Assembly: GCA_963377175.1 (NCBI GenBank)
Contig: CAUJNA010000487.1
Coordinates: 153,185-217,184, forward strand
Direction: 5' to 3'
DNA length: 64,000 nt
DNA from: Effrenium voratum
Taxonomy: Eukaryota > Sar > Dinophyceae > Suessiales > Symbiodiniaceae
Of the stretch, positions 1 to 64,000 are shown in pieces. Both the position numbers and the translations under genes were made by a program. The notes under the pieces are model-generated. The model was given only the letters and a program-made list of their open reading frames with translations. It made no database searches and was not told the origin of the DNA. How positions within the stretch are numbered: the stretch's first letter is position 1; the number at the start of each line of letters is the position of its first letter.

Positions 1-111
1 GATGTCGGATTTACTCGCGTAAAGGTCTTCTATATCATTGACTGCTCCGTCTTTTACTTGTCTAATTTTATTTGCGGTAATATCAAAGGTATTCATTAAG
101 TTTTTGCTCAT
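1..111 (-). CDS. Partial ORF at the window edge, AT-rich PLV
   Basis: An ATG at 111 on the minus strand opens a frame that stays open for 37 codons and runs off the left edge. It begins MSKNLMNTFDITANKIRQV and continues with a short polar, heptad-like stretch. The gene lies directly downstream of the MCP gene on the same strand, in the same AT-rich composition. The polar N-terminus weakly resembles the start of a fibre-type protein, but too little is present to assign a function. Confidence 0.4.
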   Translation of the reverse strand, partial: MSKNLMNTFDITANKIRQVKDGAVNDIEDLYASKSDI

Positions 112-158
112 AATATTATATTATGAATTAGAAAAATTAATAATATCATATTTTCAAA

Positions 159-1534
159 TTAATCATAAAAGGTTACGGAATTTGAACGGATTTCAAGAAT
201 GCACTCATGCAACATGAGCATGTAAAGTCTCTCTGCCATTTTATTTTCAGTATATAATGTTGAACCATCCAACGCCTTTATTTTTATTACCATATTTGAG
301 TTATTTTTAAGGTTCATACCAGTATAATTTGCACTTTCTAATTTTTGTAAATTAAAACCATACATAAAAGCGTGAGACCTGTAATCTTCTGCTCTAACTA
401 ACATTGGTTTATCAGAACAATGCATAAGATGGACGTATGCTTCACGAACACCTTGAATTTCTTGACTTGGTATGACTTGATTACCGATTACTAAAGAAGC
501 GGATAAATCATATTCTGGGTTATAAATACCTACACCATTTGTTATATTCCCTAATGGATGATACATACGGTTATATTCTTTCAACAACTCTCCATAACCT
601 CCAACATAAGTTTTTGCAGATGGGTTTGAAAAAGAAATAAACAATTTATTTAATTTAGATACATTACGGACAATTGTAGTAAATACTTCAGTTGAAGCAG
701 ATGCTGTTTGTTCTTGCATGGTTTCAGTTTCAAAAGTAATAGGGAGAGAACCAGTTTCTAAATTTTTTGCGTATTCTGCATATAAACTATCGTCGATCGT
801 ATAGACATTTCCTTTGAATAAAGGTTTTGTAACTGACCAAGTGATACTCGTATTTGAAGCAGTAAAAGTCCTGTTCTAGTAACAATTGGTTTTAATACAT
901 CACTTGTTAAATATAATTCAACTGTTATTGGACAATAAGATAAAGGTATCCAGTTTTCACAAGTCTTAAAGCATTTTAAGTTTAAATCAAAATAGACATT
1001 AGCACCTTTACCTCCTTTAATTCCTCTAAAATTGTTATTGGTAACATTTCTAACGACTGCTTGGGTAGAAGAGGTTGCTGACGCATCACAAGTTAAAAAC
1101 CGTCCATCGTGATTAAGAAGAGTATTTCCAAAACCTAATGCTTCATCAATTCTTTTTTCTTCTGATGATTTTAATACATCTTTCATTGTACTCGCACGAG
1201 AAAGAGAATTTAAATCGCATACAATGACATCACCCATTAACACACGCACCCTATCAAAGAAACCGGCTGTATCAATTGGTCTTAGTTCATTACTTGCTGA
1301 CGCATCAGTGTTGTTTAGAGTAAACCCTAACAATAGAGATGGTAAGGACAACCATTGGTTAGGTGGTCCAGTAATGTTAAATCTAATTACTGAATTTGTA
1401 TCAGCGGTATAAGTAGAAACCGATGAAGGGTAAAAGTTTTTACTTTCTTTTGAACGGACATAAGAACCACCATCTTTTAATTTAAATCTTAAATTCTTTT
1501 CAACAAGAACATCTGAAATATCTAATGTTTCCAT
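159..1534 (-). CDS. Major capsid protein (double jelly-roll), AT-rich PLV, one frameshift
   Basis: Two adjacent minus-strand frames (1534 to about 870, then to 159) read as one protein of about 458 residues, a usual size for PLV MCPs. The N-terminal half has NFYPSS, a jelly-roll strand pattern and GFFDRVRVLMGDVIVCDLN. The C-terminal half has DLSASLVIGNQVIPSQEIQG and FMYGFNLQ. The frame is lost near 870, beside a run of four T/A bases; the other frame continues without a stop across the break into the second half, so a one-base indel explains it. The first half aligns by eye with the MCP fragment at 58736 (FVQRVQVFANGQRCDDIN). It would form the capsid hexons. The family call rests on recognised pattern, not on a search. 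Confidence 0.8.
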
Positions 1535-1544
1535 AACTTATATA

Positions 1545-1583
1545 TTTAATAATAGAAAAATATTATATTATTCTATTATTAAA
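1545..1583. promoter_or_regulatory. 13-bp perfect inverted repeat upstream of the MCP gene
   Basis: Arms 1545-1557 and 1571-1583 are perfectly complementary around a 13-base AT loop. The hairpin fills the gap between the MCP start (1534) and the stop of the 1584-1778 gene. It could act as promoter, terminator or 3'-end signal for these co-oriented genes. Confidence 0.6.
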
Positions 1584-1778
1584 TTAATTTATTTTAAAGT
1601 GTGAATAATCTACTAAATCATTTTGTTTAGATTTTTTAGTTAAAAGTGTTCTAGATGTCTTTTTAATATTATTATGTTCAACCTTATAATTAGGTTCATC
1701 CTCTACTATTTTCTTAATGTCATCATAACTGACTTTCTTTTTAGGATTTATAGTATTTTTAATATCATTATTAGGCAT
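1584..1778 (-). CDS. Small basic protein, unknown function
   Basis: A 64-residue lysine- and asparagine-rich protein beginning MPNNDIKNTINPKKK. It lies between the lipase-like gene (12 bases upstream) and the MCP gene, all on the minus strand, so it may be co-transcribed. There is no signal peptide or membrane segment. Size, charge and position beside the MCP would suit a small DNA-binding or capsid-associated protein, but that is inference. Confidence 0.5.
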   Translation of the reverse strand: MPNNDIKNTINPKKKVSYDDIKKIVEDEPNYKVEHNNIKKTSRTLLTKKSKQNDLVDYSHFKIN

Positions 1779-1789
1779 TATATATAAGA

Positions 1790-2449
1790 CTATAAAATTT
1801 CTTTTACAGGCTCAATACTTCTTGATACATCCTTGCCAGTATCACCATAACCAGTCTTATAATCGTGATTTATCAACGGGTTTAAACTTCCAGTTGCTAC
1901 TGTAATTGCTCCACGGTCTGCCACTGATATTGGGTCTAATATACTTCTAAAATTAGTATAACTATCATCGTTTTTGTTTGACATTGAAATAAAAGGAGCA
2001 CCGTAAGTAGTTAATCTAATATTTCTATCAGGATTTTCTTTTAAATATTTAGCACTCGCACTACTACCCAATGAATGTGAAATAACTTCAGTTAGATTAT
2101 GGTTTTCATCAAGTATATCACTAATATCTCTATACCTTTCACTGTATGAACTTAAACCGAAAGGAATTGTAATATCAGAAGCAATGTCATTAATTGTAGA
2201 TAAAATATTATTTTTACCAAATGTCCCAGCAACATATAATTTATTGCCATCAATAAAGAAACCTTTACCATTTGTATATGCTTTGTTTAATCCTTCTGTG
2301 TCAGATAAATTATTATTATATTTAGGTTTGAATAATGATTTTTCTTGTTGAATTTCATTAATTATTTTTCTATACATTTCACTATGACCTTGTTGAAGTG
2401 GATTGTATGATTTTAATGTTCCTTCTTTTAAATAATATGTATATTTCAT
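1790..2449 (-). CDS. Lipase-like alpha/beta hydrolase of PLV type
   Basis: A 219-residue protein. The central motif VISHSLGSSAS is a variant of the lipase nucleophile elbow (GxSxG, here H-S-L-G-S) and would hold the catalytic serine. It is followed by RNIRLTTYGAPF, the usual strand and turn after the elbow. Candidate acid and histidine residues lie downstream (SILDPISVADRG, LINHDYKTGYGD). Lipase-like proteins are known in Polinton-like viruses and may help break host membranes on entry or exit. The gene is intact and its start codon lies inside the palindrome shared with the divergent penton gene. The alternative is a non-catalytic hydrolase-fold protein, because the elbow lacks its first glycine. 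Confidence 0.65.
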   Translation of the reverse strand: MKYTYYLKEGTLKSYNPLQQGHSEMYRKIINEIQQEKSLFKPKYNNNLSDTEGLNKAYTNGKGFFIDGNKLYVAGTFGKNNILSTINDIASDITIPFGLSSYSERYRDISDILDENHNLTEVISHSLGSSASAKYLKENPDRNIRLTTYGAPFISMSNKNDDSYTNFRSILDPISVADRGAITVATGSLNPLINHDYKTGYGDTGKDVSRSIEPVKEIL

Positions 2450-2492
2450 TATATTAATATTGATATTTTTTATCTAATTAATTAATATAATG
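2447..2492. promoter_or_regulatory. Bidirectional promoter palindrome containing both start codons
   Basis: Arms 2447-2458 and 2481-2492 form a perfect 12-bp inverted repeat. The left arm contains the lipase-like gene's start codon (2449-2447, minus). The right arm contains the start of the penton-like gene (2490-2492, plus). The 22-base spacer is AT-rich. The symmetry suggests one signal serving both divergent transcription units. Confidence 0.65.
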
Positions 2493-3325
2493 AACTTTCG
2501 TAAAATATATATTGATACACGACATAGAAATCTAAATGAAAGTTTGAGCACTTCTGACTTTGTTATAGATTTACCAGAAACACAAGAAACAGGAGCAAAT
2601 ACAAAACTATATCTTCACGAATTATCACTACCTAATACTATCTATCCCATTGAAGAAAATGTAAATAATAGATTATATTTTTAACATTAGGAGGAATATT
2701 AACAGGAGCGCCAGTATATTATTTTATTGTAGCACCAGATAAAGGTAGTTATGTAGGTAGTGAATTAGCAACCGAATTACAAAATAAATTGAATACTGCT
2801 ACTAATGGAACTGATGGAAATAGCGACTTTTGTAGTTGTAGTTATTCATTAAAAACAAATACTATAACTATAACTGTTAATTATGTTTCTTACTTTTTCG
2901 TAATTCATACGGATAAAGAATTGCAAACTAACTATGGGTTTAGTGTTGATTATGATAGAAGTCATACAATGTCTATCAACAATGTTTTGTCTAACACTGT
3001 TGAAAAAATCAATTTTGCTCCCGACCCTTTTGTTAGTGGTTTTGTTAATGTATTACCAATGAAAAATATTTACTTAACCAGTGATAGTTTAACTAATGGA
3101 AACCAATTAGCACCTTATGGAGTTGCTCGTGTATTGAAGAAAATTCCTATTACTGCAGGGTTTGGAAATGTAATCTATGATAATGAGATTTTAATGAACG
3201 ACGCTAATGATGTTTCAATGAGACATTTAAGACGCTTACATTTCAAATATGTTGATAGTTTTGGTAAAACTGTAGATTTACACGGGGCGGACTCGTCCTT
3301 CTCCCTTACCTTTGTTGAGGGTTAA
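2490..3325 (+). CDS. Minor capsid (penton) protein, AT-rich PLV, one frameshift
   Basis: Two plus-strand frames read as one protein of about 278 residues. The first (2490-2684) has IYIDTRHRNLN, a phase of STSDFVIDLP and LYLHELSLPNT, a pattern seen in PLV minor capsid proteins that begin 'R....S.DF.I.LP'. After a break in a T5 run near 2680 the second frame continues VAPDKGSYVGSELATELQN and ends with LTFVEG. The GSYVGSELATELQN segment aligns by eye with GAYTGSRLAAWISSN in the protein at 34431-34898. It would form capsid vertices with the MCP. The upstream in-frame stop is explained by one missing base. Confidence 0.7.
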
Positions 3326-3338
3326 GTATTTAATATGT

Positions 3339-3368
3339 ATTTCTATATAATTAATTCTATATAGAAAT
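3339..3368. promoter_or_regulatory. 11-bp perfect hairpin between the penton gene and the next gene
   Basis: Arms 3339-3349 and 3358-3368 are perfectly complementary around an 8-base loop. The hairpin ends 8 bases before the ATG at 3377, in a TATATA-rich stretch that could also supply a TATA-like promoter. Confidence 0.6.
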
Positions 3369-3376
3369 ATATATAG

Positions 3377-3955
3377 ATGAAAGATATAACAGTTGTTGAT
3401 GTAAATGAAGGTGATAAACAAGTTGAACGCGAAGCCTTCGCGTTGCTACGCGAACCAGTGGAAGAGAAACCAGAAGAACCTAATGAAGAACCAAGGGAAG
3501 AAATAAGGGAAGAACCCAAAGAAGAACCGAAAGAAGAGCAAGTAGAACCGCCTAAACCAAAGAAAGAATATAAAACAAGACAAGTAAATATTGAAAGAGT
3601 TGTATGTCCTGATTGTAAAGTAGAGATGAGTAAGAAATCATTAAAATATAGTCATGTATGTAAAGGCGAACGTAAAAAAGATGTTGATTTAAATAAACCA
3701 GTTAAAAAGCGAATATTGCATCCAACGCAAGTAGAAGAGTTTAAAGAAGATGTATATGAAAAAGTTAAAGATAATATTCCAAAAGTGGATGAACAAGAAA
3801 TAGAAAGAAGAGTTGAAGAACGATTGAAAAAACATTTAGACACAACAGCTAATAAAGTATTTGAAACTGCAAAAGATAGATATATTAATATGAAGGTAGA
3901 GCGAGATAATAAAAATAAACAGAAAATTAATAATTTAGCAAGTAAAATTATTTAA
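3377..3955 (+). CDS. Charged coiled-coil protein with a zinc-finger-like motif
   Basis: A 192-residue protein. Residues about 30-65 are a Glu/Pro repeat (EEPREEIREEPKEEPKEEQ). About residues 78-96 carry CPDC, then an HVC after 14 residues, a C-x2-C...H-x-C zinc-binding candidate in a lysine-rich context. The C-terminal third is a charged predicted coiled coil (EIERRVEERLKKHLD). No enzyme signature is seen. Acidic-repeat plus zinc-finger proteins of this size occur beside capsid genes in PLVs; the function is unknown. The frame is intact and the next gene follows after 16 bases. Confidence 0.6.
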   Translation: MKDITVVDVNEGDKQVEREAFALLREPVEEKPEEPNEEPREEIREEPKEEPKEEQVEPPKPKKEYKTRQVNIERVVCPDCKVEMSKKSLKYSHVCKGERKKDVDLNKPVKKRILHPTQVEEFKEDVYEKVKDNIPKVDEQEIERRVEERLKKHLDTTANKVFETAKDRYINMKVERDNKNKQKINNLASKII

Positions 3956-3971
3956 ATCTAATTATTGTTAT

Positions 3972-4388
3972 ATGAACAAGTCAGATTTTGAAAATATAAC
4001 ATCAACATTTACAAAGAATGGCAAAGCAGTTAAATTACCAACATCAAACAAATTTTATAATCCCATAACAAAACCAAATAAAAAATATAAATCTAGCGTC
4101 CATTACTATTACGAAGGAGACAACAAAGCACATCAACCAAATTATACATATCTGAAAGAAATGAAGGAACAGTTAGAATTTCATAACGCTAAAAAAGATT
4201 ACGCTATATTTCAAAATAGAAGAAGATATCAAGATGAAGCACAGACATATTTTAATGAAATCCAAAGGTTAGAAGGTGAAAAAATAAGACATCATCCATC
4301 AAGTGAAACTGGTAAAAACTATTCGGAAATGATTAAGAAGAAAAAGGATATAATCAATCAATTAAGAAAGAATTTTAAGTTTGAATAA
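3972..4388 (+). CDS. Hypothetical basic, helix-rich protein
   Basis: A 138-residue protein beginning MNKSDFENITSTF. It is basic, and its second half (from about residue 65) is a predicted long charged helix (FNEIQRLEGEKIRHH; MIKKKKDIINQLRKN). There is no membrane segment or recognisable domain. It starts 16 bases after the preceding stop in the same orientation and its stop abuts a 14-bp palindrome, so it is probably the last gene of a short transcription unit with 3377-3955. Confidence 0.55.
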   Translation: MNKSDFENITSTFTKNGKAVKLPTSNKFYNPITKPNKKYKSSVHYYYEGDNKAHQPNYTYLKEMKEQLEFHNAKKDYAIFQNRRRYQDEAQTYFNEIQRLEGEKIRHHPSSETGKNYSEMIKKKKDIINQLRKNFKFE

Positions 4389-4424
4389 ATTAATTAGATT
4401 AATAATTTTATAATCTAATTAATT
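4388..4424. promoter_or_regulatory. 14-bp perfect inverted repeat between two genes
   Basis: Arms 4388-4401 and 4411-4424 are perfectly complementary around a 9-base loop. The hairpin starts at the stop codon of the preceding gene and ends 7 bases before the ATG at 4432. It is the longest of the intergenic palindromes in this AT-rich block. Confidence 0.65.
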
Positions 4425-4431
4425 ACATATA

Positions 4432-5400
4432 ATGAGATTAGACCATATGAAAACATTAAAATCACAGTTAAGATTAAGACCGTCGTATAATGAACTCATC
4501 AAGGAAATTACAAAGGAAGAATATAAAAATAAGAATATAAGAGATGTAATAGACAGGAATGCTTAATATTTTCGTGACAGTCCGTTAGGAACAGTTTATG
4601 ATAACAATACCGTAGATTTGAGACAACAACACTTTCAAAAAATATTAGAACAACCTAAAACAGTCCCGCATTTTGATATGGCAAAGGACGATGAAATGGA
4701 TGATTTAAGAGACGGAGCAATACAAACACTAAGTGCCACAATGGACAATTCAGAAGAACAACACGAACAACAAATAAGTCAAGTTTCAAGAAGAGTTAGT
4801 AGCGAACAAATAGCAGACTTACACGAACGAGCACAACGGGCAAGACAATTAGAAGGACAAGAGGGGAGAAGACCAAGTATCCAATCAATGGTAACTGCAA
4901 AATCAAGCGATACTGAAGACTTACCACCATTAGAACCGATTATGACAGAAGACGAAGCAGTTAAAGAATATGTTAAAGGCCTTGTAAATCGTAAATTCAA
5001 AGATGTAGCAAAGAAAGTGGCATCATCAAGAGAGCAAACACGGGACAACGCTGACAGTTCATCCACAGTCCAACAAAGACAAACAAGAACACATAAGGAA
5101 ACCATTGACTATTCAACTGATATAAACCATTGGAGAGGAAGCACAGTAAAAGAAGAAGACATATTATTTCAATTACATTTAAGAGGAACAGGACTTACTG
5201 AAGTACAGGAACAACAATATTCAAACACAAAGAAAAAGGGGAAAGGTAAAAAGGAAACTGGTAGAACTTTTTTAGTTGGACTGGTGGAGCAACTTATAAA
5301 CAGTGGAAAATGGACGACGAAAGTAAATGATGAATTGTTAAGAAAAAGAATGAACGATTGGAGAGGTATGAAAGGAAAGGGCAAAGCAACAAAAGATTAA
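4432..5400 (+). pseudogene. Gene with RPSY-type N-terminus, interrupted by an in-frame TAA
   Basis: From ATG 4432 the protein reads 44 codons (KTLKSQLRLRPSYNELIKE, then IRDVIDRNA), meets TAA at 4564-4566, then continues in the same frame to 5400 for another 278 codons. The continuation is polar and charged, with Gln-rich and Ser-rich segments and a lysine-rich tail, and shows coding-like composition. The start matches the N-termini of the genes at 5437 and 6356, so the first 44 codons are real. Either the TAA is a nonsense mutation or sequencing error, or a shorter protein starts downstream. No enzyme motif is visible; the family is seen in virophage/PLV genomes as structural or unknown ORFs. 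Confidence 0.55.
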
Positions 5401-5407
5401 TAACTCA

Positions 5408-5436
5408 TTTATATAATTTATCAATAATTATATAAA
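5408..5436. promoter_or_regulatory. 11-bp perfect hairpin ending at a start codon
   Basis: Arms 5408-5418 and 5426-5436 are perfectly complementary with a 7-base loop. The right arm ends at the base before the ATG at 5437. Confidence 0.65.
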
Positions 5437-6324
5437 ATGATTAACGACCTCAAACACGAGTTAAGGAAACGCCCTACTTATGATGAAATGCTTAAACAAG
5501 CAATCACAAGCAAACTAAAAACAACAGTTATGCTGAAGAAATACAAGAAAGGAATGTTATTGAATAATTTTGATTTTGATGAATTAGATTTAATGAATTA
5601 TAAAAATAAAGAACGATATATGAATGCAGAAGTTATGATGGCAGACAAGGCAACACAAACACTTAACAAAGAAAACAAGGCAACTCAAACAGACCTACCA
5701 AATGATAAGGCGACGCAAACTTATAATTTTGATGATATGACAAAGATTTTAGGTGGGTCTTCAAAGAAGTTTAAGAGCAAACTGATGAACAAGGCAGAAG
5801 CAGAAGCATTAGCATTTACATATGACCCTGATTTAAATGATGATGACGATGATGATGATGATAAAAAAGATGATGATAATGATAAATACAGAAAGAAACT
5901 ATTTATGTTGATGAGGACTATAGATTTGATGTTGAGGTCAGGTTTTAGTATAGGGCAGATAGTGGCACATTTAACATATCACACTACATTAACTACAATT
6001 CAAGGTTCAGAGTTGCTGGTTAATTTGACAATGAATTCATTAGTATCATCTTATGATATAGCAAGTGCCATAATGAATTGGATGAATACAAATGTTAGTG
6101 AAGAAGTTGAGTTAAACACAGAACCCCCTGTTAGTGTTCATAGTTCTCCGCCTATCACTGTTAATAGTTCTTCAACGCATACTGTTCATTCATCATCATC
6201 AGAAGAAAATGCTAATTATGAAATAGCACCGCCTACTGACATCCCTGTTCCTACTGATGCTGAAAGTGAAAATGATGAAACTGAAAACCAAAATACCAAC
6301 CCTTCAAAAACAAAAACTACTTAA
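5437..6324 (+). CDS. RPTY-family protein with three KATQT (LC8-binding-like) motifs
   Basis: A 295-residue protein. Residues about 1-20 carry LKHELRKRPTYDEMLKQ, the motif shared with the genes at 4432 and 6356. Residues about 70-100 contain KATQT three times, spaced 10-11 residues apart. This is an exact match to the K-x-T-Q-T motif bound by dynein light chain LC8. An Asp-rich run with eight consecutive Asp residues follows, then a helical, partly hydrophobic region, then a Ser/Thr/Pro-rich tail. In other viruses LC8-binding motifs link particles or polymerase complexes to dynein transport or dimerise disordered chains. Here that role is inference. The start is fixed by the hairpin immediately upstream. 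Confidence 0.6.
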   Translation: MINDLKHELRKRPTYDEMLKQAITSKLKTTVMLKKYKKGMLLNNFDFDELDLMNYKNKERYMNAEVMMADKATQTLNKENKATQTDLPNDKATQTYNFDDMTKILGGSSKKFKSKLMNKAEAEALAFTYDPDLNDDDDDDDDKKDDDNDKYRKKLFMLMRTIDLMLRSGFSIGQIVAHLTYHTTLTTIQGSELLVNLTMNSLVSSYDIASAIMNWMNTNVSEEVELNTEPPVSVHSSPPITVNSSSTHTVHSSSSEENANYEIAPPTDIPVPTDAESENDETENQNTNPSKTKTT

Positions 6325-7030
6325 AGAAATGAGACCATAATATAATAATAAAGTAATGGAAGGTATGACAGTATTAACCACAGAAAAGGTAGAGAAGTTG
6401 ATGGAGAAAAGACACAAAGAAAGTGACGAAGTTAAAAGGTTCATTAAGTTAAATCCTTATCCATCTTATGAAGAAATGAACGATGTAATTGAAACAATGA
6501 AAGAATTAGGTTATCCAGAAAAGCCATTAATACAATGTTATCATCGTGATTTGTTAATGAAGACTTACAATGAACTATACGATGAAGGAAAGGTAATTGA
6601 ATATGGAGCAGAGTTAAACAATATAACATCTACAGGCACTTATAAAAATCTTGAAGATATGAAGTTCTTTTTTAGGAGAACAAATTTTCTAATTCTTCAA
6701 GCAATCATTAAGTTTAATTATGATAAGCATAAGAGAAGAAATAAACATATTGACAAAGAAACAGTATTAGGTTGGTCAAGAAAAATAGAACAGTGGTGGA
6801 ATGATATTGGTGAAAACTTTGGTATTTATGCTGATTTTAGCAATTTGAAACCATAAGCAATATTTGTTCAGTTTATTCATATTAACAACTTATAATATGA
6901 TTAAACCATTCTATCCCCCAGAAAGCCTTAAAATGGTCTGAAACCTGAACCTTGAAAATGATGAAACTGAAAACCAAAATACCAACCCTGCAAAAACTAA
7001 AAAGACTTAAAGAAATGACCCCTTAATATA
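6268..7030. repeat. 80-bp direct repeat pair (6268-6347 and 6957-7030)
   Basis: The end of the 5437 gene plus its downstream gap (from AATGATGAAACTGAAAACC through AAAGAAATGA) is repeated, with a few changes, at 6957-7030 just before the gene at 7044. The second copy is noncoding, so the 3' end of a gene has been duplicated as an intergenic segment. Confidence 0.6.
6356..6856 (+). CDS. Hypothetical protein with PSYEEM motif, RPSY family
   Basis: A 166-residue protein containing KLNPYPSYEEMNDVI, related to the RPSY/RPTY motif of the two preceding genes, here after a charged leader of about 30 residues. The remainder is mixed helical with aromatic residues (MKFFFRRTNFLILQAI). There is no membrane segment and no catalytic motif. 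It follows the 5437 gene by 31 bases in the same orientation. A second ATG is possible at MEKRHKESD; the first was chosen because it follows an AT-rich promoter-like gap. Confidence 0.5.
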   Translation: MEGMTVLTTEKVEKLMEKRHKESDEVKRFIKLNPYPSYEEMNDVIETMKELGYPEKPLIQCYHRDLLMKTYNELYDEGKVIEYGAELNNITSTGTYKNLEDMKFFFRRTNFLILQAIIKFNYDKHKRRNKHIDKETVLGWSRKIEQWWNDIGENFGIYADFSNLKP

Positions 7031-7731
7031 TTAAGAGAAAAAAATGAATAAGTGTATCAGAGAAGAACTGACAAAAGAAATTGTAAAATGTCGTGCTTGC
7101 AAGATATTCATCAACAAAGTTAAAAAAAGCAAATGATATATTACCTGACTGTATCATTGATAATATTTTGAGTTTTGTAAGTTGTAAAAGATGCACCATT
7201 ACAAAACATTTAATGAAAAACGAACCTGACAATTTAAAAGAAATGGATAAGTGGATTTGGTATATGACGAGGTTAAATAAATGTCCAACGAAAAAGTCAT
7301 TGCGGTCAATATTTACAACAGGTTTAGACAAAACCTTAAAAGAGTATGGATATGATAATACGTTAGTTTTATATTATGATAGTGCTTTCAAGTTTCATTA
7401 TAATTTACTTTATCATAACAATGATGCTTATGTGTCTTGTAGGGATTTTAGTGTTTCAATGTGTAGAGGTTTTCTGAAGGCGTTGAAGTGGCAATATATA
7501 GAAAACAGAGACAAGGTCGCTTATAAAAACATTTTTGATAATGAGTTTTATCATAAATTTGTTTGTCATTTGTTAGAAAAGAAAAGGTTGATTATAGACT
7601 GGTTTAATTATAGAGGTTCTGTTGATAGTGATTATGATTAAGTTTATTCATATTATTTAACTATAATATGGTTAAACACTTGTAACCCCCAGAAAGCTTA
7701 AAAATGGTCTGAAACCTGAAACTTGAAAATG
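6870..7731. repeat. 90-bp direct repeat pair flanking the 7044-7641 gene
   Basis: 6870-6961 and 7641-7731 share GTTTATTCATATTA, then CCCCCAGAAAGC, then AATGGTCTGAAACCTGAA. They bracket one gene, and a third degraded copy of the last part lies near 7850. The arrangement suggests gene gain by tandem duplication, or a shared 3'-end signal. Confidence 0.6.
7044..7641 (+). CDS. F-box-like hypothetical protein, one probable frameshift
   Basis: An ATG at 7044 opens a short frame (CIREELTKEIVKCRACKIF) that ends near 7134. The second frame, open across 7093-7641, continues as LPDCIIDNILSFVSCKRC, which resembles an F-box start (LP..I...ILSFV). The body is rich in Tyr, Lys and Trp. A one-base indel within the A7 run near 7120 joins the frames into about 198 residues. 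F-box-like adaptors occur in large algal viruses and could recruit host ubiquitin ligases. The resemblance is limited to about 20 residues. Flanking 90-bp repeats mark it as a possibly acquired module. Confidence 0.4.
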
Positions 7732-7929
7732 TTAAATTGTTAGACTGTTATTAAATGAAAAAATTGTAAAAAAATGTTGAGAAAATTTAGGAAAATTCCC
7801 CAGAATCCCCCTTGGTGTTTTGAACAAAGTTGTTTGCTTGTTGAAAATGAACCCTGAACCCTGAAACCCTACCTTGAAAATTCCCTACCCCAGGAGCCCC
7901 CTATTACTAATTTTTCCCCCACCTCCCCC
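7732..7929. other. Composition boundary between the AT-rich PLV and GC-rich host-like DNA
   Basis: No gene is seen here. Up to about 7895 the sequence is AT-rich and carries degraded copies of the 'GAAACCTGAAACTTGAAAATG'-type repeat. By 7925 it is GC-rich and reads into an LRR exon. No inverted terminal repeat or target duplication was recognised at the junction. Confidence 0.5.
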
Positions 7930-10900
7930 AAGGTCGCGCCTGGGTGTGGCCCAGCTCCAAGCGCCCCAGCCGCGCCATGGCCCTCAGGCGCCGCAGCTCC
8001 CCGCTGACGCCGCAGCGCCCCAGGCCGAGGCTCTCCAGGCGCCGCTGGGCTTCGAGCCCCGCCAGGTCACCGGACACCCGCCTCGACGACCCAAAACGTT
8101 CGATTCGGGCGACCCACGCGGCAAAAACGCGGTTTTTGCCGTGCTTCGAAGTGGCCATGGAAGGCCAAACCATGTACAAGTGCAAAGAAAGATGGCGTTC
8201 AAGCAGATTGAGTCACCATTGATGCCTTTGCTCAGTGTCGCAACATTGGCCCCCAGCAGGCTGGGTCTCCTTGCGGCTTCCCCTTTCAACCATTTCTCAA
8301 AAAGGTGTCATAAAAACACGCCAATGAGACCACTTCCCCAAAGGTGCATGAGAAAACAGACAGGCTCCATCACCACAACCGCGGCCCAGGTGCGTCCCAT
8401 CCAGGCGCAGGCCCTTCAGCTTGGCGGAGGTGTTGAAAGCGCCCAAGGGCCCCGCCACGGAGGTTTTGGCCAAGTCCAGCTGCAGCAAGGTCTCCAGGTG
8501 CAGCGCCGCAATGGAGCCCTCCACCTACCAGTCACACGTTAAAAACGTCCGATCTGCAACTCGATCTCATCTGAGTCATAATCATAACCCCGGTGTTAAA
8601 ATGGTCGTAATCCCAGAACCATGCAAAGGATTAAGAAGGCAGATATCCGCAGCTATTTATCGTTGGGAGCATCCCTTGCTAACCTTCATCTACCCGGGTT
8701 TTGATTGTGGCTCATCGGACGTTGGGTTCCCTTTCCTTTGGCTTCAAACCAGGAAAAACCTCAGGAAAGGCTCTGACAACCTTGGGGGCGCTCCAAATGT
8801 TTCTCAAACTGTGGATTCCGGAAAAAGCGTACCAATTCAAGAAGTCTGCGCAGAATCTCCTAAACTATTCCTCGCGAGGGGATATGGTCGGGAAAAGATG
8901 CACGCACAACAGCCAACACAAATACAACACGCCAATCAATCACTCTATTGCGATGATTTTCTGATTGCTCCAAGAACTCCTCCAAAACCGCTTCAAACTG
9001 GCCAAGAAAAGCTGCACCACAGTCGCCGGCGTCCTTGGCCCATTGGCTCGTGCGTGCCTCTCTTGCACCAAAAAGCCATCCCAGAAAACCATGGCGCCAC
9101 AACCAAAAAGACCAAGACCTCCCCAAAAAGAACAACTGCACAAAGACCCCTCCCCCCCATTTTCCCTTTTGTTAAGAAGGAAAAACTGCACAAAGATCCC
9201 CCCCGGCCCAAAAAAAACCTGCACCAAACAGACGAGACGCCGGCGCCCACCCGAAGCCCGACGGAAAACTTCATTGTCTCGCCTCAGTGGAGGCCAGGTC
9301 GAGGCGCGTGAGCTGGTGCTGGCTGAGCCCTTTCCTCGGGGTAGGGGCGCTTGGGCCAAAGCGCTTTGGGGGCCTCAAAAAGCGCCTGGGGCGTCAAAAA
9401 GCGCCTGGGGCCAGAAAAGGGTTCGTCAAAACGCGCCTTAGGGCCTCGGAAACCCAAGGAAGGAGCAGAAACAAGCGCGTTTGGCCGATCCACGCGACTG
9501 AAGTCGCAGTAGCGCTTTGCTCGCCAACGGAAGGACGGCACTGTCACACTGCTTGCTTGAATACGCAGCTTTCCTGCATCACCAGAAAAGGCCCCAATTG
9601 GAAGGATGGAACAAACAAAAACCAGAAAAGGGACATGGGGCCATGCACCGAAAGGCGCTACATTTGGACCTAACATGTCCAACACATCGCCCATATCCCA
9701 GGCTTCAGAGAGCCCCGCTTCCCTCGACCCCACGCCCGGAACCCGCGAGCGAGGCTCAGATCCCCGGCCACCTTGGTCCGGCGCAGCATCAGCTTCGTCA
9801 ACTGATCCCCCGAAGCGAAGACATCCAGGGACCCGTGCACCTGGTGTTCCAATTCTGGAACCTTCGCAACCCTTTCGGTGTCTTGGGGAACGGGACCAAT
9901 GAGGTCAAGGATCCTTTGAATTGAAAGCACCATGGAAAAGCCAATGCCCATTTTCGGGCGCAAAATGAAAGGGTCCCCGTTTTCGGAGGAGGGCATCCTG
10001 TTTTGCTAGAAAGAAAGCTCTCATCCCAGGACCCTTTTGGAGGGTACTGTGAGAGTGGTCACAGCGAAGGCCCATGTTCCCCGCCGCAACCATTGGTTTT
10101 TTCACGCCGAAGCGGAGAAACAAGCTGCCTGATGGTGGCACCCTCGGCACTTGGTGCCTTTTCTGGAGTCATTACCCTTTTCGCGTTGGATCTGCAGAAT
10201 CCAAGCAAAAGGAAAACCACCTCGGCTACTCTTTGCTTCTTCTTTTTGGGGGGATCCCCCATTTGAGAGAGAGAGAGAGAGAGACACACCCTAGTTGTTG
10301 TTCTTTCTTTTCATTCCACACCCCCCGTCTGGGAAGTTGCGCCTGGGTCAACTCCAAATCCAAGACGCGAAGCCCACAGCTCCTCACGGGGCGGCTCCCA
10401 TCCGAATGGGCGGTCGTGTTTCCGGTGCATTTCCCGTGCAATACCAACCCAGAAAGGGTTGGTACCCTCAAAACTTCCAACAGGACAGTTGGTTGGGGAG
10501 GTGGGGTACGCCATTCAGTGGAAGTTGTTGTACATGCCCTCGGCCAGGCTTTGTTCAAGCGTGCCCCAGTGTTTACAGTGCTTTCCACGCGCGGAAGGTC
10601 CTGGGCTGAAATGGCCGCCAGGATTTTCTTTCAGGTTCCCCAACGAACCAACCCCCCCCCCCCCAACCACCCCCCGGGTGCCCAGAGTGCGAAGATTTGG
10701 GGACGACGGGTGCCAGGGGTATGGGGTGGTCATGGCGCTAAAAAAAAGAAAAGAGGGAAAAACAGGGGTGCCAACACAACCCCCTTCCTCCCTCCCCGGC
10801 CCCCGGCCTCTGCTGGCACTTGCGGATCACCGGGCCCAGAGCCTGCAGGTTGCCGGTGACTTGGGTGCTGCCGAGGCGGAGCTCCGTCAAGCTGGAGTTC

Positions 10901-13900
10901 GCCAACATGGCCAGGTCCCCCTGAACCTGTGTGTGCCTAGGGACAAGGCGGAAAAAGAAGCGAGGGCCTCCCACGTTGCCATGGAACCTGTGAAGAAAGC
11001 GGCCCTTTCAAAAGGAAATTGATCTTCCGGGTACCCTCCCTTTGTGACAGCAAAGGTCGCATATGATGCTTGAAGCTGGGCTGCAATGCAGGGCCAAAGC
11101 ACTGAGCATCTGCATCTTTCTTGCGCCACGATCCACCCTCCCCCCCCCCCTCACGGGCGAGGCCTCCAAGAAAAGCTGACCTGCAACCCCCCTTTTTCAG
11201 CTGTATGGGGGCTCTTGCAAGTGTGGTCTGGGAATCAACCCCAAAATGCCGAGATGCGTTCTCTCAGACCGAGCGACGCATTCGAACCCCAAGGCGAGGA
11301 AAAAAAAAAAAACGACGCCAGGCATTCTGGGCCTTTCTTGGGTCCCGCCCGCCTGAGGTCCAGCGTCCGCAGGCATCTCGCATTTTGGAAGGCGCTCAGG
11401 TCCCCTTCTACCTGGAAAAATTGGACGAAACGTTGGCTATGTTCGGTTCCAGGACAGTTCTGAGTCATCCACTTTCAGCTTGAAGAGTAAGCTCCCTTCA
11501 CCTTAGATTACCTGATGCTTCTGGGTTTCTGGGCGGCAACAGCCTAGCTTGCGTCACTTTTCACTTGTTCGGTGTCGATCATGTTTCCCTCGCCCCAAAA
11601 TCTGACGAAGAACTAAACGATGTCTTGCCACAGCTGTTTCAATCAAGGGGACCGTTCCCCCCTACCTGCCCTTACCGGATAACTAACACGTGATACCAGT
11701 CACCTCGAACACAAAGCCAGGAAAAGAACTGGATGTGTTGGCCTAAGCAGCCCCAGTCGGCCTAAACAAGATATCTCGGCCCCGGTCAATCCGGCCAGTC
11801 CCAAATCCCCAACTTGCATGTTCAAGCCGCTCACCGCTCAGTAGGATACAACTTCATGTTCAGCGGACTAACCCCGGTTTCTTCATGCCAACGAGTTGTT
11901 TCCCACTCGTCGAGCTGGAAATTTAATGAGAATGAAGGAAACCTGGAAGGGCCTTTCAGTGCTGGTTCCCTATTCAATTTGTTGCACCAGTTTACAACCA
12001 ATGTGGGGTGCAACTGAATGGGAGTGGGGAAGCCCGAATAGGATGTTCAGCCTTGGAAAGCCGGGATGGCTCGAACTCGTCTCTTTATGCAGTGACCATA
12101 GTCATAACAGGGATGTTTTGCACAACTTTCTTAAGAAACCAGACTCGATGCGGCCCTGTCAGGGAAATCAAGTGGTGGGTGTAAACAAGAGGCTTTCAAA
12201 CACAAGTGGTTGGTTGCCTGAATCACCGAATTCTGGTGTCCACCAGAAAGTCCCCGATTAAAACTCACAGCATGGGCTGCTTCTGTCTCTGCTACGCCCC
12301 TATTTGAAAAGAACTCCCAGAGAGGAAAACCCCTTCTTCTCCCATTATTTTTGCGGGGGGAATCCCAGTCCACCCCACGGTTTCAGCCCCCCAACCCCCC
12401 CCCCCCCCCCCGCGTTTTCCCAGACGCGTGGAAATCCCTCGGCTCCCCCTCGGAATCCTACATTAATACAAACATGTAATACACCACAATCACGATATTC
12501 GTTTGGAATGATTATATACAATGATTATTTGATTATACATGGTGGTAAACATGCTGTAAAACAAAAAGAATGAATATTTTTATGTGGTATATATTGTATT
12601 AAATTAAAACATATTATTGATAATAATAAAGGTACGATTATTAAAGGGGAAGGAATATGAGAAAGGACCTGATGTAGATTGAGTGGGTGAGTGTACATCC
12701 TGGAAGCACTTGGAAGCCATGCAATCATCTCTTTCTCTTTATCTTTGTGTTTGGGAATTCCTGACGTGACCATGAGATGAAGATAAGGATGAAGAAATGA
12801 GAGATGGATAATGCCGCACGGTCCCAAAGCCTTGAATTAGCAGTCACTCCGGAAGTTGTATGACATGGATAGAGGAAATAACAGACCAGACGGTATAATC
12901 TCATCCTATAGCCAAGCCTCTGGATTCTCCAGGTCATGCCACACGGTTAAACCTCATTCATTTCCTGCATTTGGACAAGTCTCTGGATTATTGATGAGAA
13001 TAGATGCTGAGAAAGGACTTGTCCACCTATCTACATCCCAACCCTTCGTTCATTCCTGGTAAGCCGTCCTTCCACTCCGTCTCTTGACCAGTCATTAATC
13101 TCAGGATCCACAACATAGAGAAAAGAGGGATGAAAGCAAAGCAAAGAGAAATCTCATGAATTAATGCCTCAGGAACTTATCTGTGTTCTCCCTCCATTCG
13201 TTTCACCACTTTATGTTGTTGGATTTCTTATCTCTAAGTCCTGTAAGTTATTCTTGGAATTAATGTGTGATGAATGAAAAGATAATGACAGCTGAGAGAC
13301 AAGAAAAAGAAAAGCAATTATTCTAAGCCTTACATTCCAACCCTTTAATCTCAGCTATTAATATGTTCCTTTATTATTTTCATGTTGTAAAGACTCAGGA
13401 ATTAATAGCAAAGAGAAGGAAAAGGAAATAACATCAGATTATTAACTCCGAGAATAGACTAGACAAGAGAATGAATCCCAACATTAGCTCCAACATGATA
13501 TCTTCGCTCTCTTTCTCACTTCAATATCCTACTTTTGGAGAATTCATGTGATGAAGATAGGAAAGAGATAGTAATAAAAGCATTTGGAAATACAATATGA
13601 ATCAGCTATTTACTTTCCTAACACCAATGAATGAAAAAGAAAGGTATAATGCGAGCGGAGAGAGATGTAATCCTATGTGTCTTTCCATATCCCGCATCTT
13701 AAAGGATTTTGATGGAGATCCTGCCCCTCGGCTCCCCAGCTCCCGGCTCGACCGAATTCGCGCCTGGGAGGCCGCGGCCCTGAGCTGCATGAGCCGCTCC
13801 AGGGCCAAGCTCCGCACGGAGCCGAAGACCGCGGTGCGGTCCAGCTCCAGGATCTTCAGCGCGCCCAGCCGCTTCAGGTCACCTGAAGCGAAGGAGAAGC

Positions 13901-14880
13901 GGAGAAGGGAGGGCTTAAGGGCATAGCGGGGGGAGGTCCGGGATTTGGAGGGGGAAGGGGAGGGAAGGGGAAAAAGGGGAGGGGGGGAAGGGAGGGGAAG
14001 GGAGGGGAAGGGGGGAAGGGAGGGGAAGGGGGGAAGGGAGGGGAAAAGGAAAGGGGGGATGGGCATCAAAATGGTGGCCATTTCTTTGGGAAGGTGGCCA
14101 TGGAAAAAGTGAGGCAGGCTGTACCGCCACATAAAATGCGGCCCGCCGACAAAAAAAGAAAAACTGCCCAAAACCACTGCGGGAAATGAGGGCGTCATTT
14201 TTTTTGAAGGTGAAACTCAACGAAAAAGCGTCCAAGGCCGGTGGTTCAAACAGGGAGCCAAAGCAAACCATGCGCTACTTCCGCCGAGGGGGGAAAGCAG
14301 TCCAGACCCTGCTCGCCGAGGCAGTCCTCCATGACCCAACCCATCTCCTGCTTGCACCCACCCAATCAAACTAGGTCTTGGCATCTGCAAAGCGCACCTT
14401 GAACCCTGGCTCCATTGAGGCGCAGGTCTGTCAGTCTCGGCAGCGCGCGGGCAAAGCCCAGATCGCCTCAGTCTCCAGCTGGCTGCAACCCTCTCGGGCA
14501 AACCCGTTCCCCCCGTCTTTTCACCACACCCCAGCGCTTGAGCGAGCGCCACGGGTTGCACTCCTCAAAACGCGGCTCTCGGCCCCTCGCGGCTCGCCTT
14601 CCACCAGAGTGCCAGACAAATCCAGCTTCGTGAGCCAGGGCAAGGAGTGCAGCACCTCCACGCCGCCTCGCAGCAACCCGCCGGGAAAACGAAAACGGGC
14701 CGGCCGCGATCTCAGAAACTCACCAGCACCCCTCAGGAACTCACCAGCCGCCCTCTGGCTCAGACTGTCTGATCACAGGCCTGTCACCCCACCCGACAGC
14801 ACCAGCTTCCGCAGGCCCGTCAGCTTTGAGATCTCCTCTGGCAAGCGGCCGGCGGCCCTCTTCAGCTGGATCCCCCGTGC
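7930..14880 (-). CDS. Fragmented leucine-rich-repeat gene, about one repeat per exon
   Basis: Reading right to left, short open segments each encode one or two LRRs near 14880-14792 (LPEEISKLTGLRKLVLSG), 14680-14597 (LPWLTKLDLSGTLVEG), 14468-14398 (LPRLTDLRLNGARVQG), 13880-13770 (LGALKILELDRTAVFG), 11405-11345 (LRTLDLRRAG), 10922-10853 (SLTELRLGSTQVTG), 10395-10330 (LRVLDLELTQAQLP), 9845-9760 (QLTKLMLRRTKVAG), 8522-8391 (LLQLDLAKTSVAG) and 8075-7930 (RLESLGLGRCGVSG). Several begin after an AG with a phase-1 'G|GxGACCTG' start and end at GT or GC. The consensus L..LxL..T.V.GdL is typical of dinoflagellate LRR proteins, which probably bind other proteins. Exon limits are approximate. The C-terminus may have been removed by the AT-rich PLV junction at 7.9 kb. 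Confidence 0.55.
12436..13737. other. AT-rich island between 13-bp direct repeats inside the LRR gene
   Basis: CCCTCGGCTCCCC occurs at 12436-12448 and 13725-13737. The 1276 bases between are AT-rich and purine-rich (GAGAAAGGA, GATAATGAC types) and contain no convincing gene. GC-rich LRR intron sequence lies on both sides. The direct repeats look like an insertion duplication, but there are no terminal inverted repeats, no poly-A tail and no coding capacity, so the element class is unknown. Confidence 0.45.
13930..14060 (+). repeat. GGGAAGGGGAGG-type purine tract in an LRR intron
   Basis: About 130 bases of imperfect tandem GGGGAAGGGAGG units, strongly G-rich on the plus strand. It lies in the putative intron between the LRR exons at 13.8 and 14.4 kb and could form G-quadruplexes. 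Confidence 0.7.
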
Positions 14881-14899
14881 CTCCGGAAAGCGAAATGCA

Positions 14900-17800
14900 G
14901 GGCAGCTCGCAAGATGTCCTTCAATCTGCTGGGAAAAACATGGGAGACGACGACCAACCCACAGCTTCCCACAATGATCACTGATTGTACGTCCGGGGAT
15001 AAGCCCAAGTTAGAGAAAGCCAGCGCGGATGGCTTGTGTCCCTTTAAATTAGCTTCTTAGAAACACCCAAATGAGTCCGATGTGTGGATTCGACCACGTG
15101 GGGTCCAGAAATGTGCACATGTGGGTTGATAACAATATAACAAAATGCCTTTAGATGTTTGTTGAAAAACATGCGGCATCTCAATAAACAAGATCAGAAC
15201 GATCATGGGGGATGATCCACCCAAGACGCGTCAGCACATAGCAAAGAGCCTCGAGTCAAGGACAAATCCAGAGCACGAACAAACGCAACACGAAGGGTCG
15301 CGGTTGTACAATACAATGCTTCAAAAGCACAAGCAGTTTGTTACTGACCGACACTCGCACGGTCGTGGTGAATCCCATGTGAGTGATTCCCCTGACAATC
15401 TGATGACTCGAAAGCAAACTTCTCAGTAACTCGGAAAGTACTTCCCGCACAAAGCCAATTCCCCGCAACCAGCATTCACCTGGATATAAGGAAATGCTCA
15501 TGGAATGTTCGTCATGGAGCTGGTTTCACCTGTGAGCACATTAAACTTCTGCTCTGGTTCTTGCTGCACATAGGACTCTCAGCGGCCAGTGTGCCTGGCA
15601 CGTGCGCTTGTCCCAGTCAATGCCACGTACTTTGCTGAGGTCTCCTGAGCATTCCACACATGCAAGCTGTCAATCTGGGCTTTGACTGGGCAATAGATTT
15701 AAAAACATAGATATGTGGACAAGGGTCCCTCCACTTCTGCTGGGCTGGCAAAAAATGCAACACTCCCAAGCAATGCTCTCTTATGTCAACCAAAGAACTG
15801 CTGATCGCACCTTTGTTTTTCGTTTCCCCAGCGCTGTGCCCTGCCTTGCAAGTCCTCAGGCTGCAGCCCCAACTTACCCAGCACCGTGCGAAGGGTGGTG
15901 GCCTCTGATGTGTTGCTGCCTCAGCAGAAGTGGATATCCGAGACTCCAGTTGACTGGCCTTGACCAAAAGCCATGCGAGGATTTCCTTGCACAAGATTCT
16001 AACTGGCCAGCAAGTCCTACGACAAGTTCATTGTTTGCAAACTGAACAATACACCATGGCTGTCCAAAGCCGGCGAGGCGTTCTCTTCAGAACCCACGCC
16101 ACTCAGCAGTGCACATGAATCGCAAAAGCCTCAAGCCCGGAGTCCCGGAGACCGCAAGATGGGTGTTCTATGTGTTGTGTGTTATTGTTACTTTTTATGC
16201 GTGTTTGTTTGTTCTTGTGGTTTCGGTGTGTTGTTTTCTTTGGGGGGGGGGGGGGAATGAGCTTTCCTCTAAAACAAACACAAAAAGGGTGTACCCTCCA
16301 ACAACGGCCAGATCAACGCCACAGCCCATCTGGCCCAAGGCATCCAAAGCGCAGTCCTTCGCCTGGTGCTTGGGTTGCAACTCCTGGGCGAACCCAAAGC
16401 GCCATCCAAGCACCTTTTCAGCCCCTCCTTCGGCTTGATTAGGACGGCGCAAAGCCTGTACATTCATCAGCACCAAATGAAGGCTACAGTCAAACAGCAT
16501 CTTTTCTGCCCAGGTCTGTCTTGGGCGGTGAAAGTCGACAATTGCTGTTTGGGAGAAGAAAAAACAACTCACCCCGCAGGAAAGATTCTGAACCAATCTT
16601 CTGATCAAAGATTCAGCCTTTGCGGGAGGAAAGCACATGAGTGCTTCTCAAAAAACAAGACACACAAAAGTCATTTGCTCTCTCACAAACCTTTCAATCC
16701 CAAAAGAGGTCTCTGATGTGGTCCCCACTTGGTGCAAGGCTCATTTGCTCTGAGGTCGTGCTCCCAAGTCCTTTCCGCCCCACAGAGCAGACACAAGTAA
16801 AAGCCATAGAGCAAGGACATGGAACCCCCTATCCGTCGACTCGCGGAAACGGTAGCGTTTTTTTGTGTGGGAATGCGGTTGGCCATCTTCTTGTTGCTTG
16901 GCCGTCTTCTTGCTGCGTGGCCATGATTTGATGGTTTGCCTCTTTCGCCATCTGTTTCTGTCGACTACTGAGGGAGTCGCGACGGTTCAGCGGAAGAGTG
17001 GATCTGAATTGCGAACACAACGAAAGCTCGTGGCGGCGGTCAAGTGCAAACGCTGTCCAATGTTTGAAATATCATAAATTGATCTGAAATGTATAATTTG
17101 GTTTAAACACAAAGATCATATATTGCATAAACATCCAGGAATTTTTGAAAAAGACCCGCCAACATGTGCAGGCCAACATGTGCAGGCCAACATGTGCAGG
17201 CAACTTGACATGCGGCCACATGTTTGGGCTGCCCTCTCCACGCGCCCAAAAAAATCCACGCGCACGAATCGGTTGGTTTGCGCTCGGAACTGCCTAACCA
17301 CATGTCCAGAAACGCCCTGTTCTCGGATTCATGCTTGATAAGGGCGTCACTCAAGCATTGGATTTTGTCATGTCTCCACGGCCACTATTCTGTGTACGCG
17401 GATGGTCTGCGCGCGTCAACAAATACAGCGAAGTGGCGCTTCAGAACACCATCGACCGCTCTTTTGCAAAGAACGGCCCAACGAGCATAGACAGGGCCGG
17501 ACTGGACACGCAAGCGGGAGCGGCAACACGGCAAAGGTGAAGGTAGCGAGCAAGAGTGATGGTAACATCATACGCAAGGCAGCAAGCTTGTTGATGCCCA
17601 GCAAGTTACACAATGGGGATAAACCAATCTGATTCTGGGCCCGTGGCCTCCAGGGTGGAAGGCGGAATTCCGCCAAGTAAACCGCCACGCATGCCAAGAA
17701 CTAGACTGTTAAGGCCTAGTGCACTGCTTCTAGCCTCAACACCTTTTTGTTGGGTTGCTTTGAAGGTCGCACTTGCCCAGGGCACAGCGGTGCACCTGGG

Positions 17801-18900
17801 GATAGGGGCGAGGATATTCCCCGGGTCCCCTGGCCCTGTTGAAAAAAGGCAGCTGCCTTAGCCTTTAGCAGATTGACTCAAAGGCGTCTGAGAATCCGTC
17901 TGCAGTGCAGAAGCCTTGCCTAAGGCTTGAAGAGGGTTGGGACGACGGTGGGTTTCAAGAAGAAATAAGGACTGCTAGTCCTTTTGTGTGAGTTCGAATG
18001 CTAGGGGCTTAAAACGGCAGCGGCGTAATGAGGTTCACACTAGGCCTAAAACCACAAGGGAAAAGAAAACCCTAAGCGTCCGTGCAGCTCTCGAGGACGC
18101 AAAAACGATTGGGCCGAATCCACGCTCTGCCGCCATCTTGCGAAGCTTCAGCAGCGCGACGCAAACGCAGAGCTGCGCTGTGTGCCAATAACCTATGTTT
18201 CAAAGCTGCTGTAAGCCAGGACCAAAGCGGAGCGGCAACCACAAAATGTGTCTGCGACTTGTACAGGCTTTCGCTTCCGGATGTGTGGGAAGCTGCGCGC
18301 TCACGCTCGAGCGCCCAATGCAAGAGGGCCGCAATCGAAAACATGTCCAAAGCGGATGAACCACACGAGAACCTCCTTTGCAACACGATGCTATGCGCTG
18401 AACAACTGCCAGCGACATACCCGAGGCTCAAGAAACATGACAAAGGAGGCCAGCCTGCCCTGCATACCAAGAACTGCAGTGGATTTTTTGCACCTCAGAG
18501 TCAGAAAACGCCACTACCCAAGCGGCAGCTAAGCCGGGTTGCTGACAAAAGTGGCCCAACCAGAGAATCAAGCAGCTGACAAACAAAAGGAAAAAGGAAG
18601 CAAAGTCAAGCTCGAACTCTGACACTTGCGGGGGGAAGGGGGAAGAACCCCCGCTCTCCAACCTGGTTTGAACCTGGCCTGGGCAAAAACCTGGGTCCAA
18701 CCCAAGTTCCAACCACGGTTCTGACATTCATGGACAGCCCTGCCTGAAAGGCTGCCGTTTTTGCTCGTGGCCTTGAAGTCCACTCACTGAAGCAATCTCA
18801 GCGTGGTTCCGGTACCCTCAACTAAAAGCACACCTAGGTGGCGGTGCTCGAAAAGATCGGGTGCCACAAAAAACAAATTTCAATTAGGAAAGATAGCCAG
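14900..18900. other. Gene-poor host-like stretch
   Basis: No open frame here shows recognisable domains or convincing codon structure. Visible features are a G12 run near 16240, and three tandem copies of AACATGTGCAGGCC at about 17161-17203. The rest looks like ordinary intergenic or intronic DNA. Confidence 0.4.
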
Positions 18901-18907
18901 GCTGCAA

Positions 18908-18908
18908 C

Positions 18909-18992
<84 letters not shown>

Positions 18993-19037
18993 TCACTACT
19001 ACTACTACTACTACTACTACTGCTACTACTGCTACTG

Positions 19038-19089
<52 letters not shown>

Positions 19090-19090
19090 C
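18908..19090 (+). repeat. (CTA)n microsatellite
   Basis: About 60 units of CTA, with single variants TCA and CTG in the middle. Any frame through it gives homopolymers of Thr, Tyr, Leu or Ser, which are not genes. Confidence 0.95.
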
Positions 19091-19194
19091 AGTAGAGCCG
19101 GCGAAGCCGGTGGGCGGAAGTTTCAAAAATACAAAAACTACAGTTCTCTTTATCTTTCTTTTCTTGACTCTTTTTCTTTTCTTCTTCCTTTTCG

Positions 19195-19615
19195 CAACTG
19201 GGGCTTGAAAATCGCAACTTTTAAGTACGAAAGTCGTACGCGAAGTCACACTTTCGCAGCCTTTTAAGTACGAAAGTAGTACGCGAAGTCCACTTTCACA
19301 GCTGGGGCTCGAAAATCGCAACTTTTAAGTACGAAAGTAGTACGCGAAGTCCACTTTCGCAGCTGGGGCTTGAAAATCGCAACTTTTAAGTGCGAAAGTA
19401 GTACGTAAAGTCCACTTGCGAAAATTGCAACTTTTAAGTACGAAAGTAGTACTTTTAAGTACGGAAGTAGTACGTGAAGCCCACTTCCGCAGCTGCTGGA
19501 AAATCACGACTTTTAAGTACGAAAGTAGTACGTGAAGTCCAATCGCAACTTTTAAGTACAAAAGTAGTACGCGAAGTCAACTTTCGGGGCTTGAAAATCG
19601 CAACTTTTAAGTGCA
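19195..19615. repeat. 60-bp minisatellite with internal palindromes
   Basis: Six to seven imperfect units built from AATCGCAACTTTTAAGTACG, AAAGTAGTACGCGAAGTCCA and CTTTCGCAGCTGGGGCTTG. Each contains GTACGAAAGTAGTAC-like self-complementary parts. It adjoins the tail of the LINE on its right. Confidence 0.85.
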
Positions 19616-22261
19616 GGATATGGATGGATAGATAGATAGATCGATAGACAGATAGAAAGATAGCTAGAGAGATGAATAGAAAGCGAGATAGAGAAAGAGA
19701 TAGATAAACAAATAAATAGATAATAGACACAGAGAGAGAGATAGATAGATGGGCAGCTGGAAGGCGGTTGCATATGATTTGCCTGACGCGCGACCTCAAA
19801 CCAGCACCTTTCAACACTGATCTCCCAGTGGTTAAGGCCATAGAGGATGAGACGGAGAGGCCGTGGCAGCTTCTGCGCGCAAGGCCCGACTGCCTGCAGG
19901 GGCCCTGTGTCCAAATTTGGCTGCCAAGTATACGCAACATGAACAAGCCCGCCACCAGCAAGAACACGAGAGACATATGCCGACGAAGAAGGCCGATGAC
20001 GTGGGTGCTGGGCGACCCAACCCGCAACAAGTTCCCATGAAGCGAGTGGGACTTCGATGAGGTCCAAAGCACACTTAGCATCAACAGCGGCCTCAAGGAT
20101 AGCTCCAATCGAGTTCAAGAGTGAAATAGGGAGCACAGGGCGTTCGGTGGCAGAACTCCCACGCTGGGCTGCCGCCCGTGCAATGCCGGCAAGGTGATCA
20201 GCAATCTTGTTGGCTTCCCGAGGGAGATGGAGATACTGGATGGCGCGGATTCGGTGTGACACGAAAGTACGTAGATGGCTGAGCACTTGAACAATATCCG
20301 ACCGCTTGGAGCGCCCTTCGTATCTCATAAATTGCAAATGCTGCAAGATATCGCCCTGCACAACCAGCTGACCGGTACCCAGCCCTCCAAGATGTGCGCT
20401 AGGGTGGCCCGGAGTCCTGCGTCCAGGCCAATAGTTTCAGCAACACCCCAATCGACCGCGGCCATGCTGTCAGCTCCTACCTGGTATAGCACCCACCCCC
20501 CGCCACCAGCCAGCCCATCACGCTGCCCTGAGCCGTCAAACTGCAGGAGCCACGCTGAATCACCAGAGTGCCATAAACCACAACGAACTTGCGCCCCCGC
20601 AGGAATGGCTTGGGTGGCCACAGCGCGTGTGTGAACCTCCCCACAATGGCATTCCTCAACTTGAAGCTCAGCATTAGCAGTGCCCCAAACAGCATCATGC
20701 TGCTGCATCATCAGCATAAGGACCGGATCACGGGTCCCTCCAACAGCAAGGGTTTGGCCGGCAATGACATCAACCGTGGTAGCGACAAGCCTACGGGGGC
20801 AGGCAAGCGCCGCGGCAAGGGCCAGGGGCATCGGTGCGATGACCTCAACAACTCTGTCGGCCAGACATCCTTTCTCAGGCCGATCAGCTGTAACGCCGAG
20901 TGCCTGGCAGTGAATGGGGTGAAGGTCGGACCGAACAAGCTCTGCAATGTTGGCAACGGTCTGATGGACGTCGGCAGTAGCAACAATAAGGCTGTGTGCC
21001 ATGCCGCCTTTCTCAATAACATGTCTCCGCATATGAAACAAGATGTGGACACCAACTGAGAAGGCTGCAACCTCCTCGGAGCAACAACTCGCAATGCTAA
21101 AAAATTGCCACTGCTTGCCAACAACGAGCTGTCCAACCAGAAAGAAAACAGGACACCAACGTAGCAGTGCGATGTATCCTGGCCCACGCGTACCCTAGGA
21201 CGAGCAGCAGGGAAGATAAACTGGTTGGCATGGTGCCATGCTTCCGGACAGCAATCAGCAAGCCAGTCGTACTCAGGCAACAGCGCAGCCAAGAGCACAT
21301 TGCCAGGGAGATGCGCATCTCAAAAACGCAAGTTGAACTTTGAAATGTTGCGAAGCTTCAAGAGGGACACATTCTAAGGCCTCGGACGGTCGGGGCCCAG
21401 TTTTTTTGTTTTTAAAGTTTGGACTGGTAGACTTTTCCTTTTGAAGTTCTATTCAAACAGCTATCAATTCGAAAGCTTTTGCTTCCGGGCTTGGGCTGGC
21501 GGACTGTTCCTTCTAAAGTTCCATTTCCAGGTCTGGGCTAGCGGACATTTCCTTTTAAAGTTCTATTTGAAAAGCTATCAATTTGAAAGCTTTTTCAAAG
21601 TTCTATTTGAAAAGCTATCGGTCTGGGCTGTAGACTTTTCCTTTTAAAGTTCTATTTGTTTGCAACTCGGCTCCCGTTTTGTGCGACAGTTTCAGAGATC
21701 CATTAGTTCCCCAAACGCGGAACTAATGATCCTTCGCGACTGGATAGAAGTCGAACCCCAAGGGTAGGTCCGGCCAACACGTCCACATCCGCAACAGCAG
21801 AAGTCATTGCGCGCGCACTCCGCAAAATGGGACTTGTACTGCATCCATGCATCATCATCCTCCCCAATTGTCCAACGGAGAAGGGCGAACCGGGGGATGT
21901 GCCCAATTTGTGACGTCGGTATCGCAGCAAGCCGTTCAAGGGCACGAAAAGGGGGGCACCCCGGCCACGCCGTGGCCACACGTCGGGACAGATAGGATAG
22001 CATTCTTTGCCGATACCATTCAACAGTGACCTCCTTAAAGACCTTGCTAATCCCGCAGACCCGACTGCACTGGCCTTGTAAAAGCATAACGCAACTGTCC
22101 ATACTGCTTTGGAGGCAGCCGTCGTCTCCATGTACGCAGAATGCAGGCAACACGGCGCCCCTGCCTCGTAGGGCGCTGCAGAGAGGGAAGTGTCCCAACG
22201 GCCGACCTAAGGCAGCACCGTGTAGAAGAACTTCAGGTGGAAGCACAGTCGTAATCCTCAA
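19616..22261 (-). mobile_element. 5'-truncated LINE with RNase H domain
   Basis: Minus-strand frames with breaks near 20380 and 21050 form the 3' part of a non-LTR retrotransposon. From upstream: 22261-21692 has a post-RT region ending in a cysteine cluster (DFCCCGCGRVGRTYPWG). 21041-20325 contains the RNase H start LLQFDGSG with GGGGWVLY, then GLRATLAHIL. 20361-19760 continues with VQGDILQHL and YLHLPREANKIADHLAG, the typical RNase H end. No RT core is present, as expected for 5' truncation. The minus-strand 3' end passes into an ATCT-type microsatellite (19616-19760), plausibly its tail. The frame breaks make it inactive. Confidence 0.65.
21395..21665 (+). repeat. AAAGTTCTATTTGAAAAGC-type minisatellite
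   Basis: Four or five imperfect copies of a 50-65 base unit containing CTTTTAAAGTTCTATTTG and AAGCTATCAATTTGAAAGC, inside the span of the degraded LINE. Confidence 0.7.
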
Positions 22262-23274
22262 CCATCGCAGTATGGCAGGAGCACAACAGTCCGAGAATCA
22301 AGGATTTCATACCCAACCGGAACAAGGATAGCCGCCCCACCGCTGCAGCCTTCCAGCCACTCCAAGACCTGCGAGGTTTGCTCGTGCGTGAAATCGAAAA
22401 CTGGGACCTGTACCGGAATCCGCTCAATGTGGCCTGGCTGTCTGAGCTGCACCAGCACGGCGCAACGGCCTTCCTGTACAGACTGCGCTTGGAATTCAAG
22501 TTGAAAATTTGAAAACATCCTTCATGGTTGCTCATTGGAAAGTAAATCTCGTCTTCAAGGGCTCGAATGCGTAACGTATCAAGCATACTTCCGAGACCAT
22601 AAGCAACAATATAGCTCTCATGAAAGGCATGTACAATGACACAAAGCTGTTATCTCCTCGGTCCGCAACGAACTGGCTGAGAGATGTATCAGAGTTCGCC
22701 TGCACAGCTGCTGCCAATTAAACGCTGGTCGAGTGAAGGCCTGAACATCATTCCCTTGTAGGGCTAATTGATGAACATTGTCAAGCAAAGCATGCGCAAA
22801 GGAAAAGGTGGTGTCCTCATGCGAGGTGCCAGGACAATCGGCCTGATACTGATAAGTGGCGCGATATAAGACCTCGTTGGGCAGCACTGAGGGACCTGGG
22901 TATCGATTGTATTTCTGCGTGAAACCTGGCTGTCGCTCGAGATCACGAGGATCACACGTTTTACCCTTGGCATCAGTATTAAACGCAACGCAGGAAGAGA
23001 CATACTTGCAATCAAAAGCAAATGAAAAGCATCTTTGGATGTCGCCTGCTTTGCATCGTACTGCAATCGGCCTGAGAGAGGTAGCATGTCCTTTTCGATC
23101 AGTATAGCTTGCTTCAGGCCAAGTCTCCACACGGTCAATCCGCGCTAGAAGTTGGAAAGGCAGGAGCTTGATGAGGATCGAGGGAATGTCTTCACCTCGC
23201 GTGAGCGTCGAGGTTTCGAATAAGATATGAACTTCCTTCCAAAGGTTCATTGGCTTTGAAACTTCATTGAGCAC
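22258..23274 (-). CDS. Hypothetical protein segments, minus strand, two frames
   Basis: From 23274 a 218-residue frame (LWKEVHILFETSTLTRG; FSFAFDCKYVSSCVAFN) runs to 22618. An overlapping frame continues VHAFHESYIVAYGLGSMLD and TLRIRALEDEIYFPMS. A third frame then reads VLEWLEGCSGGAAILVPVG down to 22258. Residue patterns look coding rather than random, but no family is recognised. It could be the remnant of a host gene with introns, or the upstream part of the neighbouring LINE, although no RT motifs are present. Confidence 0.3.
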
Positions 23275-23443
23275 GCCACGCCGGGGTAAGATAAGGCATA
23301 AGGAATCATGTCCTTCTCTGCCTCCCCCAATCTTGTCTTGTCAATTCCAGAACTGAGCATAGGTCCAAAGGCGAGTAGAGACAACTGCCCCTTGACTGAG
23401 GTTCCGACCAAAAATACAGTCAGGAATTGCAGCTTGACTAGGA

Positions 23444-24994
23444 GTGGCCGAAAAAACATCAACCACCTATGATGATGGTGTTTCCGAGGAGCCTGCGTAT
23501 GCCAACACCGTCAGCTTCGAGACTTTCTTCAAGCTCATGCGCCCCAGCATTGTGGAAAGTGCCACTCTCGCCCACATGGGCGCTGTCTTCAAGAGAACTT
23601 GCATCTTGCTCAATACGAAGACTCACGTCTACTACAGGAAGGCGGGCATCAACACCGAGGCAGCGCCGCGTGTGTGGGAGACCAACGCGGAACATCTCAC
23701 CGAGGAGGGCAAACGTCTATATGGTCTTCACAAGGGTGGAACCAAGGAGATCACAGATGACTTCGTCGAGGAGGTGAAGAAGGAGCAGCTGTGGGTGGAG
23801 GCGGTCACAAGCGCTTCGCAGAGAGGATCGGAGAGAGCGGCGGTTGCTTCGGTGACTCAGCAAATGCAAGACAAGCAGAAGCGTGCCCTTCAGAAGTCTG
23901 CAGCGTCGGTCAAGAAGGAGAAGTTTGAGATGGAGCAGGAGGGGGTCTTCAAGTCACCTTCACCTGTTGCCCCAGACCACGCTCAGCCAAAGGAAGCAAC
24001 CAGAGCAGCAAGCTCCTTGTTGCGCAGCCAAGAATCCATAGAGATGGACCAAGCAGCTGAGGAGATGGATGAGGCCTGGCTTCATCCTGCTGGCTGCGGT
24101 GCTTCGAACGAGACCTACTCGGAGGTGTGCCTTCGCAGCCTTGGGTGCCCCATTTCCTACGACAAGAATGGCCCGTTCACTGCGGCTGATGGATGTGAGA
24201 TGTTGGCCCCCTTAGGTGCCACTTTGAAGTTAGTGTCTACAAACAGCAAGCTGCAGCCAGGCAAGTTTATCGTGCTGGACACAACAAGAAGCCATTTCTT
24301 CGCTGTCATCAACGCGAACGGGAAGGTGCAGAAAGTCGACGATGGCACGGTCGTCTATTCCATGAGTGGTCCATCTGATGCAATCGTGCGGACTATGCGC
24401 TGCGCAGCTTCGGGTTGCAGGAAGACCTACGGCCCCAATTTTGTCAATGTCGATGGATGCAAACTGAACACCGCCAACCCGCAGGACATTCAGAAGGTCT
24501 TGTTCGTGAACGTGAAGCGTGGCTTCAGCTTGGAGTACTTGCAGTACGAGGTGGGGCACTGGTGCTGGCTACAGTGCACCAGATGCATGGCCACAGGGCT
24601 AGACCTGAAATGTTTAGCCCAGGCAAGGCGGTGCCCCAGCTGTGGGCAAAGTTGGCTCCAGAGCATGCCCATGGGGTTGAGGTTGCAGCCACCATATGCT
24701 GACCCACAGCCACCGCACACCCAAAGCCCATCTGACAACGATGAGGAGGAGCCTGACCCAACTTGGCCACTGTGGGCCCTCTTGTACGAACAGCCCTTTG
24801 AGGCCACCGAAGCCCACGACCCGGAGCAGCCCACGGATGCCCACGACCCGGAGGAGCCCACGGATGCCCAGGACGAGTTCCACGACGACGTCTTCCAGGG
24901 GCATCCACCTGAGCCCATGCCATGGCGGCCACTCTTCCATGTGAGCACTAGCATCTTCCATCGATGCTTGGACCGTGTCTGGGTTCTTCGCTAG
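23444..24994 (+). CDS. Cysteine-rich dinoflagellate protein, large exon
   Basis: An open frame of 516 codons with no ATG near its start, so probably a 3' exon entered from an upstream AG. Residues about 1-210 are charged and Ser/Ala-rich helices. The centre has TMRCAASGCRKTYGPNFV, then VKRGFSLEYLQYE, then CTRCMATGLDLKCLAQ and RRCPSCGQSW, which make three or four C-x2-4-C pairs for zinc binding. The pattern 'cysteine pair - F-V-N...G-F-x-L-E-Y-L' is familiar from multicopy dinoflagellate transposon-like genes. Two tandem 'EPTDAHDPE' repeats lie near the end. It is followed by TATAAACC-rich repeats. Confidence 0.45.
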   Translation: MAEKTSTTYDDGVSEEPAYANTVSFETFFKLMRPSIVESATLAHMGAVFKRTCILLNTKTHVYYRKAGINTEAAPRVWETNAEHLTEEGKRLYGLHKGGTKEITDDFVEEVKKEQLWVEAVTSASQRGSERAAVASVTQQMQDKQKRALQKSAASVKKEKFEMEQEGVFKSPSPVAPDHAQPKEATRAASSLLRSQESIEMDQAAEEMDEAWLHPAGCGASNETYSEVCLRSLGCPISYDKNGPFTAADGCEMLAPLGATLKLVSTNSKLQPGKFIVLDTTRSHFFAVINANGKVQKVDDGTVVYSMSGPSDAIVRTMRCAASGCRKTYGPNFVNVDGCKLNTANPQDIQKVLFVNVKRGFSLEYLQYEVGHWCWLQCTRCMATGLDLKCLAQARRCPSCGQSWLQSMPMGLRLQPPYADPQPPHTQSPSDNDEEEPDPTWPLWALLYEQPFEATEAHDPEQPTDAHDPEEPTDAQDEFHDDVFQGHPPEPMPWRPLFHVSTSIFHRCLDRVWVLR

Positions 24995-24999
24995 AGAGT

Positions 25000-25480
25000 T
25001 TCCGGCTTATAGTTTTCAGGTACACATGAAATAAGATTGTATAGAGCTTGTTTGGTGTGCACAGTGACAAAAGCATGAGTACCGAGGTTTTCATAGGTGT
25101 TGGTTGTTTGTTTGTATCCTATAAACTCGATAAACCCTTATAAACCCCTTATAGCCTTAAGTCCCTATAAAGTCTATAAACCCTTATAAACCTCCTAAAC
25201 CCTAAATCCCTATAAACTCTATAAACCCTTATCAACCCGTATAAGCCCTATACATGTACACATATACATATACACACATATACATACATACACACATATA
25301 TCTTTTTTTTTTGCATAGAAACCTCTCTGTAGCTTTCCTAGAACATAGCGATATAGTCAAAGTTCCAGTAAGATATATATATATATATATATGTATATAG
25401 ATATATACATATATATATATATAAATGAACCAATATATATATATATACAAGTCAACTGGTACTTATACACACTCTTTGCC
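25000..25480. repeat. CCCTATAAACTC-type repeats and (TA)n tracts
   Basis: No gene is seen. 25120-25250 holds imperfect copies of CTATAAACCCTTATAAACC. 25250-25300 and 25370-25450 hold (CATATA)n and (TA)n. The first block resembles a telomere-like motif only superficially (one AAACCCTAAA). Confidence 0.75.
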
Positions 25481-25524
25481 AGAATGGCTAGCACCAATTG
25501 CCAGGATGGCTAGGATTTTCATCG

Positions 25525-25690
25525 AAAGCCATCATGGCCAGCTTGTTTTTTTTGTAATCCATATATTGAAGAGCCGTCCTGGCCAGCTTGTTTTTGTTTG
25601 TATCCATATATCGAAAGCTATCATGGCCAGCTTGTTTTTGTTTATCCACATATATTTTTTTAGGAGAGCCATCATGGCCAGCCAGCCATT
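25525..25690 (+). repeat. Tandem repeat, three units of about 60-67 bp
   Basis: Each unit contains ATCATGGCCAGCTTGTTTTT followed by a TATCCATATAT segment. A related ATCATGGCCAGCCAGC occurs at 25670. Confidence 0.8.
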
Positions 25691-25949
25691 CACCCCAGAA
25701 CCTAACAGGCCCCAACCCATAAGATGCATCATTGAGCCAAGCCTTGGGCGTCCAACATGTACAGAAGTGCATGTGCCAGCTGCCACGACAGAGTCACGAG
25801 TATAGCAGTCATTGCAGCTTCATTTTGTATCCCGCGCTCGCCCACACCAGTGGATCATTGAGGCACGAAGCAGCATCCACACACCATGAACACAAACACA
25901 TGTCCCAAACATCTATGATTGCAAATGCAACCCCGGGTACTAGAGTTCG

Positions 25950-26063
25950 GCACTTGGGATTGCATTTACAATCCCAAGTGCTAGATGGTTACACTTGGGA
26001 TTGCAATTACGATCCCAAGTGCCACACGTCTGCACTTGGGGTTGTAATTACTATCCCAAGTGT
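25950..26063. repeat. Three tandem hairpins of one family
   Basis: Three consecutive inverted repeats share the arms CACTTGGGATTG / CAATCCCAAGTG (the first is 12 bp and perfect), with loops CATTTA, CAATTACG and TAATTACT types. Units are separated by short unrelated spacers. They lie in the leader of the ORF beginning at 26149. Confidence 0.75.
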
Positions 26064-26148
26064 GCTTACTATTGTTGAGGAATATAGTGTTAAGTATTCG
26101 CCCATAAGTCCACACACCTGCAATTTCGAGTCTGTTTCACCCTCCGCC

Positions 26149-27382
26149 ATGGACGAGGATGATAACGAAACCATCGTTCCGACCAGTCCGCCCAAGAGTC
26201 CCAGGAGCGATGGCTCCAATGTGACCGTGATCCCATGCGAGCGGCCCAAGGCGAAGCCCAGGACTGGAACCACACATGAGCAGCGACCATTATTTCCGTG
26301 GCCACGTCCATCCGACTGGTGTCGGCCAGCTGCTCCAGCGTTTCTACCATTGCCGCAACCTTACTATGGGCGCTACCATATGGGCCAATGGCACCACCAC
26401 CATTAGCACCACCTTTGGTGCCACGTGGACCCATGCCGCCGTTCCTGTCACTTGGACCCACGGCACCGCGTTTGGTTCCACCTGGGCCCACTTTGCAACC
26501 ACGGCTCCGCTTTTGTTCCCACCAATGGTGGTGCCTTCCATGGAGCCCATGACTGGACCATATGGGTTTTTGCCGCGGCAGCAGCCACTACAGCAACAGC
26601 CAATGCCACAGCAGCCAAACCCGCAAGCATGGCAAGAAGGCCCATGTGCACAGGCAGCACCACCAACGCAACAGCAAGGCAATGAGTTGCCAAAGCAGAG
26701 GGCAGCCAGCCCAGCAGCCCAAATCAAGGAAAACCAACAGCAGCCATCCCAGCCAGCCGAGCAAACAGCACCAACAGCCGAAGCCCAGCCACCCTGGCGG
26801 CGAGAAGCGGCACCACTGCCACCACCACCACAGCAGCAGCAGGACCCAGGCAGCGGAGCAGGCAACACCACAGCCACAGGCAGGAGAACCAATCCACCAC
26901 TGGGCCCCATCAGCAAAGCCCAAGTTTTTGAGGGCAAAGGCAAGGGCTCCAACATCCCAGCCGCATTCCAAGCCCAAGCAGTCCGCCCCAAAGTCGTGCC
27001 GCCAGCCAAAGCAGCGGCAGCACGGGTCGTGCCGCCACCTTCCAGGCACGCCAAAGCAGCGGCAGCACAGGAGGAGCACAAAGCGCCGGCACCACAGCAG
27101 GAGCCCACCACACAGGCCAAAGCAGCGGCAGCAGAGGAGGAGCCCAAAGCACGGGCACCACAGCAGGAGCCCAGCTCCTCCCAAGACCCATGGGCTTTCC
27201 AAGGACCGCCGCCCAAGCTCCAGCCACAAGAACCAATCCACCCACCACCCGGATGGCAGGAACGACAAACAGCGCCAAAGCGCGCCCAACCAGCACCAGC
27301 CGCTGCTGCTCCACCCAGTGGCCCGGAGCGGCGGGTGGACATGCCGTTCCGGGCCACTGGGTGGAAGAACAAGTGTTGCTAG
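26149..27382 (+). CDS. Pro/Gln/Ala-rich low-complexity protein, frame breaks
   Basis: From ATG 26149 (MDEDDNETIVPTSPPKSPR) the frame runs to 26406. A second frame (26298-26549) reads as Pro-rich (MAPPPLAPPLVPRGP). A third continues from about 26530 (MVVPSMEPMTGPYGFLP) through Gln/Ala-rich repeats (KAAAAQEE, KAAAAEEE units) to ATGWKNKCC at 27382. Two indels would make one protein of about 410 residues. Composition suggests a disordered protein, and its position just before a transposase-like gene suggests a TE accessory ORF. No domain is recognised. Confidence 0.35.
27311..27364. repeat. 17-bp perfect hairpin at the end of the Pro-rich ORF
   Basis: Arms 27311-27327 (CCACCCAGTGGCCCGGA) and 27348-27364 are perfectly complementary around a 20-base loop, 18 bases before the stop at 27380-27382. 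Confidence 0.75.
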
Positions 27383-27664
27383 ATGCCAGGAAACCCAGTA
27401 AAGTTGTTTTTTCCCGCCGCCCCAGCACTCTCCATCAAGGTACTCCAAAGAAACCCAGATGGCCCAGTACTTGGCTGAGCACTCCATGGTGGTGGAGGAG
27501 CACGGCCATGACCCACGCCAGCCAGACCGGTTCAGGCAGCTCCAGTAAAACACCAGGGGTCCGGCATTCAGCCATGCATGCACCTTGTCCGTGTATTGTA
27601 TTCGCCATTGTTGTGGCCAGCACCAACAACACAATAAAGCCCCGTGGCTAGCCAAGGGTATTCT

Positions 27665-28150
27665 ATTTTTTCTGTATACCAATGGATACACATATAGATG
27701 TTAATATATATATATATATATATCTTCTTGCTTATATTCAGTTATCTACAAAGACATTTCAAAAAAGATATCTTTGAGATTGTTTACGTCTATCTATATA
27801 CATATATATGTGTATACCCATGCATGTATATATATATATATATTGTTAATTTTGTGTTTCAACTACAATTTTTGTAGCTAGATTGTTTGTTTGTATACTA
27901 CTTGGTATTTTCTCAATGTACGATTATTTTACATGGTATATACATATATGTGTCTCTACGTTTACACATGTTAGAGCTTCACGTTTTTTGCCATACATCC
28001 AGGCAAGTTTGGCTTGCACAATGTATTTGTGTACAATCAAGAATCCTTTTTTTCCTATGCATATGGGTTTCTCTTGCTGTCCACCAATACATACACAGCT
28101 AGACATACATATATATATATATACATATCTATGTCTATATACATACATAT
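27665..28150. repeat. TA/CATATA-rich spacer
   Basis: No gene. (TA)n tracts lie near 27700-27722 and 27825-27842, with CATATA/TACATA stretches at 28100-28150. Confidence 0.7.
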
Positions 28151-29824
28151 ATGTACAATATATGTCTTCTCTCTGCATGTGTATCTGTGTATGTATGTGC
28201 TTTCTTTGCCACCCTCGCAGCCATTGTGGCCGGCACGTGTTTCTTCCGCCCCCATTTCCATTTGTCTGCCACACGTGCTGCCATGTCCCATGTGTGGAGC
28301 ATTTCTGATTTCATTTCGGAACTTCGGCATCTTGGCCAACTGGCCAAGATGCGGCCAGGGAGCATGGTCGTGACTACCATGGCTGCCACGTTCGTTGAAA
28401 GGATCCGTGCAGCCAAGCATTGGACGTCGGCCGCCATCGTCGAATTGCTCGGTGAGGTCCAAAGCTGTGAGCTGCCAGAAGCCATCAAGGACAGCATCCA
28501 GGAGGCAGTCGAGCAGCTCCAGAGCAACGAAGCTTCCCACATGAAGCTATCCTGCAGTGGCCAACGAGTTGTTCATGTTCCAGCCTACCTCACCCAGCAG
28601 GATTGGTCGTCTGTGGAAGCCGCCACATCGAAAGACGATCAGATGTCCATCATTGCCAAGCGGCTCAGGGCCATGGGGCTTACATCCCTCAAAGAAAACA
28701 CCACCCATCAGGTGTTGGCCACTCTGTTGTATGTGCAGCACAGCCAAGGGAAGCCGGAGATGCACCCCAGAGCTGTGCATGCCATGGTGGAGGATTTCTC
28801 TGCCATCTTCCATGGCACACCCAAGATTGAGGGTGTGCTGGGTTTGGCAGTATATGCGGAGTATCCGCAACAGAATGGCCAAGCATGGTTGAGCCAAGCC
28901 TATACCGAGGGCACCACCCCAGCCGCTCGGATTCTTCCACTGCATGCCTGGTTCAGAAAGGTACCCATGCGGAAAAACCATTCTTTGCTGCAGAGCGGGC
29001 AGTCCTGCCAGGGATCTGGCCGTTCCAAGGATGACAGTATGGCAGAAGCTGCCCGTCTGCTGACCCAGCTGGCGGAGCGATGGAATACTCCAAAGCCAGA
29101 GCCACAAGTCACCTTGTTGCATCCTCGTCAGGACCGGCTGGCGCTGCAGAACCTGCCAACACCGCAGCAGCAACCACTGCAGCAGCCATCGCCGCTGCTA
29201 CAGCAGCAGGAACAAGCAGTGCAGCAGCAGGCACTGCAGCTGCAGCAAGCACCACTGCAGCAAGCACCACTGCAGCAGGAGCCGTCCTTGCAGCAGAAGC
29301 AAGCACCACTGCAGCCAGCGGCACTGCAGCAGCCAGCGGCCCCGACTTCCGCTACGGCCCAGCCAGGCAGCCAAGCAGCAGCGCAGCCTTTGCTCGCCAC
29401 AAGTCCAGAAGTGTCTACGGAGAAGCCAAGTTCCCAGCCAAAGACCTTGGAGGACTTTGAGGCCCAGACATTCCTGGAAATCAAGAAGAAGAAGCGCCAC
29501 GCCAAAGCCAAGGGCGAGCCAAAGGCAAAAGCCAAAGCGAAGGCCAAGGCCAAGGCCAAGGCCAAGGCCAAGGCCAAGGCCACTGCCAAGCCTCAGGAGA
29601 CTCCCAAGGCAACAGCGACCGCCAAGGCCAAGCCGGCGCCCAAGGTCACAGCCCAGACAACTCCGCCGCACAAGCGGAAGCCACCCGTGTATGGGTGCCC
29701 CAAGTGCCGAGGCAACCCTAATGGGTGCGGGCAATGTCTGGATCCCAATTACCAAGGCTTCAGACTTCCAGGCCGTCAGGCCTACAGGGCCCATATGGCC
29801 CGGCGAGCCATGATGGCCCAGTGA
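28151..29824 (+). CDS. Dinoflagellate TE-associated protein with CPKCRGNPNGCGQC motif
   Basis: An intact frame of 557 codons; an internal ATG near 28283 (MSHVWSISDFISELRHL) is a more natural start. Residues about 45-330 are mixed helical. A Gln-rich block (about 330-400) follows, then a basic Lys-Ala repeat tail of the kind seen in linker-histone-like proteins. The end holds VYGCPKCRGNPNGCGQC, a four-cysteine zinc-binding candidate found at the same place in many dinoflagellate repeat-family proteins. In those families it precedes the transposase-like protein that lies here at 30899-32758, so the two probably belong to one element. Function: likely DNA binding (inference). Confidence 0.5.
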   Translation: MYNICLLSACVSVYVCAFFATLAAIVAGTCFFRPHFHLSATRAAMSHVWSISDFISELRHLGQLAKMRPGSMVVTTMAATFVERIRAAKHWTSAAIVELLGEVQSCELPEAIKDSIQEAVEQLQSNEASHMKLSCSGQRVVHVPAYLTQQDWSSVEAATSKDDQMSIIAKRLRAMGLTSLKENTTHQVLATLLYVQHSQGKPEMHPRAVHAMVEDFSAIFHGTPKIEGVLGLAVYAEYPQQNGQAWLSQAYTEGTTPAARILPLHAWFRKVPMRKNHSLLQSGQSCQGSGRSKDDSMAEAARLLTQLAERWNTPKPEPQVTLLHPRQDRLALQNLPTPQQQPLQQPSPLLQQQEQAVQQQALQLQQAPLQQAPLQQEPSLQQKQAPLQPAALQQPAAPTSATAQPGSQAAAQPLLATSPEVSTEKPSSQPKTLEDFEAQTFLEIKKKKRHAKAKGEPKAKAKAKAKAKAKAKAKAKATAKPQETPKATATAKAKPAPKVTAQTTPPHKRKPPVYGCPKCRGNPNGCGQCLDPNYQGFRLPGRQAYRAHMARRAMMAQ

Positions 29825-29964
29825 GTCCATGAGTCCGACCAGTTCCAGGGCCACTTGCGGAGACAACCAGTCTCACCATAATTTGCCATTTTGGCCGACC
29901 AGATCCGGGGACTTCGACACGGGGCTTGCAGTGGGGGCAAAAGATTCTCCCAAGTTGTTTGCTT

Positions 29965-30099
29965 TGCAATTAATTCATCTCTCTCTCTCTCCCTCCGTCT
30001 CTCTTTCTTTCTCAGTCTTATTCTCGAGACGACTGCTTCTCTTCCTTTTTTTTTTCGATCGCACTCTCTCTGTCGTGCTTCTCTTTTCCTACCTTCTGG

Positions 30100-30130
<31 letters not shown>

Positions 30131-30134
30131 TCTC

Positions 30135-30181
<47 letters not shown>

Positions 30182-30420
30182 ATAGTGTCTCTGTATAGAG
30201 ACACAGATGTACATGCTTAAAGCAGCTGTATATCCGAACGTCTGTCTCTCTCCCTTTCTCTCTCTCTCTCTCTCTCTCTCTCNNNNNNNNNNNNNNNNNN
30301 NNNNNNNNNNNNNNNNNNNNNNNNNNNNNNNNNNNNNNNNNNNNNNNNNNNNNNNNNNNNNNNNNNNNNNNNNNNNNNNNNNTATATATATATATTCATA
30401 TGATGAATATATATATATAT
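29965..30420. repeat. (CT)n microsatellite, 100-base assembly gap (30283-30382), (TA)n
   Basis: CT-rich tracts fill 29975-30282, followed by exactly 100 N and then (TA)n. Reads through it as Ser/Leu or Arg/Glu repeats are not genes. The N run is a scaffold join, so the order of the two flanks depends on scaffolding evidence. Confidence 0.95.
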
Positions 30421-30898
30421 ATGCATCTAGCATGATTTTTGCATGTGTGCAATGTTCTATGCAGGATATAAATATGAATGCCTGAGTGGCTGCCCACTTC
30501 TTCTTTTTGCTTCAAGATGTTTTTGCATGTGTTGAACTTCACATATGTAGCAGCTGTCTATATGTAACAGAAAGTCGTGACGCAAGACCCATGTTTCCAT
30601 TTGCGACGCCTCCATGGCTTGCAAGGTTTCTGGCTAGCAGGCGACAAATGCCATATTGATGTCTGTCCTGACAGCTCTGAGCATGCCCCTGTGCTTTTTG
30701 ATATCGCATGACTTTCATCCTGCAGACTTGTTGCTCCCAGCAAGAAGCACCAGAGGCAATGCATATAGAGAGCATGGTGCCCGGAATAGAATCACGTCCA
30801 CAGCTACTGTGGCCCGCTTGAAGGCCTCCAAGTGAGAACGTGCAGAGCAGATCAATTAGGTATATAGTAGATCCATAAGAGCCACTGTCCTGAAGCCC

Positions 30899-32758
30899 GT
30901 GGTGACCATGGAGTCCTCCAAGAAGAAAGCCAAACTTCAACACCTTCTGAAGTTCAAGGCCAGCTTGCCAGGGCATTCTCAGAGTGCTTTGGCGGCCTTC
31001 GTCCAAGCCACGAAAGAGCAGGGCCTCCCGGAAGCCAGTTCTTCCAACGACCAGCGAAAGGCACGGCAGCAGCTTCTTGAGTGCTGCCACGGCGGCCCCA
31101 TGGGACCTTTGATCCAGCAAGCAGAACTGCCCATCAGCGACGGTGCCACAGTGACCATCCATTTTGCGAATCTTTTGGTCTATATCACCAGTCTTTTCCA
31201 CCTGGGTGGCAGCTTCCATGATCTGGTCCAGAGGAAACACCAGTCCAATCCATCTTCGGTCGACAAGCCATGGTCGCTGATGCTGTACTGCGATGAGCTG
31301 GTGCCTGGTAACGTCTTAGGTCGTGCTCTCTGGGCGATTTACGGCACGTTCCACGAGCTAGGCCAGGAGGCGTTGTCCCATGAGGACGTCTGGCTTACCA
31401 TCAGCCTAGAACGCTCCACATTCGTGGCCCAACTGCCTGGAGGGATCGGCCAGATTTTTGCGAAGGTCCTGGAGGCCATATTTTGCAGCCCCATTGCAGA
31501 ACCACGAGGCGGCCTGCTCTTGAAAAGCCCATGTGGACCCAACATTCGTCTCCATTTCATTTGGGGGATTTGCTTGGCGGATGGAGCCGCCCACAAACAG
31601 GTGTGGGCCTCCAAGGGGCTGCTTGCTCTGTGCCAATGTGCACTCAGCAGCAACCATGACTCCAGGCGAGGATGTCATTGACCATGGGACGGCCAAATAC
31701 CACCAACTGAAGTTAACCACCGACGATGACGTCATCCAATCCTACCATCGCTTGGACCAACGCCAGAGAACATGCAGCAAGGCGGACTTCAGCCACTGGC
31801 AGCAGGGTGGACGTGGAATGCCCATGCCCTTCTGTTACACCAGCCACTGTTGTCCAGAGGCCAGATCCGACCAGTGAGCCAGTTTTGCCACGATTGGATG
31901 CATGGGATCTTGCAAGGCACTGGCCCTGTCGTCCTCTTCCAAACCATGCAGACCATTGGCAGTGCACTGGGTTACAGTGCTTGGGCTTCCATGGAAAAAT
32001 ATGTCCAGCTCTGGTCCTGTCCAGGGGCTTCAAAAGCAGGGCACCTACCAGCCTTGTTTTCCAACAAGATGGTGACCAAACACCAGGCAAGCAATAAGTT
32101 CTCCTGCCAGGCCAGCGACCTCTTGAGCATATCCCCCATTGCGCGGCATTATCTCCACACCATCATTATTCCGGCGGGCGGCTGCCCCAAAGCCTGCCAG
32201 GCCTTCTTGGCCCACGCAGATCTGCTTGACCAGGCGCACCAAGGAACCATGTATGGGGCCACAACCAGGGCCAGCCTGCTGCCAGCTGCGGAGTTTGCCA
32301 TCAAGGTCGTGGCCATGGAGATCACCACTCTGAAGGAGCCAGGTTTGTTTCCGGACAGCTGCCAGCTCATAAAGCCAAAGAAAGCCACCAAGCAGCAACT
32401 CCAAGTCCTCCGCCATTTTGTGGATGGCCCAGCAAATGAAGCCATGGTTGCTTCGAGTGCGAAGCTCGCCAGAGGTGGCACTATTCATGCCCACGACGTG
32501 GTGGTCTTCCACCAGCAAGACGGACGTTGGGAACTCGGCCAAGTCTGCCTCCATTTGGAATTGGGTGCACAGAAGCTCACACTTCTCCAACGGTGGACTC
32601 CCACGGTGGACAAAGCATCCCACTCTGCGAAATGCACCATCACGAACGAGCAAGGCTTCGTTCCCATCGATTCCATCCAGTACCCACTGCTGTATAGCAA
32701 AGGATCAGACCAAGAGGCCACAGCGCTCATCCCGTACCAGCTATACAGCAGTCTGTGA
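30899..32758 (+). CDS. Dinoflagellate transposase-like protein, two frame breaks
   Basis: Frames 30899-31681 and 31772-32758, bridged by a third (about 31650-31800: DVIQSYHRLDQRQRTCSKADF), make one protein of about 620 residues. Motifs in order are WSLMLYCDELVPGNVL, IYGTFHELGQEALSHEDVW, LPGGIGQIFAKVL, VSQFCHDWMHGILQ and a C-terminal charged domain. This arrangement recurs in many copies in Symbiodiniaceae genomes and has the look of a DDE-type transposase core: D in YCDE and D in HDWMH (consensus FDWMH), with an acid further on. The breaks near 31665 and 31790 suggest a dead copy. Gene-free DNA extends to 33.05 kb. Confidence 0.5.
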
Positions 32759-33045
32759 AACAATGATGCTTCACCCGAAAGGGTTCTTGGGAATTTAGGG
32801 TTTAGAATCTCAGCTCATGCCTTCATGGCTGGTGTATTTGAAACAGTTTAGACCATGACATGGCCATCCTTTTTTCAATAGGACATCCATTACACTGCCT
32901 ATATGGCCAGCTATACTTTCGGCATGATAATCCATGAGAAAGCCTTTTTGGCCAGCCCATTTCTAGAGCGTTCCCATACTTAAGCCCTTTCCCGGCCATG
33001 TGTTTACACTGAATATGTGCCAGGAAAACCACACCGAAAAGCACA

Positions 33046-33135
33046 CTTATAACTAGTTATATCTAGTTAGCTAACTCCACCTAACTAGTTGTAAAAAAAT
33101 ACTTAACTCATGTTAACCAAGATAACTAGTTATAA
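33046..33135. repeat. 14-bp inverted repeat, TTATAACTAGTTAT arms, 90 bp span
   Basis: TTATAACTAGTTAT near 33046-33059 is matched by ATAACTAGTTATAA near 33122-33135, with further CTAGTTA copies between. It marks the left edge of the GC-rich viral block and could be a tiny nonautonomous element or a viral end. Confidence 0.5.
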
Positions 33136-34275
33136 CACAGCGAGGATTCCAAGTAGGTCCTCGCACCAGAACAGCCCCGGCTCCAAAAGGCAGCGCGGGG
33201 TCAAAACGCTTCCACTCGACTATCGGCGGCAGCTCCTGCCGCGCCTCGCCGCGGTACAGCGTGCGCCACGCGTCCCGCTCCAGCACGCGCTTCACGCACC
33301 GGTACATGTAGCAGTGCCCGTTGAAGCACAGGAAGCACACGGCGCAGTGTCTCTTCAGCGCAGTCGTAGCTGTCCACCACGTCGCTCTGCGAGCTCAGGA
33401 ACCACATAGGGGCGTCGCGCCAGACACAGAACTGCCGGACCTCCTCGGCCGAGACGCCCAGGCCCTGCCAGTCGTGGCAGAGCATGGTGTCGAAGTCCGC
33501 ACAGACCTCCTCGAGGCTAAGCTGCAGCAGCTCCGCAAGACGCAGAGCGGCTTGTCCACGAAGGCGCTGGCCAGCACGTCCTCCTCGCAGGGCAGCTGGA
33601 AGCTCACGCCCGCATGCGCTGCCACAGCAGCGTCTCCACCTCCGTCCGCGAGTTCTGGTAGTGCGTGCTCTGCGTGCTGACCAGCCAGCGCCCCTCGAGG
33701 TCCAGGTAGTACGTCTCGTCCGAGAGCTGGAGGATGGACCCCGCGCATTCCCCGAACAAGGCCTCCACCCCCCGCCGCTGCGCCACCTGCTCCTTGGTGA
33801 GTCCCGCGGGGCGCCGAGTCATGGCGCCCCCGAGCTCGTTGATCGGTAGCCAGTCTTTCCGCTCGTAGGCCGCGCCCGCGTTCCGCCCGCTGCGCCGCCG
33901 GCCGCGGATGACCACCGGTACGTGGACCAGGTACTCATAGTACTTGTCTCGGAAGAAGGCCTTCCCCAGCTTGGTGAGCCGGTGCTCGCCGTCGCCCTCC
34001 AAAGACCGCACGAGCTTCTTCTGCCCGTTGCGCAGGAGAATGGAGTCGTTGGGCCCCTCGCGGATGAGGGGCTGGTTGTAGTCGAAGTCCTTGGTGGGGG
34101 GGCGCAGCCCCAGGTGCGAGTAGTAGTGCTGCCCCGCTCGGGTCAGCTGCCCGTCCGTGCGCGCGATCAGCGCGTAGGCGCCCGCCCCTCTGCGTAGACG
34201 GAGCCATCCGCCGTCGTGCGACCCCTGGCGCCCATATCCGCCGCCTCGCTGATGTGTTGTCATTGTCTCATCCAA
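33113..34275 (-). CDS. Unknown protein of the GC-rich viral element, frame breaks
   Basis: From ATG 34275 a 223-residue frame includes KDFDYNQPLIREGPND, LTKLGKAFFRDKYYEYLV and KDWLPINELG. After a break near 33540 another frame reads LSLEEVCADFDTMLCHDW and VRQFCVWRDAPMWFLSSQS. After a break near 33340 a third reads CFLCFNGHCYMYRCVKRVL and WKRFDPALPFGAG. Together they cover about 380 residues. No catalytic motif is certain. The 'NGHCYMYR' strand recalls the region preceding the exonuclease of type B DNA polymerases, but that is weak and the element already encodes a TVpol. It lies downstream of the penton gene on the same strand. Confidence 0.4.
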
Positions 34276-34430
34276 CTTGCCATTCTTTTTTACGGGGCCA
34301 GATTTTTTTGTCGGTCGGCCGGGCCGCGACTTTCCGGGGCATCTGTGCAGGATTTTGCATGATTTGCATGGCCACCAGAACGTTCGATGTCTGCGTGGAT
34401 TGATGAGGGAGAGGGAGCTGGAGGGGGCCC

Positions 34431-34898
34431 TTATAGGAACTTATAGGAACTTATGGGTGGACCCTGAACCAACCCCCTTTGGGCCATCATGCGGGCGAAC
34501 TCAAAGACCTGCTGTCCGCCAGAGACGAAGCTGGGGCCAAGCATGTGGTCGATGCTGAAGGGCTTGGTCGGCGATGCGGCCGGCGAGGTGGGGTAGTCCA
34601 CAACGTTAGGGAACTGCTGCTGCAGCTCCAGATCGTTCAGAATGAGGCGGTTGCCGTCGTAGGCTACGCTCAGGCTGTTAGTGGTTTCGCTGTAGGTAGC
34701 AGTAGCGAAGTTGGAGCTGATCCAGGCTGCCAGCCGGGAGCCCGTGTAGGCGCCTTCCGGAAGGAGCGCCCAATTCAGCGTGCCGAGCGCGGCGTCTACC
34801 CAGTACAAGTAGCGGCCCCGGTCTGTCGAGAGGAAGCTATCGGCGATTCTGATCTTATAGACGGCCAGCCTGGCATCGCTCTGCAGGTTCTGGCCCAC
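34431..34898 (-). CDS. Penton/minor capsid protein fragment, GC-rich PLV
   Basis: A 155-residue frame: VYKIRIADSFLS, GRYLYWVDA, GAYTGSRLAAWISSN, ILNDLELQQQFPN, FEFARMMAQRG. GAYTGSRLAAWISSN and the surrounding strand order match the AT-rich PLV penton at 2490-3325 (GSYVGSELATELQN). The N-terminal 'S.DF.I.LP' part was not found upstream, where the DNA is noncoding, so the gene is 5'-truncated or has lost frame there. It would occupy capsid vertices. It and the next gene run in the same direction. Confidence 0.5.
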   Translation of the reverse strand: MGQNLQSDARLAVYKIRIADSFLSTDRGRYLYWVDAALGTLNWALLPEGAYTGSRLAAWISSNFATATYSETTNSLSVAYDGNRLILNDLELQQQFPNVVDYPTSPAASPTKPFSIDHMLGPSFVSGGQQVFEFARMMAQRGLVQGPPISSYKFL

Positions 34899-35379
34899 GC
34901 CTCATAACTGGGAACAAACGTTGCTGGTGATGCTGGGGGTGTTGTTGGCGATGCTGCCCCAACTTAGGGGTGTGGAAACAGAGGTCCGTTTTCACGCCCC
35001 CCTGAAGCTTTCAGGGTCTCTTCTAAGGCGGCTTCATTGGCGCCAACAACACCGTCGATTTTGGAGCTTATCCATGTGCAATCAACTCAATCCCTGCCCT
35101 CCGAGCAGGGCTACTTCAATCAACACCACGGAAACCCAGCTTGCCAGCCTGTGACCCCTTCTCGATTTTGGCATGACATGTTTTCTTGCATGCGTTTTGC
35201 GTGGGTTTTTGCACGGATGCCACGTTGATTTTTTGCATGATTTTGCTTGCTAGGGGACCTTTCGGTGTGGCGCGGATTCGTGTGGCAAATCTTCAGATGA
35301 GGACTTTGAAGGTTGAAGTGGAGGAGGGTTCCATGTGAACAGTTTTGTCGATCCTCTGAGAGAGGGATGTTCCGCACAG

Positions 35380-35700
35380 CGCATCAGCCCGGCTCGAGCA
35401 CAACAGCACCAGCAACAGCACCAGCAACAGCACCAGCGACAGCAGTGTTCACTGGCTCGGGTAGCGGGGCAAGGTTTCGGGTAGCGGCAAGGTCTTGGGT
35501 AGCGGGGTCGGGTAGCGGCAAGGTCTCGGGTAGCGGGGCAAGGTCTCGGGTAGCGGGGCAAGGTTTCGGGTAGCGGCAAGGTCTCGGGTAGCGGGACAAG
35601 GTTTCGGGTAGCGGCAAGGTCTCGGGTAGCGGGACAAGGTTTTGGGTAGCGGCAAGGTCTCGGGTAGCGGGACAAGCAGGAGGTTGGCTCGGGTCTCGGC
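35380..35700. repeat. GGGTAGCGGCAAGGTCTC minisatellite
   Basis: About 12 imperfect copies of an 18-22 base unit (TCGGGTAGCGGCAAGG) preceded by CAGCAACAGCACCAG repeats and followed by CAGCAGCATCAACAG repeats. Translations are repeats of Pro-Ala-Thr-Arg type and are not taken as genes. Confidence 0.85.
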
Positions 35701-35929
35701 TCGGGCATCAGCATCAGCAGCAGCATCAACAGCAGCATCCACAGCAGCATCAACAGCGCCCGGCGCGCTCGCCCCTCGTGATGGCGGATGGTGGAGAGGC
35801 TGTCTTTTTTTTCCTTGCAAAACCATGCCCTTTTTTTGCGTCTCAGGACCAAAGCTGGGGGCCGTGGCTGGGCCAGGTGGTGGGCGTTCCTGTTTTTTTC
35901 AGGGTCCTTTTTTTGCTTCCTCTGCTAGG

Positions 35930-36954
35930 ATTTGCGGGGCTCCGGCGGAGAGGACGTTTGGGTCGTTGTCAGGGGGGAGGGGTTTCTTTTTTCTCCTGTC
36001 AGGAGTGGAATGCCTCCGCGTGGAGCGGGCGGGAGGCCGGTCGAGCGCTCGCACGCGCGTCGTTCGACTTTTTCTGCTGTCAGGAGGGAGCGTGGCCCGG
36101 CGGTTGGCAGGACGGCCGCGGTTTTTTTTTTTTGGAGGGTTTCCTCTTTTTTCTTTCCGTGCCCGCCAGGAGGCGGCTTGGAGGCCAAGCCGCAGGCGCG
36201 TTCTTCGTCGTTCGCCTTTTTTCCTCTCGGTTTTTGCGTCGCTCGCGGAGGCCTCCGCCGTCCAAGCTCCGCCGGGAGGCGGAGTTTAACTCCGCCAAGG
36301 CGCTTTTTTTCCTTCGTTTTCCTTTTTTTTCCGCTCGCCTGGCAGGACCGGGCACGCGTTGAGCTCGCCGTGAAGGCGCGTTCTTCGTCGTTCGGATGTC
36401 GGCCTTGTTTTTTCCTGTCAGGACGAGAAGCTCAACCCGTTTTGCAGGCGGCGTTGATGAAGGAGCTCGCCTTGCAGGCGCGTTTCCCTTCCTTCTTTTC
36501 CCCCCCTTTTTGGGGGTTTTTCCCTGGTCAGGCCACTCGCGTGGCGGTGCTCGAGTCCGAGCTGCGGGGCGAGAAAGCCTGGACGCAAGGCTTTCAGGCC
36601 CGCTGCCGGGCGTCTTTTTTCGTTTCCCCCCCCCCTGCCCTCCCGTTGTGCCCCGCCAGGCGGATGCCATCGCGCTCCGACGGGAGCTGGAGCAGCTCAA
36701 GGCTCATCCGTCGACCGTTGAAATCGATCGGCTTCGCTTTCGTGCCAGGGCTCCGCGTCGGCGCCGCCTCCGAAGCGGGCTCGTGGCGGAGGACCCCCCG
36801 CCGTCGTTTTCCTTTTTTTCGATCCTTCGCGATCGACCCCTCGCAGGACAATGAGCCCGGCGCGACCTTCGACCTCGGCCTCGACCCGGAGGAAAAAGCG
36901 CTCGGGCCCGCAATCGAGCCGCTGCCGCTCAGACGCCTTCGACTTGGCACATAG
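35930..36954 (+). CDS. 3' part of a host-type coiled-coil gene with many short introns
   Basis: Short charged exons alternate with T-rich introns ending in TGTCAG or GCCAG. Exon readings include REAQPVLQAALMKELALQA (near 36424), ATRVAVLESELRGEKAW (near 36532), ADAIALRRELEQLKAHP (near 36660) and a final exon DNEPGATFDLGLDPEEKAL that runs to a stop at 36952-36954. The exons together look like an Ala/Leu/Glu coiled coil. Several introns begin GTTCTTCGTCGTTCG, an unusual shared 5' end. Exon limits are approximate and the 5' part was not found. It interrupts the viral block, so it is host DNA or a captured segment. Confidence 0.45.
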
Positions 36955-36956
36955 GC

Positions 36957-38065
36957 ATTTAGATTTTTATATAAATAAAAAAAGCCACCCTCATCCTTGA
37001 GGTGTGTGATATAGGGATGCCAACATGCGAAGCGCACGGAGCTGAGTTCCAGGTCGTTGGGCGAAGCAGTATTAATCCTACGCGCCCACTCGGCACTGCC
37101 CAAAAAACCTCCCCCCAGCGCCAGACCCAGGCCATTTGACAAGCCGCGAGGAAGTATTCTTTTCTTTTTTTATAAAAAACTAAATGCTTCAATCCCTCTG
37201 CAGGCAGTCTGACAAGGAATGCATGTGTTTAGTTTTTATATAAAATAAAACTTTATTTTTTTTAAAAAAAGAAAAGAATACTTCCTCGCGGCTTGTCAAA
37301 TGGCCTAGCTCTGTGCCCCTTGAGGCGGTTGTGTTCATATAAAAATCTAAATGCTTCAATCCCTCTGCAGGCAGTCTGACAAGGAATGCATGCGTTTAGT
37401 TAGTTTTATATAAAATAAAGACTTTATTTTGAAAAATAAAACCGCCTCAAGGGGCACAGAGCTAGGCCATTTGACAAGCCGCGAGGAAGTGTTTCGTTAA
37501 AAAAAATAGTTTTTATTTTATATAAAACCTAAACGCTCACATTCCTTGTCAGACTGCCTGCAGAGGGATTGAAGCATTTAGCTTTTTAGAAAAATAAAAC
37601 CGCCTCAAGGGGCACAGAAAGCGGATGCCAGGGATCGAAGCATTTAGATTTTTATATAAATAAAAAACCGCCTCAGGGGCGGCACGGAAAGCACGGGATG
37701 CCAGGGATGGAAGCATTTAGATTTTTATATAAATAAAAAACCGCCTCAGGGGGGCACGGAAAGCACGAGAGACAGCCTGCCAGGGGTGGAAGCATTTAGA
37801 TTTTTATATAAATAAAAAAAACCGCCTCAGGGGGCACAGAAAGCACGGGAGACAACCTGCCAGGGATCGAAGCATTTAGATTTTTATATAAATAAAAAAC
37901 CGCCTCAGGGGGCACAGAAAGCACGGAATGCCAGGGATGGAAGCATTTAGATTTTTATATAAATAAAAAAACCGCCTCAAGGGGGGCACGGAATCACGAG
38001 AACAGCCTGCCAGGGATGGAAGCATTAGATTTTTATATAAAATAAAAAACCCCTCAGGGGCACAG
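36957..38065. repeat. Tandem and inverted 75-130 bp repeats, TTTTTATATAAATAAA family
   Basis: At least nine copies of TTTAGATTTTTATATAAA-type segments joined to CCGCCTCAGGGG, GCACAGAAAGCACG and GCCAGGGATGGAAGC. Units at 37620-38065 are direct; those at 37150-37560 include inverted pairs (AATGCTTCAATCCCTCTGCA and its complement). No gene is present. Confidence 0.85.
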
Positions 38066-38067
38066 AA

Positions 38068-38818
38068 AGCACGCCCAGCGCACACGGCCACAGGCGCCGT
38101 CGCCGGAGCCACGCTGTCGTCCACAGGGGCCGTGTCAGGTAGCTCGCTGAGCATCACGGGGGCGGCCAGCGTGGGCCTGCTGAGCTCAGCCACCGGAATC
38201 ACGGGCAGCACGTTGACCATCAACAACACGGCCAACGCCGGGAACTTCACCACGGTGGGCGACGTGTCCACGGGGACGTTGACAGCCTCGGGCGCAGCAA
38301 CCGCGGCGAGCTTCGCAGCTACCGGGGCGCTCACGGGCGCCACGCTGACCATCACCGGGGCGGCCTCCGCGGGCCCGCTGGACTGCGAGAGCCTGGACTG
38401 CACCTTCACGGCCACGAGCGGCGGAGTGTCGACGGGCAGCGTGGTCTGCGGCGACGTGACGAGCTCGGGCACGGTCTCCGCGCTCTTCGCCTCCAACACG
38501 CTCATCGTGACCAACACCTCCGACTTCTCGGACGATCTCTTCCTGACGAAGAACTGGGCGGGCTGGAGCAAGCTGCAGATTTCCAACAACAGCGCGGCCT
38601 CCGACAGCGGCCCGGAGCTGCTGGGGGTCTTCCTGGAGCGGGACGGCGGGACGCACCAGTGCGAGCTCATCATGATCAACGATGAGGCGCTGGTGCAGAC
38701 GAAGAGCCTCTCGACGCAGCTGTTCTTGACCACGAACCAGAGGAACCCCGGCTGCCTCGTGATCGCGGGCAACACGGGCAACGTGGTCTGCAACACGAGC
38801 TTCACGCTCTCTCTTTAG
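38068..38818 (+). pseudogene. Partial second copy of the fibre gene, cut by a TIR element
   Basis: 38068-38806 is a near copy of about 43371-44118 in the fibre gene (ASVGLLSSATGITGSTLTIN, then FLERDGG, then NPGCLVIAGNTGNVV). This copy stays in frame over about 230 residues where the other copy has indels and a stop. It has an in-frame deletion of about 21 bases before FLERDGG. It ends at CNTSFT where the TIR element at 38812 begins, so the C-terminal S74-type domain is missing. Confidence 0.7.
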
Positions 38819-39612
38819 AGGGGGTTTCCCAAATGGATTCTATTCTACCTGAGAGGCTCCTGGCACTCGTCCGTCCAGCATTTGACCTCGTCCTGCGAAG
38901 GATTCGAAGTCTAAAACGCTGCGTGCAGGCGTGTGGCTGCAAAATAATGACCCCTAGATATGCTTGCAAAATGCCCAGCAGCTGCGTTTCTGCAAGGCGA
39001 GCTAAAAAAAAACAGGGGAAAAAAAGAAAGCCAAGCCAAACCAGCCAGAAAGCCAGCCAGGAGCCAAACCAAACCAGCCAGAAAGCCAGCCAGAAGCCAA
39101 GCCAAACCAGCCAGGAGCCAAGCCAAACCAGCCAGAAAGCCAGCCAGAAGCCAAGCCAAACCAGCCAGAAAGCCAGCCAGGAGCCAAACCAAACCAGTCA
39201 GAAAGCCAGCCAGGAGCCAAACCAAACCAGCCAGAAAGCCAGCCAGAAGCCAAGCCAAACCAGCCAGAAAGCCAGCCAGAAGCCAAGCCAAACCAGCCAG
39301 AAAGCCAGCCAGAAAGCCAGCCAGAAAGCCAGCCAGAAGCCAAGCCAAGCCAGCCAGAAGCCAAGCCAAGCCAGCCAGAAGCCAACCAAAAAAGCCAGCC
39401 AGGGTTTCCTTTGAGGGCGCTCGCCTTGCAGAAACAAAGGCAGCTGCTGGGCATTTTGCCAAACCGCATATCTAGGGGTCATTATTTTGCAGCCACACGC
39501 CTGCACGCAGCGTTTTAGACTTCGAATCCTTCGCAGGACGAGGTCAAATGCTGGACGGACGAGTGCAAGGAGCCTCTCAGGTAGAATAGAATCCATTTGG
39601 GAAACCCCCTCT
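38812..39612. mobile_element. Nonautonomous element with about 190-bp terminal inverted repeats, copy 1
   Basis: The left end CTTTAGAGGGGGTTTCCC (38812 onward) is the complement of the right end GGGAAACCCCCTCTAAAG (to 39612). Similarity extends inward for about 190 bases on each side (through CAAAATAATGACCCCTAG). The middle (39020-39400) is a tandem array of GCCAGCCAGAAGCCAAG units of 18-25 bases. No transposase is present. It ends the fibre copy at its left edge. The same TIRs occur at 52942-53478. Confidence 0.8.
39020..39400 (+). repeat. AACCAGCCAGAAAGCCAGCC minisatellite inside the TIR element
   Basis: More than 15 imperfect units. Both strands give long open frames (Lys-Pro-Ala-Arg-Ser or Trp-Leu-Ala-Gly repeats) that are artefacts of the repeat. 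Confidence 0.85.
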
Positions 39613-40452
39613 AAAGTTCTGTGTTCGCGCTTTCGCGCGGCGCAGTCTGCAGCTGTCGCTGCAGTCACTGCGCAGTTCGCGCAGTTCGCGTCTGCGGAAC
39701 TCCACGCGGAACTCCACGCGGGCAGCAACCAAAAAATGGTTGGTGCCTGTTTCCAGTTCTGAGGCACTTCGAGAACACAAGTGCCACTTGTGTTGAGCAT
39801 CGCCACCTGCCCGGCATCGGAGCCCTGCCGAGCCCGCGCCAAGGTCGGAATTCTTCCCAGGAAAAAAAAATCCAGTTGTCCTGTGGGGGGACAACTGTCC
39901 AAAGTTTCGGCGAACCTGCCCGGCATCGGAGCCACGCCAGCCCGCCGACGTGGAGGCTTCGATACCTAGCGTGCCAGGCACGCAGCTGATGTCTCATATG
40001 TTATCACCAACTACGAAGCAGTGTCCGATTATGTCGGACACTGGCTCCATCGTGCGCAGGTCCCGCGATTGACCGGCGCCATCGGTCAAATCAAATTGAG
40101 TCACATCCGGGAAAAAACCCTGGTGCGGGCCTGGTGCGGGCCTGGTGCGGGCCTGGCGCGGGCCTGGCGCGGGCCTGGTGCGGGCCTGGTGCGGGCCTTG
40201 CGGAAACTTGCGCCGAAGAGGGGTTGGTGTGTTTGACACACCAACAAGCGGTGACGCCTGTGAGGGGGTGGTGTGTCAAACACAATACCCCCGCCGGCAT
40301 GCCACTCCAAGACCGAAGCCGCGGGTTCGGACTGAATGGTACTCAACTGCGCTCGCGGCAGGAATCGAGCCCCGTGCGGAGTAAGAAGCGCTTAGCTCCT
40401 TGGCCGACGCCTTAGCCACTGGACTAAGGCGTCGGCGAGAACATATGTAAAC
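39613..40452. other. Intergenic spacer with short repeats and hairpins
   Basis: No gene is present. It holds GCGGAACTCCACGC repeats (39690), a CTGCCCGGCATCGGAGCC module also present at 54050 (39808, 39917), a palindrome CAGTGTCCGA..TCGGACACTG (40019-40043), a GGGCCTGGTGC minisatellite (40116-40198) and a hairpin TTGGTGTG..CACACCAA (40223-40243). Confidence 0.6.
40361..40427 (-). other. tRNA-like Pol III promoter (A and B boxes)
   Basis: On the minus strand TAGTCCAGTGG (40427-40417) matches the A-box consensus. GGCTCGATTCC (40371-40361) matches the B box with one change. The spacing of 45 bases is longer than a usual class I tRNA, and the acceptor stem does not pair, so this is not a functional tRNA. 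It fits a tRNA-derived SINE head or a tRNA pseudogene. It lies just upstream of the fibre gene. Confidence 0.4.
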
Positions 40453-43400
40453 ATGTTTGAAGGACCTGTTACCGGCAATATCCCGGAGGTCCTGGCCAAC
40501 GGAGAGGTGACTGACGGCACGCACGTCACCGCAGGGCAGCTGGCCCTCGCTTTGACGCCCTACGCTCAAGTAACGGACCTGGCGGTGAACACTGCAGCGT
40601 CCGGCAACAACGCAGCGGCCATCCAGTCCCTGGACGACAGAGTCACCGCAGAGCTGGCCTCAAAGCTGGACAGCAGCGCGCTGGCGCCGGCAATTGCGCC
40701 CCTTGCCACGGCGGCGGCCCTGGCCACCACGGACGGGCAGGTGGCCGCGCACGGAAGCAGCATCGCCGCGCTGCAGAGCTCGCTGACCACGGGTCTCTCC
40801 AACAAGGCAGACCAGTCGGCCTTCGACGTGCTGGAGGGCGTGGTGGCCACGAAGAGCACCCCGGACGGCGTGGACCTGAAGCTGTCCAACTACAGCACCA
40901 CGGCGGCCATGAACGGCTCCATCGCCTCGGCCAACAACGCCACGCTGGCCACGGTGGCCGCCAACTACGGCCTCAAGACGGTGGTGGACCAGCACTCCCT
41001 AGACAGAGCGGCGAGGATCACGCCGCTGGAGGTGGACACCAAGGTGGCCAACGCTCTCCTGGGGGCCGTCACCGCCGCGACGCTGGCCTCCGAGCTCGCG
41101 AGCAGAGACGCCACCATCTCGGGGCTGCAGGCCTCCAAGGCGGATGCCAGCGCCCTGACTGCTTACGCCCTGCAGTCTACCGTCGACACTTCCTCAGAGG
41201 TGGACTCTAAGATAGCAGCGGCCCTCCTAAACGCAGTCACCACGGCGGCCCTGGACGCCGCCCAGCGGACGCAAGCGCGCTGGCCTCCCTGCTCTCCACG
41301 GTGGACGGACTGGACACGCCACTGGAGGTAGACACCAAAATAGCAAATGCGCTGCTGGGCCTCGCCACCGAGGCCTTCGTCGCAGCGCAGCTTGCTAGCC
41401 GGACGCCAGCATCACGGCGCTCCAGGCCTCCAAGGCCGACGCGGCGCTGCTGGCCTCGTACGCCACGAACGCCGCGCTCTCCGCCAGCGAGACCGCGCTC
41501 CAGAGCGCCCTCGACGCAATCCTCGCGGAGCTCGCCGCCCTGCAGCTTTCCGGCAGCGGAGTTGTTAACGCGCCGGCCTGGGCGGGCTTCACAACGTGGG
41601 AGCTCCTTCGCGGAAGCAACGTCGTTCGCAACCTGCACTTCATGGCTCCTCTCTCTGCTGCGCTGGCCAACGGCGACGACACGCTGAGCATCACGGCAGA
41701 CTGCTACTCCGACGCAGCGGCGGACGCGGCCCTCGCGGCTGCGCTGCTGGCCTACTACACCTCCTCACAAGTGGACACTCTGTTGGGAGACTACCGAACC
41801 GGAACGGCGCAGGACGCGGAGACGACCAGCGCCATCACGGCCGCGCTGCTGGCCTACTACACCGCGGCGCAGGTAGACGCGCTGGTGGGAGACTACCGCA
41901 CGGCGAGCGCGCAGGACACGCAGACGCAGGCCGCCATCGCGGGAGCGCTGCTGGCCTACAGGACGGGCCCGGACCAGGACGTGTTCACAACCAACCAAAT
42001 CACCTCGGCGCTGGTGGCGTACCGTTCAGCCGCAGACCAGGACACGGCAACGGCCTCGAGCATCGCAGCCGCGCTGCTCAGCTACTACACCATCGCGCAA
42101 GTAGACGGCCTCCTTGCCGGCAAGCTCGGAGTCACGGAGGCGGCCTCGGCCCTGCAAATAGCCGTGCGCTTTCCGGACGACGGAGGGGCCGACGAGGTGG
42201 TGGCCGCCATAGGAGAGCAGATCCTGGCCCCCACGGACGTCTCGCTGTCAAACTGGACGGTTCGCCCCAGCAGCGGCTGCAGCGTGGTCCTGGCCACCGC
42301 GGGAGTGAGCGTGGACGGCTACACCCTGACCCTGGCGGCGAACCCGTGGAACATCGTGCGCACCTACAACTTGACCCCGGGCCGAGAGCTGCTCTTCGCC
42401 TGCCGCTACCGGCTCGGCACGGCCTCCAACTTCGTGGTGTACATGTCCGAGGCCGACAACGTCTACGACCCGTTGTACGGCAGCTTCGTGGGCGACCAGG
42501 GCGCCTGGAGCACGGCCAAGATGTACTTCACAGTGCCCTTCGGCGCGCACTTCCAGGCGCCGGGCCTGCCCAACCAGACGGCTGGAACGGTGGACGTCTA
42601 CGGCCTCCAGATCCTGGACGCAACCCTGGAGACTGGCAACACAGCGGAGGAGGACACGGCGGCCTCGGCACTGCTGCTGAAGCACGAGTTCCTCGACGGA
42701 GGGGCCGACGACGTCACGCTGGCCACCCTGGGCGAGGTGCTGCTGGAGCCCACGCTCACCACGCTAGGAAATTTTCTGGTGCGCTCCAACAGCCAGAGCT
42801 CGTGGCCTCGGCCAGCTTCGCGGTGGGAGGCTTCCAGCTGGAGGGCTACGCCATGACCCTGAGCGCCTTCGCCTGGAACATTGTGCGCACCTACACGCTG
42901 ACGCCGGGGAGACGCTACTCCTTCGGCTGCCGGTACCGGCTGGGCACGGCCTCCAACTTGGTGATGTACGTCAGCGCGGCCGACAACGACTACGTGGGCG
43001 TCACCGGCACCTTCCTCGGCACGCCCTCGCAGGGTGTCTGGAGCACGGCGCGCCTGGACTTCTCGGTGCCGCCGGGCGGAATCGCGAAGCTGCACTTCGG
43101 AGCCTTCGGCGGGTCTATCCCCGGGCTGGTGCAGCAGTCGGCGGGCACGCTGGACCTGTACAGCATGCAGATCAGGGCCAGCGCCTTCGAGGGAGATTCT
43201 GTCTCAGTAACGACCTGCTGGCGGACTCGCTGGCCCTCACGGGCTCGGCCACGCTGGACGGGCTCACCGCGCAGGGCAACGTGGGCTGCGACCAGCTGCT
43301 GTGCAACGACGTGAACTGCACGGACGTGTTCACAACGGGCGTGGACGCCTCGGGCGCAGTCTCCTGCGCAGCGCTCACAGCCACAGGCACCGTCGCCGGG

Positions 43401-44435
43401 GCCGCGCTGTCGTCCACGGGGGCCGTGTCAGGCAGCTCGCTGAGCATCAGCGGCGCGGCCAGCGTGGGCCTGCTGAGCTCCGCCACAGGAATCACGGGCA
43501 GCACGCGCACCATCAACAACACGGCCAACGCCGGGAACTTCACCACGGTGGGCGACGTGTCCACGGGGACATTGACGGCCTCGGGCGCAGCAACCGCGGC
43601 GAGCTTCGCAGCCACCGGCGCTCACGGGCGCCACGCTGACGATCACCGGTGCGGCCTCCGCGGGCCCGCTGGACTGCGAGAGCCTGGACTGCACCTTCAC
43701 GGCCACGAGCGGCGGAGTGTCGACGGGCAGAGTGGTGTGCGGCGACGTGACGAGCTCGGGCACGGTCTCCGCGCCGCAGCTCTTCGCGTCCAACACGCTC
43801 ACCGTGACCAACACCTCCGACTTCTCGGACGATCTCTTCCTGACGAAGAACTGGGCGGGCTGGAGCTAGCTGCAAGTGTCCAACAACAGCGCGGCCTCCG
43901 ACAGCGGCCCGGAGCTGCGGCTGCTGGGCAACCAGAGCGCGCGGGTCTTCCTGGAGCGGGACGGCGGGGCGCACCAGTGCGAGCTCATCATGATCAACGA
44001 CGAGGCGCTGGTGCAGACGAAGAGCCTCTCGACGCAGCTGTCCTTGACCACGAACCAGAGGAACCCCGGCTGCCTCGTGATCGCGGCAACACGGGCAACG
44101 TGGTCTGCAACACGAGCTTCACGAATTTGTCGGACAGCCGGGTGAAGACGGAGATGGCTGAGGCCGACGTGGCGGAGCTCAAGCAGCTCTTTGACTCCGT
44201 GGAGGCCAAGCAGTACAAGCGCCCGGACATGAACGAGGACCTGAGGCTGGGCTTCGCCGATTTCGCAGGAACAAAGTGGAAGAATTTGACGGGCACCGCC
44301 CGGTGGAGCGACGGCACGGAGATGGTTACTCTCGACTACTCTCACCTCACCAGCGTGCTGTGGGGGGTGTGCAAGGGCTTCCAGGCCCGGCTGGACGAGG
44401 TGGAAGCCTGGCAGGGGGGGCCAAAGAACAAGTAG
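40453..44435 (+). CDS. Long tail-fibre-like protein with S74-type C-terminal chaperone, several frame breaks
   Basis: Joined across breaks near 41260, 41400, 42790, 43200, 43615 and 44085, plus an in-frame TAG at 43867-43869, this encodes about 1300 residues. Order: Ala/Ser/Thr-rich trimeric rod (40453-41560), phage-fibre-like YYT..QVD.LL repeats (41750-42130, e.g. LLAYYTAAQVDALVGDYRT), two tandem domains of about 130 residues (42240-42620, 42780-43180) sharing PWNIVRTYNLTPG / AWNIVRTYTLTPG, a G-A-S beta-rich shaft, and a C-terminal part with SDSRVKTEMAEADVAELKQ and LDYSHLTSVLWGVCKG. The last part fits the S74 intramolecular chaperone that trimerises and cleaves fibres. It would bind the host surface. 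The TAG replaces a Lys codon kept in the 38.5-kb copy. Confidence 0.65.
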
Positions 44436-44439
44436 AAAA

Positions 44440-44577
44440 AAATTGTGCATGCCTCCTCGTTCTAGAGGACCCTTGCTCAAGCTCCTTTTTGGGGCGACAA
44501 GTAGGTGTGTGCAGGCCTCCCTGCATCCAGGGAACCTTGAGCAAGCTCCTTTTTGGGGCAACAAAGCTGTTTTTTAA
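44440..44577 (+). repeat. Two direct copies of a 55-60 base intergenic unit
   Basis: CTTGCTCAAGCTCCTTTTTG at 44472 and a near copy (CTTGAGCAAGCTCCTTTTTG) at 44533, each followed by GGGGC(A/G)ACAA. They fill the gap between the fibre stop and the integrase frame. Confidence 0.7.
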
Positions 44578-45551
44578 ATGGAGGCACCTGGCCGACGACT
44601 TCAACGTGAGGGACCCGCGGAAGCTGTACCAACTCGCCAGGCAGCGCGACCTCGACGTGACGCAGGCCATGGCCTTCGAGGCGCTGAAGGCCGACGTGGG
44701 CCGGCAGGTGCAGGCGCCCCGGCCGCGCGCGCTGGGCAAGTCGGCCGCCGAGGGGCCGAACGACCGGCTGCAGGCCGACCTCATCGACTTCAGCCAGAAC
44801 ACGCGGGGGAAGACGAAGTACGGCCTGGTGGTGATGGACGTCTTCACCCGGGAGGCCGCCGTGGAACCTCTGCAGAACAAGAACGCCGAGACGGTGGGCC
44901 GGGCCACCAAGCGCGCCGCGCGGGAGCTGACGGGGGACGACGGGAACTTCGTGGTCACGACAGACCTGGGCAACGAGTTCGCCACGCTGGACCGGGAGCT
45001 GCCCGGAAGCCGTGCACCGCACGAAGCGGCCCGAGGACCGCAACGCCATTGCCGTGGTGGACCGGGGCATCCAGACGCTGAAGAAGGACCTGGCCACGAG
45101 GGTGGCGCGCAAGGGCGGGCAGTGGAGCGACCACTTCGAGCGGGCGGCCGGGGCCTACAACGCGCGGCCCCACGAAACGGTGCACGGCGCGCCCGAGGAC
45201 GTGGAGAAGCAGCCGGCCACGGAGTTCAGGGTCCTCCAAGACAACGCCGACAAGTTCCAGCACAACAAGGACCTCACCGAGCGGCGCGTGAAGGCGGTGG
45301 AGGACGCGGGCGCCTTCCGAGTGCCGACGAACGCGGCGAGGAGCTTCAACCCTCAGTACGGCGACGTGCAGCAGCTGGGGGCCGTGGACTCCATGACCGT
45401 CCGCAGCACGGAGGGCCGGGAGACCCTGCTGAAGCTGGCGCTGCAGGGCAGCGGCGACGCGGCGGGCCGGCTGACGAGACGGGGCAGGCCGGCGGCTGTG
45501 AGGCAGCTGGACGACTTCCTGGCGCCTCCGAGGCCCAGGACCCTCGACTAG
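44560..45551 (+). CDS. Polinton-type rve integrase, 5'-incomplete, one frameshift
   Basis: The frame KWRHLADDFNVRDPRKLYQ leads to NDRLQADLIDFSQNTRGK (first catalytic Asp near 44776) and NFVVTTDLGNEFATLD (second Asp near 44965). After a break near 45010 the second frame continues DRNAIAVVDRGIQTLKKDL, where the third acidic residue would be Asp in VVD rather than the usual Glu. It goes on to AAGAYNARPHETVHGAPEDV and a C-terminal basic tail with stop at 45549-45551. An HHCC zinc domain and an initiator ATG in frame were not found, so the start is missing. Integrases of this type insert Polintons/PLVs and recur in dinoflagellate genomes. Confidence 0.75.
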
Positions 45552-46100
45552 CCTCCTTTGAAAATGATTTTTTTGAGGAACGACCCGGCCTCCTCGATTC
45601 CGAGGAAGCTTGATCGGACCCGTTTTTGGCCCCAAAAAAAACTTTGATCACACTCAAGTTGGAATTGCCTGATCCTGATCGAGCGAAAAAACTAGAAAAA
45701 AAAGGTTTTGAGACATTGCGCGGGCCCGTCGGAACTCCCGGGGCCTGCTCATCTCCTTGGGTTTGGGGTGCTCGGGAAACCAACGGGTTGGGCGAACCAA
45801 TCAAATGAGCGGGGCTAGCGCAAAACCGTGCAAAACGAGCTATTCTTACAGGCCGTATATGAATATACACCCTGTAAGAGTAGCATTTCGTGGCGCAAAA
45901 CCGTGCAAATGTCCCTTTAGGGTTTGGGGTCCTCGGCAAACCAAACGGGTTGGGCGGACCAGTATCAAGCCCAAACGGGTTGGGCGAACCACTCAAATGA
46001 GCGGGGGCTGGCATGGGCAAACCGCGCAAAACCGTGCAAATGTCCCTGCGTTAGGGTTTGGGGTGCTCAAGACACAAAAAAAAACGCCAGACCCGCAAAG
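45552..46100. other. Repeat-rich spacer between integrase and array
   Basis: No gene. Two or three copies of AAACGGGTTGGGCG(A/G)ACCA...CAAATGAGCGGGG and of GGCGCAAAACCGTGCAAATG occur, with the hairpin at 45839-45886 between them. AAAACCGTGCAAA also flanks the hairpins at 58.5 kb in inverted form. Confidence 0.65.
45839..45886. promoter_or_regulatory. Virus-type hairpin, member 1
   Basis: Arms GCTATTCTTACAGG and CCTGTAAGAGTAGC (one G-T wobble) surround the core CCGTATATGAATATACAC, which can itself pair GTATAT with ATATAC. The same core with different, still complementary arms occurs at 58571-58616. Confidence 0.7.
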
Positions 46101-46750
46101 GTCCTACTGAGACATTGAGACAAGTGAGACAAGTGATTGTGTTTGTCTCACTTGTCTCACTTGTCTCAACGGAGGCTTCCATACCAAAAACAACAGCCAA
46201 ATTGGCCGGTTTCGTGCTTGTCTCACTTGTCTCAGTGGTCTCCACGGAGGATTTCAAGTAAAAAAACAACCAAATTGGTCGGTTTTGTGTTTGTCTCACT
46301 TGTCTCACTTGTCTCAATGTCTCAGGGGAACTTCTCTGGCTCTGAAAAAAAACGGCCTGTCTCCATGGTAGAAAAAAAAGGTAAAGAATGGCTGGTTTCG
46401 CGTTTGTCTCACTTGTCTCCGTTGTTGTCTCGATTGTCTCAACTCAAGGTTTCATGCAGCAAGGCGGCCAAATTGGCCGGTTTCATGTTTGTCTCAGTTG
46501 CATCAGTTGTCCCAACACAAGGTTTCATGCAGCAAAACAATCAAAAAAATGGACGTTCTTTGGTCTCAATCCATGCCAATTGTTTCCATTGCAGGTTTCA
46601 TGCAAAAAAAGTCAAAAAAATCGCTGGGTTTGTGTTGTCTCACTTGTCTCACTTGTCTCACTTGTCTCAGTGAGACTTCTCTGGCTCCGAGAAAAAAAAG
46701 TGCTGTCTCCTTCCTGACATGAGAAAAAAATGGCCGGTTTGTGCTTGTCG
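46100..46750. repeat. GAGACAAGTG / CTTGTCTCA array, left
   Basis: Imperfect blocks of GAGACAAGTG (top-strand start) switch to CACTTGTCTC units, separated by segments containing TTTCATGCAG and CAAATTGG(C/T)CGG. It lies just downstream of the polymerase-helicase gene; a matching array lies upstream at 50605-51010. Confidence 0.85.
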
Positions 46751-46978
46751 CAACGTCTCGGCGCAACTCTTGCAGTCCACAATCCAAATGCTTTTGAGCC
46801 CCTGATACGACGGAGCGTGTCGCGCAGTCAGTCGACGATGGAACACAAGCTCTCACGCTAGCGCCAAGCGTCTCGATCGCTTCCGTCTTTTTTTTCTGTT
46901 CGTCTCTCTGTTCGCTGCAAGATGAAACAGGGATAGTGCACTGTACCTGATTGCACATGTCCCTCCTCCTCCCCTCAC

Positions 46979-49900
46979 TCAGTTGCCGCCTCCAACTGCA
47001 GGCTCTGCGCCACTCACCAAGCGAACGAAGCTGGCCTCACTGTCCTTGGAGCCGTCCGTCTTCGGGAAGATGTAGATCAAATAGTAGGTGTTTTTGCGGC
47101 GGCCGTCCAGCGTGGCGCCGCTGCGTCCCCTCTCCAGGACGCCCAGTTGCTTCAGGAGCTCGCCGCACCGGACTTCGCGGCGCCTGCCGTCCTCCACCGG
47201 CGCGTTTCTCTCGACAAAGGCATGCAACGCCTTGTGCACCTCCTCACGTGGCGTTGCACCTCCCCTTGGGGTCATGCATCTCCTCTTCCAGGAAAGCCAG
47301 GCATTTGGGTGGGATAGGGCCGATGCGCCTGCGGGGGTTCTGCCACAGTAGCTGATGGAAGACGGCGTAAAACAGGGCGAAGTACTCTGCCTTGCCCTCG
47401 GATGTCTCCAGCGTGGCCTCAATGTCCTTCCACTGTGCGTGGTTCGCTTCCACGGGATGGTCGTGGAACACCGACACATGCTCCACAACGTTGGTCCGTT
47501 CCCTGTTGGCCAGATCGTTGACAAGGGCTGGGGGGTCGTTCGATGCGAGGAAAAGGAGGAACTGGGGCTTGAACTGCACCATCTTCTCGTACATGTCTCT
47601 GCCCGTGAGCTCACTCTTCGGGTCGGTGAACACCTTGTACAACTGCTGCCTGATGGGCTCGCATTTGTCGATCTCCCTGATCGCCACGAAGCCAGGCGGA
47701 GGACAACGTCCGGGTCTGGACGGAGTTGGAGGCGGAACGGCCTAGCAGGCCGACCATGAGATCCTGTACCGGGAGAACGCGGGCCTCAGGAGCCAGGTTG
47801 CGAAGCTTGAGGTTGGGGGGAGTTGGGTCTTGAGTGTGTTGATTTTTTCCTGTGACAGGCATCGGTCCCAGCCAGCAAACGGCCCAAGGCGACGTGCCCT
47901 GCACAGTGCGTACGCCGGTGATGGAGCGCTCGGGTCCCTGATTCGGGACAGTGTCTGCGCTGCCATCGAGACAGCGTAGCTCCCCAAGACAGCCTGCATG
48001 ATGTTGCACAGCGTGTCTTTTCCGTTCCTACCCACGCCCCTGGTCCACAGGGCTGCCGCTTCACGAGCAGCGACAGCTCAAACAATGTGGACTCCCAGTC
48101 ATCCACCGTCCAGGCGTGCACCACCTGCAACGCAGGGATCTTCTTGCACAGGGCGTCAAGGCGGGCTTTCACCTGCTCACCGAGGGTGTATTCCACCCCC
48201 CTCTTCTCCGCATCCTCCTGCTGACGACGCACCTCGGCCAGAACGGCGTAGAGCTCGGCGCAAACCTCCGTGGACCACCAGGCAGGCCATTGATGCTCCC
48301 AGTTAGTGCTGCGGGTGATTTTGAATGCGGGGCTGATGGGAGACCACTCCAGCGTCTCACTGTTCAGCACTTTGCCGGAGAAGTTCAAGTACTTGCGGCA
48401 GGACTCTCCGTCCACATCGAAGGCAGCGGAGGACTCTCCCAGATTCGATTTCAGCCAGTTGGCAACGCCGTTCTGGAAAGTCTGGCCAGTGAACTCCCAG
48501 CGAGTGTTGCTCCGAAACCCTGCATCCTGTTCCGAGGTGGTCCATTCGATGTGGTAGTCCGTCAAGTCGCGGATCAGAATCTTCTCACTCGCCTTCCTCA
48601 AAGAGTCCATTGCGCTGTCTCCAGTCAGGATCCAAGTTTTCAGTGTGGCGCTGAACCAGGCTTTGTGACCAGTGTCGACGATGAACTTGAAGATGTCCTT
48701 CAACGAGTATGGGATCTTGCTGGAAACCGCCGGGCTCCTCAGCACGACTTCCCCGAACAGGCCGTGGTACTGCAACGAACCTTTGAAGGCTTGGCGCACG
48801 ATACCGTGGTGCTCAAGCCAACGCGAGTCCACCTGGTCAAACATGCGCTCCAGGCCGGGGCTGCCGCTGCGCATCACTCTCGCTGCCGCCTGCAGAGCCT
48901 CTCGTAGCGGCATCATCGGCTTCACAGTGTAGCGGAAGCCGCACAGCGCACTCTCGATGAGCCCGCGTAGTTTCTCCGGCTCGTCCGGCCAGTAGAGGAA
49001 CAGCCCGTCGTGCTCGAAAGCCAGGACGGCTGCGTTGTGATGCTCTCCCAGGAGCAGCACGACCTTGTCAATCAGCTCCCTCTCTCGCGCAGTGTTGAGG
49101 GCGTACTGCAAATACTCCACGGGGCGCGCCGTCCGTTGCCGCAGCTGGGCAAGTAGCTGGGTGTGGTTCTGGCAATCAGCCTGCCGCATGGCAGCCATCT
49201 CTGCTGCGAACCGCTCGGCAAACTGCTCTGTCGCGAACTCCCCAAGTCGGTGCGTGCGCTTCCAGGCCAAGATCGACCCACCGTACAGAAGACGCAGGAA
49301 GAGCTGTTTGGCCACGGTGCGGTCCGCATGTGTGTCGCGGAGGATGCGCTCCCTGTCCTGGAAGTATGTCTCCAGCGCCGAGTCGGCCGCTGGCTGATGG
49401 CGTTCGCGCAGCACTGCCAAGTGGCAGTTCTCCAAGTCAAAGACGAAATGCCCCGGTAGTCCCGAGCGAAGCAGTGACCGGAGCCAATTCGGCTGGGCGA
49501 AGGTGCTGGTTGCGAAGTGAGCCGTGACGATCCCCAACGGGCTCTTAAACTCCTCCTCTTCCTCCTCTCCCTTCTTCTTCTTCTTGGGAGCCTCCACGTG
49601 ACCGGAGAAACGCCTGCCTTTTTTGCCGATGGCGACCATCCCCTTCTCCTCCCTGTACGTAGTGCGAAAGCACCTCGCCCCGGCCACCTTCCCACGTGTG
49701 CACTGTGCCAGGATATCTCCACAGATGCGCTTCACCGTCGGGCCGTTCCCGTTGCCTGTCCTGAAGACCTTGCTGAGAACACGCTTGCCAATCTCTTTGA
49801 CTGCCACCGGGTTGACCCTGTCGAAGAGGATTTGGGGCACCTCCTCGTTCGCATCCGCCTGCTCGTCCAGGTGATCGTCATCAGGCTGCTCCACAATCGG

Positions 49901-50395
49901 ATCCTCGTCGACGAAGTCGTGCGAGATATTTGCCGCCGCCTCCAACTCCGCGGCCTCAGCCTGTTCTGTCCACGGGCACGCCACCACACCCTGTTCCTCC
50001 TCCTCGGAATTGTCGTCATAGACTTCGACCGCCTCCGGCACATCGCGCATCAACTCCGCCACTCCTGGCGAGATGTTGCGCCAATCCTTGACACCCACGC
50101 CCTTTGTCAGGCGAGCCAGAGCGACCACAGGGGACCCCCGTGCACTTGCCAGAAAACTGAGCAAGTGTGTCGCTGTCGAGTCACCGGAGGCGACGGCGTC
50201 CTCCAACAGCATCCACTGCAGCTGCATCTGTGCACTCAACGGAGTGAAGCCCTCTCCAAGCACGTCCACGAGTCGCTGCAGGAGCACCGACCTGCGCAGG
50301 TCCGTGTCGGCCTCGTTCGTCAGCAGCTGGCAGATCTCATCAGCTCGGGCATCCCCGCCGATCACCATCTCCTGTAGTTGGGACCAACGCTCCAT
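46979..50395 (-). CDS. TVpol family A polymerase fused to SF3 helicase (D5-like), frame breaks
   Basis: From ATG 50395 an 869-codon frame is joined by later frames after breaks near 48055, 47935, 47690 and 47260 to a stop at 46979, about 1130 residues. Residues about 316-333 hold FVFDLENCHLAVLRER (polymerase motif A Asp). Residues 360-373 hold TVAKQLFLRLLYGG (motif B Lys and YG), and 460-468 AFEHDGLFLYW (motif C HD). This is the TVpol pattern of virophages and PLVs. The helicase part has Walker A GRNGKDTLCN (near 48030), Walker B FVAIREIDK (near 47680) and sensor FLLFLASNDPP (near 47545), then a D5-type C-terminus (NTYYLIYIFP). It would replicate the viral DNA. KKKKK/EEEEEE lie in the linker (270-285). 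Breaks probably make this copy inactive. Confidence 0.8.
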
Positions 50396-50604
50396 GCCTG
50401 TCAGCTACCTTGTGGCTCGTCTACTGATCGAATTGAGTAAGTCTCTGCGGCGTGAGACGTCTGTGTCCCTTGCGATTCGACCGGTAAGAGCCCCATTGAG
50501 ACATTGCCGTGGCTCTCTTCACGTCATCCAATCCATTCGGAAAAAAAACGTTTTTTGAAACATTTCACCACGACAAGTCGCCACCAAAGACAGTTTTTTT
50601 TCCA

Positions 50605-51010
50605 GGCCCAGGGAAGTCCTGCTGAGACAAGTGAGACAAGTGAGACAAGTGAGACAAACGAAAAAACGGCCATTTGGCACCGTTTTTCGGGACAGTTCTG
50701 TATGGTCTCATTTGTCTCACTTGTCGCAATTGTCCGAATATCTCAGCAAAATTGCTCACAAACAGGCGAACCTGCCACCCTTGTGTTCGTCTCACTTGTC
50801 TCGCTTGTCTCAATTGCTCAAAAGCAGCAAAATCGACAGGTGTCGTGATTGTCTCACTTGTCTCACTTGTCTCAATTGCTCAAAAACAGCAAAAAAACGA
50901 CAGGTTTCGTGTTTGTCTCACTTGTCTCACTTGTCTCAATGTCTCAGTAGGACCTCTGTGGCTCTGGAAATCACTTGTCTCACTTGTCTCACTTGTCTCA
51001 GTGGGATCTG
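50605..51010. repeat. GAGACAAGTG / CTTGTCTCA array, right
   Basis: Four top-strand GAGACAAGT units near 50624-50656 then many CACTTGTCTC units to 51000. It has the same arrangement as the array at 46100-46750, so the polymerase-helicase gene sits between two copies. Confidence 0.85.
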
Positions 51011-51019
51011 TGGCTCCGG

Positions 51020-51340
51020 GAAGTGAGCGAGCCAGTATCAAGAGTCGTTGGGCGAGCCAGTACTAAGGGCCGTGGGCGAACTCGTACGAAGGGGCCGTTG
51101 GGCGAACCAGTACTAAGGGGCCGTTGGGCAAGTCAGTACTAAGGACCGTTGGGCGAATCCGGTCTAAGGGTCGTTGGGCGAACCCGTACTAAGTGCCGTT
51201 GGGCGAATCCGTACTATCCTACGTGCCCGCTCGGCACCGTGCCCGCTCGGCACCCCTAAGTGCCTGCTCGGCACTGTGCCTGCTCGGCACTCCTAAGTGC
51301 CCGCTCGGCACTGCCTACTCCTAATCTAGGCGCCTGTGGT
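51020..51340 (+). repeat. GGCCGTTGGGCGAACC and GTGCCCGCTCGGCAC repeats
   Basis: Seven copies of (A/G)GGGCCGTTGGGCGAA..CAGTACTAA spaced about 28 bases apart (51040-51220), then GTGCCCGCTCGGCACTCC units (51230-51320). Three inverted copies of the latter (GTGCCGAGCGGGCAC) lie at 51567-51640. Confidence 0.8.
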
Positions 51341-51343
51341 CAG

Positions 51344-51560
51344 CCGGTCATAAGCGGACTGCCTCTCCAGCATGCGCAGGGCGCGCTCTTGGCTGAGGGG
51401 CCTCAACCGGTGGTGCCTCAGCCGGTGGTGCCTCAGCCGGTGGTGCCTCCGCCGGTGCCTCTGCTGGTGCCGTTCAACCTGCCGCAGGAGTGAGCGTGGC
51501 CGGCTCGACGGAGCTCATCCTGATGGAGGAAAAAGCGCTCGGGCCCGCGGCCTTTTTTTT
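51344..51560 (+). other. Pro-Val repeat exon-like segment
   Basis: A frame from 51346 reads GPQPVVPQPVVPQPVV, from four GCCGGTGGTGCCTCA-type units, with a stop at 51491. Just after it, GAGGAAAAAGCGCTCGGGCC repeats the last-exon sequence of the coiled-coil gene at 36885-36908. It may be a decayed paralogous exon; no function is visible. Confidence 0.3.
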
Positions 51561-52374
51561 TTTAAGTGCCGAGCGGGCACTTAGGAGTGCCGAGCGGGCA
51601 CTTAGGAGTGCCAAGCGGGCACTTTAGGTAAACGTGCCGAGCGCTTGAAAAGCACGCGAAAAAACGCAACCCCGGCGTTCTTCTTCGGTGGATCGGAAGG
51701 CTTTTTCGATGAATCCACCTGTCAATCAACAACATGGGCAACTGCAGAGACACCGCAAACCAAGAGGGCATGAGAAGGCAATGACTAACGGGCCAGAAAG
51801 AAGGAAGTCCCCTGACCTTCTCCTGGAACTTCTTCTGAAACTCGTCCTGCCGTGGCAGAGCAAGAACAAGAGAGTAGACAAACCGACCACAGCTCCTTCT
51901 CCGCCTTCACCACCTTCAACTCCTCCTCCAGCTCCTGATCTTCGAAGGTGGCCTTCAAGTGGCGAGATGATGCAACGCTTAAAAAAAAACAGTAATAGGC
52001 CTATGAGCCTTCTTCCAGGAGCCTTTATACGTGTCCTCGTGTCGCAACAAAATGCATGTGATGCCCCCACGAACTCAACGAGCAGTCTCCTGAGGGACCT
52101 CCCACCCGGCCGAGCTGCCGGAGCCGCCCCACTCCTGACGTGAAAAAACGAAGAAAAAAAAACGAGGCAAATCGGGCCTGGGACGGCTCCCACCACCCCC
52201 AGCACTCCTCCTACAGCAACGCACCAAAAAAAACGGCACTAAAAAAAACCCGAACGTCCTCCGCCACTCCACCAGCTCCACTCATGGCCGCCTCAACGCC
52301 GACACCAAGGGCGATTTCCTGGAGCTGACCCTGGCCGCGGCTGCGCAGGTGCTGGATTGCGCTGAGAAGCCCCT

Positions 52375-52490
52375 CGGAAACAGCAGCAACCCTCGGCTCG
52401 GAAACAGCAGCAACCCCTCGGCTCGGAAACAGCAGCAACAGCATCAGCATCAACAGCAGCATCAGCAGCAACATCAGCATCAGCGCCTGC
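52375..52490 (+). repeat. CAGCAGCAACATCAGCAT repeats
   Basis: Three copies of CCCTCGG(C/A)TCGGAAACAGCAGCAA followed by a CAG/CAT run. Gln-His translations are repeats. Confidence 0.75.
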
Positions 52491-52824
52491 CCAAGCGAGG
52501 GCTCGGAGCCAGCCAGTCGAACGTCTGCGCCCAGGGATCTCTGGTCATCGCGCGGCACCCGTCCTTCGTGTAGGGGCAGGGGAACCCAAAGTCAAGTCCG
52601 CTGACTTGGATGCCCCCCGTGTGGGACAGGCTCTTCCTGTCTCTGCGAGGATGCAGCAGCAGCGCCGAGAACAAGCCGCTCAGATCCAGCAGCTCGGAGA
52701 TGCGCTCCACCGCCTCCAGCGCATCCGGAAGGGCGGCAGGCTGCTTGGCTGCCCACTCCTCCATGGTGACCAGCAGGCTCTCGCTCAATGCGTGCTGCAT
52801 GGCGACGGTGCAGGCCACACTCAA
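52480..52824 (-). CDS. Hypothetical helical protein segment
   Basis: A 114-residue minus-strand frame: MQHALSESLLVTMEEWAAKQ, LEAVERISELLDLSGLFSA, then IQVSGLDFGFPCPYTKDGC. The amphipathic helix pattern looks coding. No family is recognised. The surrounding 51.6-52.5 kb holds no convincing gene, only purine and CAG repeats. Confidence 0.3.
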   Translation of the reverse strand: MSVACTVAMQHALSESLLVTMEEWAAKQPAALPDALEAVERISELLDLSGLFSALLLHPRRDRKSLSHTGGIQVSGLDFGFPCPYTKDGCRAMTRDPWAQTFDWLAPSPRLGRR

Positions 52825-52941
52825 ACGCTTCGGCCCATGCGAACAAATACTTCCCTAGACCGTCTCCACAATGATCCGTCTCGGACCAGGGTATGTTTTT
52901 TTTAGATCCGTCTTGGACCTGGGAATAAAGGTCTCCTACTC

Positions 52942-53478
52942 TCTCTTTAGAGGGGGTTTCCCAAATGGATTCTATTCCACCTGGGAGGCTCCTAGCACTT
53001 GTCCGTCCAGCATTTGACCTCTCTCTTTAGAGGGGGGTTCCCAAATGGATTCTATTCTACCTGAGACCTCGTCCTGCGAAGGATTCGAAGTCTAAAACGC
53101 TGCGTGCAGGCGTGTGGCTGCAAAATAATGACCCCTAGATATGCGCCGCAATTTGGCTCCAGGTTGCATTTCAAGCGAGCAAACCTTTGCAGGGCTAAGA
53201 AAAAAACAAAAAAAAAAAGAAAACAAGGGGTCCCAAAAAAAGGGGTCCCCGAAAAAAGGGAAAAGGGGTTTCCTTTGGCAAAGCATGACATCGCTTGAAA
53301 TGCAACCTGGAGCCAAATTGCGGCGCATATCTAGGGGTCATTATTTTGCAGCCACACGCCTGCACGCAGCGTTTTAGACTTCGAATCCTTCGCAGGACGA
53401 GGTCAAATGCTGGACGGACGAGTGCTAGGAGCCTCTCAGGTAGAATAGAATCCATTTGGGAAACGCCCTCTAAAGAGA
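52942..53478. mobile_element. Nonautonomous TIR element, copy 2
   Basis: The left TIR starts TCTCTCTTTAGAGGGGG near 52942; the right TIR ends with its complement near 53478. The left arm has a nested duplication of its outer 45-80 bases (a second CTCTCTTTAGAGGGG at about 53020). Arms extend about 190-240 bases, to GCAATTTGGCTCCAGGTTGC and its complement. Flanking TAC on both sides could be a 3-bp target duplication. The interior is only an A/G-rich spacer of about 100 bases with no transposase. It shares TIRs with 38812-39612 but not the interior. Confidence 0.8.
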
Positions 53479-53489
53479 GAGATACCGGG

Positions 53490-53608
53490 AATGCAGGGAT
53501 TCCCTGCAGAATCCCTGCATTGAACTCCCCCCACGATTTGATTCAGAGTGCGCCTAAGAGAGCTAGGGTTGTCCGCAGTGGGGGATTCTACCTCCCACTG
53601 CGGACAAC
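53490..53608. repeat. Two perfect hairpins, 13 and 15 bp
   Basis: 53490-53502 pairs with 53509-53521 (AATGCAGGGATTC, 6-base loop). 53568-53582 pairs with 53594-53608 (GTTGTCCGCAGTGGG, 11-base loop). Both lie in gene-free DNA right of the TIR element. Confidence 0.75.
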
Positions 53609-53679
53609 GCGGACAACCCGATTTGCTGCGGCGGCACGGTGCCGCGTGTACGCCAAGCCGCTGAACCCCCACAGTCCCC

Positions 53680-53990
53680 GGGCTCCTTGCTATATGTGCT
53701 ATATGTGCTATATGGGTCCACGCCAAGCCGCGGAACCTCCACTCTCCCCCGGGTCCTTGCTATATGTGCTATATGTGCTATATTATTCTGTACGCGCTTT
53801 AAAATGTACTATATGTGCTATACAATGCATATTTGGTACATGTTGGAGATGCTATGTGTATAGTACACAGGCTTCTATACCATATAGCACATATAGCACA
53901 TATAGCAAGGAGCCGGGGGAGAGTGGATGTTCAGTGGCTTGCCTTGTGAGACCCATATAGCACATATAGCACGTATAGCAAGGACGCGGG
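53680..53990. repeat. GCTATATGTGCTATATGTG arrays in both orientations
   Basis: Three blocks of (GCTATATGT)n or its complement (CACATATAGC), alternating with CACGCCAAGCCGC(T/G)GAACC and CAGTCCCCGGGCTCC segments. This resembles a family of inverted repeats rather than a gene. Confidence 0.75.
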
Positions 53991-54194
53991 GGACTGTGAG
54001 GGTTCGGCGGCTTGGTGCCTGCCTGGCATAGCCTCCCTGCCGCGCCAGCTGCCCGGCATCGGAGCCCTGCCGAGCCCAAGGTCGGGATTCTTCTTACCGA
54101 GGTCGGATTTCCGACTTCGGTTTCTTACCGAGGTCGGATTTCCGACTTCGCTTTTTGCCCGAAAAACCCATCACCGGGCCAGCGCCGAAGGTGT

Positions 54195-54226
54195 GTCAGC
54201 GATGCCGTCCTCGCAGCATCGCTGAC
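54195..54226. repeat. 11-bp hairpin GTCAGCGATGC
   Basis: Arms 54195-54205 and 54216-54226 are perfect. CAATCCTGCTGT (near 54294) and ACAGCAGGATTG (near 54340) form a second pair near the methyltransferase stop. Confidence 0.65.
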
Positions 54227-54292
54227 AGAGTGTTTTTTTCACCATTCACACGCCCAGCCGTCAATCCTGGCGTGGGCGCAGGAATGCTCCAC

Positions 54293-55119
54293 TCAATCCT
54301 GCTGTGGCAACAGGATTGCTTCAACCATTCCTGTGCTGACAGCAGGATTGCCCCGGTGCACTACAAGCAGCTCGGGCTTGGAACTGTTCTTGCCCGAGCA
54401 CAGGCTTGTGATGGAGTCGGCCCGGCTGTAGAGCTCCCGGGCCTCCGGCACGTCGTTGACGCTGACGACGAAGGGCAGGCCACTCGCGAAGAGTGCGTCT
54501 CGCAGCTCCGTGTGAAAGACCAGGTCGTGGCCCCCTCTCGTACCATAGTAGTTCATGCTGCGGCCGGGGAAAATGTAAGGAGGGTCAGCGTAGATGCACT
54601 GGTGCGCCAGGCAGGGCAGAGCGCGTAGATAGGCTAGCGCATCCTGGTGCCGCACGGTCACATTGCACGGTGGCTGCAGACGCCGCACGCTGCTCAGTGC
54701 CAGCGGCCTCTGCTGTGCGAAGGAGCCCCGCTTTCCCGAGAAGCTGTTGCGCAGCAGGACGTACGCGCAGGCAGCCCGGCGCCCGCCGCGGCCTCTCTGA
54801 GCGCCCGGCAGAAGGTGCCCGAAGTAGAAGAGCCTGTTCACCCTGCGCCCCACCAGGCGCAGCAAGGAGCGCAGGAAGACCGGGTCTTGCCTCAAGTAGC
54901 AGCGGCGCAGGTTTGCGACGGGCTCGAAGGCGTCGACGCCACGCACCTCCAGGCCCGGACGCCGGGCGGCGAGGTAGTACTCCAGCTTTCCAGAACCGAA
55001 GAAGGGAGAGTGAAGCACGGCGACGTCCCCAGCAGCCGGTCCATGTGAGGAGCTAACCACGCTTTGCTTCCAAAGTACTTCAGCTGCGTACCAGCCCTTT
55101 GGTTTATCCCAGAAAACAT
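54293..55119 (-). CDS. D12-class N6-adenine DNA methyltransferase, one frameshift
   Basis: From ATG 55119 the frame reads QLKYFGSKAWLAPHMDRLL (the 'YxGSK' start of Dam/D12 enzymes). After a break near 55035 the main frame continues HSPFFGSGKLEYYLAARRP (SAM-binding motif I), EVRGVDAFEPVANLRRCYL, YADPPYIFPGRSMNYYG (catalytic DPPY, motif IV) and ends ILLPQQD. Length is about 273 residues, usual for Dam-like enzymes. It would methylate adenine in viral DNA for protection, replication or expression control. PLVs and large algal viruses often carry such enzymes. It is divergent from the packaging ATPase gene, with which it shares a 150-base gap. Confidence 0.75.
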
Positions 55120-55269
55120 TGGAAGCGCGTCTCTACACAGCGATGCACTCCCAGACTCGCCGCCCGGATTGCCCGGAAAACTCCGTCAGCGTCCTGCTGT
55201 GTAGCAGTGCGCTGACAGACTCGCCGCCCGGCTTCCCGGCTTCAAATTTGGCAAGTAACGCAAAGGAAA

Positions 55270-56122
55270 TGGGGAAGATCAAGCTGTTTCCTACGACAGA
55301 GTATGGCAGTAAGCAGCCCTCTGACCCCGTGGTGCCCCTGGTGCCATGCACGGGCATCTTCCTCGGGCCATCAAAATCGGGCAAAACCGTGGCTCTGATC
55401 AGCCTGATTCTGGAGCAGTATCGCGGCGTCTTTGAGAGAATTTACATCTTCAGCCCGAGTGTGAACATAGACGACGGCTGGATCCCCGTCAAGAAGTACA
55501 TTGAGGGGGACCTGGGGGTGAACACAGAGCGGGAGCAGACGTATTGGGACGAGTGGGACGAGGCGGCGCTGCGGCGCATCATCCAGCAGCAGCGTAAGAT
55601 CACGGGCAGCGCAGGATGCCCACCATGGTGGGGCGCAGCAGCACGTCCGCGTAGCCGCCCTGGTGCACCGCGCGGGCGATGCGCGGGTCGTTCACTTCGT
55701 CGAAACCCTCCATGGCCTTGTTGCGGTTGTACTCTCTGCCCTTCAGCAGGTCATGCACGGCCACGGTGCGGAGGCGTCCAAGAAGTTGGAAATGAAGAAA
55801 CTGTACCAGGTGCTTGTAGTCATCGACGACTTTGCTGACACGCCGCAGCTGCACAAGCCTCGCGGCGCCCTGGACACTCTCTTCATCAGGGGCCGGCACA
55901 TGCAGATAAGCACCTGGGTGAGCTCGCAGAAGCTGCGGCTCATCAGCGCAGCCGTGCGGGTGAACATGCAATTCCTCTGCTGCTGGAGGCTGCGCAACCA
56001 GCACGAGCTGGACGCCGTCATTGAGGAGCTGAGCGCCCTGCTGCCGAAGGAGCAGCTCTACCAGTTGTACGAGCAGGCGACGCGGGAACCTTACAGCTTC
56101 CTTTTCGTCTACTACCTGAAGC
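55270..56122 (+). CDS. FtsK/A32-type DNA packaging ATPase, N-terminal part, broken by two insertions
   Basis: The start at 55270 (MGKIKLFPTTEYGSK) fits the family. Walker A is TGIFLGPSKSGKTVALISLI, followed by YIFSPSV. The frame is interrupted at 55605-55770 by an inverted MCP fragment and resumes at 55771 with KLYQVLVVIDDFADTPQ (Walker B, hhhhDD) and LDTLFIRGRHMQISTWVSSQ. It stops being ATPase at 56122, where the copia LTR begins. The last part lies beyond the copia element (63831-63934). It would pump DNA into the capsid. This is a hallmark of PLVs and Polintons. Without the insertions the reading frame is continuous. Confidence 0.75.
55605..55770 (-). pseudogene. MCP fragment 2, inverted inside the ATPase gene
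   Basis: On the minus strand this reads RTVAVHDLLKGREYNRNKA, then FDEVNDPRIARAVHQGGY and LLRPTMVGILRC. MCP fragment 1 at 59095 ends ...NGL, and this fragment begins (L)RTVAV, so the two were adjacent in one MCP. The fragment matches the same region of the AT-rich MCP in layout (central jelly-roll segment). The ATPase frame reads cleanly from before 55605 to after 55771 when it is removed. There is no convincing target duplication. Confidence 0.6.
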
Positions 56123-56248
56123 TGCTAAACTTTCTTTTCCATGCAACTGAACGCCTTGATCCAAGGTCATGCATCTCAATCTATAAGACATGCTCCAAGC
56201 GTCTCATGCTGTACACAAGTGTAAACAAAGGGAATGCAATTATTAGCA
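56123..56248 (-). repeat. 3' LTR of the copia element
   Basis: 126 bp, TG...CA on the minus strand, matching 63700-63825 throughout by eye. Flanked on its left by GAAGC. Confidence 0.85.
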
Positions 56249-56454
56249 CCCCGCCTTGAAATCTCCTGGCGTCTCAACATAAGGGGATTTCACCTCACAG
56301 TCACCTCCTCATGTCCGTGAGAAACCTAAAAAGGGCTCATGCAAAAGAATTGCGAGCGCACACATCCAAGTGAAACTCTAAGCTCCTATACCGTGCCCAT
56401 GCGGCTCCAAGCCGTGGCGTAAACCGGTATCCACTTTTCACACGCTTCCAAATC

Positions 56455-59400
56455 TCATAAGTTTCTCGGCCATCCAAAGCAATTGCGGCATGCTGCCTTC
56501 CCATGCGTCTCTGCAAAGGATTTCAGCAGTGTCTTCGTCTCTCTGCCTGCAATCCACTTGCATCCCTTCTTGTGAAAGAAGGCTCCATGCTTTGTCACAT
56601 ACACTGTCAGCTCACTTCCAGAAACAGCCGCGTTGCTGCTTTCACGCAAAACAGTTTCAGCACGACTGCCGCTGCTGCAAGCACTTTGCACTTTCTGAAT
56701 CTGCTCCGAATTCACATCCGACTCTTCAGACTCCAAAATGGTAGTCTTCTGCAATGCTTTGGACTGTTCACATCTCCTGCACCATGCGATGAAAACATTC
56801 ATCTGCTGCCACAACCACCACACATGTCGGCACGAGCATGTAAGCACGCAAATGCACACGTACAGGGGTTGCGATCACCTCCAAGGTGTCCTGGGTTGTC
56901 CACTCCAAGTGAACTGCACTCTGATTTCCGTTGTCACTGCTATTGGGCTCAACTCCGCGCCGGCCCAAGGCGTCCACATCATCATCCAGCTTCAAAGCGT
57001 CGCCTGCCTGAACAAGCAATCTCATCATGCCCGCGGCAAAGATCCGCTTAGCCAGATTCGTCGTAGTTGTGCTTCCTGTGGCCTGAAACTCAGGTCTCGC
57101 GCCAATCTCAGCTCGGATCTGTCTGATCAGCTGTTTGGCTTTCTCCTTCTCCTCAAAGGTGTCATACTCGTCCTGACCAACATTCAACCACACTCCATGT
57201 TGACTGCCATCCTCATCAAATTTCACACATCCAAGCATGTATCTAAGGAATTGCACACGTCCCTTCGCCAAACATTTCGTGTTGAGGTCCGCGACATTGT
57301 ACACTGTGGGCACAGATGCCAACTCAAACTCGCCGCGTTTCAGTCTCTGCTGACACCACAACATCTGTCCCTGAATGTGACGCGTCCGACCACAACCTGA
57401 ACGCTGCATAATTCCCCAAGCTGCTGATGAATCCAGAAAAAGAACAACTCTCAGCTTCTCACCAAACGTTGCAAATTGAATGATCGCCTTCAAATAAAGA
57501 GCATCGCATGCTGCACTGACTGCAGAAGTGTACTCACTCTCCGCTGAGCTAAGGGCGATGTTCTTCTGTGTGCGAGAGCACGAGTAAACAGTATGTTTGT
57601 TCAAACAGAAAACTGCACTTGACGTGGACTTCCGGCCCACTCTGTCACCTGACCAATCAGCGTCGCTGAACACCTCCAGCACATAGCGGTGTTCACTGCT
57701 TTGCGAGATGATGCCCTGCCCATCTTGTGGCACTTCAAAAGAAAGGCCATCATACCGCACATTGACCAGATATCTGCACAAATGCACAAGCAGCTTCCAT
57801 GCTTGCTTCCCAGGCGAGCTCATGGCTGATGCCAATGTTTTAATCGCAAATTGACATTCCAATAAATCTCCACTCAAATAAAGCAATATTCCTGTGGCTG
57901 TCCTAAACCGTGATGCTTCCTCTGGCTCCAATGGTTCTTCAGTGATACTCTCAAAAATGCCTGCTGGGGGAAATGGAGTCGATCTGCTGTTTGCACGTGA
58001 ACCATCTAACCCAACGGCTTCAAACAGTCTGTCGAAATGACGTTGATGTGGCTGAATGACCAACTGCTGACTGGTATGCAAAAGGTGTTTCCGTTTCAGG
58101 AACCAAATCTCATCACCAGGGTCCCGCATTATGGTATAATCAATTTCATACTTCTGTTCCAGTTTTGCAACCACTTCCTCCAAAACAAAAGATTCCTCAC
58201 CAGTCGCAATCATGTCATCAACATGAATCATGCCCACGAACTTTTGCTGCGCTCGAATGACTGTTGGGCTCTCCACACAAACCTCAGCTGCGATCTGTTC
58301 CCGCAATTGGTCTGTGAATTGCTGATGCCAGTTCTGTGCACCATCACGTTGCCCTGGCAAACATCTGGGCAATAAGAAATGTCTCTCCACACCTTGCAAA
58401 TCCGCCCAGCTTTGACCAGCTGGCGCGAGACATTGAGGCTGCTTAAAAAAAAATAAAACCCTCCTCCTCGGGGAGAGTTTTTTTTGCACGGTTTTGCACG
58501 GCTTTGCGCTTGCAAAATGCTATTAGTCTAGGCCCTACGCAAATGTAGGCCCTGTTTTGCGCTGCCAAATGCTATTAGTCTAGGCCGTATATGAATATAC
58601 ACCCTGGACTAATAGCTTTTTCGCACGGTTTTGGGCCACAAAAACACTATTCTTCCAGGGTCTATATTGATATAGGGCCTAGAAGAATAGTTTTTCCTTC
58701 GCCGTACGAGTCAAAATGCGTGTATATAAACAAGCATGGAGGTAGTCACCGCCGGAGCCCAGGATGAGCTGATGCAGAGCCTGGACTACAAGCTGAAAAC
58801 AAGCACCACCAGCTACGTCACGGCGCGGCATGACGTGCAGTACTTCCCCAGCTCGCTGAGCTCGTTCTCCCCCACAACCTCTCGGGTCTGCCGCATCCCG
58901 CTGACCAGCGGCACGTCCTTCATCGACCCCGAGTCCATCAAGATCGCCTTCCGCGTCAGGAACACGGACGGCACCAACCCGCTGGCCCCAGCCACGCCCA
59001 ACCCCGCTTCGTCCAGCGCGTCCAGGTCTTCGCCAACGGCCAGCGCTGCGACGACATCAACTACTACGGCCGGGAAGATGCTGCCGCCAATGGCCTGAGG
59101 AACTGTCAAATAAGCATCCTTGACGTCCAACCCCAACATCACCCAGCCAGCTTCTCGATTTGCCATGTACAGTGAAGGGATGATCTTCGTGATGACCTGC
59201 GATGTAGCTGGTGCAAAAACAACTCTGTCCGGCTCCCACCAATTGAATTCTCGGGCCACAAATCGTGCCCGTCGCAAATAAGCACCTTGCCCATTCCGCA
59301 ACTTGTACCTCCAGCTGCACACGAATTTCGTAGACAAATACCTTGCTGCCGATGTCGCTGCCTCATCCGCTGTCATCGGAATGAGGGCCGGGATTTTGCT

Positions 59401-62400
59401 CAACCTGGCCAGCTCTTCCTCTTTGGCCAGTTCATCCAGTTCTGCCAGTTCTTCCACTGACATCCAACTGGTCTCCAGAGTCTGTCTGCGGCTTTCTCGG
59501 AAGTGCACATCTGCTGCATCTCATCTTGCAGAGTGACCTCATGGTCCAGCAATGCGGGCTGATGCGTACCTTCAACTTCAATATCCAACAACTCATCTCC
59601 ATGAAAATATTCATCCTCCCCAATAATGCAACCCACGACCATTCCACTTGGCTCTGACGCTTCCTGAGCTTCTGAGAGCGAAACATCAGGCTCCAACCGT
59701 GGCTTCTTGCGGGCCTCAATGCGTGGCCGCTTCTGAGGGGATGCATCACCTGGGTGTTGCTCTGTCATATGCTTCTCCGCCACAGAAGGCATGTCAGCGT
59801 CACGAACATCACTCACCCCTGCACTCGGAGCGATCTCCACATGCCCCGCCTGCGATGAACCTCCTTCTTCCAGCCTTTGCTTCTTGTGCTGTGGAGATTC
59901 ACCCTTCTCAGGCTCTTCCGGGGGCATCACCGTCTCCGGATCCGAAGCCGCCTCGTCATCAAAGCGCTCCAGTGGGTTGACGAGCAGACTCGCCAGTGGC
60001 TCCCCATCTTCGAGAATAGGGAATTCAGCGTCCTTCGCAGCTTGGGCCGGTCTCTTGGGTTTGACTGCTCCCAAATATCCACCCAAGTGGCCTGGGTGAT
60101 CCCACGGCATCCTTTTGCATGCATCAACCATAGTCGCATTCCAACGATCTGGGATTCGCCGAATCGACCGAGATAAAATCAACTCACCACCATGCGTAAC
60201 CAACAAATGCATGTCATTTGCAGAAACACGTGTCAACCAAACACATTTGATCCAGCGAGGATTGCCCTTGTTGACAACCTTCACATGCGCCATGACCGAC
60301 TCTCCGAATTGAACCAGCCAACTGCCGTATGGGGCGCCTGTGATCTTTTCCCATGCTGCATGGTACCTACAATGAAGGAAACTTGCATGCACAAATGCCC
60401 AGCCATGCAACGGGTGTCCCGTGGGGATCTTCATCTTGCACCCTTCCTCCAGCTGTGATAGCAAAATGCATGCCTGGTACCGAATGGCCTGTCCTGCTTG
60501 CTCCACTTGCCCATTCGCCTGAGACTCACCAGTGGGGATTGTCTGCAACTGAGTTCTGCACCCAACCTGCAGCCTGATTTTCTGAATGCGTTTCTGAAGA
60601 CTCGTCAGCGAAACCTCATTGTCACACTTCAAGATGCAATTGCTGTAACCCAAAAAGGCCATGAACCGAACCACTGCTGCTGCAAGCATCTCTGTGGCCA
60701 GTCCACCTTTGGCTGGAGTGGGAACCGCCTGCACCAATTTCGTATCACGATCCGTGATGATCAAGCAAATGAGTGCCTTGTCCTCAGTTGCCTCTTTCGG
60801 CAAGTCACCACGTGCTGTAAAATTGAAATTCATGCTTACCACCGGCAACCCATGCTCTGAGTCGCGCTTCACCAAATGTTTGTCTTCCCGAGCCTTGAAC
60901 GATATGCAATGACTGCACCAAGGCTGGTACGGATAGTGCGTGAGAGCGTGCGCATCATGCTCCGTTTTGCTTGGCGCCACAACTGGCGCAACCTCTTTGG
61001 CCTCATGCTTGGCCAACTTCTCCTCGTTGATGACCACCTTGTGATCCTCCACCAGTTTGTGACTCTGCTGATGCTGCCAAAGCCTCTTCAGAATCACCTG
61101 CTTTCCACCTGATTTCGGCAAGCGCCACTTCTCACACGCCGTCCGTAGCGCCCTCAACGAGCATGCTGCATTCAACAGTTCACCATCCTGATCTATCTCA
61201 ATCTCATCCGGATCCCGCGGAACTGCGGGCACATCAGCACCTGCTTTCGCGTGTTCCTCCACCACTTTGTCATCCAGAGGGGGCTCCTCCATCTCAAGCT
61301 CAATCTGCTTTTCTGAGGCTTCCACCACTGCCGCTTTGTCTCGGCTTCCTGAAGAGCGTTGCCGAAGCCCTTCAGACGCCTTTGCCATCTCTTCCTCCGA
61401 CGATCTCCGAGGTTGGTCCTGCTTCCGCATCTCCTCTATCTCAAATCCAAGAACACCAGCATGCTGATATCCCTTGTGAGCAATTGTAATCACATCTGTA
61501 GGAAAATCCAAGTATTCAATCGGCTCATCCATGGTTTCTTTCTCCTGCAACTTCTCTGTAAATTCAACCAGCCACCATTTGTCACTCACATAAATCAGTG
61601 TTGTGCGCCGATCTACCATCTCTCTCGGGAGATTGCTCGGCACGTCCATGTAATTTGATCCAAAAACCTTCACTGCCCAAACGCCATCTGAGAGCTGTGC
61701 CCATCCTGCTCCAAGTCCAGAAAGAACTTCACCTAGCTTCACAGGAATGCACTCGCTCCCAACTGCTTTGACTGCACGAATCTCAGCCTGCACACATAAT
61801 GAATTGCGCACAAAATCTGTCGGTATGACAGTCCTGTCATTCCACAAGCTCATCTGTCCATTCACACTGCCGATGTTCCAACCATGTTTCAACAGTTTCC
61901 CAACTGAAAGCAATGGGGCTGAAACCGGGGCCACCAGAAATTCCTCTCTGATGATAGTGCTTCCAAAAGCCAAGTCCACAAGTCGCCGGCCTTGCACCTT
62001 CATCGGATGCCCCTGAGCATCGTGAAAACGCTGGTTCGCAGCTGAGCTCCGAGCGGGCATACCCACCTGGGCCATATGCACAGGCAGAATACTGGCGTCC
62101 GCACCGCTGTCCAATATCACATTTGCCAAAGTTGGCATAGCCGTGTTCACCCTCTTCACCGCGCGAATACATGGAAAAAAGTCTTCGGAATAATCAGAAA
62201 CAGAATCTGATAAATCATCCATGTAACCATCAAGAATATGGCTGCATGGCAAATGCGAATCCGGCTCTGTCCAATGCAAGTCGCTGTCGCTGTATGTCAT
62301 GTCAAAACACATGCAAGGCTGGTGGAGTTGCTCATGTTGCTCTTGCTCACTGACCATGAACAGATTTCCATGCTGAAACCATGCATCATCTGAACCATAT

Positions 62401-63652
62401 GCACCAAATCGAGTCAAATCAAACACCTCATACTCCTCATCAAGAAATTCAACACGTCGCACCGTGTTCCCTGTTGTATTTGCTGCTGCACCTGCCGCAG
62501 GGACCTGTTCGGCTGTCTGATCTTCAGCGCGTCTCACACCATGATTGTTGGTCTCACGCTGAAGCTGCCAACAATCGCGTTTCCAATGTCCTGGTTTTCC
62601 GCAATGTAAGCAAACATTTGAAGAAGGTCCAGGTCCGTTACCTTTGCCTTTCTGGTTACCGTAACCTTTGCCCTTCTCCGATTTGCTCTGCTGCTTGTCC
62701 TTTCCTTTGCCTCCTTTGTCCTTGCCAAATTTGTTCTTCCCTTTTCCTTTGTCCTGCTTTCCTTTTCCCTTTCCTTTGCCCTTGACGCGGTCGATCTCCA
62801 TGGGGGTCGGCTCGTCCTGATCTTGATAGCTGGCTGCTATGGGGTTCGCCCATTTTGTCTGTGAAAGTTCCCAACGTTGCACCAGTTGTCGAAGTTCACC
62901 GTATGTTGAACTATCTGCAATCATCAAATTGGTATACTGTTTGAGTTGACCAGTCAAACACTTCAACAAAATCGCCATCTTGTGATCGTCAGTGAGTGTT
63001 GTGTTGGAAGCCAACTCGTATTCACGCTGCGCCTGTTCCAGCTTACTCAACTGAAGCATCATGCCTTGCTGAGGAGAAAAACTCGGCCATGAATTGATTG
63101 CCTGCAGCAAAGCCAATGCGCGCGTCCGGGCTGTGGGAAGTCCCGAGAAATCACCCTGTAACTCTCAAAACCATTACCACTCTCAATACCCTTCAAAATC
63201 TGTCTGCATCTGTCATTGAGAAGCGAGGCCAAAACTGCAAATAATACCTGACTCCGATGTTTCGCCTCCTCTGTCATGGAACTCAATTCAACAGGGGTTT
63301 CTCTCGCTTTGACTGCAATAAGATCTTCCACATACCCAGGGTCAACCGCTTCCAACCATCTTTCCAGTTTCCAGCTCCACGACCTCCACATGGAAAGTTC
63401 CTCATCACGTGTCTTTGCCGGGAAGGGATCTGGCTTAGGCAAAATTCTAAGCAGCTCACGTGAATCTATCCTCGCTCTGTCTGCTGGCGCACCACCACCT
63501 GTCTGTAGTATCGCCATTCTCTGCACTGCTTCACTGCTTGCTTGTGCCGCTTGCATGGCACTTCGCAACATTGTCCGTAACTCATCTATCTCAGTCGGTG
63601 GGTCGATGTCAAGGTCATCCCCTAAGGGGATATCCACACCAGCAGCGTCCAT
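56455..63652 (-). CDS. Copia Gag-Pol polyprotein, interrupted
   Basis: Gag starts at ATG 63652. A frame break near 63140 joins it to a 1238-codon frame ending at 59400. Order: Gag helices; zinc knuckle CLHCGKPGHWKRDC (near 62600); protease NVILDSGADASILP (near 62110); pre-integrase HYPYQPWCSHC (near 60920); integrase with VVSMNFNFTARGD (first acidic position is Asn, near 60830), ILKCDNEVS and SQANGQVEQ; then reverse transcriptase LGLDVKDAYLTVPQ up to 59100. The RT is cut there by the MCP insertion and resumes at 58433 with LPGQRDGAQNWHQQF, FVGMIHVDDMIATG and RNase H (LEVFSDADWSGD, ALSSAESEY). After another break near 56850 a C-terminal HKKGCKWIAGRETKTLLKS / CRNC domain ends near 56455. Confidence 0.8.
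58571..58616. promoter_or_regulatory. Virus-type hairpin, member 2
   Basis: Arms GCTATTAGTCTAGG and CCTGGACTAATAGC (one wobble) enclose the same CCGTATATGAATATACAC core as at 45839. An additional partial copy of the left arm lies at 58520. Confidence 0.7.
58646..58693. promoter_or_regulatory. Virus-type hairpin, member 3
   Basis: Arms ACTATTCTTCCAGG and CCTAGAAGAATAGT surround CTATATTGATATAG. It lies about 45 bases upstream of the MCP start codon at 58736, next to a TATA-like box. Confidence 0.65.
58736..59095 (+). pseudogene. MCP fragment 1, GC-rich PLV, N-terminal part with a frameshift
   Basis: ATG 58736 follows a TATA-like box. The frame reads DVQYFPSSLSSFSPTTSRVC, LTSGTSFIDPESIKIAFRV and GTNPLAP. 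A break near 59008 passes into a second frame with RFVQRVQVFANGQRCDDIN and YYGREDAAANGL. The order YFPSS ... FVQRVQVF.G matches the AT-rich MCP (NFYPSS ... FDRVRVLMGD). The last base of the fragment joins on to the TCCGCACCGTG start of fragment 2 at 55770. It lies in the copia RT. Confidence 0.7.
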
Positions 63653-63699
63653 GGCCCTAGCCGGTTAGAGCGTGTTGCCCGTCACCGGCTCCGCTACCA

Positions 63700-63825
63700 T
63701 GCTAAACTTTCTTTTCCATGCAACTGAACGCCTTGATCCAAGGTCATGCATCTCAATCTATAAGACATGCTCCAAGCGTCTCATGCTGTACACAAGTGTA
63801 AACAAAGGGAATGCAATTATTAGCA
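63700..63825 (-). repeat. 5' LTR of the copia element
   Basis: 126 bp copy of the 3' LTR, followed on its right by the GAAGC target duplication. TGGTAGCGGAGC next to it (63699-63688) resembles the initiator-tRNA-Met primer site of plant copia elements. Confidence 0.85.
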
Positions 63826-63830
63826 GAAGC

Positions 63831-63934
63831 CGAGGAATGAAATGTTCTACAAGCGCTTTGAAGAGCGTTTCGCATTGGAAAGAGAAGCCGATGGGAGCGG
63901 CGCTCAGCTTCCTGGGCCAGAAGCTGTTCGCTAG
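63831..63934 (+). CDS. Packaging ATPase, C-terminal end beyond the copia element
   Basis: Directly after the GAAGC duplication the ATPase frame of 55270-56122 resumes: RNEMFYKRFEERFALERE, ending at TAG 63932-63934. The FYKRFEERF motif is typical of the C-terminus of A32-type ATPases of PLVs, which supports both the identity of the gene and the insertion point of the copia element. Confidence 0.7.
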
Positions 63935-64000
63935 TTCCACACTGATCAACGCGAAGTGTGAAAATATCTCCTGCTGCACCTCCGTCGCAGCCGTCCAGCC
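63891..64000 (+). CDS. Small ORF overlapping the ATPase end, partial
   Basis: ATG 63891 opens another frame (MGAALSFLGQKLFASSTLI, then CENISCCTSV) that stays open to the window edge and overlaps the ATPase stop by 44 bases. Cysteine pairs and an amphipathic start suggest a small viral protein following the ATPase, but only 36 codons are visible. Confidence 0.4.
   Translation, partial: MGAALSFLGQKLFASSTLINAKCENISCCTSVAAVQ

Follow-up and report, generated by a model that had tools for sequence, protein, structure and literature searches.

Neighbouring pieces of a putative viral capsid gene at two sites of one dinoflagellate locus: probable capture at a break and a local shuffle

Introduction

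How can two consecutive pieces of one viral gene come to lie in opposite orientations at two nearby sites, one in a retrotransposon and the other in the packaging ATPase gene of a virus? The question is raised by a stretch (nt 153,185–217,184) of contig CAUJNA010000487.1 of the dinoflagellate Effrenium voratum (the window, meaning the whole 64,000 nucleotides analysed). The assembly searched (1.156 Gb, 3,699 contigs) holds many copies of an endogenous polinton-like virus and a few of the copia element concerned. With dozens of natural copies at hand, each junction can be read to the base. For one dinoflagellate genome, 2,535 MCPs have been reported (PMC10120064).

Results

The ATPase gene at 55.3–63.9 kb of the window is interrupted twice, by a short segment (F2) and by a copia-type element. 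The 5′ part of the gene (A1, nt 55,269–55,605, plus strand; its Pox_A32 match is obtained with the flanks joined) is followed by F2 (nt 55,606–55,768, minus strand), a 163-bp internal MCP segment that matches MCP copies at 96–100% and stands inverted in the ATPase. Beyond it lie the middle part of the ATPase (A2a, nt 55,769–56,122, plus strand), the final 5 bases of which are the target-site duplication of the copia element, then the LTR retrotransposon itself (nt 56,123–63,825, minus strand), identified by its LTRs and 5-bp duplication, and the 3′ end of the ATPase (nt 63,826–63,934, plus strand), which opens with the second copy of the duplication (nt 63,826–63,830). Within the copia reverse transcriptase (RT) there is a patch made up of F1 (nt 58,401–59,072, plus strand), delimited by homology to MCP copies, and F3 (nt 59,073–59,088, plus strand), 16 nt of MCP that are joined directly to F1 and follow F2 in natural copies. 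F2 sits 2.6 kb from this patch and in the opposite orientation. With C1 and C2 for the left and right parts of copia, the observed order is A1–F2(inverted)–A2a–C1–F1–F3–C2; the patch and the moved F2 are the structure as assembled. The original prediction of one MCP piece on the plus strand in a copia RT and another on the minus strand in a viral A32-type ATPase is confirmed.

Joined across the F2 site (~55.45–56.12 kb), the ATPase scores 33.4 bits against Pfam Pox_A32 (cut-off 22.8), and a natural copy (locus L039) scores 44.1 bits (cut-off 22.8). The gene codes for an A32-type packaging ATPase of a polinton-like virus. The name MCP, taken over from the first reading of the sequence and kept for convenience, is a putative assignment that draws on the gene's location and size and on a ~30% similarity to a further MCP-like ORF. 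L039 has an open frame of 426 aa ~3 kb from its ATPase that shares ~30% identity with a second capsid-like ORF, located in the window; this frame matched 0 Pfam families and gave no significant match in PDB. Fold prediction for the other window ORF, which is AT-rich and MCP-like (first 218 aa), was unusable (pLDDT 39). A further virus-like element, distinct from the one described above, occupies the left end of the window (nt 1–7,700, ~30% G+C); its MCP-like gene is divided between two frames (nt 758–1,537 and 159–875, minus strand). An integrase profile match (rve, nt 44,195–45,610) scored 30.8 bits, under the cut-off of 32.6. Short repeats (nt 37,167–38,073, 38,807–39,616 and 52,939–53,481) occur several times, some in both orientations, and are up to 99% alike. 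A dinoflagellate spliced-leader sequence gave 0 matches in the window with up to 2 mismatches allowed.

Both interruptions of the ATPase have readable empty sites. F2 is absent from 39/39 other scored copies (of 3,068 first-look candidates), the set on which the uniqueness of the ATPase–F2 joint is based; the search scores only the best candidates, which biases it toward undamaged copies. The halves of the ATPase overlap by the same 3 bp in 37 of the 39 (C939 and C3311 are off by a base or two), and the exact F2-less string is present in 27 of 29 loci read, the remaining two matching none of the search patterns. Taking F2 out leaves the ATPase just as it stands in other copies. The segment had been placed at nt 55,605–55,770, close to the extent given above; the triplet CGG at nt 55,769–55,771 is common to MCP and ATPase. 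The copia insertion is equally clear: its LTRs (nt 56,123–56,248 and 63,700–63,825) are identical over 126 bp, a 5-bp duplication (GAAGC) flanks it on both sides, and the copia-free site with a 5-bp overlap is seen in 29/29 natural ATPase loci aligned. The element has Ty1/copia LTRs and a 5-bp target duplication.

The F1 search scored 40 places (the best of 1,776 first-look candidates), 39 of them outside the window. At the seven of these 39 where the DNA was compared, the matches end at window nt 59,072 and F2 starts there. E values reached 1e-250 for F1 in the genome search and were below 1e-75 for F2 in 7/7 loci, which excludes chance matches of F1 or F2 to MCP copies. The comparison was made over 31 other MCP copies; this set excludes five loci that belong to the window and eight that had been retrieved a second time, and L028, where F2 is present without a qualifying F1 match, was left out. 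F1 and F2 are adjacent in all 31. By BLAST ends, the gap between them is 0 bases in 29 copies, 1 base in L064 and 2 bases in L014, one match ending 2 positions early. F3 comes after F2 in every copy; 28 have it unchanged, and L049, L053 and L060 each show a single difference. The two pieces had been described as consecutive in the parent gene, and the intact homologues bear this out, their ends meeting. The proposed NGL–RTVAV joint was misread, NGL being a mixture of F3 and copia; the single natural copy translated reads ...YYGR-TVAV...LRC-GKMLPP.

F1 runs from the end of the gene that precedes MCP, through intergenic hairpins, to the start of MCP (nt 58,736–59,072), and has a 4-nt deletion present in 0/28 distinct other sequences. 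F3 (nt 59,073–59,088) is MCP sequence from the far side of F2, and nt 59,089–59,095 are copia. Since F3 continues the patch after F1, F2 would once have been internal to the patch (or its immediate parent) and then removed; the patch thus appears to be one ~851-bp MCP-bearing piece minus an internal 163 nt, namely F2. Both ends of F2 match both ends of the part missing from the patch to within 0–3 nt, an agreement for which the probability of coincidence at both ends would be negligible. Allowing up to 2 mismatches, the F1–F3 joint has a single match in the 1.156-Gb assembly, and a reversed control has 0. The boundaries of the patch differ from those first proposed (nt 58,439–59,095). Earlier guesses for the left end gave way to nt 58,401 on the evidence of genome copies, where the T at that position may be of copia or virus origin. 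A right end with a TGAGG duplication had also been suggested and was wrong; genome copies give nt 59,088. The imperfect hairpins upstream of the MCP start lie at nt 58,515–58,695, and part of them resembles window nt 45,840–45,909 (82% over 71 bp).

The copia query found eight other places in the genome, six of which span both sides of the patch site and two of which are short pieces. The site was read in five of the six, and all five carry 19 nt that are absent from the window; in the sixth (L077) the site is altered and 38 nt on the right side are unmatched. The patch replaced these 19 nt and made no target-site duplication, so the copia frame is not recovered when the patch is taken out. 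The expectation that both host frames would be restored therefore holds for the ATPase and fails for copia. The part of the RT 3′ of the patch scored 17.5 and 20.7 bits against RVT_2 (cut-off 31.6), and flanks joined at boundaries later found to be wrong gave 32.7 and 29.7 bits against the same cut-off. One of these, a copia boundary between ...SIF and KQP... (32.7 versus 29.7 bits), was rejected, the motif being antisense viral sequence. An isolated copia-like piece of 144 bp, 79% identical, occurs in L080 (contig C3071, nt 1,501–1,644).

As to the donor of the patch, the ATPase of L039 and L040 is followed, ~2.7–2.8 kb downstream and on the same strand, by the homologue of the MCP patch, and from this spacing the window element's own MCP is expected ~2.6 kb past the contig end. 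The coding part of F1 differs from the nearest of the 31 copies by 4 substitutions and the window-only 4-nt deletion, and F2 is identical to four of the 31. The similarities of F1 and F2 to individual copies are weakly correlated (Spearman 0.26, p 0.17, 30 copies), so one common donor is not demonstrated by similarity. The best match to the intergenic part of the patch among the loci compared is 92% over 182 bp.

Discussion

The structure was probably produced by insertion of copia into a viral ATPase, capture of viral DNA by end joining in the broken copia, and a three-break shuffle of F2. The retrotransposon would have entered the ATPase of the endogenous polinton-like virus, as the 5-bp duplication and identical LTRs suggest. 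A break in its RT would then have been closed with ~851 bp of viral DNA including the start of MCP, with the loss of 19 nt of copia, giving the starting order A1–A2a–C1–F1–F2–F3–C2. Simultaneously or afterwards, three breaks (two of them 163 bp apart in the patch, the third in the ATPase) would have freed a 3.3-kb block (the middle of the ATPase, the left part of copia and F1) and the 163-bp F2. End joining would have religated both in swapped order with F2 flipped, joining F1 to F3. Copia would already have been in place before the shuffle, because the 3.3-kb block includes the ATPase–copia border. What we infer is a physical move of F2 as opposed to a copy, the role of end joining, the order of the steps and the identity of the donor.

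The junctions share 0–3 nt and show no long homology, which fits end joining: the copia/F1 junction shares one nucleotide (T), F3/copia at most 1 nt and F2/ATPase 3 nt (CGG). The F1/F3 joint is 1 nt shorter than the sequence in 30 of the 31 copies; the exception, L053, is shortened in the same way. CGG occurs at both breaks and may have arisen either by duplication at the one in the ATPase or by fill-in of an overhang at the one in MCP. End joining is also to be expected from an insert in copia that replaced 19 nt and made no target-site duplication; judged by its sequence, the patch would be an insertion of the end-joining type, that is, a fragment at a break without long homology or transposon-type ends. 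A novel capture mechanism, as first suggested, is not needed, and the idea of viral DNA fragments taken up in break repair is supported. The earlier view that this is not a simple inversion also stands, as neither a single inversion nor an insertion plus one inversion produces the observed order. Template switching of an LTR retrotransposon on MCP RNA is unlikely, F1 being antisense to copia and including upstream intergenic DNA. The shuffle is the best explanation because the ends of F2 are those of the gap in the patch, the F1–F3 joint is unique and the empty sites can be read; comparable micro-damage on contigs C1168 and C1070 also backs it. Against it, a conservative move of 163 bp needs three breaks within 3.5 kb, the correlation between F1 and F2 similarities is weak, the intergenic part of the patch is matched at 92% at most among the loci compared, and viral regions rich in repeats are known to be prone to poor assembly (PMC10120064).

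If F2 had instead been copied in inverted orientation into the ATPase by a template switch, with a linked deletion removing it from the patch, the CGG common to both sides of one junction would be accounted for, and yeast offers examples of inverted insertions templated from a single locus (PMC11724301). A copied donor should stay intact, yet the patch lacks exactly the segment concerned, and F2 is far longer than the fold-back insertions of 5–34 bp reported in that study, which also describes distant insertions of ~50–300 bp; we consider copying unlikely. Misassembly within a highly repeated virus family is quite unlikely. It is suggested by the 1,776 and 3,068 first-look candidates for F1 and the ATPase, the contig end that coincides with the window end, the one 100-N gap in the window and the false frameshifts reported in such elements (PMC10120064). 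The joints, however, are seamless and base-exact, the ATPase site is exact and the copia duplication correct, and the errors reported in PMC10120064 consist of substitutions and frameshifts; a segment relocated in inverted orientation is not among them. Two successive inversions, first of the block between the ATPase site and the F2/F3 border and then a re-inversion leaving F2 behind, give exactly the observed order, and a 261-bp inversion is present in a sister ATPase; the second would have to reuse one old breakpoint to the base, and this route seems distinctly unlikely.

Enzymatic routes are less probable again. A specific viral or host nuclease that recurrently cuts and pastes short non-transposon viral segments, of which F2 would be one instance, is very unlikely, and excision and reinsertion of F2 by a transposase or viral integrase at fortuitous sites is highly improbable. 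Excision would have been clean and CGG could be a 3-bp duplication, but the ends of F2 are not inverted repeats, F2 reads as normal coding sequence in the one natural copy that was translated and the event is seen once. The original prediction of two adjacent fragments captured independently at two breaks agrees with the adjacency of F1 and F2 in the 31 copies. It is contradicted by F3, which comes from the far side of F2 and follows F1, so that F2 would have been internal to the patch and then removed; with a separate capture of 16 nt as its only escape, this origin is scarcely credible.

Capture at breaks followed by a local shuffle, as preferred here, has counterparts in known systems. As in the capture of numts and mobile elements at double-strand breaks (PMC2567098), a fragment of a high-copy source fills the break, with short or no microhomology and a small target loss or short duplication; numt insertions show duplications of 1–11 nt and mostly blunt joins (PMC2567098). 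Unlike numts, the source here is an endogenous virus and part of the filler would later have moved to a second site. Templated insertions likewise involve pieces of one locus in opposite orientation and implicate end joining, but the cases presented in PMC11724301 are copies, whereas the donor here lacks the piece. In chromothripsis-like local shattering, the fragments of one stretch are religated in new order and orientation. The locus shares this rejoining of pieces of one stretch in altered order and orientation, and differs in being minute, with two fragments and three breaks in 3.5 kb. The endogenous polinton-like viruses known from dinoflagellates are likewise multi-copy and decaying, with an A32 ATPase and a capsid gene (PMC12721341, PMC10120064), and copia elements lie close by (PMC12721341); a segment moved between two genes is not known from these accounts. 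The damage is of a known kind and unusually legible.

A large genome rich in endogenous viruses can thus serve as a record of break repair, and the patching of virus and retrotransposon pieces into each other is one route of viral decay. The window has a virus piece in copia, and the reverse, copia in a viral element, occurs in L079 (contig C1070), where a 201-bp piece of copia RT (nt 1,501–1,701) lies downstream of the ATPase of a sister element. About 19 nt of the target are gone there, with further deletions close by. The copia break in L079 is ~10 nt from that in the window, which may be due to chance or point to a fragile site (n = 2). Among the 39 other ATPase copies there is at least one inversion, on C1168 (L081, C1168:100500–101500), where 261 bp (nt 227–487) are inverted across the start of the gene; the start of the query is missing from C1039 as well.
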